Assembly: GCA_021818005.1 (NCBI GenBank)
Contig: JAKAFI010000002.1
Coordinates: 1 to 42,344, forward strand
DNA length: 42,344 nt
Origin: Acidobacteriota bacterium
Lineage (GTDB): Bacteria > Acidobacteriota > Thermoanaerobaculia > Thermoanaerobaculales > Thermoanaerobaculaceae
Direction of reading: 5' to 3'
The notes beneath the pieces were generated by a model. It ran no database searches. It saw only the letters and a list, made by a program, of their open reading frames with translations, and was not told the DNA's origin. Shown here piece after piece: positions 1 to 42,344 of the stretch. Position 1 is the first letter of the stretch. Each line of letters opens with the position of its first letter. A program made the position numbers and the translations under genes.

Positions 1-175
1 GCGTCGGCTCCGGGTCCCGCGACCAGGTCAGGTGCTTCACCTGCTGACCCAGCCTTGGGTTGATGTGGTACCACATCACGTCGTCGAACGGGTCGTCGGC
101 CATTACCAGGTAATGTGGGTTCGCCGGCAGGCGTTGGCAAGGGCACGGCCGGCGCCGGGCGCTCGAGCGGCGCGG
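1..175. repeat. Direct terminal repeat / circular-assembly overlap (identical to 42170-42344 except position 54 C vs 42223 A)
   Basis: Base-by-base comparison of the first and last lines of the window. Confidence 0.97.
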
Positions 176-1985
176 GTCGCGCCAGCGGTGCCTCGCCCTC
201 GCCGAGCGGCATCGCACCGGCGCGAGCGGCCCGCCCGCCCGGCATCCCGGCGGCGCGGTGCTGCCCCAGGGCTCGGGCGCCGGCGTCCCGCAGCTCCTCC
301 GCCGCGGCCTTCTCGCCGAGCTCCGGCGGAGCGCTCGCCGCGCCTTCGCGCACGCCGTCCTCGCCCCACGCCCACCTGGCGCGCGCCTCGCCGGTGAGCC
401 AGGCGGGCGCAAGCTGGTGCCGCCACGCCGCCACCTGCGCCACCTCGGCGCTGTTGCGCTTGCTCGCGAGGAAGCCGGCCGCCTCCGCCGCCGTCATCGT
501 GCTATCCGGTTGCGGTGGCAGGCCAAGCCAACTGAGCTGGCGCTGCTGCACCGGCGTCGGTTCGCCCGTAGCCACCTCGGCCGGCTGGACCGGCACCGGT
601 TCGGCCGGGGAGGCGGCCTTGCGCTGCGCCTTGCGCGCCTGCAGCTCCGCGTCCGCCGCCTTGAACGTCTCGCCATGGGTGCCCGTGAGCGACACCGTGT
701 AGGCCCCGCCCTTGCCGTCCTCGAACCGCTGCTCGCCGAACAGCGCCTCCGCGCGGTCACGCATGGCCGCCGCGCGGTCCGCCGGCACCAGGGCCACGAT
801 CTCATCGCCGCCGCGGCGGAACACGCGCCCACCGACGCCGTGCTCCTCGGCGGCCTGCTGGACCGCGTCGGCCGCGTCGCGGATCACCTGATCGCCGGCC
901 TCCTGGCTGTGGGTCTTGTTGACCTTGCCGGCGTTGTTGAGGTCGAAGGCGACCACGGCGGTCGCGGGGTCGGCCTCGGCCGTGGGGAGCGCGGCGTCGA
1001 GTGCCCGGCGGTTCGCCAGGCCAGTCAGGGCGTCGGTGTTGGCGGCGCGCTCGGCTTCCTGCCGGCGCGTCTCCCCCTCCGGGTAGATCGTCGCCGCCGC
1101 CCTTGCGCGGATTCGCCCCAGGATCGACGAAGGCGGCTCGGAGGGTATCGGAGCCACGGGCGGCGCCGCCGCGGGGCGTACAGGTGGCACAGCGGCCGCG
1201 GGTTGGCCAGAAACCGAGGGGGTCGCCGGCTGCTCCACGGCCGTCTTTTCTGCTTCAGCCCGTGTCCGCATCCGGTCCAAGAGCGTCCCACCAGGCCGCC
1301 GAGCCCCGGCTCCGCCAAGAATTCCCATCACCGCGCCCTCGGCGGCGATGTCCTGCGGAGTCCTTCCCTCCGCCGCCGCGATCGCCGCCGCGGTGCCACC
1401 GGTGCCAGCCACACGGGCGAGCCGCCCAGCACCGCCGAGGCCGTGCATGACGCTGCCGAGGACGGCGCCTTTGATGGTCTCCACGAGGGCCTTGTCGAGT
1501 GGCTCACCTTCCGCCGTCGCCCCGAGGCCTGACGCGGCCGCGAAACCCCCGATCGGCCCCAGCGTTGCAACGTACGGCGCCAGTCCCACGACCTGACCAG
1601 GAGCCGACGCAACGCCGGCGGCGATCTTCGCTGGCAGGGAGCCAGGCTCCCCACTCGGGCCAAGATCCCGGATGAACCGCGCGAACCCCGCCGTCGTGGC
1701 CCGTTCCGCCAGGTCAGGAGGCAAGCCCGGCGCCGCGCGCTCGACCATCGCTCGTTCGTCGCCGAGGCCGGTAAGACGCGTTGCCGTCGTGATCGGCGCG
1801 GCGAGTTGCTTCGGAATCCCCCCGACACCGGCGAGGAGACCCGCAACGAGTGACTTCCCGACGCCGAGGGGAGGCGGATCGAGCACGGCCCCCGGCGGAA
1901 GCGAAGCCATCGGGTCCGGGGCGGAATCCAACACCGCACCCGGCGGCAGGAGTGCCAGGGGGTCTACTTCTTGGCGGGCTGCCAT
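1..1985 (-). CDS. N-terminal part of giant polyvalent virion-associated protein with GGDEF domain (continues at 42169 if circular)
   Basis: Manual translation from ATG at 1985 (MAARQEVDPLALLPPGAVLDS...); no in-frame stop found down to position 1; frame matches the 36877-42315 ORF; 1985+5293 nt = 7278 nt = 2426 codons. Absent from the ORF track because it runs off the edge. Confidence 0.88.
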   Translation of the reverse strand, partial: MAARQEVDPLALLPPGAVLDSAPDPMASLPPGAVLDPPPLGVGKSLVAGLLAGVGGIPKQLAAPITTATRLTGLGDERAMVERAAPGLPPDLAERATTAGFARFIRDLGPSGEPGSLPAKIAAGVASAPGQVVGLAPYVATLGPIGGFAAASGLGATAEGEPLDKALVETIKGAVLGSVMHGLGGAGRLARVAGTGGTAAAIAAAEGRTPQDIAAEGAVMGILGGAGARRPGGTLLDRMRTRAEAEKTAVEQPATPSVSGQPAAAVPPVRPAAAPPVAPIPSEPPSSILGRIRARAAATIYPEGETRRQEAERAANTDALTGLANRRALDAALPTAEADPATAVVAFDLNNAGKVNKTHSQEAGDQVIRDAADAVQQAAEEHGVGGRVFRRGGDEIVALVPADRAAAMRDRAEALFGEQRFEDGKGGAYTVSLTGTHGETFKAADAELQARKAQRKAASPAEPVPVQPAEVATGEPTPVQQRQLSWLGLPPQPDSTMTAAEAAGFLASKRNSAEVAQVAAWRHQLAPAWLTGEARARWAWGEDGVREGAASAPPELGEKAAAEELRDAGARALGQHRAAGMPGGRAARAGAMPLGEGEAPLARPAPLERPAPAVPLPTPAGEPTLPGNGRRPVRRRDVVPHQPKAGSAGEAPDLVAGPGAD
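795..1046 (-). other. GGDEF-like domain within the giant protein
   Basis: Translation NTDALTGLANRRALDAAL...VVAFDLNNAGKVNKTHSQEAGDQVIRDAADAVQQAAEEHGVGGRVFRRGGDEIVALV. Confidence 0.88.
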
Positions 1986-3157
1986 GAAGTCCCGTCCCAC
2001 CGCACCTTCGTGCCATCCGGGAGCGTGGCCGTCCTACCCGGCTCGATTCGCGCGGGCGGTGCTGGCGGCGAGCCCGGCACTGCCCCAACTCCGGGCGCCG
2101 CCGACGGCCAGGCGGTACCGGCCACGCCCGCCGACCCCTCGACTGCGCCGCCACTCAGGCGCGCCTGCAGCACCCGCTGGCGCTGGTCCAGAGCGCCAAG
2201 CTGCGCCTGGAGGTCCGCCGTGCGAGGCGACATGGGCGCCTTGTCGGCCTCCGGATGCAGCGTCCGCGACACCCACCCGGGCCGCGCCGGGTTGGCCTGC
2301 CAGTCGGCCGAGTCCCTCGCCTGCGACCTCGCCAACTCCTTCGCGATCCGATCGTAGGCGGCGGCCGCCTCGTTCAGTTCGCGCACCGGGTCCTCGACCC
2401 GGTCGGCCTTCGGCTTGCCCCACGGCTCCTCTTTGACCACCTCGCCGTTGACGATTGTCTGCTTGAACACCTGCCCCGTGCCGGGGTCGGTGCGGTACTG
2501 CAGCGACCTGCGTTCCTTCTCGGGCGCAGCCGGCGAATCGAACACCCAGCCGCCCGTCGACGGATTCCAGGAGTAGAGCCCCTCGCCTTGTGCGCCGACG
2601 CGGTGCTCGAGGTGTGGCGCCTTGGCCTCGGACCTCGCCGGCGATGAACCCGACAGCCCCATTTCCGCCGCCGCCAACGGGTTGAAGGGGGCGAGAGCGT
2701 TCGCCACGCGCCCGGCCTTGATCGCGTTCACGATCGGCGCGGGCGCCGGTGGCCCCGCCTCGAGGCCCTCGGGCGGAGCCGTCGCCGCCTGGATGGCCGA
2801 CTGCAGGTCGCCCAACTGCCGGTTCGCCTCCGCGTTCTGGAGGTTCCGGGACACCAGGCCGGCCTTGCGCTCCTGTCCGGCCTTGTAGAGCTGGGTCGCC
2901 GTTTCCACGTCGCCCGCTGAGGCGAGGTCCCGCGCCGCCGCGTTCTCGGGCGCGTCCGGATCGTCGGGCAGGTTCGCCAGGAAGGAACCGACGCGGGCCC
3001 GCTCCGTCTGGGCCATGTTGACCAGGTCACGCTGGCGACGCTGCGCCGCCATCGCCTGCGCCGCGTCGATCGCGGTCATGACACCGTGGGCCGCCGCTGG
3101 CGACGTTGCCGACACCCCGCCGGCAAGGAGTGGTAGCAGAACATCGGCGACGCTCAT
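1964..3157 (-). CDS. Putative internal virion/structural protein
   Basis: Internal ATG at 3157 (MSVADVLLPLLAGGVSATSPAAAHG...); stop overlaps next gene start; structural neighbourhood. Confidence 0.7.
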   Translation of the reverse strand: MSVADVLLPLLAGGVSATSPAAAHGVMTAIDAAQAMAAQRRQRDLVNMAQTERARVGSFLANLPDDPDAPENAAARDLASAGDVETATQLYKAGQERKAGLVSRNLQNAEANRQLGDLQSAIQAATAPPEGLEAGPPAPAPIVNAIKAGRVANALAPFNPLAAAEMGLSGSSPARSEAKAPHLEHRVGAQGEGLYSWNPSTGGWVFDSPAAPEKERRSLQYRTDPGTGQVFKQTIVNGEVVKEEPWGKPKADRVEDPVRELNEAAAAYDRIAKELARSQARDSADWQANPARPGWVSRTLHPEADKAPMSPRTADLQAQLGALDQRQRVLQARLSGGAVEGSAGVAGTAWPSAAPGVGAVPGSPPAPPARIEPGRTATLPDGTKVRWDGTSWQPAKK

Positions 3158-3159
3158 GA

Positions 3160-3804
3160 TTACCTCCCCATCCGCGCCAGGTACGCCATCAACCGCTGAC
3201 GAATATCCGGTAGGGTCGTTTCCGTGGTCGGAGACCCGTGGATGAGCCCACCGATCGGGCCGGGACGCACCTGGTTCGCGTCGGCGATCGCACTGCCGAG
3301 GCCGGCCGCCATCTGGGCCCAGCCCGCCGCGTTTCCGCCGCCGGACTCGGTGTCGGGCGCGCCGCCGCCGGCCTCGATCTTCGTCCCCGCGGCCTGACCT
3401 GCCGGCGCTAGAACGGGCGTCCCAGCAACGCCCTGCGACCCGGCGAGGCCAGCATCGCCCACCGCGAGCGTTCGCGAGTTCAGCCCCTCCGTCACCGGAG
3501 GCCGGTCGCCCAGTGCAACGTCGCCGCTCGTGAGGGGCTGCATCGGCGGGAGCTTCTGACCGCCGTCCTCCGGCATCCCCATCGGCTTGAACCCGAACCC
3601 GTGTTCCGCGTCCGGCCCCGTGTTCGACAGCAACGTGGGGTTGCCGGTGTCCGCCAAGGCGGAGCCTACCGTCGGTTTCGCGAACTGCGAGGTGGTCGGG
3701 GTCGTGTCGAGCTTCACCGCCTGACCGGTGGGCCCGGCCTTTGGCGGTGTCGCGAGCTGCTTCACAACCTCGACCGCAATCGGTATTGCCCACGTCATGT
3801 TCAC
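3160..3804 (-). CDS. Hypothetical structural protein
   Basis: ORF with tight gene packing (MNMTWAIPIAVEVVKQLATPPKAG). Confidence 0.7.
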   Translation of the reverse strand: MNMTWAIPIAVEVVKQLATPPKAGPTGQAVKLDTTPTTSQFAKPTVGSALADTGNPTLLSNTGPDAEHGFGFKPMGMPEDGGQKLPPMQPLTSGDVALGDRPPVTEGLNSRTLAVGDAGLAGSQGVAGTPVLAPAGQAAGTKIEAGGGAPDTESGGGNAAGWAQMAAGLGSAIADANQVRPGPIGGLIHGSPTTETTLPDIRQRLMAYLARMGR

Positions 3805-3807
3805 CCC

Positions 3808-5094
3808 CTACTTGTTCTTGCCGGTGGTCGAGCCGATCGAGGTCGGCAACAGACCCATCGGGCCGGTGAGCGACTGCTCGCCGAGGGCCAACAGGCGCAG
3901 ACGCTCCTGCTCCGCAGCGTCAGCCTGCTCCTTCGCCACGCCCCGCCGTGTTGCACCCGCGGTCGAAGCGGCCTGAAACGCCGTGTTCACACCGGTGCGG
4001 GTGTTCTGTCCTTCCTGCATCAGGGTTTGTGTCGCCGCCTCGCGCTCGCGGGCCAGGCGATCGGCAGCCGCGCTCTTCAGGCTGAGCTGGTTCTCGATGA
4101 GCGGCGTCAGCTGCGAACCCCACGCCCGCGCCAGCGAGTCGCCGACCGCGCCCGAGCGGCCCAGGCCGGCCAGCGTGTTGGCGTTCTTGATCCCCTCGGC
4201 CGTCGTGTCCCAGAAGTAGTTTTTCGCCGCGTTGATCGCCGGGTCGTCCTGCGACACCGTGGGCGCGTTCCCGGACTCCGCAACCGAGGCGAGAATCTGC
4301 GTGATCGCGTCCCGCTCCGCCTGCGGCGTGTTCGTCATTTGTGGGATGTACCCCTCGGCCATCCCCTGCCAGGCCGAGAGTCCCGGCACCGCCTCGGGAT
4401 GCTGCCCGAGCAGCGTCATGATGTCGAACTCGTTCGGGTCCACCGGCATATCACCTCCGGTGTCACCCGTGTTGCCGGTGTCACCCGTCTTGCCGGTGTC
4501 ACCACCGGTGCCGGTCCCCGCGGGTAGATGCGGCCGCACGGTGCCGCCATTTCCGCCGATGGCCCTGGTGGTGCCGGTATCTCCGCCAGTCGGTGGGACG
4601 ACGTCACCATCACCCGCACCCGGCTCGGTCCCCGTCGTCCCCGTCGGATTGCGAGCGCCGATGTTGACGTTCATGCCGGTCCCGCCGGCCGACATCCCAC
4701 CGCCCCCGAGCCCGCTCGGCAACATGCGCCCGGTCGGTTGCTGGAGAGCGGTCGCGACCCTGCCCGTCGCCGGCGCGACCGCCATGGTCTGCGCCCCGAG
4801 GCCACCAGGCAACATGCGACCGGTCGACGGGTCAAAGGCGTTTCCGGTCGCGCCGACGGCGCCGGTGGCCGGCACGACGTTCGCGTTGACGTCGGCCTTC
4901 TGTACCTTGTCACCCTCCGGGACACCACCCTCCGGCTTGCTGGGATCTGTCTCCCCACCGAACCCGAGGTTTCCACCCGGAAAGAGATCGTGAAAGAAGT
5001 AGTCCTGCAGCGACCCCAGCCGATTTGCCGTTTTGGTGTAGAAGTCGGTTAGGGCCGGCGGAATATCGACCTTGGTCGACGAGCCCTTGCTCAT
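3808..5094 (-). CDS. Putative internal virion protein with Gly/Thr-rich collagen-like linker
   Basis: GDTGKTGDTGNTGDTGGD and a coiled-coil-like C-terminus. Confidence 0.7.
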   Translation of the reverse strand: MSKGSSTKVDIPPALTDFYTKTANRLGSLQDYFFHDLFPGGNLGFGGETDPSKPEGGVPEGDKVQKADVNANVVPATGAVGATGNAFDPSTGRMLPGGLGAQTMAVAPATGRVATALQQPTGRMLPSGLGGGGMSAGGTGMNVNIGARNPTGTTGTEPGAGDGDVVPPTGGDTGTTRAIGGNGGTVRPHLPAGTGTGGDTGKTGDTGNTGDTGGDMPVDPNEFDIMTLLGQHPEAVPGLSAWQGMAEGYIPQMTNTPQAERDAITQILASVAESGNAPTVSQDDPAINAAKNYFWDTTAEGIKNANTLAGLGRSGAVGDSLARAWGSQLTPLIENQLSLKSAAADRLAREREAATQTLMQEGQNTRTGVNTAFQAASTAGATRRGVAKEQADAAEQERLRLLALGEQSLTGPMGLLPTSIGSTTGKNK

Positions 5095-5097
5095 GGA

Positions 5098-5667
5098 TCA
5101 CCACCCGAGCAGGGAACGACTCACCCGCCCTCTGACCGGGGGTCTGGTACCGCCGCCGGGGGTCCCCCCCGGCCCGACGCCGCCGCCCGGCACGACTCCA
5201 GACCTGGTACCCGACCCGCCCGGTCCGACGCCGCCGCCCCAGATCGGCGGCATGACACCGCCACCACCGCCCGGCACGACGCCCGACCCGACACCCGACC
5301 GGATCGGACCGATGCCACCACCACCGACCGGCGGCATGACACCGCCGCCACCGCCCGGCAGGACGTCCGAGCGGGGTTTCGTGATGAACCCACCACCGCC
5401 GACCGGCGGCATGACACCGCCGCCACCGCCCGGCAGGATCTTGCCACCCGCGACCGGCGGCATGACGCCGCCACCGCCCGGCACCGGGATCGAGCTGGTA
5501 CCCGACCCGCCCGGCATGAAGCCGCCACCACCGCCCGGCACGACGCCCCACCTGGTACCCGACCCGCCCGGCACGACGCCGCCACCGCCCGGCACTGGTT
5601 TCGACGACACGCCACCGCCCGCGGTGATACCCGGAGCCCCTCCGCCCGTGAACATTCCTAGCGACAT
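5098..5667 (-). CDS. Gly/Pro repeat protein (PGGGGGVMPPVGGGG repeats)
   Basis: ATG at 5667, MSLGMFTGGGAPGITAGGG...; many near-repeat units. Confidence 0.75.
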   Translation of the reverse strand: MSLGMFTGGGAPGITAGGGVSSKPVPGGGGVVPGGSGTRWGVVPGGGGGFMPGGSGTSSIPVPGGGGVMPPVAGGKILPGGGGGVMPPVGGGGFITKPRSDVLPGGGGGVMPPVGGGGIGPIRSGVGSGVVPGGGGGVMPPIWGGGVGPGGSGTRSGVVPGGGVGPGGTPGGGTRPPVRGRVSRSLLGW

Positions 5668-6143
5668 ATCAGGTCCCTCCTCATGAACGTGCGCCCAACG
5701 ACCTCGCGCCACCCGTACAGCGACCGGTACACGCGCGCCAGGACGGGACTCCGCGCCACCGTCCGCATCTCCGTCACGCCGAGCGCGCGACCCCACTCAA
5801 CCATTTCGCGGTCGATCCCGAGGCACGCCTCGCGGGTGTACGGGTGTCCCTTGTCACTCGCGTGCTGCTCCACCGACAGGACCGTTTCGCCGTGCCAGGT
5901 CGAGACCTCGACGAGCGTGTGCGCCACGACGCGCCCACCCTCGAGGCCGACCCAGACCGCCATCCGCACCTGATCCGCCTGGACCGCCCAGGCCGCGAAG
6001 TGCGCGATGAAGTTCTTGACGAAGTCCCGCGGGATGCGGCCGTACTCCTCGAGGATGAAGAGCTGCAGCCGGCGGATCACCTCGGGCACGAGGAGCCAGT
6101 CGCCCGGGTTGCGGGAGTCGAGGCGATGCCACTCCTCGACCAT
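5658..6143 (-). CDS. GNAT-like acetyltransferase-fold protein
   Basis: MVEEWHRLDSRNPG...ARVYRSLYGWREVVGRTFMRRDL; overlaps tailspike stop. Confidence 0.55.
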   Translation of the reverse strand: MVEEWHRLDSRNPGDWLLVPEVIRRLQLFILEEYGRIPRDFVKNFIAHFAAWAVQADQVRMAVWVGLEGGRVVAHTLVEVSTWHGETVLSVEQHASDKGHPYTREACLGIDREMVEWGRALGVTEMRTVARSPVLARVYRSLYGWREVVGRTFMRRDLICR

Positions 6144-8443
6144 CAGTAACTCGGGTACCACTTGCTGTTGACGTAGGTCATGATCATCGCCTTGTTGACC
6201 ACGGCCGTGCTCGCGAGCGCGATGTTTCCAGTGGTGTTGGTCGTCCAGGCGCCCGTCGGTATCAGCACCAGCGGCCCCGTGAAAGTACCAGCCCAGGGAA
6301 CGTCGATGGTTGCAATCGCCGCCGTACCGGAAACCGCAAACACCTGTCCGGTTGCCGTGACCTTTGTTCCTGATGCCACGGTCGCCCCGGTGGCCAATGC
6401 CAGGAAGCCGGTGGACTGAATCGCTGGAGGCTGGGTTCCATCGCCGGCCAGGCCCGTGTCGGCCATTCCGACCCTTATGTTGTCCTTGACCACCATCACC
6501 GGACTCGTGTTGATCTTTCCGGTGGTTGCCGGCGTGCCACCGCTGGCCGTCCGGTAGAAGTCGAACGACCAGGCCCCGGGCGACGCCGCGCAGCTCACGT
6601 TGTTGTAGTTCGTGGCGTTGAGCACCGCGTTGCCATTCGCCATACTTCCGACCGCCGCCGGGCTGCTCGTGCCATCCGCGAGCTTTGCCACGCACGCGTA
6701 GCTGTAGCTCGTCGTGCCCGGCGTTCCGGCGTAACTCAGGAAGAGCGGGTCCGGTACTGGCAGGTCACTCACGGTCAGGTTGCCGACGGTGGCCGCCCCG
6801 AGGCGCGGCTGCCCGAACGTCCACTTCCCGAACATCACACCGTTGTCGCTGAAACCGCCGATCCCGTCCACGTTTGGTACCGGCTCAGCATCGTCAGTCA
6901 GGAACGGGAGAAACTGGATGCTTTGGTTGCGCGGTGGTTGCCAAACCGGCGTCGTTGGAATGACGTCAATGCCCCCCGGACAGGCGTAGAACACAATGTC
7001 CATTGGAAACCCCGGTGAATCGGAAGGTGCCAAGACCCCGACCCCTGTCCCGTCCGCCGGAAAGTAAACGTTCGTGAAAACGATCGAGTCGGTGAACCGC
7101 AACTTGATTGCATGGCCGGTTCCGCCCCAACCAAGGCCGGGGTAGACCCGAAACGTGCAGTTGACGAAGTAGAACCCCGAGGTGCCCCCTGAACCAGCGG
7201 CCACCGCGGTGCCGAGCACGAGGCCATCGGCCGAGTGCGACCAGCAGTTATCGGCGCCGACGTTCAGGAAGAGCACGTTTTGCGACGGCGGATTTGCAGG
7301 GTATCCCCACGAGTCCACCAGGTACGCCTGAACGCCCCAGTGCTGGCCGTTGACGTTGTGGATCTCCGACGACTGCAGGTGCGTCAGCCAGAGCAGCGTG
7401 TCGGCGCCCGGCGACACCCCACCGTCAAGGTAGAGGTTCTCGAGGACGAACCCCCCGATGGGCCCGAGCACATGGATCATCGCCTTGCCCGTCGTGCCGA
7501 TCCACTTCAAGGTGGTCGCGGTCCCGCCGGCCCCGGACCACCAGCCGCTTGCCGCCGTGGCCTGGCCCGTGATTTTGATGTTCTGCAGCGTCGAGAGCGA
7601 GCTCGCCGTACCGTTGCCGATCGTGATCGTGTCGCTGATCTGACACTCGCCGCCAGGGAGCACGATCGTCGTGCCGCTCGGCACGCTGTTGAAGAGGGCC
7701 TGCAGGCCGGCCGTGCAGTTCGTCCCCGGCGTGACGTACAGGCCCGCGTCGACGAAGGTGCTACCGACCGTGACGCCGGCGCCGGCCGTCTTCTGTCGCA
7801 GGTACCCGGGCCCGGTCGCCGAGAGGTCCGCCGCGGTCCCACCCCGCGCCAGCGCCACCTGCCCGCTCGAGAGGTCCGTTGCCGCAATCGTCGGCGTCGC
7901 GACCAGGCCGAGGTTGCCGACCGCGGTCAGGAGGCTGCCGGTCGGCTTGACGATCGGTACCGAGTTGAAGAAGCCGAGCTTCTGCGTCGTTGCGGTCCCG
8001 ATCTTCGTCCCCGTCGTGGTCCCGGCGACCACGTTCGTACCCTCGCCGAGGTTCAACGAGCCGTTGAGCGTGAAGGCGCCCAGGCTCGGGTTGAACGTCA
8101 TCTTCGTGGAACTCACCTTGATCGGAAGCAATCCCGTCGTCCCGGTCGTCCAGGTCGGGTACTCGGTCGCGTTCGTGGTCGTGTCGTTGCTGATCACCAG
8201 GGCGGAGGCATCGCCACCGTAGTACGGCAGGACCGACCAGGTCGAGGTACCGTCCCCGATCTTGCACTTTCCGGTGTCGGTCTCACAGCCCGGTTCACCT
8301 TGTGCCAGGACGGGGTTGACGGCCGTCCAGTTGGCCGCCGTGTCGCGTCGGAGCTGGATCCGCACGGCGGCATCGGCCACCGGCCCGTACATGAAAAGGC
8401 CGGCCAGGAGGCCGGCCAGGAACAACCCACGAATCCTCATCAT
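6143..8443 (-). CDS. Tailspike/tail fibre protein with N-terminal signal-peptide-like segment and beta-helix-like region
   Basis: MMRIRGLFLAGLLAGLFMYGPVADAAVRIQLRRDTAANWTAVNPVLAQGEPGCETDTGKCKIGDGTSTW then pectate-lyase-like repeats. Confidence 0.8.
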   Translation of the reverse strand: MMRIRGLFLAGLLAGLFMYGPVADAAVRIQLRRDTAANWTAVNPVLAQGEPGCETDTGKCKIGDGTSTWSVLPYYGGDASALVISNDTTTNATEYPTWTTGTTGLLPIKVSSTKMTFNPSLGAFTLNGSLNLGEGTNVVAGTTTGTKIGTATTQKLGFFNSVPIVKPTGSLLTAVGNLGLVATPTIAATDLSSGQVALARGGTAADLSATGPGYLRQKTAGAGVTVGSTFVDAGLYVTPGTNCTAGLQALFNSVPSGTTIVLPGGECQISDTITIGNGTASSLSTLQNIKITGQATAASGWWSGAGGTATTLKWIGTTGKAMIHVLGPIGGFVLENLYLDGGVSPGADTLLWLTHLQSSEIHNVNGQHWGVQAYLVDSWGYPANPPSQNVLFLNVGADNCWSHSADGLVLGTAVAAGSGGTSGFYFVNCTFRVYPGLGWGGTGHAIKLRFTDSIVFTNVYFPADGTGVGVLAPSDSPGFPMDIVFYACPGGIDVIPTTPVWQPPRNQSIQFLPFLTDDAEPVPNVDGIGGFSDNGVMFGKWTFGQPRLGAATVGNLTVSDLPVPDPLFLSYAGTPGTTSYSYACVAKLADGTSSPAAVGSMANGNAVLNATNYNNVSCAASPGAWSFDFYRTASGGTPATTGKINTSPVMVVKDNIRVGMADTGLAGDGTQPPAIQSTGFLALATGATVASGTKVTATGQVFAVSGTAAIATIDVPWAGTFTGPLVLIPTGAWTTNTTGNIALASTAVVNKAMIMTYVNSKWYPSY

Positions 8444-8664
8444 GCGGTACCTCCGTCAGCGGTTTGGTCCGGGGTGTACACGGTCGCGGCCGCGCCGCCC
8501 TCGATGTTGCTCGAGGTCGTCGCAGCGACGTCGGCCAGGCCGCGGGCCAGTTGGATGTAGAGCGAGTCGATGGCTGCCTGCATCTGCTTCGCCCAGCGCA
8601 GCAGGTCCTCGTCGCTGGTTGGTGGCAGCGGCAACCGAAACGTCGGAGGGACGGGCCACGCCAT
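8440..8664 (-). CDS. Small structural protein
   Basis: MAWPVPPTFRLPLPPTSDEDLLRWAKQMQAAIDSLYIQLARG; overlaps both neighbours. Confidence 0.65.
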   Translation of the reverse strand: MAWPVPPTFRLPLPPTSDEDLLRWAKQMQAAIDSLYIQLARGLADVAATTSSNIEGGAAATVYTPDQTADGGTA

Positions 8665-10214
8665 CACCGCGCCCCGAGCAGCTTGTACCCGACGGACGAC
8701 CCCAGGAACACCACCGGCTGCAGCCCCGACCACTCGTATCGGAGCGTCAGCATCCGCCCCGTCGTCCGATGATCCGTGCGCAGCGGCCCGGCCCCGACCA
8801 GGTTGATCGTCGCCGCCGGGCTCATCGTGCGCAGCTCGCCGGCAACCACCGCGCCGACGAACACGCTCACGACCTGGTTGGCAGGCGTGCGGGCAAACCC
8901 GTGATCCCCGCACACCGCGGTCTTCCACGAGGTCATGTTCTCGATGCCCATCAGGCCGTACTCGAAGAGCCCGGGAATCGCGGCACCCAGATCATCGTTG
9001 CCGGCCGGCTCGCAGACCTGGCCAAGCGAGGAACCGAGCAGCGTAACCCGGCGATCCTGACCGAATGAGCCAATCGACTGCGCGACCTGGCCGAGCGGGA
9101 GGGCAATCTCCCCGATCGTGACCTCGGAGGCTGTGGCGAAGTGCCCCCCGGCCGTCATGATCATCGTCGCCCACCGCACCGGGTAGAGCGCCCAGGACGG
9201 AACCGACAGGCAGATTCCGTGCGTCAGCGCTCCGGTCGCCTTGTGCGGGTAGATGAACCACAGCTCGCGCCGGAGCTCGTCGTAGTAGCCCCACGATTGC
9301 GCCCGGTCGGTGTAGAGCCAGTTGTCAGCCACGAACCGCTGAATGTGCGGGCCAACGCTCTCGAAGTCGCTCCCGGTGAACACCCGAACCGAACCGTCCT
9401 CGCACAGCGCGGCATGACCGCCACTCGGCAACTTCACGATCGCGGCCGGCGACACCGGCCCCGGCAACCCGAGGAACTTCGGCGCGTAGGCGAACGGCGT
9501 CTCGCCCGAAAGCGGCGTCGCCAGGTAGATCGCATCGGTCTTGTACACCACAGCGTCGAAGTCGCCGAACTCCACGATTCCCACGACGTCCCCCGGCGTC
9601 TCACCGAACCGCTTCAGGTGCGTGGCCGTGGAGTACCCCGTCGTGAAGTCGGTGTTGTTGGAGGCCTCGATCTCCTGTGGCCCATCGGTGAAGCCACCCA
9701 GTAGCACGTGGTCGGCGGCCACGCCGATGCACCTCGGTACCCGCGTCTCGCCGGCGATGTCGGCGTAGTTGTGCGCGATGTTCGAGTCCCAGGACTTCGC
9801 TCGGTTCGTCGCGTTGACGCCCAGGACGTAGTTGATTCCGGCCTGCTGAAACACCCTGAAAATGACCTGGGACGTTGCCGATCCAGTCAGGCCGTTGGTC
9901 GGGTCCGTGATCGACACCCAGGCCAGCGTCGCCTTGTCCCACCGCAACCAGCCGAGCGTCGTGCCCTGGACCACACGGCGGATCTCAGAGGGGTCGTCGT
10001 ACTGCATGAACCCCAGCGACCGCACGCCGACGCTCGCGCCGAAGGCGATGAGCCCCGGCCTCGAGGCAAAGTTTCCATCACGGTACAGACAGTTCTCCGC
10101 CTCGACCAGGCCCTCCGGATCGACCTTCGTCGGGTGGCGATCGGCCTGGACACCGAGGAGCGGAATCGAAAACCCCATGTAGGGATTCGACGTTGGCATG
10201 CCCGCCTCGATCAC
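8664..10214 (-). CDS. Podovirus-type tail nozzle/stopper-like protein (beta-propeller-like)
   Basis: 516-aa ORF (PSNPYMGFSIPLLGVQADRHP...VEAENCLYRDGNFASRPG) in structural block. Confidence 0.65.
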   Translation of the reverse strand: MIEAGMPTSNPYMGFSIPLLGVQADRHPTKVDPEGLVEAENCLYRDGNFASRPGLIAFGASVGVRSLGFMQYDDPSEIRRVVQGTTLGWLRWDKATLAWVSITDPTNGLTGSATSQVIFRVFQQAGINYVLGVNATNRAKSWDSNIAHNYADIAGETRVPRCIGVAADHVLLGGFTDGPQEIEASNNTDFTTGYSTATHLKRFGETPGDVVGIVEFGDFDAVVYKTDAIYLATPLSGETPFAYAPKFLGLPGPVSPAAIVKLPSGGHAALCEDGSVRVFTGSDFESVGPHIQRFVADNWLYTDRAQSWGYYDELRRELWFIYPHKATGALTHGICLSVPSWALYPVRWATMIMTAGGHFATASEVTIGEIALPLGQVAQSIGSFGQDRRVTLLGSSLGQVCEPAGNDDLGAAIPGLFEYGLMGIENMTSWKTAVCGDHGFARTPANQVVSVFVGAVVAGELRTMSPAATINLVGAGPLRTDHRTTGRMLTLRYEWSGLQPVVFLGSSVGYKLLGAR

Positions 10215-10223
10215 CCTCGCCGG

Positions 10224-10991
10224 TTAGGAACCAAGCCTCACCACCGAGAGGTAATTGAAGATGGCTTGTGCAACCGGATTTGTGGCACCGGTTGGAAACA
10301 CTCCAACCTCAACGTAGTCGCCCACGTTCAGGTAAATAACACCCGTCACCGTGGACCGATTCAAACCGGGGTAGGTCGTGATCGACTTGATTGACCCCGA
10401 ACTTTGCCCGATGGTGTCGTACCGGTTGATCCAGATACCAGTCAGCACCTCACCGGCGGCGGAGTCCGCCGTCACGAGGCATGACGCCGTCACCAGGTAG
10501 TACCCGTTCAGTCCCGCCGGAATCGTGATGCGGCTCGGGTTCGTGACCGGATCGTGAAAGTTGTTGGTGTCGAACGACTCGTTCGCCATCGAGATATAGT
10601 TCGTTGTGCCGTTCGTTAGGACCTGATTTGCTCCGGTGGGGCCCAAGATCCGCGCACCGACGAAGTTCCCCGTGGTCGGAAGCTGGCTCGCTGGTACCTT
10701 CCCCGTCGCGTCGAGCGACGCCACCCCGTTCGCCACCCCCTTCGCGCTCGCCGGAATCACGACCGGCGCCGAGAAGTCCGTGTTGATCGTCACGCCGAGC
10801 GCGTCGCAGATGGTCTGCTCGAGCTGTCCAACCGCGTCGTCGATGTAGCTCACGGGCGTGGAGTTCGACATGCGCGCCGACTTGAACTGGTTCGGGTACG
10901 CCCCGAAGACCGGCGTCGCGAGGTACAGTACCGACGCCACCGCCACCAACAACACGATGGTTCCGAACACCCGCCCTAACCGCTTCCTCAT
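10224..10991 (-). CDS. Putative C1q/TNF-like receptor-binding protein with N-terminal signal/TM segment
   Basis: ATG at 10991: MRKRLGRVFGTIVLLVAVASVLYLATPVFGAYPNQFKSARM...; C-terminal YYLVTAS...TGVIYLNVGDYVEVGVF. Confidence 0.65.
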   Translation of the reverse strand: MRKRLGRVFGTIVLLVAVASVLYLATPVFGAYPNQFKSARMSNSTPVSYIDDAVGQLEQTICDALGVTINTDFSAPVVIPASAKGVANGVASLDATGKVPASQLPTTGNFVGARILGPTGANQVLTNGTTNYISMANESFDTNNFHDPVTNPSRITIPAGLNGYYLVTASCLVTADSAAGEVLTGIWINRYDTIGQSSGSIKSITTYPGLNRSTVTGVIYLNVGDYVEVGVFPTGATNPVAQAIFNYLSVVRLGS

Positions 10992-11004
10992 CGTTGCCCC
11001 CTTC

Positions 11005-11661
11005 TCAGCCAGGTACTTCCATTGAAGCGTCCCCGTCCGAGCCGGCCAGGTCCGCCTGCTCGTCGAGAAAGTCCTGTAGGAGTTCGTCGCGCGTGGCCGA
11101 CCAGACCGCCTGTCGCGCATCCTCGAGCGTCCAGATCGGCACGAAGTCCGCCAGCGCTTCGAACAGGATCAGTTCGTAGGCGTGGTCCATGAAGTCGTCG
11201 GTGTCCAGGCCAGCTCCGAGATCCGGCAACAGGCCCCAGTAGTCGCAGTTCAGCACCACGGCCTGCGCCGGCGGCGGGCCGAGCAACAGCGATCGTCCCT
11301 TGACCGCGTACTCGGCGAGGTCGCCCGACGCGATCCCCGCCGGGTACAGGTACCGAAACACGTCCAGCGACGGGACCGCCGACACGTGGACCACGTCGCC
11401 CGCGGCCCGCAGATACTCCACGTGCGCGAGCGCCACCATCGAGGGATCGAGCGGAACCGAGGTTGCGTTCGCGGCCGCGTTGAGGTTCGCGCTTTGGTAG
11501 TTGAACGAGAAGCGACGGCGCCGGCACAGCCGGCGCCGCGCCATGTTGATGCACCACAGTTGAGCGTCCACGGTCCCGGGAGCCGTCCCATCCGGAAGCC
11601 GGGTCGTGCCGTCCAGGCCACCGAAGCCCAGGAGCATCGTGCGAGCGGTTGCCAGGTCCAC
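11005..11661 (-). CDS. Head-to-tail adaptor-like protein
   Basis: MDLATARTMLLGFGGLDG...; position between capsid and tail genes. Confidence 0.6.
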   Translation of the reverse strand: MDLATARTMLLGFGGLDGTTRLPDGTAPGTVDAQLWCINMARRRLCRRRRFSFNYQSANLNAAANATSVPLDPSMVALAHVEYLRAAGDVVHVSAVPSLDVFRYLYPAGIASGDLAEYAVKGRSLLLGPPPAQAVVLNCDYWGLLPDLGAGLDTDDFMDHAYELILFEALADFVPIWTLEDARQAVWSATRDELLQDFLDEQADLAGSDGDASMEVPG

Positions 11662-11664
11662 GGG

Positions 11665-12048
11665 TCAGCCCTCCGGCGTCGGATGCTCCTCGAAGGTCGC
11701 GGCGATGAGCTCGACCAACTCAGCGTTCGTTGAGCCGTCCTCCGGGGTCAGTTCGAGCGACGCGCACACCTCGAGCAGCGCGGCCTTGTTCATCACGCCG
11801 AGCCGCCCGCGGGTCAACGGCTCCGGTGCCGGCGGCGGATCCGCCTCCAGCACCACGATCGTCAGGAGCGCGGCCGAGGCCGACTCCTCGATGAGCCGCT
11901 GTTCCTGTGGACTCGACGTTTCGTAGACGCCCCACACGACCGGGGGCCCGTCGTAGCCGTCGGGCATGACCTGGTGCACCGGGTGGAACTGGATCTCTCG
12001 CCCGAGCGAAAGCGTGGGGTGGCGCGGGTCGATGTAGCGCTTGCGCAT
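11665..12048 (-). CDS. Hypothetical structural protein
   Basis: MRKRYIDPRHPTLSLGREIQFHPVHQVMPDGYDGPPVVWGVYE; SAP-like C-terminus. Confidence 0.65.
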   Translation of the reverse strand: MRKRYIDPRHPTLSLGREIQFHPVHQVMPDGYDGPPVVWGVYETSSPQEQRLIEESASAALLTIVVLEADPPPAPEPLTRGRLGVMNKAALLEVCASLELTPEDGSTNAELVELIAATFEEHPTPEG

Positions 12049-12051
12049 GCC

Positions 12052-12372
12052 TCACCAGCCCCGGCACTCGAGCCGGACCACCACCGCCGAGAGGTTCGTC
12101 GCGGCTGTCACCTCGGCCGCAACCGTCCCCGCGGCCGCGCACCAGAAAACCATGAGCTTCCCCGTCGTGCGGTTGTACTGCATGAAGTAGGCCGCACCAC
12201 CCGCGTCCACCGGCGTGATGAAGAAGATTCCCTTCCAGCCGAGGGCCGCCGCTGAGATCGGGTACCCGCCGGCCGGGTAGCTCGCATCCAGCGTGGCGTC
12301 GAAGATCGCGTGCCGGCCCACGTCGCCACCCGGCGCCGGGAAGCGTTCCACCTTCGCGATGCTGATTGCCAT
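12052..12372 (-). CDS. Putative capsid decoration/head protein
   Basis: Immediately downstream of capsid gene; MAISIAKVERFPAPGGDVGRHAIFDATLDASYPAGGYP. Confidence 0.6.
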   Translation of the reverse strand: MAISIAKVERFPAPGGDVGRHAIFDATLDASYPAGGYPISAAALGWKGIFFITPVDAGGAAYFMQYNRTTGKLMVFWCAAAGTVAAEVTAATNLSAVVVRLECRGW

Positions 12373-12386
12373 GAGTCCTCCGTCGT

Positions 12387-12415
12387 GGCCGGGCGGGTTT
12401 CTCGCCCGCCCGGCC
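12387..12415. other. Perfect 11-bp-stem hairpin between capsid and decoration genes
   Basis: GGCCGGGCGGG-tttctcg-CCCGCCCGGCC. Confidence 0.85.
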
Positions 12416-12469
12416 GTCTTTCACCACTCGTTTGTGAGAGTCACCCGCGCCAGGTCAGACCGACCCGGA

Positions 12470-13672
12470 TCACGGAATCGGGTCGCCGACGAGCCACTTC
12501 CCGTGCACGGACTGCTGGCCGAGCATGAGGCCCATGACCGCCCGCCACCGGCCCTTGATCCCCTTGTAGCCGTTGTCCTTCTTGATGTCGTCATCGTAGT
12601 GCACCGGCCCGATCGAGCCGTTGCGCCGCGCCGTCTTGATGTACTTCGGATCGACGATGAACACGCGGTTCGTGTCCATCATCGACAGCACACCGGACTG
12701 GATGAGCTGCAGCGCCATCGTCGGCCCCTCGAAGTTCATCACCTTGAGGCCCCAGGTGCCGCGCTTGTCCAGCGGGTCCGACATCGTGAAGTTGCTGACC
12801 GTGGACTTGCGAACCAGGTTTGCCAGCCGCGTGATCGCACCCGCGCCGGCGAACCCCCACTTCGTGTCGGAGCCCTGGTTGTACGACCGCATCTGGGCGA
12901 AGATGTCCAACACGCGGTCGATGCTCGTCCCCGTCGACGTGTCGTCGAAGTTGTTCGACGTGACCCAGTAGTTGAGGCCGCCGGTCAGGTACGACTGCTT
13001 CCCGCCGACGGTCGTGGACACCTTCTTGCCGTAGTACAGCGCCTTCTCCCACTTCAGCTTGAAGCGCTCGGACGCGCGCCGCTTCTCACGCGCCCACGCC
13101 TTCTCCTCGGCCGGCCGGATCTTGGTATCCCGGGCCCAGTCCGACAGCTCGCACGCCTCCTCGATGTCCTGGCAGTAGTTCCAGTCCACCGTCGGCGTGT
13201 CGGAAACCGCGGTCGGGGCGACGTCCCCTTCGATTCCGGCCGGGCTCATGATGTCGAGGTAGTCGAGATCGTTCATCGCCGCCGCACCGCCGCCCCACCC
13301 ACCACGGGTGTCCACCGTGATCGACGTGAACGGGGTCACAGGGTCGGACGCGACGCGGAGCAACTCGTCGGTCCGCCGGTTGCGGATGATGTCGCCGGCC
13401 CGCACCGCCTTCGCGGGCGTGGCACCGGTCAGGTTGATGGTCGTTGCGACGTTCGTGACCGCCCCGCTCACCTGCAGGGCCGTGACCGGCAGCCCCTCGT
13501 TGAACACGGCGTACTCCATGTCGGTCGTTTCCTCGCTCCCCAACTTCGACGTCAGGTTGAACAGCGGAGCGAGATCCGGCACGAGCTTGAACAGCACCTC
13601 GTGGTAGTTCTTGGGCCGCTCGTCGGGAACCGACCAGTCCCCGATGCCACGGGCCCCGATGATGAGGGACAT
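12470..13672 (-). CDS. Major capsid protein
   Basis: 400-aa ORF downstream of scaffold; MSLIIGARGIGDWSVPDERPKNYHEVLFKLVPDLAPLFNLTSKLG... Confidence 0.8.
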   Translation of the reverse strand: MSLIIGARGIGDWSVPDERPKNYHEVLFKLVPDLAPLFNLTSKLGSEETTDMEYAVFNEGLPVTALQVSGAVTNVATTINLTGATPAKAVRAGDIIRNRRTDELLRVASDPVTPFTSITVDTRGGWGGGAAAMNDLDYLDIMSPAGIEGDVAPTAVSDTPTVDWNYCQDIEEACELSDWARDTKIRPAEEKAWAREKRRASERFKLKWEKALYYGKKVSTTVGGKQSYLTGGLNYWVTSNNFDDTSTGTSIDRVLDIFAQMRSYNQGSDTKWGFAGAGAITRLANLVRKSTVSNFTMSDPLDKRGTWGLKVMNFEGPTMALQLIQSGVLSMMDTNRVFIVDPKYIKTARRNGSIGPVHYDDDIKKDNGYKGIKGRWRAVMGLMLGQQSVHGKWLVGDPIP

Positions 13673-13705
13673 GATGACCTCCAGCGGCCGACCCGCTGGA
13701 CTGGC

Positions 13706-14752
13706 CTAGAGCGACTCTTCGAGTTCCCGCGCGAGCCTGTCGATCGGGTTGTCACCCGGTGACGATCCCGCTCCTCGCCTTCCGACACCCTCGCCGGCCG
13801 CCGCCGCCGCCTGACTCCCGCGGTCGGCCGCGCGCGCCTGCAAGGCGTCGAGCAGCTCCGGAGACATGGACATCACGAACGAGCCGTACAGGCGCTTCAG
13901 CCGCTCGGGCGTGACCTTGGTGAAGTCGTCTTCGCCGACCAACTCCTCCGCCACGAACTGCGTGAACGCCGCCCGGTGCTCGGGCTCCTTCAGTTTCCCG
14001 TAGCGCGGTTCACCCGCGATTGCGTCGAGGTCCGCCAGGTAGCGCGACCTGAACGCTGACTCCTCGGCCTCGGCCGTGTACCGGGCCGCCGTGGACGACA
14101 CACCACCCAACTGCTCCTCGAGTTTCGCGAGCCGGGTCGCAAGCGCCATGCCCGCGGCGCGAATGTCCGCGTCGCGGAACAGCTCGAGGGCGACATAGTC
14201 CGGAAGGTCATCGGCCAGCGCCGCGAGTTGCGGCCCGAGTTCCCCCGCCTTGATCGCCTCGATCCTCGGCGTGAAGAAGGCGCGGATTTGCGCCAGTCCT
14301 TCCTTGGTGAGGGCCGGCGTCCGCGTGGGCGTCGCCGGTTCCTCCCTCGTCGGCTGCGCGGGTTGCTGCCGCAACCGTTCGAGTTCCGCCGTCACATCTT
14401 CGGCCCTACGCTTCTCGTTCTCGTGGAGACGTTGGAAGTGCGCCGCCTGATTCGCGGCCGTCACGACCTTGTCCAACAGACCAGCCTCGTTGAGTTCGGA
14501 AATCGTGTAGTCCCGGTCCCCCACCTTGTAGCGCTTCTCGGTGGCAGGTGTTGCGGCCGCGGCGCCCGGCGCCGGCGAGCCCACCTCGGCGGGTTTGCCG
14601 GCATCGCCGGCCGCCCCGCTGGCAGGTTCACCCGGCGCCCCGCTCCCGTCGGCCCCAGCCTCACCCTCCGGACCGGAACCGAAACCGGAGAGCTCGGACT
14701 CGAGGGCCGCCAGGTCGGCGGAGTTGTCGGGCTGTGGTGTGTCTTCGGGCAT
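13706..14752 (-). CDS. Scaffold protein
   Basis: Acidic, coiled-coil-rich, upstream of capsid; ATG at 14752 MPEDTPQPDNSADLAALESELSG. Confidence 0.75.
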   Translation of the reverse strand: MPEDTPQPDNSADLAALESELSGFGSGPEGEAGADGSGAPGEPASGAAGDAGKPAEVGSPAPGAAAATPATEKRYKVGDRDYTISELNEAGLLDKVVTAANQAAHFQRLHENEKRRAEDVTAELERLRQQPAQPTREEPATPTRTPALTKEGLAQIRAFFTPRIEAIKAGELGPQLAALADDLPDYVALELFRDADIRAAGMALATRLAKLEEQLGGVSSTAARYTAEAEESAFRSRYLADLDAIAGEPRYGKLKEPEHRAAFTQFVAEELVGEDDFTKVTPERLKRLYGSFVMSMSPELLDALQARAADRGSQAAAAAGEGVGRRGAGSSPGDNPIDRLARELEESL

Positions 14753-14893
14753 AGTGCCCCCTTCTCGCGCTCCCGGCTCCGACCAGGTCGGCGCGTCAGG
14801 GACTCCGATCGGCCAGGTCGGCGATCGGCCAGATCGCTCCCGGCCCCCGGTCATGGAGGTCCCTCAACTCGCGTTGTTGCGTTGGTGACGGGG

Positions 14894-15289
14894 TTAGGCG
14901 CCCGTCTCGCCGCGGGCCGAGCCCAGCCCCAAGTCGGGCAGGTCGTCGGCCTCGATCATCGCCTTGTAGGCGGCCTCGCGCGTCTCGTAGCCGGCCGCAA
15001 AGACCCATTCCTCGAGGGCAGCCTCGAGCTTCGCCCGCGCCTCACCCACGATCACGCCGCCGTGCTGCGGCGTCGTCTCGTTGGTGACGCACTCCAGCAG
15101 CGACCACGCCGACCGCGCCGCCTCCACGATCGCCCGCAGCTCAGCGACCGACTCCGTGGCCGCTCGAGCCCGCTCGTAGTGGGGCTTGTTCTCGGCGAGC
15201 CAGACGGCCTCGCGCTCCAGTTGCCTCGCGTGTAGCCTCACCCGAACCCCCCAAGGCCTCTTCGCCCAGATCCAGCGCCAGATGCTCAT
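14894..15289 (-). CDS. Hypothetical protein (alternative GTG start at 15241)
   Basis: ORF track; GGGGGG Shine-Dalgarno-like tract upstream of GTG. Confidence 0.55.
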   Translation of the reverse strand: MSIWRWIWAKRPWGVRVRLHARQLEREAVWLAENKPHYERARAATESVAELRAIVEAARSAWSLLECVTNETTPQHGGVIVGEARAKLEAALEEWVFAAGYETREAAYKAMIEADDLPDLGLGSARGETGA

Positions 15290-15518
15290 ACCTCGCCCGT
15301 TCCTGCCGGCGACGCCGGCACGTCGCGGCCCACTGCTCGCCCCTCACCGGCTCGATCCCCACGGCTCGGCACGCCGCGACCGCCGCGTGTGTGCTGTCGG
15401 AACACGGCCGGGCGGGCCACCCGCACAGGTAGACCACGCCGCTCCCGTGAAGAGCTCCGCACCGAGGGCACCGATTCTCAATGCCTTCCACCGGTGGCAC
15501 CTGTACGCCCGCCATCAC
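15141..15518 (-). CDS. Zinc-finger-like hypothetical protein
   Basis: NRCPRCGALHGSGVVYLCGWPARPCSDSTH; overlaps portal stop. Confidence 0.55.
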   Translation of the reverse strand: MMAGVQVPPVEGIENRCPRCGALHGSGVVYLCGWPARPCSDSTHAAVAACRAVGIEPVRGEQWAATCRRRRQERARYEHLALDLGEEALGGSGEATREATGARGRLARREQAPLRAGSSGHGVGR

Positions 15519-17599
15519 CTCGCCCCGCCCGGACCGGCCGGCAGCGCCGGGGCCCCCTGCATCGGCATCCGCATGCCGGGTACCATCGCCGCCGACTGCG
15601 CCGCCGGCAGCGGCACCATGTTTCCGGCCTGCTCGGCGGCCGCCACCTGCTCGTCAGGAACCACCTTGATGAAGAAGTTGTCCAAGTAGTTGATACCGAG
15701 GTTCTGGGCAATCTGCTCGACGATCGCTCGCGTGTTGAGGATCTTGCCGTCGGGGCCCGGCTGTAGCAGGCCAGGCACGTTCGCGCCGGCCTTGATGAGT
15801 TCGAGCCAGGTATCCGCGAACCGGGCCGGGTCCGCCGGCATCGTCGGCGAGAGCGTCCGGTAGTCGTAGTTGCCCCAGAGGTCCTCGGGTCGCACGAACA
15901 CCTGCTCCGCGCCGATTTGCTTCGCCAGGTCGCCGCGGATGCGGAACCACTGCGCCTTGGTGCGGAACGCCAGGAGGTTTTGCACCATGCGCAGGACCGT
16001 GGGCCGCTGCAGCATCCCGTCGAGCAGTTGCCCGATCTTCACCAAGCGCTGGCTCGCGGAACCCATCGCCGCCTCGATCTCGCCCTTGGTTCGATCGCCC
16101 GGCGTCCGCATGCCGGCCAGCGTGTCGTTGGCCGCCAGCATCCGCTGACCCCAGCCGAACAGCTCGGTGGCCAGGCTCATGTTGCCGGCCGTGGTGTCCA
16201 TGACCGCCATTTGCTGCAGGAACGACCCAATCGGGTGTCCCATCTTCACGAGCTTCCTGCCCTCGGAGGTCAGGTTGATGATCTTGCCGGGCCCGGGACT
16301 GCGGAGGTTCGCCGTCTCGACCAACGTCGGGTCGGTGATCACCATGTTGTACAGCGAGGTCATGACGTTCAGCAGGTGCGAGTTGACCGAGAAGTTGACG
16401 GCCCGCTGAATCCCGTCGATGAGTTCGCCCGAGCCCGGTGTGAACGGCGCGTGCAGGTCCGGGTTGGATTGCCCGATCGAGTAGGTGAACTGCCCGTGCA
16501 CGTCGTTGTACGCCGACGGGTGGCACCGCACGATCACGTCGCCACCCTCGCCCACCCAGGTGAACCACCAGATTTCGAGGTCCTCGGAATCCGAGAGCTG
16601 CCACCACCTCGGGACCAGGCGAATCTGCATCGTCCGCGCCCGCATGAAGCCGGGGTCCGTGGACTCGAGGCCCAGCGCCAGGCCGCTGTCGAAACTGCCC
16701 GTCGTTTGCCGGCCGGCGGCCTGGTCCTGCCGCGTCGTCGGCACCGTCCGCGCCCGATCGAGGTTGAAGTATGGGCCGCCCAGCTCGCGCCGGCCCGACC
16801 AGAGCGAGGAGAACGCCTTGTACATCCAGTGCCCGAACCACTCGCCCTCTTGCAGCCGCGCGATCGACACCCGCGGGTCAGGCAGCAGGCAGAAGGGGTC
16901 GAGCGTCTCGACCTTGGTGAACTGCCGGCGGATACCCTCGCGCGTCGTCGGCGTCCGCAGCGCCTCGATCGCCCACGGCGGGAGCATCTGTTGGAACATC
17001 GCCCGGCGCGCCGGCGCGATACGGTCGATCGGCCGCTCCTGCAGGCGGCCGCGCTCCTCGAACCACGAGTCGTACCAGCAGCAGGTGCCATAGCGCTCGG
17101 CATCGAAACACGCCTGAAACTGGTTCAGGCTGTGCTGACTCTGGTCCAGGTCGTACAACAGCCCCGCCTCGACCAGGCGAGCCCCAGCGACGTCCTCGGG
17201 GCCCGTGCCCTGGAGCTGCGGGTCGCGTTGGCCGAGGATCTGCGACAGGATGAGCGTCCGCGTCCACAGGGTCGCGTAGGTCACTGGCATCGACACCGAG
17301 CGCCCGAACGGCATTTCCCGCTTGCCGTCGGGACTCGGCGTCTTGTCGCCCTGCTTCGCGGTCCGGGACAGGTCGATGAACAGGCGTAGGTGTTGATCGA
17401 CCTCGATCCAGTCGTCGTACCGCTGGGCGATATGACTCTCGGCGGCCGTCGAGCGCTGAACCAGCCGGGTCAAGATCGACGAGTGAAGCGGCGAGCCAAC
17501 CGCCAAGCGCTGCCACAGCGGCGGCTCCACTACCTCGACGCGGACCTCCCCCGAGGCCGCCACCACCGCGCCGGCCGGAGTGCTCGCTGAGTCCTGCAT
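15515..17599 (-). CDS. Portal protein
   Basis: 694-aa ORF between terminase and scaffold with portal-like length and composition. Confidence 0.8.
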   Translation of the reverse strand: MQDSASTPAGAVVAASGEVRVEVVEPPLWQRLAVGSPLHSSILTRLVQRSTAAESHIAQRYDDWIEVDQHLRLFIDLSRTAKQGDKTPSPDGKREMPFGRSVSMPVTYATLWTRTLILSQILGQRDPQLQGTGPEDVAGARLVEAGLLYDLDQSQHSLNQFQACFDAERYGTCCWYDSWFEERGRLQERPIDRIAPARRAMFQQMLPPWAIEALRTPTTREGIRRQFTKVETLDPFCLLPDPRVSIARLQEGEWFGHWMYKAFSSLWSGRRELGGPYFNLDRARTVPTTRQDQAAGRQTTGSFDSGLALGLESTDPGFMRARTMQIRLVPRWWQLSDSEDLEIWWFTWVGEGGDVIVRCHPSAYNDVHGQFTYSIGQSNPDLHAPFTPGSGELIDGIQRAVNFSVNSHLLNVMTSLYNMVITDPTLVETANLRSPGPGKIINLTSEGRKLVKMGHPIGSFLQQMAVMDTTAGNMSLATELFGWGQRMLAANDTLAGMRTPGDRTKGEIEAAMGSASQRLVKIGQLLDGMLQRPTVLRMVQNLLAFRTKAQWFRIRGDLAKQIGAEQVFVRPEDLWGNYDYRTLSPTMPADPARFADTWLELIKAGANVPGLLQPGPDGKILNTRAIVEQIAQNLGINYLDNFFIKVVPDEQVAAAEQAGNMVPLPAAQSAAMVPGMRMPMQGAPALPAGPGGAR

Positions 17600-17602
17600 G
17601 GT

Positions 17603-17956
17603 TTACCGCGCCCCGCGCTCGCGCACGATCACCGTGATGGTCCGGGCCGCGGTCTGGTTGACCGGGGTCGCCGAGGTACCCGACCGGAGCTGGATGCGCC
17701 GGAAGCCGCCCCACTTGTCAGCACTCAGGGCATGGAAGCGCCCGGCCGCCGTCTGCACGGTGAGTTCGGCCGACTCGTCGTAGACGTTGCCCAGTGCTCC
17801 CGCGACGGCGCCCGAGAGGAAGGTCAGGTTCGCCGCGTCCCAGGCCGCCGGCATTTGCAATCCGATGATCACCTTGCCCATGAGTGGGACCTCGTTCGAG
17901 AGGGCCGCGCCCGACGGGATGACCAGGTCGATCGTGCCAAGGTTGATGTCGCTCAC
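17603..17956 (-). CDS. Hypothetical structural protein
   Basis: MSDINLGTIDLVIPSGAALSNEVPLMGKVIIGLQMPAAW. Confidence 0.65.
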   Translation of the reverse strand: MSDINLGTIDLVIPSGAALSNEVPLMGKVIIGLQMPAAWDAANLTFLSGAVAGALGNVYDESAELTVQTAAGRFHALSADKWGGFRRIQLRSGTSATPVNQTAARTITVIVRERGAR

Positions 17957-18372
17957 TCGCGTTCCTCCCTGCCTCCGTGGTGCATGACCATGATTTCGTC
18001 GAGCGGGTCGAACGCCACGCCGCCCGCACTCACCCGCCCGACGAACCGTTTCTCCTCACGCCGCCGCCGCGACCGCAGCGGATCCGTCGCGTGTCGCGGG
18101 CCCCACCCGCGCCGCCGGCCGGTCGCCGGCACCTCGCCACCCTCCGGGGCCAGCACGATCCGGATGCACTCCGGACTCTCTGGGTCGCGCCGAGGGTCGA
18201 GGTAGACCGGCCGGCCGCCCATGATCGGCTGCAGCACGCCGCGGTCGTTGTGGTGCTCGACGTAGTCCAGCACCAGCCCCCGGGCCCGATCGTCACGGTG
18301 TGCCAGGATGTCGAGGCTCAGCCGGGGTTGTGGGATTCGGATCTCCCGCGCGAGGTCGGGCAAACCACTCAT
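17953..18372 (-). CDS. Hypothetical protein
   Basis: ATG at 18372 MSGLPDLAREIRIPQPRLSLDILAHRDD. Confidence 0.55.
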   Translation of the reverse strand: MSGLPDLAREIRIPQPRLSLDILAHRDDRARGLVLDYVEHHNDRGVLQPIMGGRPVYLDPRRDPESPECIRIVLAPEGGEVPATGRRRGWGPRHATDPLRSRRRREEKRFVGRVSAGGVAFDPLDEIMVMHHGGREERE

Positions 18373-18544
18373 GGAATCGCTCCTCCGGTAGGTTCGACAG
18401 CTCGTCGTAACACGCGCGGCATAGGTAGCCAATAACGACCGTGCATCCCCCCAGGAACACGCCCGCTTGGATCACGTGCTCCCGGTCGCAACCGCAGTGC
18501 TCGCAGCGCTGAATGAACCGCGTACGTCGTCTCGCTTCGCCCAT
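18293..18544 (-). CDS. Small zinc-finger-like protein
   Basis: RCEHCGCDREH...YLCRACYDEL; start overlaps terminase nuclease stop. Confidence 0.6.
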   Translation of the reverse strand: MGEARRRTRFIQRCEHCGCDREHVIQAGVFLGGCTVVIGYLCRACYDELSNLPEERFHEWFARPRAGDPNPTTPAEPRHPGTP

Positions 18545-19203
18545 CAGATCCTCAACGGCAGATCCGGCTTGCCCGACTCCTCGCCGGCGCGCCGGTCCCC
18601 ATCCGCGTCGATCTCGCCCAACACGTACTCGCCGAACCAGAGCCCGTCGGCCACCGCCATCACCAGGTCATCCCGGCCGCCCGGCGCGCCCGCCTCGAAC
18701 TGCTCCCCCTCGGGCGTCACCTTGAGCTTCAGGCCTAGGAGTTCTTGTTGGAGCTGCGCCGCCTCCGACAACGTGTCGGCGATCCGCACCCGCTGGCCCT
18801 GCAGCACGACCTGCACCGTCGAGATGAGCACCCGGCGCGGCACGTGAAACTCCGCCGCCTTGTTGACCTGCGTGACCTCGAAGCCGCCCGTCACGGTGAT
18901 CCCCCATGGCTCGAGGCCGGCATCCTCGAAGAGTTCGACGATCGGCCGGCCCACACCCGTCTTGTCGACGACCAGCTCGCGCCGGTGCTGCGCGACCGCG
19001 GGGTTGTTCCAGATCTCTTTGACGTCGGCGACGACCTGTTGGTAGCGCGACCCGAGTTCCCACCGGCGCAAGTACGTCACGCCGTAGATCGCGGGCGGGT
19101 TGCCGGTCCGTTCGATCACCGCGAGGGCCGACGGCGCCGGCGACTGCCCGACGTCGAGCGACAGGATGAGAGCTTTCAGCGGCCGCCGGCGAGGACTGAT
19201 CAC
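18544..19203 (-). CDS. Terminase large subunit, nuclease (RNase H-fold) domain as separate ORF
   Basis: GTG start in GTGA overlap with the ATPase ORF stop; ALILSLDVGQSPAPSALAVIER...; GRDDLVMAVADGLW. Confidence 0.75.
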   Translation of the reverse strand: MISPRRRPLKALILSLDVGQSPAPSALAVIERTGNPPAIYGVTYLRRWELGSRYQQVVADVKEIWNNPAVAQHRRELVVDKTGVGRPIVELFEDAGLEPWGITVTGGFEVTQVNKAAEFHVPRRVLISTVQVVLQGQRVRIADTLSEAAQLQQELLGLKLKVTPEGEQFEAGAPGGRDDLVMAVADGLWFGEYVLGEIDADGDRRAGEESGKPDLPLRI

Positions 19204-20033
19204 AGGCTCAGCGCCTCGACGCCGCCGAGCAGCGTTGCCGTGGGCGCCGGCGGCTGCACGAGCTGCAACGCCTCGACGCCACCCATCGCCCGCATCACGA
19301 GTTCGTAGCTGATGGCCTGGCCCTCCGTGTCGGCAAACTCCACCGGGTCGTACTCCTGCCTGTACCACCACTCGGGGTACCGTGAGCGCTCCTCAGCGAG
19401 GAACTCCGCTGTGATCCGCCGGCACTGCGGTGCGGCCTGCTCGACCCGCAGCCACGCGTCGCCGCCCTTGGTCCACTCGTGGTGGAAGAACCCGCGCTGC
19501 CCGAACGGCGTCGAGCACAACCACAGGTCCCCATCGCTGACCGCGAGCATCGGCCGAACCGAGGCATACAGGATGTCCGGCACCCGCGCGGCCTCGTCGA
19601 TGATCACCAGCTCCGGCGCCGAGTACCCGAGGATGGTCGTCTCGGTCGCCGGCAGCGCCACGATCCGCGAGCCGTTGTCGAACACGAGACGGCTCTCGGA
19701 GGACTTGTCCACGCCCACCGACGGCCGCAGCGCCGCCAGCAGCTCGACGATCTTCCGGTGAACCTCCATCGACTGCCGCTGCGCCGCCGCGAAGATGAGC
19801 ACCAGGGCGCCCCGCGGATTCTTGGGGTACAGCGCCCGGTGCAGCGCCGCCGCCGCGTACGTCGTGGACTTTCCGCCCTGTCGGTGAACCTTGGCAATCG
19901 CCCGATGCGCCCGCGACCGCAAGATTCGATCCTGCCAGGGGTCCGGCTCCAGGCCCGCGGCCCGCATGATCGAGCCCGGGTCCAGCCGGCACAGCAGGTC
20001 TCGTTCGACGACGTTCACACCCGGTAGACCCAT
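19200..20033 (-). CDS. Terminase large subunit, ATPase domain
   Basis: ATG at 20033; KVHRQGGKSTTYAAAALHRAL (Walker A), ELVIIDEAARVPD (Walker B). Confidence 0.82.
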   Translation of the reverse strand: MGLPGVNVVERDLLCRLDPGSIMRAAGLEPDPWQDRILRSRAHRAIAKVHRQGGKSTTYAAAALHRALYPKNPRGALVLIFAAAQRQSMEVHRKIVELLAALRPSVGVDKSSESRLVFDNGSRIVALPATETTILGYSAPELVIIDEAARVPDILYASVRPMLAVSDGDLWLCSTPFGQRGFFHHEWTKGGDAWLRVEQAAPQCRRITAEFLAEERSRYPEWWYRQEYDPVEFADTEGQAISYELVMRAMGGVEALQLVQPPAPTATLLGGVEALSL

Positions 20034-20134
20034 GGCGCCGCGATGAGCGCCCAGACGATGAGGCCCGCCAGGACCGACCCGAGGCCGATCAAGACGACGC
20101 GCTCGACAGAACCGAGACGACCCGCGCTGTGCAT
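20015..20134 (-). CDS. Possible 39-aa single-TM protein
   Basis: Manual translation MHSAGRLGSVERVVLIGLGSVLAGLIVWALIAAPWVYRV*, overlapping both neighbours. Confidence 0.4.
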   Translation of the reverse strand: MHSAGRLGSVERVVLIGLGSVLAGLIVWALIAAPWVYRV

Positions 20135-20850
20135 CGCTCACACCCTTCCACCGCGGCCGCGATCTTCTCGCGCAACACGCCCCACTCCGGCGACCGCGCC
20201 ACGTCTTGCGCCTCGTGGTCCTGCATCTTCACCAGCAGATCGGCAAGCCACCGTTGTTGAGCCTCGAGCCGCCGGGCCGCGCCCAGCACGAGCTGCCGCG
20301 GGTCGGCCTGCCTCCACTTCACCGACACCACGTCATCGGTCCGCAGGGTTTCCGGCGACGAGGCCAGGAGTTCGGAGAGCAGATGCTTCTGGTTCTCCAC
20401 GATCGCCGTCCCGTCGCCGCGCGTCCCCACGACGACCTGGTGGACGACTTCGAGCTCGTGCGCCCGCGGTGCCAACGTGTACTCGCTCGGGTTGGCCGGG
20501 TCGGTGAGGAAGCGGTCGCACGCATCGAACAGCTTTCCGATCCGCGCGAACGCCAGGCCCAGCGCCTCGTAGACCTGTATGTTGCGGGCGTCGGTCACTG
20601 CGGCGTCCGACTCCGCCCGCTCCGCGGCCTTGGCCGCGATCATCGCCGTGATGCCGGCTCGCTTGGCCTGAACGATCTCGGCCCCGCGTGCCAACCCCTC
20701 GGCCAGGTGTTCCGCCTTGTGCCGCTGCAGTGCGGAGTACGATAACCCGTAACGACCCGCAATGGCCCGTAACGGTTCCTGGTCCGCAACCACTGCGGCG
20801 TCAATGTCCCCGCGTTGAGGATGAGAGCAGGCCGAGCACTTTCGCGGCAC
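20089..20850 (-). CDS. Terminase small subunit-like HTH protein
   Basis: CSACSHPQRGDIDAAVVADQEPLRAIAGRYGLSYSALQRHKAEHL. Confidence 0.55.
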   Translation of the reverse strand: MPRKCSACSHPQRGDIDAAVVADQEPLRAIAGRYGLSYSALQRHKAEHLAEGLARGAEIVQAKRAGITAMIAAKAAERAESDAAVTDARNIQVYEALGLAFARIGKLFDACDRFLTDPANPSEYTLAPRAHELEVVHQVVVGTRGDGTAIVENQKHLLSELLASSPETLRTDDVVSVKWRQADPRQLVLGAARRLEAQQRWLADLLVKMQDHEAQDVARSPEWGVLREKIAAAVEGCERCTARVVSVLSSASS

Positions 20851-20857
20851 GGGTACC

Positions 20858-21106
20858 CTACTTGCCGGGTCGGAACTTCGAGAACGTCTCGGCCAGCCGG
20901 GCCCGCTTCGCCGTCTTGCCCTTGCCCTTCGCCGCCTTCGCCAACCACGCCCGCTTGATCTTGCCGCCCGGACCCATCCCGCCCTGCGCGGCCGCGGTGG
21001 CGCGAAGCGCCCCCGGCTTTTTCACCGCCGAGCCCATCCAGTTGCGGTCGGTGTCCCCCTTGTACTCGGGCTTGTCAGCCGTCAGTGCCTTGCTCACCCT
21101 GCCCAT
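20858..21106 (-). CDS. Basic hypothetical protein
   Basis: MGRVSKALTADKPEYKGDTDRNWMGSAVKKPG. Confidence 0.55.
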   Translation of the reverse strand: MGRVSKALTADKPEYKGDTDRNWMGSAVKKPGALRATAAAQGGMGPGGKIKRAWLAKAAKGKGKTAKRARLAETFSKFRPGK

Positions 21107-21416
21107 CGGCGACCTCCGTCCCCACACCCTCGAGCCGGACCGCCGGCGGCGGCCACTCGGCCCGCATCAGAGCCACGCGCCAGCAGCGGCAGCAGTAGTA
21201 GTCCCCATGCTCCTGACCCTCAGGAATGACAAACATGAACCCCGACCACGGCGCGTTCACCGGCACCGAAAACACATCCGGCCAACCCTCCGCGCCGCAG
21301 CCCGGACACCGCACGCTCGGTTGCCCCGAGCCGTTTACACCTTCCAACTCCCGCCTCCTCACCAAGCCGTCCAGGTACGCGCACAGAGCCCGACTCAGAA
21401 ACAGGGGTCCCGTCAC
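21075..21416 (-). CDS. Zinc-ribbon hypothetical protein
   Basis: CPGCGAEGW...YYCCRCW. Confidence 0.55.
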   Translation of the reverse strand: MTGPLFLSRALCAYLDGLVRRRELEGVNGSGQPSVRCPGCGAEGWPDVFSVPVNAPWSGFMFVIPEGQEHGDYYCCRCWRVALMRAEWPPPAVRLEGVGTEVADGQGEQGTDG

Positions 21417-21423
21417 CTTGGCC

Positions 21424-21962
21424 TCACGTCGCCAGTGGCCGCAACCGCCGGCGATCGAACTCCTCGCACACCGCCATGAGTTCTCGCTGATAGGCGTCGG
21501 TCCGCACCAGGTTCAGGCGGATCGCCTTCCAGTTTTTCCGCTCCGCCCGTGTGGCGGCGCGCTCGCGCGCGACCGTCTTGACCCGATCCACGAGCGCGGC
21601 CCGCCGCGTCAACAACCTCGCCTCGGTCTGGTCGTGCTCCCGCACGAGGCCCTCGATCTTCGCCCGCAACCCCATCTCGACGGCGGCCAACACCCGCTCG
21701 GTGCGCCGGATCTCCTCGCCGAGCCAAACGTCCATCAGGGCAATCGTGGGAATCCAGCCGGCGTACATGCGACCGCGGATCCGATCGAGCCCAGACGCGA
21801 CACCCACGGACCAGCCCCACAGCCACGGTTCGCGACCGCGTGACGATCCGTCCCCGCAGGCGTCGAGGTCCACGGCCTTCAGGCCGCTGGTTTCGTGGAT
21901 GACTTGGTACTGGAGGACGATCAGCGCCGCCTCGCTCGAGGACAGGTGGTCGCGTCTCACGC
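21424..21962 (-). CDS. Hypothetical protein (probable GTG start near 21962; longer ORF begins upstream)
   Basis: VRRDHLSSSEAALIVLQYQVIHETSGLKAVDLDA; upstream part contains hairpin and promoter. Confidence 0.55.
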
Positions 21963-21971
21963 GAAAACACG

Positions 21972-22000
21972 ACGAGCCGGAGGGCACCACTCCGGCTCGT
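21972..22000 (-). terminator. Terminator/attenuator-like hairpin in the leader of the structural operon
   Basis: 11-bp stem ACGAGCCGGAG/CTCCGGCTCGT, 7-nt loop; minus 3' flank CGTGTTTTCG. Confidence 0.55.
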
Positions 22001-22050
22001 TCCTGCACCGACCCTCCCCCGCTTGAGGGAGAGGATGCCATGCTATCAAG

Positions 22051-22079
22051 ATTCGACCCTAACTCGTGCATTCTGTCAA
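22051..22079 (-). promoter_or_regulatory. Sigma70-like promoter (TTGACA-17-TCGAAT)
   Basis: Minus strand TTGACA at 22079-22074, TCGAAT at 22056-22051, 17-bp spacer. Confidence 0.6.
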
Positions 22080-22333
22080 TCCCCCCGGGGTAGGTCGTCT
22101 CTCGCGTCCCTGATCGTGATCCGAATTTCGCTCGGGAAAACCTGCAGACGAACCCACTGCGCGACCTTGATTCCACCCCGCCCGGCGATTTGCCTCCGGA
22201 GCATTTTCTCGAAGCGCACAACCGCCTTGGCGACGACCGTCTCGGTGACCTCATACGCAACCTGCTCGAGTTCTACCTGAATCGCAGCCTCCAGGCGTGC
22301 CGCCAGCGGACTAGCGTCCTGTGGACTTATCAT
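22076..22333 (-). CDS. Hypothetical protein
   Basis: MISPQDASPLAARLEAAIQVELEQVAYEVTETVVAKAVVRFEKML; overlaps upstream stop. Confidence 0.6.
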   Translation of the reverse strand: MISPQDASPLAARLEAAIQVELEQVAYEVTETVVAKAVVRFEKMLRRQIAGRGGIKVAQWVRLQVFPSEIRITIRDARDDLPRGD

Positions 22334-22682
22334 TCCCCAGGTCCTTTCTCTTTCCGTCCGCTTGGATCAATGCCTTGTGGATCTCCGCCGCCAAACCCCG
22401 CGCAATGATTTCCTCAATCCCGCCAACCAGACGCAACCCACTCAGCACCGCCCAACTCAGGGTGTACCGAACCTCCAGGTAGTCGCTGGCCGAGTCCTGC
22501 GCCCGCACGTTAAGCCGCCCGATTCCCTGCACGATCCTCCCCGCAGTGTCCATGTCCATCTGTCGGAGTTCACGCACGGTCCGAAGCGCCTTGTCCAACT
22601 GGTCAAACAAGTCCGAGTTGTAGGAGCGCTCCCGCTCCATGTCCTCGTCGTAGCGTCGCCGCGTCACGAGTGGAAACCTCAT
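22311..22682 (-). CDS. Hypothetical protein
   Basis: MRFPLVTRRRYDEDMERERSYNSDLFDQLDKALRTVREL. Confidence 0.65.
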   Translation of the reverse strand: MRFPLVTRRRYDEDMERERSYNSDLFDQLDKALRTVRELRQMDMDTAGRIVQGIGRLNVRAQDSASDYLEVRYTLSWAVLSGLRLVGGIEEIIARGLAAEIHKALIQADGKRKDLGNDKSTGR

Positions 22683-22685
22683 CCC

Positions 22686-23597
22686 TCACCTCCCCGGCCG
22701 CGGCACCCGCAGCCGGCCCTGCAGGGACCGCTTACGGGCCTCGCCCCGCCGGTCGTAGCGTCCCGTCGTGTCCGCCGACTCGTGCCCGAGCAACGCCTGT
22801 ACCAACAGCACGTCGCCCAGCTCGAGCAGCTCCGTTGCGAAGGTCCGCCGCAGATCGTGCGGCGTGATACCGACCACCCCGGCCGCCTTGGCCCGACGCT
22901 GCACCAGGTCGAACACGGCCTGCGCGGAGAGCGGCACCGGCCGCTGGATCACCCTCCCGGCCCGCACCTGCTGCAACACCGGACCGTCCGCGTCGCCCCG
23001 CGCCGCGAGCCACGCCTCGACCCACTCCAGACCGTCGCCCAGGTACGACTGCCGCACCTTCCGGCCCTTGCCCTGGACCACCACCGCCCCGGTGGCGCGG
23101 TCGACCGCCGACACGGGCAGGTCCGCCGCCTCCCGCCGGCGCAGACCCGCGGCGTGGAGCAGGGCGATCGCCGCGCCGTCGCGCAGGCCCCGAACCGAGT
23201 CCGCCGCACACGAGCGGTACAGCGCCTCGACCTCGCCCGTCGACAGTGCCCGGCCGGCGAGAGCCGGGGAACCCCTCACCCCGTCGATGTCCGCCGCTCG
23301 CGCGTAGGCGTCTTGGGACATGAGCCCTAGACGCCAGGCCATGCGCAGCGTGCGCCGCAGCGCCGTCAACAACCGGTTGGCCGTCGGCGCCGCGTACCCC
23401 CGCTCGATGAGCGCCGCGCGAACCCTACTCGTCGTCAGGAACGTCAACCGCTGCCAGGAGATACGGTACGGGTCCGAGTGCTCGTTGCCGGTCACGAGCC
23501 GGGCCAGCACCCGGAGCGCCGAGTGCTGCGACCGCCGCCCGTCGACAGTCCCGAGCGTGGCGACGTACTCGCGGGCAGCGTTGGGTTTACGCTTCAT
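22686..23597 (-). CDS. Tyrosine recombinase (XerC/D-like)
   Basis: AGLRRREAADL (Arg), GITPHDLRRTFATELLELG (HxxR), LLGHESADTTGRYD (H...Y). Confidence 0.9.
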   Translation of the reverse strand: MKRKPNAAREYVATLGTVDGRRSQHSALRVLARLVTGNEHSDPYRISWQRLTFLTTSRVRAALIERGYAAPTANRLLTALRRTLRMAWRLGLMSQDAYARAADIDGVRGSPALAGRALSTGEVEALYRSCAADSVRGLRDGAAIALLHAAGLRRREAADLPVSAVDRATGAVVVQGKGRKVRQSYLGDGLEWVEAWLAARGDADGPVLQQVRAGRVIQRPVPLSAQAVFDLVQRRAKAAGVVGITPHDLRRTFATELLELGDVLLVQALLGHESADTTGRYDRRGEARKRSLQGRLRVPRPGR

Positions 23598-23778
23598 CCG
23601 TGGCCCAACTTTCAAGAATTGGAGTTTTCACGGTGAACGTCAGTCCGGCCTGCCACCACAAGGGTTGCCGCCCAATCATCGGATCACCGGTTTGCCCGTG
23701 TCGAGGGACCGGCTCCCCGAGGGCGACGAGGCCCTGCCAGAGCGCTTGCGACACCTCTTCGCCGTCACTGTTGGTCAC
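23587..23778 (-). CDS. Small protein with duplicated EEVSQALWQ-LVALGEPVP motif
   Basis: GTG at 23778: VTNSDGEEVSQALWQGLVALGEPVPRHGQTGDPMIGRQ. Confidence 0.45.
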   Translation of the reverse strand: MTNSDGEEVSQALWQGLVALGEPVPRHGQTGDPMIGRQPLWWQAGLTFTVKTPILESWATDEA

Positions 23779-24301
23779 CCTCGAGACCCGCAATCCGCTC
23801 CAGCCCGCGGCGCAGGGTGGCGACCGCCTGGTGCATCGCAACCTCCGCAGGGACCGGCTCGCCCAGCGCGACGAGGGCCTGCCAGAGCGCCTGCGAAACC
23901 TCTTCCGTGATCCCGGCCCGCCCGCGACCGCCGGCGACCAGCGTGGCAAGCGCCCGCTCGAAGAACCGCAGCGGCATCTTGCCGATCGTCGTGGCGGCGC
24001 GCGGGTTGGCATCGAGGGCCGCGTGCAGTTGCGGGTTGCGCTGCCAGAACTCGGCGAACGGTCGGAGCGCCGCCAAGCAGTCGTACACGAACGCCCCAGG
24101 TCCCGCGACGCCGGCCGCGGCGTTGCAACACTCCACGATCCGCTGGCGGAGCACGACGCCGCAGTGCCGGATTTCGAAGACCGTCTGGCCGCGCTTGTTG
24201 ACCACGACCCGCCCCTCCGGGCCGCTCAGCCGCCACGGCTCGCCGAGGTCCGGCGCCCACGCCGCGCCACCGTCCAGGTACGGAGTTTCCGTCTCGCTCA
24301 T
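23765..24301 (-). CDS. Hypothetical protein
   Basis: ATG at 24301 MSETETPYLDGGAAWAPDLGEPWRL. Confidence 0.6.
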   Translation of the reverse strand: MSETETPYLDGGAAWAPDLGEPWRLSGPEGRVVVNKRGQTVFEIRHCGVVLRQRIVECCNAAAGVAGPGAFVYDCLAALRPFAEFWQRNPQLHAALDANPRAATTIGKMPLRFFERALATLVAGGRGRAGITEEVSQALWQALVALGEPVPAEVAMHQAVATLRRGLERIAGLEGDQQ

Positions 24302-24672
24302 AGCCACCCCCAGGCGCCGGCGAGGGCGAGTAGCAGCGCCACCGCAGCACCAATCGCACACGCCACGTTCAGCCGGTGTTCCTGCGCATCCCGCGCGTCC
24401 ATCCGGGCGATCCACCTCAGGTACTCGCGGGCGGCCTCGGCGTCCGGTTGGTGCGTGTGGTTAGAGCCCAAGAAGAACTCGGCGGCCCGAGCTGCGTGGT
24501 CGAGTTCCGAAACCGAGAGCCACTCGTAGTGGCGGACGTCCGCAAACCAGAGCCAGTCGTAGAGACCCCTCATCGCACTGGCGCGATACAACCCCTCGAT
24601 CGGGTCGCTCAGGCAACTCAGCGCACGAGTCCAGATGTCCGGATCCTTCGCGTTGTTCGTGGTCACACCCAA
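24298..24672 (-). CDS. Hypothetical protein with C-terminal TM
   Basis: MGVTTNNAKDPDIWTRALSCLSDPIEGLYRA...VACAIGAAVALLLALAGAWGWL. Confidence 0.6.
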   Translation of the reverse strand: MGVTTNNAKDPDIWTRALSCLSDPIEGLYRASAMRGLYDWLWFADVRHYEWLSVSELDHAARAAEFFLGSNHTHQPDAEAAREYLRWIARMDARDAQEHRLNVACAIGAAVALLLALAGAWGWL

Positions 24673-24875
24673 CCCCGCTTTCGCGCGAAGCGCCGCGCCA
24701 CCCCCACTGTGACCGGGGTCAGAGCGCTTGCCTTGAGGATCGCCGAGGGCTCCTCGATCGCCCGCAACGGAATCCAGCAGCGGTACTCACCGCCGACCTC
24801 GACCAGCACCGCGGTGTCGGTGTCGGCGACGTACGTCGCCTCGATGTACACGAAGGCAGGAGGGCGAGCCTTCAT
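24663..24875 (-). CDS. Hypothetical protein
   Basis: MKARPPAFVYIEATYVADTDTAVLVEVGGEYRCWIPLRAI. Confidence 0.6.
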   Translation of the reverse strand: MKARPPAFVYIEATYVADTDTAVLVEVGGEYRCWIPLRAIEEPSAILKASALTPVTVGVARRFARKRGWV

Positions 24876-25160
24876 GACTCCGACCCGCAGTCCCCGGCGC
24901 GGCCGTCACGGATCTCCCGGAGCGTCTCGCTCACCTTGCCGAGGATGCCGCGCACCTGCCGCAACTCCGACAGGAGTTGCAACTCGCCTCGGGTCAACCA
25001 GGCCGCCGCCGCCGGCATCTGGTCCGAAAACAGGTTTCCGGTGTCGCCGGCGCCCGGAGTCGCCTCGTCGAGGAGCTTCGCGAAATCCAGCTCCGGCGCC
25101 CGCCTGTAGCAGCGCCACAGGAAGGCAAGCCGAAGCGTCCGCCCGTGGTGGTCCTTGCCA

Positions 25161-26207
<1,047 letters not shown>

Positions 26208-26214
26208 CGGTGGC

Positions 26215-26556
26215 CTACAGGTCGAGCCGCCGCAGGATGTCTTGCAGCCTCGTCGCGGCCTGGATCAGACGCGACTCGAATGCGAGCATCGCATCGGTCA
26301 ACTGCGACCCCGGTGGCTGGCCCGGTGCGGGCTGCTCCACCTCCGGCGATGCGCCGATCCGGGGCCGGCATATGGCCTCGAGCCGATCCTCGAGCTGCGC
26401 CCCGAGCGTCTCGACCGTCAGGACCGCTTGGCCCACCCGCATGATTGAGTTCGCCAGGTCGGACCGTTTCTCGTCCCGGCCGGACTCGGTCAGGAGGTTG
26501 CCGGCTATCAACCCCACACGCCGAACCTGCTTCGCACCATCACCCATCGGCATCAC
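26215..26556 (-). CDS. Hypothetical protein
   Basis: MMPMGDGAKQVRRVGLIAGNLLTESGRDEKRSDLANSIMRVGQ. Confidence 0.55.
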   Translation of the reverse strand: MMPMGDGAKQVRRVGLIAGNLLTESGRDEKRSDLANSIMRVGQAVLTVETLGAQLEDRLEAICRPRIGASPEVEQPAPGQPPGSQLTDAMLAFESRLIQAATRLQDILRRLDL

Positions 26557-26684
26557 ACCCCCCTTTCAGAAAAGGGCATGGGCACTCGACCGGTCATGCT
26601 CCGGCGTCGGTACGACCGCACCACTCCCCCGCGGCCCGGCGCCCATGCCACGCTCACAGCTCAGAAGCGGGAACGTCCGAACCA

Positions 26685-27428
26685 TCACGCCAGGACCGGC
26701 AACGTCACCCGAGCCCGCAGGAACGCCCCAATCGACTCCACCGCGTGGACGCGCCACGAGTCCCCGGTGATCTCGAACAGGCCCATCGCCGGCGACGCCC
26801 CGTCCTCACCCTTCCTCATCCGCAGGACGAGAGCGCTGACCGGCTGCTCGATCTCCTCGAACGTCCTGTAGGCCCGCAGCAACACTGGCGACGGGATCAC
26901 CGTCGCGTGCTGCCTCTGAATGCCATCGAGCACCGACACCGTTTGCGAAACCCCGTCGTCGCTGTGGGTCACGATCGACTGAGCCGTGACGGCCGACGCC
27001 ACGTCGACGACCACGGTCCAATCGAGGTCCCGAACGAACCCCGTCTGCAGCCACGTGATGAAGCGCTCCTGATCCAGGTACTGGTTGAACGGTGCCCCGT
27101 ACGGTTGCCGAAACGCGCTCGCCAGGATGTTGCGCTCTGCGTCGCGCCCGCGGATCGCGGACACGACCTGCACCAAGAGCGGCGACAACACCACGATCGC
27201 GGCCGGCGTCACCAGGTCGTCAGGCACGCCCGACGTCACCGCGCTCCGCACGTCGAACCCCGCCTGAACGTAGTCCACGATCCCCTGCAGGTCGTGGACG
27301 CCCAGCGGCGTGATCGTCGGATCCGGAATGCGAGTGAACGCCGGGTTGATGTACGGAGCCCCGTCCGCTTCGATCGCCACCGGGCGACCCAGGGAGACGA
27401 GGTACTCGAAGGTCTCTTTCAGGTCCAT
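26685..27428 (-). CDS. Conserved phage protein, possibly YfdQ/DUF2303-like
   Basis: ATG at 27428 MDLKETFEYLVSLGRPVAIEADGAPY...LRAYRTFEEIEQPVSALVLRMRKGEDG. Confidence 0.5.
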   Translation of the reverse strand: MDLKETFEYLVSLGRPVAIEADGAPYINPAFTRIPDPTITPLGVHDLQGIVDYVQAGFDVRSAVTSGVPDDLVTPAAIVVLSPLLVQVVSAIRGRDAERNILASAFRQPYGAPFNQYLDQERFITWLQTGFVRDLDWTVVVDVASAVTAQSIVTHSDDGVSQTVSVLDGIQRQHATVIPSPVLLRAYRTFEEIEQPVSALVLRMRKGEDGASPAMGLFEITGDSWRVHAVESIGAFLRARVTLPVLA

Positions 27429-27429
27429 G

Positions 27430-27834
27430 TCATCCCAACCCCTTCTCGCCGGCCGCAACCAGCCGCGGCGCGGCGGGTTCGGCCGGCGTCTCGCCGGTCA
27501 CGGCGGCGGCCGGCGCTCCGGTGTCGTCGAACAGGCTCGCCGTCGTCCCGAGTTCCTGCGCGGCGATCCCCTGACTCGTTGCGCCGATCACGATTTGCGC
27601 CTCGAACTTCCTCCACGGCGCCAGCTTCGACGTGACCCAGTACGCGACGCTCGCGCCGCGCCGATCCTCCCGCGGCCGCAAGGTCACATGCAGGTCGATC
27701 GTGCGCGGCGCCTTCGGGTCGGTGTTCGGGTCGGTGATGTTCTCGAGGGCCTGGCGGAGCTGCTCGTCGAACTGCTCGGCGGCCGCCCCGTTACCGAGGT
27801 TCGCCAGACCAAGAAACTCCCGTGTCGCCATCAT
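27430..27834 (-). CDS. Hypothetical protein
   Basis: MMATREFLGLANLGNGAAAEQFDEQLRQALENITDPNTDPKAPRTIDLHVTLRP. Confidence 0.65.
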   Translation of the reverse strand: MMATREFLGLANLGNGAAAEQFDEQLRQALENITDPNTDPKAPRTIDLHVTLRPREDRRGASVAYWVTSKLAPWRKFEAQIVIGATSQGIAAQELGTTASLFDDTGAPAAAVTGETPAEPAAPRLVAAGEKGLG

Positions 27835-28214
27835 GCCTCCACTCCCGGGCCACCGCGCCTCGAGGGCAACGGGAGCCCTTTCTCACCTGTCGTCTCGCTG
27901 CTCAGCACCTCGCCCTCTACCGCCTCATCCGCACCCCCTTGTCCGGCGCCGCGCCGGCGCCTGTCGACCTCAGCACTGACCAGCCGTAGTCGCTGCCCGA
28001 GTTCCTTCGCGCCCCACGCCGACGCGCTCCGCTGGTGCGGCGCCATCCAGTCCCGCCGCGCCCGCTGGGCGAGCCGATACCGCATCCTCGTGAGCCAGTC
28101 GCGAACCCGAACCAGCGTGGACGTGTCGAGGCCGCGCACGAGTTCGCCCAGCGCAGCCCGGTCGGCCTGGCCCGGGGTCAGGAGCACCGTCATCGCGCGG
28201 CCGCGGTCAACCAT
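27831..28214 (-). CDS. Hypothetical protein
   Basis: ATG at 28214 MVDRGRAMTVLLTPGQADRAALGELVRGLDTSTLVRVRDWL. Confidence 0.5.
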   Translation of the reverse strand: MVDRGRAMTVLLTPGQADRAALGELVRGLDTSTLVRVRDWLTRMRYRLAQRARRDWMAPHQRSASAWGAKELGQRLRLVSAEVDRRRRGAGQGGADEAVEGEVLSSETTGEKGLPLPSRRGGPGVEA

Positions 28215-28228
28215 CGAGAACCCGCGGC

Positions 28229-28417
28229 CTACTTGCTGGGGGGCCGACCCACGCACGGAGGCAACACCAGCGAACCCCGGCGCCAGGCCTCGCTGTGAAC
28301 CCGGCGCGACTGCCGCTGAGCGATCAGACGACGCGACGCGGCGGCCAGCAGCCGCAACGCCACCCACTCCACGCCGTGCCAGAGGTTGTCCCTGATGATG
28401 TACGCTCGCATGATCAC
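28229..28417 (-). CDS. Hypothetical protein
   Basis: MIMRAYIIRDNLWHGVEWVALRLLAAASRRL; overlaps MTase stop. Confidence 0.5.
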   Translation of the reverse strand: MIMRAYIIRDNLWHGVEWVALRLLAAASRRLIAQRQSRRVHSEAWRRGSLVLPPCVGRPPSK

Positions 28418-29571
28418 TCGCTTTCCGACCCGGCCGCTGCCGGGGGTCTGTAGGCCACACAGAACAGCGGCGCCACCCTGGAGATCCGCCGCCGCGCCAT
28501 CTCGAGGTACTCGGGGTTCAACTCGATCCCGATGAAGTGCCGCCCCGCCCGACCGCAGACGGCACCAACCGTGCCGGAGCCGCAGAACGGGTCGAGAACC
28601 GCGTCACCCTCGCGACTCCCGGCCGCGATGCACGGTTCGACGAGCGCCTCGGGAAAGGTGGCGAAATGTGCCTCGGGAAACGCCTGCGTGGAAATCGTCC
28701 AAACGGTGTCGTGATCGCCACCGTTCGCCCGCGCCGTCTTGACCGACTCGGCGAGGCGGCGACCAGGAGATTGCGGCGCCGCGGCGGCGTTTTTCGCGCC
28801 GGGATTGAGGCCAATCCGCGCCCGCTCGCGCCGCTCACAGACGACCCCGGTGTTGTGGGCAACGGTCTCATGCGACCCGGGGCCGGTATTCCATCCTAAC
28901 GGGACGGCGTAGTGCTCGGGCCGTGTAGTTACTCCGACCTCTTTGATCGCCTCCGCGTCGTAGTAGTACCGCTCCGACCTTGCCATCAGGAACAGGTACT
29001 CGTGCGCCTTGGTCGGCCTGTCCGTCACGCTCTCCGGCATCGGGTTCGGCTTGTGCCAGATAATGTCCGAGCGCAGGTACCAGCCGTCAGCCTGTAGCGC
29101 AAAGGCAACGCGCCAGGGGATGCCGACGAGATCCTTGGGCTTGAGGCCCGGGATCGGCATGCGGTTCGGCTGCACCGCAGGTCCAATGGCCGGTGGCACA
29201 GGCTGCGGGCGCCCCCGCCCGTCAACCGCGGGCCGCGATCGCCGGCCCCTGTCGTGCTTCGATCCCTCGCCGCGCCACCGCGCTCCCTGCTCACCGCCCC
29301 CTGGACAGCCGCCCACCCGCCCGGCACCCGTCGCGTAGCAGTCGCCGAGGTTCAACCACAGCGTCCCATCGCCGCGCAGCACCCGTCGCACCTCGCGGAA
29401 CACCTCGACCATCCGAGCGACGTACTCCTCGGGGGTCGCCTCCAGTCCGAGTTGCCCCTCCACCCCGTAGTCCCGCAGACCCCAATAAGGAGGCGAGGTC
29501 ACGCAGCACTGGACGGACGACCGCGGCAGCGACCGCAGGACGGCCAGCGCGTCGCCTTGGATGAGCTTCAC
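28414..29571 (-). CDS. Site-specific DNA methyltransferase (N4-cytosine/N6-adenine class)
   Basis: VKLIQGDALAVLRSLPRSSVQCCVTSPPYWGLRDYG; DPFCGSGTVGAVCGRAGRHFIGIELNPEYLEMARRRI. Confidence 0.92.
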   Translation of the reverse strand: MKLIQGDALAVLRSLPRSSVQCCVTSPPYWGLRDYGVEGQLGLEATPEEYVARMVEVFREVRRVLRGDGTLWLNLGDCYATGAGRVGGCPGGGEQGARWRGEGSKHDRGRRSRPAVDGRGRPQPVPPAIGPAVQPNRMPIPGLKPKDLVGIPWRVAFALQADGWYLRSDIIWHKPNPMPESVTDRPTKAHEYLFLMARSERYYYDAEAIKEVGVTTRPEHYAVPLGWNTGPGSHETVAHNTGVVCERRERARIGLNPGAKNAAAAPQSPGRRLAESVKTARANGGDHDTVWTISTQAFPEAHFATFPEALVEPCIAAGSREGDAVLDPFCGSGTVGAVCGRAGRHFIGIELNPEYLEMARRRISRVAPLFCVAYRPPAAAGSESE

Positions 29572-29728
29572 CCCAACCCCCCAAGGCCCGGCCCCCCCGC
29601 CGAGGGGCCGGGTTTGGAGGAGGTAGAGCGACGCGCACAACCACACCGGCCGGCGGACCGGCGCCGAGGGCGACCCCGGCCCTCGCTGCGGGAGAACGGT
29701 CTTGCCTGAGCGCAACCGCACGGTCTGC

Positions 29729-31330
29729 TCATGCCGCAACCTCCGCGGCCCTGCTCGGATCGTTGGCCGAAACCAACGCTTCGACAAGCTCGGGGCAAAC
29801 GCTGTTACCGATGAGGCGCACCTTCGCGGCCTTCGTGGTCGCGGCCTCCAAGTCGTAGGCGGGCGCGAAACGTCCGAACTGCGCCGCCAGGAGTTCGTGC
29901 GGCTGCAGCATCCGCATCCCGATATCGACGATCTGATAGTCGATGCCCTCCACCGTGACCAACCCGAGGCGGTGCTTTGTCGTGACGGTACGGGTCGGAT
30001 CGCGTAGGTCCTGCCCCTTGTCCGGCCGACCGCTGCTCGAGTAGTACGCCGTCAGGAAAGCCCGTATCTCCGCGATGTGCTGGCCTCCCGCGGTCACGAC
30101 AGGTAGCGGGGCTTCGACATCGGCGCCGCTGCACTCGCCTCGCAACTTGACGAGGGTCGCGGCCGCCAGCGCGTTGTGGTCGGCCGCGGTGATGGTGGCG
30201 AGCGGCTCGGAGGGTGCCGATCCCGGGCGCTGACCCTGGTCGCCGAAGTGCTTCGCGATGAACGCTGCCACCAACGCATCCTTCTGCCCGCCGGCGACCA
30301 CGGTTCCAAGCGGCTTGTCTAGGCCGGGGGCACGCGGAGTCTGGCCCTGGCGCTCCCCATAACCCGTCTGAATGAGGGTTGGAGCAACGAGGTTGAATCG
30401 GTTGCCCTGCGTCGTGACAACACCGATGGGCTCGGCGACCCCATGCGGCCGGTTGCTGTGGTTCATTTCGACGAGAGACGGGACCACGATGCCATGACCC
30501 CGCTGCGTCGCCGTCACTGTCGTGAGTGGATCTTCCACCGACTCCACCCGCGCGTCGCGCTTCCCGTGGTTGACCTGCACCACGAACGGCCGGGGGTTGT
30601 CGAGAACGAACCGCCGGATGCCCTGAGCGATCCGCCACAGCGTCTTTTCAGCGAGCGGCCGCTCGCGCTCGAAGATCGACGGGCATGGCAGCGACCAGTC
30701 GATGCACTCGGCTGCCGGCACCGGCGGGAGCAGCCCGGCACCGTGGGTCGGCTCCGGCCACCTGATTGCCTGCCCGTCGCAGCGCGCAACGATGAACAGC
30801 CGCCTGCGGCGCGTCGGCGCGCCATACCGCGAGGCGTCCAGCACCTTGTGGTCAACGGCGTAGCCCAGCCGCTCAAGTTGGCGGCGCCACCGCAGGAAGG
30901 TGACGCCCATCTTGGCCCTCACCGGTTTCCCGTCGCGGCCGAGCGGACCCCACCCGCGGAACTCGGCCACGTTCTCGACGAAGATCACCCGCGGGCGGAC
31001 TGCCTTCGCCCAACGCACGACGGCCCAAGCGAGCGAGCGGATCTCATGTTTTTTCGGAACATCGCCCTTGGCGATCGAAAAGTGAGTGCAGTCCGGCGAG
31101 GCCCAGAGTACGTCCACCGGTTGGCCGCCCGTCGCCTCCAGCGGCCTCACCTCCCAGATGTCCGCCTCGAGGTGGCGTGTGCCGGGATGGTTGGCCTTGT
31201 GGACCGCGAGCGCCACCGGGTCGTGGTTGATCGCGATGTCCACCGGCCGCCCGAGCGCCGCCTCGAGTCCAGCACTCGCACCGCCCCCGCCGGCAAAGAG
31301 GTCAACGATCAGGCCGTCAGCGCCCATCAC
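29729..31330 (-). CDS. DNA (cytosine-5) methyltransferase
   Basis: LIVDLFAGGGGASAGLEAALG; ASPDCTHFS; VIFVENVAEF; GAPTRRRRLFIVA. Confidence 0.9.
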   Translation of the reverse strand: MMGADGLIVDLFAGGGGASAGLEAALGRPVDIAINHDPVALAVHKANHPGTRHLEADIWEVRPLEATGGQPVDVLWASPDCTHFSIAKGDVPKKHEIRSLAWAVVRWAKAVRPRVIFVENVAEFRGWGPLGRDGKPVRAKMGVTFLRWRRQLERLGYAVDHKVLDASRYGAPTRRRRLFIVARCDGQAIRWPEPTHGAGLLPPVPAAECIDWSLPCPSIFERERPLAEKTLWRIAQGIRRFVLDNPRPFVVQVNHGKRDARVESVEDPLTTVTATQRGHGIVVPSLVEMNHSNRPHGVAEPIGVVTTQGNRFNLVAPTLIQTGYGERQGQTPRAPGLDKPLGTVVAGGQKDALVAAFIAKHFGDQGQRPGSAPSEPLATITAADHNALAAATLVKLRGECSGADVEAPLPVVTAGGQHIAEIRAFLTAYYSSSGRPDKGQDLRDPTRTVTTKHRLGLVTVEGIDYQIVDIGMRMLQPHELLAAQFGRFAPAYDLEAATTKAAKVRLIGNSVCPELVEALVSANDPSRAAEVAA

Positions 31331-31616
31331 CTGCTCCCCTGAGGCGCCGCTTGGAAAGACCCGCGAACGCTCTCAGCACCTCTTCCCGGTCCCACACCAC
31401 CTCGCCGATCGCGTCGTGCGAGCGCGCGATCAACCCCGCCCGCTCTTTCGCGTACAGCGTCGCCCGGTGGATGCCGGCGAGGCGGCACATCGCGCCCGTG
31501 CGCATCCAACGTTGTGGCGCCTCGCGCTCCGCAAGCTGGCGCACGAGACCGGCGAGCACCGCCTGCTCGCTCGCAAGCTCGGCAACAGCGGCGGCAAGGC
31601 GCTCGAGGTCGGTCAT
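31317..31616 (-). CDS. Helix-turn-helix (MerR/excisionase-like) DNA-binding protein
   Basis: ATG at 31616; RTGAMCRLAGIHRATLYAKERAGLIARSHDAIGEVVWDREEVLRAFAG. Confidence 0.6.
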   Translation of the reverse strand: MTDLERLAAAVAELASEQAVLAGLVRQLAEREAPQRWMRTGAMCRLAGIHRATLYAKERAGLIARSHDAIGEVVWDREEVLRAFAGLSKRRLRGAGDGR

Positions 31617-31789
31617 GACTCCCGACTCCGCCACACCGCAAACCGGAACCGCAGACGCCACAGCCCGAGGTACACGTCCACGAACCCAAACCGGTCGATC
31701 GAGCGCGCAGTCACGGACACGTCGACGGAAAGCAGCGTCGGGGGCAAGGGGTCCCAGTAGAAGCGCGGTGGAAACCATCGGAGCGTCAT
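31613..31789 (-). CDS. Small hypothetical protein
   Basis: MTLRWFPPRFYWDPLPPTLLSVDVSVTARSIDRFGFVDVYLGLWRLRFRFAVWRSRES; ATGA overlaps. Confidence 0.5.
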   Translation of the reverse strand: MTLRWFPPRFYWDPLPPTLLSVDVSVTARSIDRFGFVDVYLGLWRLRFRFAVWRSRES

Positions 31790-31935
31790 GGCCGCACCCC
31801 CGGCGCCCACCGCAGCTTCTCGCGTCGCGCCGCCAGCAGCCGTCGCAGTTCCCGGCGCTCGTACCACCGCCGGACCAGCACCGGCAGGACGACCGTCAGG
31901 GACAGCGCCCCCACGACCACGAGGACCAGTTCCAT
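31786..31935 (-). CDS. 49-aa single-TM protein
   Basis: Manual translation MELVLVVVGALSLTVVLPVLVRRWYERRELRRLLAARREKLRWAPGVRP*. Confidence 0.5.
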   Translation of the reverse strand: MELVLVVVGALSLTVVLPVLVRRWYERRELRRLLAARREKLRWAPGVRP

Positions 31936-32017
31936 CCAACCCGCGGTCACGATCCGCCCCGGTGCGAGCGGGTCACGGAGACCACCCAGGCAATCCAGGT
32001 CGTGAGAATCAGCAGGT

Positions 32018-32326
32018 TCATCGCCGCAAGGAAGAAGCGCACCGCGTCACCCCCCCCTTCTCGATTGCGACCGCCATCGCCCGCAGTTCGTTGCCGAACC
32101 CGCGTAGCGCGTTCACGGCGCCTTGGGCCGTGTGAAGTTTCCGGTTCGTGCGAACCGTCCAGGTCCGCGCATCGGCGATCACTTCCGTCGCGTAGCGATC
32201 GGCCAGGTCGGCCACCCGCCGCAGCAACGCCGCCTCGTCTCCCCCTGCCCCCGGCGCGGCTGGCGGCCCCCCAGGCTTGACAACGCCCTCTCGAGAACCC
32301 ACGTTGTTGGCACTCACGGAGGTCAT
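32018..32326 (-). CDS. Hypothetical early protein
   Basis: ATG at 32326 MTSVSANNVGSREGVVKPGGPPAAPGAGGDEAALLRRVADLADRYATEV. Confidence 0.55.
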   Translation of the reverse strand: MTSVSANNVGSREGVVKPGGPPAAPGAGGDEAALLRRVADLADRYATEVIADARTWTVRTNRKLHTAQGAVNALRGFGNELRAMAVAIEKGGVTRCASSLRR

Positions 32327-32340
32327 CGAAGCCACCCCCC

Positions 32341-32616
32341 TCACCGGCCGAGCCCAGCACCCACCAGGTACCGAAGCAGCGAGCGCAGGCGGCCCCGCAG
32401 CGGCGGCCGTGCCGGCTCCCCGCCGAAGAGATCCTCGTAGGCCAACCTCGGCTCGAACCGCCGAAGGAAAGCGAGGAGCGCAAGAACCTCCTGCCCCTTC
32501 GGGGTCCGCGCCCCCGAACACCACCGCGAGATGGTCGGCTGACTCACACCACAGGCTCCCGCGACCTCCCATTGGTCGATTTTGTGTTTTGCAAGCAGTG
32601 CTTTCAGGTCCGCCAT
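32341..32616 (-). CDS. XRE-family Cro-like regulator
   Basis: MADLKALLAKHKIDQWEVAGACGVSQPTISRWCSGARTPKGQEVLALLAFL. Confidence 0.75.
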   Translation of the reverse strand: MADLKALLAKHKIDQWEVAGACGVSQPTISRWCSGARTPKGQEVLALLAFLRRFEPRLAYEDLFGGEPARPPLRGRLRSLLRYLVGAGLGR

Positions 32617-32653
32617 ATTCCGCTCTGGAATACATGATGGGCCGTACATTCCA
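32616..32653. promoter_or_regulatory. Operator region with palindrome TATTCC-GCTCT-GGAATA and third half-site ATTCCA
   Basis: Read directly between divergent XRE genes. Confidence 0.65.
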
Positions 32654-32662
32654 CTTTGTCAA
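32634..32662 (-). promoter_or_regulatory. Sigma70-like promoter for leftward early genes (TTGACA-17-CATCAT)
   Basis: Minus-strand consensus -35 at 32662-32657. Confidence 0.5.
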
Positions 32663-32707
32663 GAGGGGGTGGCTTTGGACTATGCCACTGTGGTATCTAG
32701 CCTGTTA

Positions 32708-33085
32708 GTGATTACATCTCCTGAGTGGTCCGCCATTGTGGAGCGCTTGCGAGGTGTCCTCGCCAAGCGGGGTTTGACTCAGGCCATGCTCGCTCGTGCG
32801 ATGGGGGTCAAACAACCGGCGGTTTCGCGCTGGCTGAAGGGTAGCCGTGCTCTCACCGTCACCAACTTCGCCCGAATCTGCTCAGCCGCTCGCCTTCCAC
32901 CCGACCAGGTCGTCGCCGTCCTTGGTCTCACACACCTGACAACCGGCATTGCCGAAACCACGCCACCATACGGCGTAACGCCGCCGACGGTTGAAGTCAC
33001 CCAGGACGGTGGTACACTCACCCTCGTGGTCCACCTCAAACCACATCGAACGCGGACGCACAGCGGGCCGGACGAGGAACCCTGA
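32708..33085 (+). CDS. XRE-family repressor-like regulator (start uncertain: GTG 32669 or 32708)
   Basis: GLTQAMLARAMGVKQPAVSRWLKGSRALTVTNFARICSAA. Confidence 0.7.
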   Translation: MITSPEWSAIVERLRGVLAKRGLTQAMLARAMGVKQPAVSRWLKGSRALTVTNFARICSAARLPPDQVVAVLGLTHLTTGIAETTPPYGVTPPTVEVTQDGGTLTLVVHLKPHRTRTHSGPDEEP

Positions 33086-33537
33086 TGCCAACCGCTGGGT
33101 TCTGGCGGATCGTAACCTGGCTGTCCTGGGTGCCGTTCTTCCTTGCGGCCTGCTTGATGGTCGAAATGGCGATGACCGCCGGGGATCACGTCCCGTATGA
33201 TTCCACGCCAGTGATTGCACTGTTTTCGACCGTTCTGCTTGGTGCCGTTCTTCGCTGGCGCTCAATGCTGGCGATGGACGCGAGCACGATCCTCAGGGTT
33301 GCGGCGTTGCTCGCTACCCTCTGTCTTCTTCTCCCTCCGTGGCGCGTTTCCTGGAATGGCGGGCAGACCGGTGGCATGCACTATGCGCCGATCTGGAGCC
33401 GAACAATCGACACCGACCGACACGCGTTGATCGATTCCGGGGTGCTCGCCGCCGAACTCCTGGGAGTTTCCGCTGCCGCTGCACTGCTCACTTTCGCCCT
33501 TCGCATGCCAGGACAGTCACCCACCCGCATCCCCTGA
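33085..33537 (+). CDS. Multi-TM membrane protein of lysogeny module
   Basis: Several hydrophobic segments; TGATG overlap with upstream regulator. Confidence 0.65.
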   Translation: MPTAGFWRIVTWLSWVPFFLAACLMVEMAMTAGDHVPYDSTPVIALFSTVLLGAVLRWRSMLAMDASTILRVAALLATLCLLLPPWRVSWNGGQTGGMHYAPIWSRTIDTDRHALIDSGVLAAELLGVSAAAALLTFALRMPGQSPTRIP

Positions 33538-33588
33538 CCCAACCCGCCACCGCCAGGCGGATTTCCCAGTCTGCGCTATCATCCCCTC

Positions 33589-34983
33589 GTGCCCCGCTCC
33601 GCCCCCCGCTACCTGATTTGGAAGCACGGCGCGTGGTACGCCCACTTCCGGTGGGTGGACCCGGACGGCACGGTGCACTGGCCCTCCCCGCGATCGCCCT
33701 ACACCGACAAGGCGCGCGACGAGCGCCGCGCAGCCGTGTGGGCCGGTGCCGCCCGTGGGGCGTGGATCGCCGCCCGGCAGGCCAAGCTCGCCGCTGGCGG
33801 GCGCGCCGCCGCCCAGGGTCCCACCCTCGGCGACCTGGTTGCCCTGTACGAGGCCGAGGTCGGCGGACGCACCCGGTCGTGGCCGAAGGAGCGGTTCCGC
33901 GCCACGCGCCTACTCGCCGAACTCGGCGCCGGTCGGGCGGTCGCGGAGATCACGATCCCCGACGTCGTGGCCATGCGCGACCGCCTGCAGCGCCGCGAGG
34001 GCCATCTCGAGCCCGACACCCGCACGGCCCTCGACCCCAGACCGCCCGGCCGCCCCAAGGCGAGCGCGCCGCCCCGGCCCGGCGCCCGCGCCCGCCGGCG
34101 ACTCTCGCCCCGCAGCGTCAACGCCTACCTGGTGCTCCTCCAGGCCGTCATGAACTACGCCGCCCGCTCGGGCGCGGTCCCTCACAACCACCTGCGCTAC
34201 GTCCCCAAGCTCGAGGAGCCGCGCGACGAGGTCCCCGCGACCCTCTCGGCCCGCCAGCTCACGGCCGTGTTCGAGGCGCTGGCCGACTGGGAGGACTGGC
34301 GCGACGGTCTGGCGGCGGACCTCCCGCGCGAGAGCCGCACGGTCGTCCCCCTGCGCGGCATCGTGCTCCTGGCCTACTACACCGCGGCGCGCCCGTCGAA
34401 CTACCTCGCGATGCGCTGGTGCGACGTGCGGTGGCCGACGCGGGAGATCGTCTTCGAGCACACCAAGAACCTCCGCGCTGTCGCCATCCCGATGGAGGCG
34501 CCGTTGCTGTGCTACCTGAAAGGGATCTACACCGGCCAGCCGGCCACCGCCCAGGTCCACCCGGGCAACCGGACCACCCGGGGTCCATGGAAGGGCCTCT
34601 ACCACCAGTGGCGGCGGCTGCTCGACCTCGCCAACCGCCGCCTTCCCGCCGACGAGCGGATCCCGCTCGGAACGCGCCTGTACATCCTGCGCCACACGCG
34701 CGCGACGGACTGGGCCGAGGCGGGCGTGGCGCCCAAGGTCGTGGCCGACCTCCTCGGCGACCGCCTCGAGACGGTGCAGCGGTACTACTTCGGCCGGCGG
34801 GCCAGCGCCGCCCGCTACTGGGTCGATCTCGCGGCCGAGACCCCCACCCAGCGGGCGGTCAACCGCGCCGCGCTCGGGTTGAGACCGGTATCAGGAAGGG
34901 GGTCAAGGCGGGGGTCAAAAGCTGTCGCCAACACCCCGCAAACGCGGATGCGCGCGGGCGGTCGCAAAGAGCCGATGATGTAG
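33589..34983 (+). CDS. Tyrosine integrase
   Basis: GTG start; AYYTAARPSNYLAMRW (Arg), LYILRHTRATDWAEAG (HxxR), LLGDRLETVQRYYFG (Tyr). Confidence 0.9.
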   Translation: MPRSAPRYLIWKHGAWYAHFRWVDPDGTVHWPSPRSPYTDKARDERRAAVWAGAARGAWIAARQAKLAAGGRAAAQGPTLGDLVALYEAEVGGRTRSWPKERFRATRLLAELGAGRAVAEITIPDVVAMRDRLQRREGHLEPDTRTALDPRPPGRPKASAPPRPGARARRRLSPRSVNAYLVLLQAVMNYAARSGAVPHNHLRYVPKLEEPRDEVPATLSARQLTAVFEALADWEDWRDGLAADLPRESRTVVPLRGIVLLAYYTAARPSNYLAMRWCDVRWPTREIVFEHTKNLRAVAIPMEAPLLCYLKGIYTGQPATAQVHPGNRTTRGPWKGLYHQWRRLLDLANRRLPADERIPLGTRLYILRHTRATDWAEAGVAPKVVADLLGDRLETVQRYYFGRRASAARYWVDLAAETPTQRAVNRAALGLRPVSGRGSRRGSKAVANTPQTRMRAGGRKEPMM

Positions 34984-35055
34984 GTGGCGGCGGTCTTCTC
35001 CCTGAAACTCAAGGAGTTGCTGACAACGCTCTCAGCGCACCTTCAAGCCGGCAGC

Positions 35056-35083
35056 ACGGGTTCGATTCCCGTCAGGGCCGCCA
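35056..35083 (+). other. Candidate attP core: tRNA 3'-end-like segment (T-arm, acceptor half, CCA)
   Basis: ACGGG-TTCGATT-CCCGT-CAGGGCC-G-CCA just after the integrase; no matching 5' half. Confidence 0.65.
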
Positions 35084-35138
35084 CAACTTACGCATCATCG
35101 ACCCCACCCAGGGTCAACGCCAGGCCCTAAAGCTGACG

Positions 35139-35174
35139 AAAAAAGAGCCCGCCCCGGATCACCGGAGCGGGCTC
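35139..35174 (-). terminator. Rho-independent terminator of the minus-strand operon
   Basis: Minus strand GAGCCCGCTCCGGTGATCCGGGGCGGGCTC followed by TTTTTT. Confidence 0.9.
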
Positions 35175-35221
35175 AACGCGGCGGGGAAAGGAGGAAAGCC
35201 GCCGCCAGGGGGGAACGGAAC

Positions 35222-35908
35222 TCAGGCCGTGGTGGAGTGAGGGAAGAGCAAACCGCGCACCAGCCGGTAGAGCACATCGGTGCCCACGACCGCACCGACG
35301 ATCGCCAGGAGCTCACCGGCCGTCAGCGACCCGTCTGCGACCGCGGCGGTCAGCAGCGTGCCACCGGTCACGAGCGCGTTGATGATGATCGGCCCGATAC
35401 CGTGGGCCAGGAAGTTCAGGACCACCGAGAGCTGGGGTATCAAGTTCACCAGCCATTCCCATTTGGTCGCCGACTCCAGGATCTTCTTCAACCCCTGGAC
35501 CACGCCCATGAACGTCGCCAGGACCGCGAGGATCCGCCCGACCGAGGCCGCATCGCCGTGCCAGATCACGAACCGGTCCGCCCACGCCTTGATGAGGTCC
35601 CACAGTCCCCCACCCTCCGGCGGTGGCGGTGGGGGCGGCGGTGTCGGCGCTACCGTGGGGATCGGCGTCGGTACGACCGTAGGCGTTGCCGGCGGGACCG
35701 GCGTCACCTGCGGGCACGGATCGGGCGACCAGGCATCCTGCCACGCCGCCACACAGCCGTTCGCGTCGAGCGAGCCGAAGACCATGACCGTCCCGGCCGG
35801 GTACGGTGGCGACATCACCCCGGTACAACACCCCGTGTACGCCTGCGCCGCACTCACCGCCACGAGTGCGATCACGAGCAGGCAGGCCAACAGTGAGACC
35901 CTGCGCAT
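35222..35908 (-). CDS. Secreted/membrane protein with signal peptide, Pro-rich linker and C-terminal TM segments
   Basis: MRRVSLLACLLVIALVAVSAAQAYTGCC...PTPPPPPPPPEGGG...; lysis-cassette neighbourhood. Confidence 0.65.
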   Translation of the reverse strand: MRRVSLLACLLVIALVAVSAAQAYTGCCTGVMSPPYPAGTVMVFGSLDANGCVAAWQDAWSPDPCPQVTPVPPATPTVVPTPIPTVAPTPPPPPPPPEGGGLWDLIKAWADRFVIWHGDAASVGRILAVLATFMGVVQGLKKILESATKWEWLVNLIPQLSVVLNFLAHGIGPIIINALVTGGTLLTAAVADGSLTAGELLAIVGAVVGTDVLYRLVRGLLFPHSTTA

Positions 35909-35998
35909 AGACTCCCTCCCTCGCCCCCTTCGGGGCCGTTGTTGGGCAGCGCCAGGCGCCTCGACGAGACGCGCACGCCACCCAGTTACTTGGCTGAT

Positions 35999-36436
35999 TC
36001 AGGCCGAACGCCGGCCGAGCTCGGCGAGCCGGTTCCAGCCGAACAGCACGCGCTGGGGATGCTCGGGCCGCGTGCTCACGTCGACGTGGACGCACCCGCG
36101 CTCGAGCCCCACCCGCACGAAACCGACCGCCAGTGCCGCGGACACCAGCACGAACGCCCGCGCCGAACCCGGACACGCCACGTCGGCCGCCAGGCCGTAG
36201 CGGTGCGCCGACCCGCGCGACCCACCAACCTCAGCGTTGTGCGCCTCGCACCGGCACCCCGACGTGATCTCCAGGCCGCCCGGCCAGAGGTTGACGACGT
36301 CCAACGCCTGTGCCGCCGCTCGCATCGCCTCGAGGCGCACCACCAGGTCCTGCGAGACGTCGCCGGCACGCAACCCGAAACCACACCCACACCGGCACGC
36401 GAACTCCGCGGCGGTGAAGTGCGGGGAAAGGTCCAT
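35999..36436 (-). CDS. Peptidase M15-like endolysin
   Basis: MDLSPHFTAAEFACRCGCG...ITSGCRCEAHNAEVGGSRGSAHRYGLAADV...CVHVDV. Confidence 0.85.
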   Translation of the reverse strand: MDLSPHFTAAEFACRCGCGFGLRAGDVSQDLVVRLEAMRAAAQALDVVNLWPGGLEITSGCRCEAHNAEVGGSRGSAHRYGLAADVACPGSARAFVLVSAALAVGFVRVGLERGCVHVDVSTRPEHPQRVLFGWNRLAELGRRSA

Positions 36437-36801
36437 CACCCGCTTTCCTCCCCGCGCTCGACGCCGCCCGCACCACTGTCCAGCCACCGGCGCGAGAACG
36501 TCGCCCCTTGGAGCTGAGCGATCTCCCGCTCATGGCGCGAGAGCGCGTCGCGAAACTCCGAGTGCTCCCGCGCGTCCTGCTCGCCCCGCTCGACCACGGT
36601 CTGGGCGAGCGAGGAGATCTTCTCCCCTAACGCCTCAAACCTCGCGGCCTGCGCCGACGAGAACAACCGGCCGGCCAGCGCCACGGCCCCCGCGAAGAGG
36701 CTCGCCAGGAGGCCGATCACGACGAACAGCACACCAATATGCTCCGCAAGGTTGTACGGATCACCGTTCGCCGAGGCGACCACCTGAGCCAGAGTTAGCA
36801 T
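36436..36801 (-). CDS. Holin-like (or i-spanin-like) TM/coiled-coil protein
   Basis: AEHIGVLFVVIGLLASLFAGAVALAGRLF then coiled coil; directly upstream of endolysin. Confidence 0.55.
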   Translation of the reverse strand: MLTLAQVVASANGDPYNLAEHIGVLFVVIGLLASLFAGAVALAGRLFSSAQAARFEALGEKISSLAQTVVERGEQDAREHSEFRDALSRHEREIAQLQGATFSRRWLDSGAGGVERGEESG

Positions 36802-36876
36802 CCCGCCTCCCCCCTTACCTAGTTCTGCGCCCGCTCCGCGGTTCGCTGTCCTCTGATCGTGTCCAGCAGGTCCGCG

Positions 36877-39800
36877 TCATTCCTGCCCCCTCGACTGGCG
36901 GTACTCCTGAATCGCCGCCAGCAGCTCCTCGTCCGTGCCGCCCAGGCGGCGCCAGCGTCGCAACAGCATCCGCGCGGTGAACGGTGTGCGGTCCGGCCGC
37001 GGGTCCAACGCAACGTGGGGCGTGCCGTCCCGGGTTTGGCCGTCCCTCACGTAGAGCATCCCGGACAGGCGCTCGGCCAGCGCCGTCTTGTCGCTTCGCT
37101 CGGTCTGGCGGTGGAAGACGCTGGCGAGCGGCGCGTTGCGCTCGACCGCCTGCCACAGCGGCCGGAGTTTCTGGTGCACGCCCGCCGCCCACAACCCGTT
37201 CGACAGGTCCTGCACCAGCTCGGCCTGTGGTGGCATGAACATGTCCGCGAAGAAGTTGCTGCCGTACTGGCCAGCGTGCGAGGCGGCGTACTGAAGGCGG
37301 GAGAGCATCCCGAACGTCCCGATCTCGAAGAAGTCGTTGAGCAGGCGCTGCCCGAGGTTCGTCTCCTCGCGCTTGCGGTCCTTGAACCAGTTGCGGGCGG
37401 CGATGATCGCCTCGCCCCCGACGGCGCCGGCGAACAGCATGGTCAACAGCGGCCGGACGTTCCCCGCCTCCGCCTCCGCGATCGTGTGCCCTGTTGTGCG
37501 GGCGAACTTCCGCACGTAGGTCGAGTAGGCGAAGACCAGCCGGGACAGCGGGTGAGAGATGAGCGGCGAGCGCCCGGTCGGTGACTCCGCGATCGCGTTC
37601 ACCTGCTCGATCGTCTTCATGACGTACCGCGACGTGTCGGCATCGGTGGGCCCGCCCGCAACCATGCGGTCCACGTCCTCCCGCGAGAACCCCGCCTCGC
37701 GCTCGAGGTAGCGCCGCGCCGCGCCCTCGTCCTGGCCCCACAGCTTCCGCAGCGCCCCGCCGTCGCCCTTGCGGATCGCCTCGAGGCGGGAGCGGAGGTC
37801 TGCCTTGCAGGCGATCGCCGTTGCCTGGTTGATCTTGAGGTTCGCCCAGTTGAACGCGGTGAGCTTTCCCATCGTCCGGCTGGCCTTGCGAGCAACGCCC
37901 TCGATCCCCTCCGTCTGCGCCAGGTCTTGCATGAGGTCGTGCGTCAGGAACCCGAGTTGCCGAAACTCCGCCTCGGAAGCCGAGTTGATGCCGTGGGTGA
38001 AGGCGTGCATGAACCCCTGCACGGTCGGTTTCAACCCCAACCGGATCGCCACCGGGACCCAGCCACCCAGCAGGTTGGGGATGCTCGCAAGCGACAGGTT
38101 GGACATCGCCGTCGCGGCCTGCACCGTCTGGAACACCCGGTTGCCTTCGGCCCAGCTCGCCCATGGGTCGTCGTGCTCCCGGGCGCCCTGCAGGCGGTCC
38201 CACATGCGCACGACGACGGTCTCCGCCTTCTTCGGGTCCCACCCGGCGGAGACCAGCCGGTTGGCAACCTCGGTCAGGTAGGCCCGTTCCTCGGTCCCCG
38301 TGCGGCCGAACTGCTCGACGATGTTGATGCGGCGCGCCGCGGAGATGATGTGGTTCGTCAGCACCTCGGGATCGGTGTCGAGGACCTTGACCTTCTTCCC
38401 GTCCACGGTCAGGGTGCGCGGGAGGTTCTCCGCGACGCGGGCGTGCTCAAGCGACCCCTGCCGCTTCACCCCGAACTTCGGCCCACCGAGCTGCCAGAGC
38501 TGCTCGATCGTCATGCCGCGCGAGCGCGCCGCATCGACCATCGCGAGGTACAGCCGACCGCGGCGCGTCGACAGTGCCTCGTACGCGGCCTCGGTGAGTA
38601 TGTGCGGCACGTAGGTCTCGGGGTTGCGCGCCTTGAAGAGGCGCGGCTGATTGCCCTCGGCGCCCAACACCTCCAACTCGAGGCGCTCGGCTTCGCGGCC
38701 GATCGCCTCGTTCGCCCTGCGCCATGCGTCCGCGAACGCCTGGGTTCGCTCGTTGGACATCGCCTTGCGGTCCTCGTACGACCAGAGGAAGTTCTCCCGC
38801 AGCCAGGCGCGATCGCCATGGGTGAGCTGGCGCTGCGCCGTCCAGATCGGGTCGAGCAGGTCCGATGCCATGTGCCGCCCGCCCCACCACGCCTTCTCGA
38901 TCCGCTGGAAGAGGTCCTCGCCGACCCGGCCGGCGGCGCGCAGCATGCGCTCCGGCGGCGTCCCGCCCTCGGCCAGCTTGCGGACCATCTCCTTTGCGCT
39001 TTCGCCGAAGTCCTTGGCTCGCGCCCAGATGCCTATGCCTCGCTCGGGGGCGCCACCGCCAAGCTCGGCGCCTGGCCGGCCGCCGCCGTCCGCCGGCGCG
39101 AAGTCGTACGGGTGCGGCCCGAGCACCTTGGCCGTCTTGCCGGTCATGTTGGGCCGGCCCGCCATCCGGGCCCGCGCCTCATCGGACTCGAACAGGTCGC
39201 GCTGGTCGCCGCCCGCCGGCACGCCCGGGGCGGCCTCGCGTTCCTGGCGGTCGGCCTCGAGGCGCAGCTCCTCATCGCGGCGCGCCCGCGCCTCGTCCGG
39301 CGCCCAGAGATCGCGCTTCGCCGCTTCGTGGCCCTCGAGCTTGTTGAGCAGGACCTCCCGCTGCGCGGGCGTCAGCGCGGCGATCGCCTCATCCGTCACG
39401 CCGACCGCGCGCGCCCGCCGGCGCATCGCCTCGTCCGGGGCCGGCCCCTCCGGCCTCCGCCGGCGGGAGAACCCCGGTTCCTCCTCGACAGCGACCGGCA
39501 CGCCCTCGCCGGCCCGGCCAGTGTGGATGGCGAAGTCCGCCCGCCCGTTTGGAAACTCGTCGTCGAGCGCAAGGCGTTTCGGATCCACACGAACGGCGAC
39601 CACGGTCCCGTCCCCGTAACCCGTCCCGTCACGGACCGTGCTCAGGTAGACGTCCGGTTCCTGACCCACGAGCCGCCCGGTTCGGCGGATCTCGGCCGCC
39701 GCGTCCCTCGTGGTGCCGTGGTAGAGGGTCACGGTACCGTCGTCGTTGAGAGGAAGCCGGACGCCGCCGACCTCGACCGTCCGGCCCTTGACAGCCGGCT

Positions 39801-42344
39801 CGCCTGAGGCGATCTTCTCTACAGAGCCGTTGCTCTGGCCCCGTTCAGCGCTGGGGGGTCCGGCAGCACCCGGCGTGAGTGAACCCTCCGGGACGGACTG
39901 AGCGTTCTGCGCGCGCTCCCACAGCAACGGCTTTCCGCTGGGTTCAGCTCCGAGTCCACCGGCACTCTTGACTTTCGGCTCCTCGGCGCCAAGATTGGTC
40001 CTGCCCGCTGAAGGCCAGTGTGAGACCGGCGCCCCAGGTTCCGGCTCCCTGGGTGTACCGGCGGGCATTCCTCTTTTCATCGTGTGCTGGTCGGCGGGAC
40101 TCGGTCCCTTGACACGCGGCCCTTCCGGAGCGATGTTCTCTGTAGAGCTGTTGCTCTGGCCCGAAAATGCGCCAGGGGATCCGGTAAACTCCGGCGTGGT
40201 CAACTCCGCCGGTGAGGGTCGAACGCCTCGCGCGCGCTCCCAGAGCAACGGCTTGTTCTTCAGGAACGTGCGGTTGCTGACGAATGCCGTCCTTACCGAC
40301 CAGTAATCGCCCGTGAAATCCGGAGCCAGCTCCACGTACGCAACCGAGGTTCCAGGCGTCCGCTTGGCGAGGATCAACCGCCCCTCCGGTCCTCGGTAGA
40401 TCTCGTCGTAGCTGTCCGCGACCTCCCGCACGAACCGCCGACGTCCGAACCGGCCCGGGTAGCCCGCTTCCGCGAGTTGCACCCGGTGCCGCTCGTCGAT
40501 GTGCGAATCGGCCTCGCGTGGCAGGCGAATCGGCCCGGCGGAGCGGCCAACCTCCCGCGCCGCATCCTCCCCGATCTCACCGAGATTCCGACTGCCGGAG
40601 GCCGCCGCGACAAACCGGTCCGGCTCGGCCGGCTCTGGCCATTCCCGCCGGCGCCGGCGCGAGAACCCCGCCTCCGGCTCCCCGGAGACAGTTCGGGCCG
40701 CCTCGCCGGCGGCCCGTGGTGCTTCGCCCTCGCCCGCGCGCCGCGCGCGCAGGCGTTCCAGGACACCAGGCGGTTTGGCCTCGACACCCTCATCGCGCCG
40801 ACGTCGTCGCGAGAAGAAGGACCCCTGTCCCGTCTCCTCATCCTCGGCTCGGCGCCGCGCGTCCGCCGCCTCCCGCGCCGCGGCCGCCTCGTCCGCCTCG
40901 AACAACCCGCGCTGTACTCCAACTCGCCCGGTCCTGGTGGAGGTCGCCGCCGTATCGCGTGCCACCGGCTCGAGCTGTGCCTCGTCGGCGCCAAAGAGGG
41001 CGCCTTGCTCTGTCTCGCCCTTCGGCCGCATCCCCGGCAACCACTTTGACTCCTCGCCTCGCCGCCGCGAAAGTCCCGCCTCGCCGCCCTCGCGCAGCAC
41101 GGTCCGCATCCGCTCGAGGATCGAGCCGCGCTCCATCGACCGCTCTTCAGCCGCGGTCGGTTCCGCGAGGGGCGACCCCTTGTACGGCCCGGTGAGGATC
41201 TGCTTGAGGTCCTCTATGGTCGCCGTGCCGCGCTTCCAACCCATTGCATCGTCGATCTCGACGAGGGCCGTATCGGCCGGCAGGCTCGACGGCGAGCCCC
41301 GCTTGCCGCGGTACTGGAGTGGAATCGCCCAATCCTCGGTCTCGCCCTTGGGTGGCACCAGCTTGTTCCGGAACCGCTGACGCAGCCGCCAGACCGGATC
41401 GGCTTCTCTTGCGGCCGCGATGGACGCCCGGTCGGCCAGCGCCTCCCGGACGCGGGCCAGGCGCCGCGATTTGCGAACCTCCGGCGGCGCCGACTCGCGT
41501 TCGTAGCGCGCCAGCATGTCGGCGACCTGGTCGCGCAGACCCTCGAGGTCCCGCACGAACGGCTCGGTTCGGTAGTCCGGCAGGATCTTCCGCAGGATGC
41601 GATCGAGGATCTCCACGAACCGCCCGGCGACCTCCTGAAAGGCCTCCGGACTCCGCTCCATCAGCCGCTCCCAGAACGCCGGCCGGGTGAGTTGCTCGCC
41701 CGTGAAGTCCGCGAGGAACTCCTTCGGGAGATCCATCCCCTCCGTCTGACCGAAGTAGCGCCGGCCGGACCAGCCCTCGAGGTCGACACCCTCGCGCACG
41801 GCCGCAAGGAGCGGTTCGAGCAACTCCGGCCGCTCGATCTTGATCACCTCGATAAGCTCGTGCCCGGCGACCGTGTGTAGCGGTGCTTCGGCGTCGCTGA
41901 ACAGGACGATTTTCGTGCGGCCTCGGCGACCGGTGGCACGATTGCGCGGACTGAACGCCATCCCGTTCAGGGGGGGCACCTCGGGCGAGGCGCGGCGCAT
42001 CAGCACGGGGTCCTCCCCGTGGAACGCGCGCACCACCTCGACGGCGGCTTCTAGTTCAGGTCGGAGGGGTTCTGTTGGTTCGGCCCTGGCAACCGCTCCA
42101 GGAGGGATGTCACGGCCGAACTCGCGGGCGATGGTGCCTCGGACCTGGTTGGCGAGGATGGCATCGGCGGCGTCGGCTCCGGGTCCCGCGACCAGGTCAG
42201 GTGCTTCACCTGCTGACCCAGCATTGGGTTGATGTGGTACCACATCACGTCGTCGAACGGGTCGTCGGCCATTACCAGGTAATGTGGGTTCGCCGGCAGG
42301 CGTTGGCAAGGGCACGGCCGGCGCCGGGCGCTCGAGCGGCGCGG
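36877..42344 (-). CDS. C-terminal part of giant polyvalent protein (metallopeptidase-like, PBECR-like nuclease, ART-like, large C-terminal virion region)
   Basis: 1812-aa ORF in track, continuous in frame with 1-1985 through the terminal repeat. Confidence 0.88.
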   Translation of the reverse strand, partial: APLERPAPAVPLPTPAGEPTLPGNGRRPVRRRDVVPHQPNAGSAGEAPDLVAGPGADAADAILANQVRGTIAREFGRDIPPGAVARAEPTEPLRPELEAAVEVVRAFHGEDPVLMRRASPEVPPLNGMAFSPRNRATGRRGRTKIVLFSDAEAPLHTVAGHELIEVIKIERPELLEPLLAAVREGVDLEGWSGRRYFGQTEGMDLPKEFLADFTGEQLTRPAFWERLMERSPEAFQEVAGRFVEILDRILRKILPDYRTEPFVRDLEGLRDQVADMLARYERESAPPEVRKSRRLARVREALADRASIAAAREADPVWRLRQRFRNKLVPPKGETEDWAIPLQYRGKRGSPSSLPADTALVEIDDAMGWKRGTATIEDLKQILTGPYKGSPLAEPTAAEERSMERGSILERMRTVLREGGEAGLSRRRGEESKWLPGMRPKGETEQGALFGADEAQLEPVARDTAATSTRTGRVGVQRGLFEADEAAAAREAADARRRAEDEETGQGSFFSRRRRRDEGVEAKPPGVLERLRARRAGEGEAPRAAGEAARTVSGEPEAGFSRRRRREWPEPAEPDRFVAAASGSRNLGEIGEDAAREVGRSAGPIRLPREADSHIDERHRVQLAEAGYPGRFGRRRFVREVADSYDEIYRGPEGRLILAKRTPGTSVAYVELAPDFTGDYWSVRTAFVSNRTFLKNKPLLWERARGVRPSPAELTTPEFTGSPGAFSGQSNSSTENIAPEGPRVKGPSPADQHTMKRGMPAGTPREPEPGAPVSHWPSAGRTNLGAEEPKVKSAGGLGAEPSGKPLLWERAQNAQSVPEGSLTPGAAGPPSAERGQSNGSVEKIASGEPAVKGRTVEVGGVRLPLNDDGTVTLYHGTTRDAAAEIRRTGRLVGQEPDVYLSTVRDGTGYGDGTVVAVRVDPKRLALDDEFPNGRADFAIHTGRAGEGVPVAVEEEPGFSRRRRPEGPAPDEAMRRRARAVGVTDEAIAALTPAQREVLLNKLEGHEAAKRDLWAPDEARARRDEELRLEADRQEREAAPGVPAGGDQRDLFESDEARARMAGRPNMTGKTAKVLGPHPYDFAPADGGGRPGAELGGGAPERGIGIWARAKDFGESAKEMVRKLAEGGTPPERMLRAAGRVGEDLFQRIEKAWWGGRHMASDLLDPIWTAQRQLTHGDRAWLRENFLWSYEDRKAMSNERTQAFADAWRRANEAIGREAERLELEVLGAEGNQPRLFKARNPETYVPHILTEAAYEALSTRRGRLYLAMVDAARSRGMTIEQLWQLGGPKFGVKRQGSLEHARVAENLPRTLTVDGKKVKVLDTDPEVLTNHIISAARRINIVEQFGRTGTEERAYLTEVANRLVSAGWDPKKAETVVVRMWDRLQGAREHDDPWASWAEGNRVFQTVQAATAMSNLSLASIPNLLGGWVPVAIRLGLKPTVQGFMHAFTHGINSASEAEFRQLGFLTHDLMQDLAQTEGIEGVARKASRTMGKLTAFNWANLKINQATAIACKADLRSRLEAIRKGDGGALRKLWGQDEGAARRYLEREAGFSREDVDRMVAGGPTDADTSRYVMKTIEQVNAIAESPTGRSPLISHPLSRLVFAYSTYVRKFARTTGHTIAEAEAGNVRPLLTMLFAGAVGGEAIIAARNWFKDRKREETNLGQRLLNDFFEIGTFGMLSRLQYAASHAGQYGSNFFADMFMPPQAELVQDLSNGLWAAGVHQKLRPLWQAVERNAPLASVFHRQTERSDKTALAERLSGMLYVRDGQTRDGTPHVALDPRPDRTPFTARMLLRRWRRLGGTDEELLAAIQEYRQSRGQE
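39481..39753 (-). other. ADP-ribosyltransferase-like segment of giant protein
   Basis: TVTLYHGTTRDAAAEIRRTGRL...VYLSTVRDGTGYGDGTVVAVRVDPKRLALDDEFPNGRADFAIH. Confidence 0.65.
40231..40518 (-). other. PBECR-type (phage Barnase-EndoU-ColicinE5/D-RelE-like) nuclease segment
   Basis: SHIDERHRVQLAEAGY...RLILAKRTPGTSVAYVELAPDFTGDYWSVRTAFVSNRTFLKNKPLLWERA. Confidence 0.5.
41491..42063 (-). other. Metallopeptidase-like segment of giant protein (degenerate HExxH: GHELIEV)
   Basis: HTVAGHELIEVIKIERPELLEPLL...EFLADFTGEQLTRPAFWERL resembles polyvalent-protein MPTase domains. Confidence 0.45.
42170..42344. repeat. Second copy of the terminal direct repeat
   Basis: Matches 1-175 with one substitution. 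Confidence 0.97.

Follow-up and report, generated by a model that had tools for sequence, protein, structure and literature searches.

The idea of a cyclic-nucleotide synthase carried in an injected polyvalent protein has been in print since 2017. Iyer et al. 2017 (PMC5512222) list GGDEF among the polyvalent-protein domains, with an Acetonema longum prophage protein (WP_004096050.1) as an example, take phage polyvalent proteins encoded near late genes to be packed in the virion, and propose that such proteins interfere with host cyclic-nucleotide responses. Compact GGDEF domains are also encoded by Bordetella phages CN1, CN2, FP1 and LK3 and Pseudomonas phage WP2 (Vojvodinavirus, Yuavirus-like), as ~153-aa single-domain proteins outside the virion module; lysogens of LK3, with its stand-alone GGDEF gene, form more biofilm, a correlative observation (PMC8471281). 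The literature searched yielded no study in which a virion-borne GGDEF domain had been tested biochemically. To this known kind of phage protein we add a group of relatives that, as aligned, share a consistent, clade-specific change in the active site.

The protein described here is encoded in a contig of 42,344 nucleotides from acidobacterial DNA, a complete phage genome, referred to in full as the window. Like the polyvalent GGDEF proteins of Iyer et al., it is giant and multidomain, lies in a virion gene neighbourhood and has the same proposed role in nucleotide signalling; it differs from the Acetonema example in coming from another host phylum and in having no recognised named companion domain. 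Its Gly332/Lys336 signature (PleD numbering) found no mention in the passages of the 2017 paper that were consulted. The Vojvodinavirus and Yuavirus-like proteins have the same best PHROG match (phrog_5594) and a similar predicted fold but are ~38% identical to it and keep the canonical K332 and D336. With PleD, WspR and DgcB (PF00990) the window domain has in common the fold, the metal and guanine ligands and the final-helix lysine, whereas it lacks an I-site and any known sensory domain, has a shorter C-terminal half and carries Gly332/Lys336. The genes and regions on which the comparison rests are as follows.

1 to 175, repeated at 42170 to 42344: terminal repeat, found by end-to-end comparison
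1 to 1985, minus strand: N-terminal 661 codons of the polyvalent protein, the frame continuing over the circular joint at 42169
36877 to 42344, minus strand: remainder of the polyvalent protein, which ends in the stop codon 36877–36879
618 to 1088, minus strand: entire GGDEF domain together with the helix before it, residues 300–456 (Pfam, AlphaFold and PDB fold matches)
1964 to 3793, minus strand: 609-aa ORF of unknown function, whose last 22 bases are shared with the beginning of the polyvalent gene
5098 to 17599, minus strand: virion module, upstream of the polyvalent gene and in the same direction, comprising the next five entries
6143 to 8443, minus strand: Mtd_N tail fibre (N-terminal domain of the BPP-1 major tropism determinant)
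8664 to 10214, minus strand: structural protein
11005 to 11661, minus strand: adaptor
12470 to 13672, minus strand: SU10-type major capsid protein
15515 to 17599, minus strand: portal-like protein

The contig ends are identical at 174 of 175 positions, and this recurrence of 1–175 at 42170–42344 with a single mismatch indicates a phage genome of ~42,169 bp in circular or terminally redundant form. When the ends are joined, a single minus-strand frame of 2441 codons runs from stop to stop and encodes a 2425-aa protein, from an ATG at 1985 through the joint to the stop at 36877. The initial annotation had held that this frame was missing from the ORF track because the gene runs off the contig edge, and the open joined frame bears this out. 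Misassembly at the contig ends can be rejected as an explanation: a related protein from a sibling MAG of the same genus aligns unbroken through the joint (residues 300–1141, 72%), and the length of 2425 aa is therefore no assembly illusion. The phage origin and giant polyvalent character proposed from the letters alone are also supported.

Because of the 22-base overlap, the 609-aa ORF and the polyvalent gene can be placed in one operon, in which the polyvalent gene is the last gene of the virion series; a very large multidomain protein beside virion genes is one mark of the polyvalent class, and here a 2425-aa protein stands at the end of the virion module. An integrase gene at 22686–23615 suggests a temperate life style. 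Two adjacent DNA methyltransferase genes, one of N6/N4 type and one of C5 type (28414–31330, minus strand), probably serve restriction evasion. A diversity-generating retroelement was considered for the Mtd_N fibre and set aside, as a search of the assembly gave no reverse transcriptase. The host is probably a member of the Acidobacteriota, since a near-identical module occurs in a MAG of the same genus that bears the title ‘Acidobacteria bacterium’; bin assignment by itself is no proof. The host bin encodes 10 other GGDEF, 3 EAL and 6 PilZ domains, so that a host of this type would be expected to respond to c-di-GMP.

The peptide by which the domain was first recognised is encoded at 795–1046 on the minus strand and represents the GGDEF core, with the full domain extending over ~618–1088. 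Homology and predicted fold together confirm that residues 300–456 form a real GGDEF nucleotidyl-cyclase domain, as the initial annotation had proposed. Pfam GGDEF (PF00990) matches at 45.7 bits against a cut-off of 23.8 (E 7.6e-12; 48.8 bits in the genome scan), phrog_5594 at E 9.9e-18 and four more PHROG families, all of unknown function, at E below 1e-4, while a sequence search of the PDB returned diguanylate cyclases, with DgcB best at 1e-7. Structure prediction had been named as the check on the GGDEF/palm fold, and AlphaFold2 returned that fold for residues 291–461 with a mean pLDDT of 91.6 and a pTM of 0.83. Because bacterial GGDEF rows were among the 28 rows of the input alignment, the model supports the assignment but is not fully independent of homology. 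Among the matches listed in a fold search of the PDB, the top ones were GGDEF proteins, almost all of them carrying the name diguanylate cyclase, with E down to 1e-8; they include DgcB, SadC, SiaD, WspR and PleD, and several of the structures hold GTP or c-di-GMP. The GGDEF protein of Bordetella phage CN1 superposes on the window model at 1.9 Å over 142 columns.

In PleD, D327 and E370 hold the metal and N335 and D344 read the guanine, while phosphate is held by K442 and R446 and contacted by the main chain of residues F330–K332 (PMC7288161); K332 has been called a transition-state stabiliser, and some GGDEF proteins are inactive despite having every canonical residue (PMC12943098). The corresponding positions in the window, assigned by alignment, are these.

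915 to 947, minus strand: FDLNNAGKVNK motif, in which D348 corresponds to PleD D327 (metal) and N356 to N335 (guanine)
891 to 893, minus strand: D365, corresponding to PleD D344 (guanine), invariant in the close family
798 to 812, minus strand: GGDEI signature, residues 392–396, whose third position (D394) is the metal/catalytic acid
618 to 632, minus strand: K452 and K456 of the final helix, corresponding to PleD K442 and R446 (phosphate)

The residues associated with active diguanylate cyclases (D327, N335, D344, GG(D/E)E and K442) are all present, and D327, N335, D344, GGDE and K442 are invariant in an eight-row family alignment that includes six viral rows 53–64% identical to the window. 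Alignment to PleD thus upholds the initial reading that D327, N335, D344 and GGDE fall in register, and GVGG does occupy the place of the I-site RxxD. The accompanying claim that only the last motif position (F to I) differs did not survive the comparison. Within FDLNNAGKVNK, N350 replaces D329, A352 replaces F331, G353 replaces K332 and K357 replaces D336, and R446 has become lysine (K456). The cyclase consensus DxDxFKxxND reads D-L-N-N-A-G-K-V-N-K in the window, which has Gly332, Lys336 and Asn329 in place of K332 and its usual context. By alignment, then, the active site departs further from the canonical one than first claimed. Gly332 need not abolish phosphate binding, since residues 330–332 of PleD bind phosphate via the main chain.

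Gly332 and Lys336 recur in all 12 rows of a phage clade found mostly within giant proteins, and these rows fall to one side of a single branch of the tree, with moderate support (94/47). Among nine GGDEF domains tallied from the host bin, Lys332 is present in every one and Asp336 in eight. Alignment-based scans of viral contigs yielded eight close-family relatives (L019–L025 and L084), with open frames between 845 and 4436 aa long, some of them truncated where the contig stops; single-sequence scans of the same kind of contigs with the domain and the C-terminal region as queries found no relatives. Unannotated human-faecal matches labelled ‘Bacteriophage sp.’, which mostly resemble bacterial GGDEF proteins, were set aside. 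A stand-alone version of 185 aa (L033) occurs in a Pyrinomonadaceae MAG. A more distant branch (L026–L028) consists of 409–413-aa phage proteins with Asn where PleD has the guanine-reading D344, a substitution that suggests altered specificity. By BLASTP the window protein resembles seven giant phage proteins over residues 289–456 only; the GGDEF unit is therefore a module that has moved between polyvalent proteins with no other relationship to one another. LPD22 (the Pfam ‘large polyvalent protein associated domain’) is found in three of these seven and ART-PolyVal, above its cut-off, in one. Two tail genes and one resembling an endolysin gene precede the giant gene of L025, and that of L020 adjoins a gene for an internal-virion-protein-like product.

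Comparison with the sibling acidobacterial phage, at the level of sequence, shows the GGDEF domain to be conserved under constraint. Between the two proteins the domain is 96–100% identical, whereas the bins preceding it are 22–44% identical and those around residues 601–750 only 40–50%; dN/dS comes to 0.125 for the domain and 0.40 for the linker after it, rough values with only 11 changes in the domain. The sibling frame has one in-frame stop past the domain, either real or an assembly error. Two islands of 92–97% DNA identity (sibling contig L012, 13360–14345 against window 112–1097, and 16136–16796 against window 40103–40763) stand within polyvalent genes that have otherwise diverged around them, and we read these islands as module exchange between the two phages. 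Among the other window genes tested, the integrase alone matches the sibling contig.

For the remainder of the protein, Pfam searches with C-terminal pieces gave nothing above cut-off and no named polyvalent domain; the companion domains of relatives, LPD22 and ART-PolyVal, are likewise not recognised by Pfam in the window protein. One motif was picked out by eye.

41848 to 41862, minus strand: HELIE motif, residues 765–769, conserved in the sibling and without a Pfam match

HELIE is a possible zincin-like metallopeptidase site, in a region that AlphaFold models with a pLDDT of only 51.6; scans with this region and with residues 1180–1310 gave no matches. An imperfect internal repeat occupies residues 1300–1470 (~39744–40257, minus strand), where KPLLWERA...GQSN.S.E.IA occurs twice, and has a further match elsewhere on the sibling contig, at ~23673–23831.

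We regard the overall picture, in which a GGDEF cyclase within a virion-delivered polyvalent protein acts on host nucleotide signalling, as evenly balanced between true and false, and lean somewhat towards each of its two parts taken singly: catalysis by the window domain, as judged from its residues, and delivery of the protein with the virion. The protein would travel inside the phage head or tail and would enter the cell together with the phage DNA; inside the host, the GGDEF domain would dimerise, bind GTP with Mg and make c-di-GMP or a close cyclic dinucleotide, free of product inhibition. The resulting early pulse may shift the c-di-GMP state of the host, or confuse a nucleotide-based defence, ahead of phage gene expression. 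Delivery has to be weighed against synthesis in the cell, for example during lysogeny, which would make this an ordinary phage-encoded cyclase. The integrase and the biofilm phenotype of LK3 lysogens agree with that reading, but the window gene lies within a late virion operon and the L025 gene adjoins tail and lysis genes, and we consider synthesis in the cell improbable.

Weighing against a cyclase are Gly for K332, Lys for D336 and Ala at residue 331. The domain might instead bind GTP without forming a product. It would then sense nucleotides or play a structural part, and in this way switch a different domain of the polyvalent protein once inside the cell. Degenerate GGDEF domains often lose their metal and guanine ligands first, and all of these ligands are retained throughout the close family, which argues against such a role; in its favour are the clade-wide loss of K332 and D336 and the existence of degenerate GGDEF domains that serve as GTP sensors or ATPases (cited in PMC12943098). 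On balance we hold it to be unlikely, though the most serious of the alternatives. The altered helix that follows the metal-binding Asp could also direct synthesis of something other than c-di-GMP, whether a mixed, linear or decoy product, against nucleotide-signalling defence. GGDEF proteins with altered active-site residues do make other cyclic dinucleotides (PMC12943098), and Gly332/Lys336 is consistent in 12 of 12 clade rows; the guanine readers N335 and D344 are nevertheless kept in the close family, with D344 replaced by Asn only in L026–L028, and this explanation seems doubtful. Equally speculative is the proposal that the Gly332/Lys336 clade (FDxNNFGxxNK) constitutes a distinct virion-delivered nucleotidyl cyclase, in which an altered phosphate-binding helix would lead to a different product or kinetics and so provide an instant signal, or a decoy against nucleotide-based defence.

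A virion-borne cyclase, if the preferred picture is true, would allow the level of a host second messenger to be changed before any phage gene is read. An active-site change that extends across a whole clade deserves a test, and the relatives collected here provide several small domains that resemble one another and have one such change in common. Because of this, a single biochemical comparison could decide both the function and the product of virion-borne GGDEF domains.
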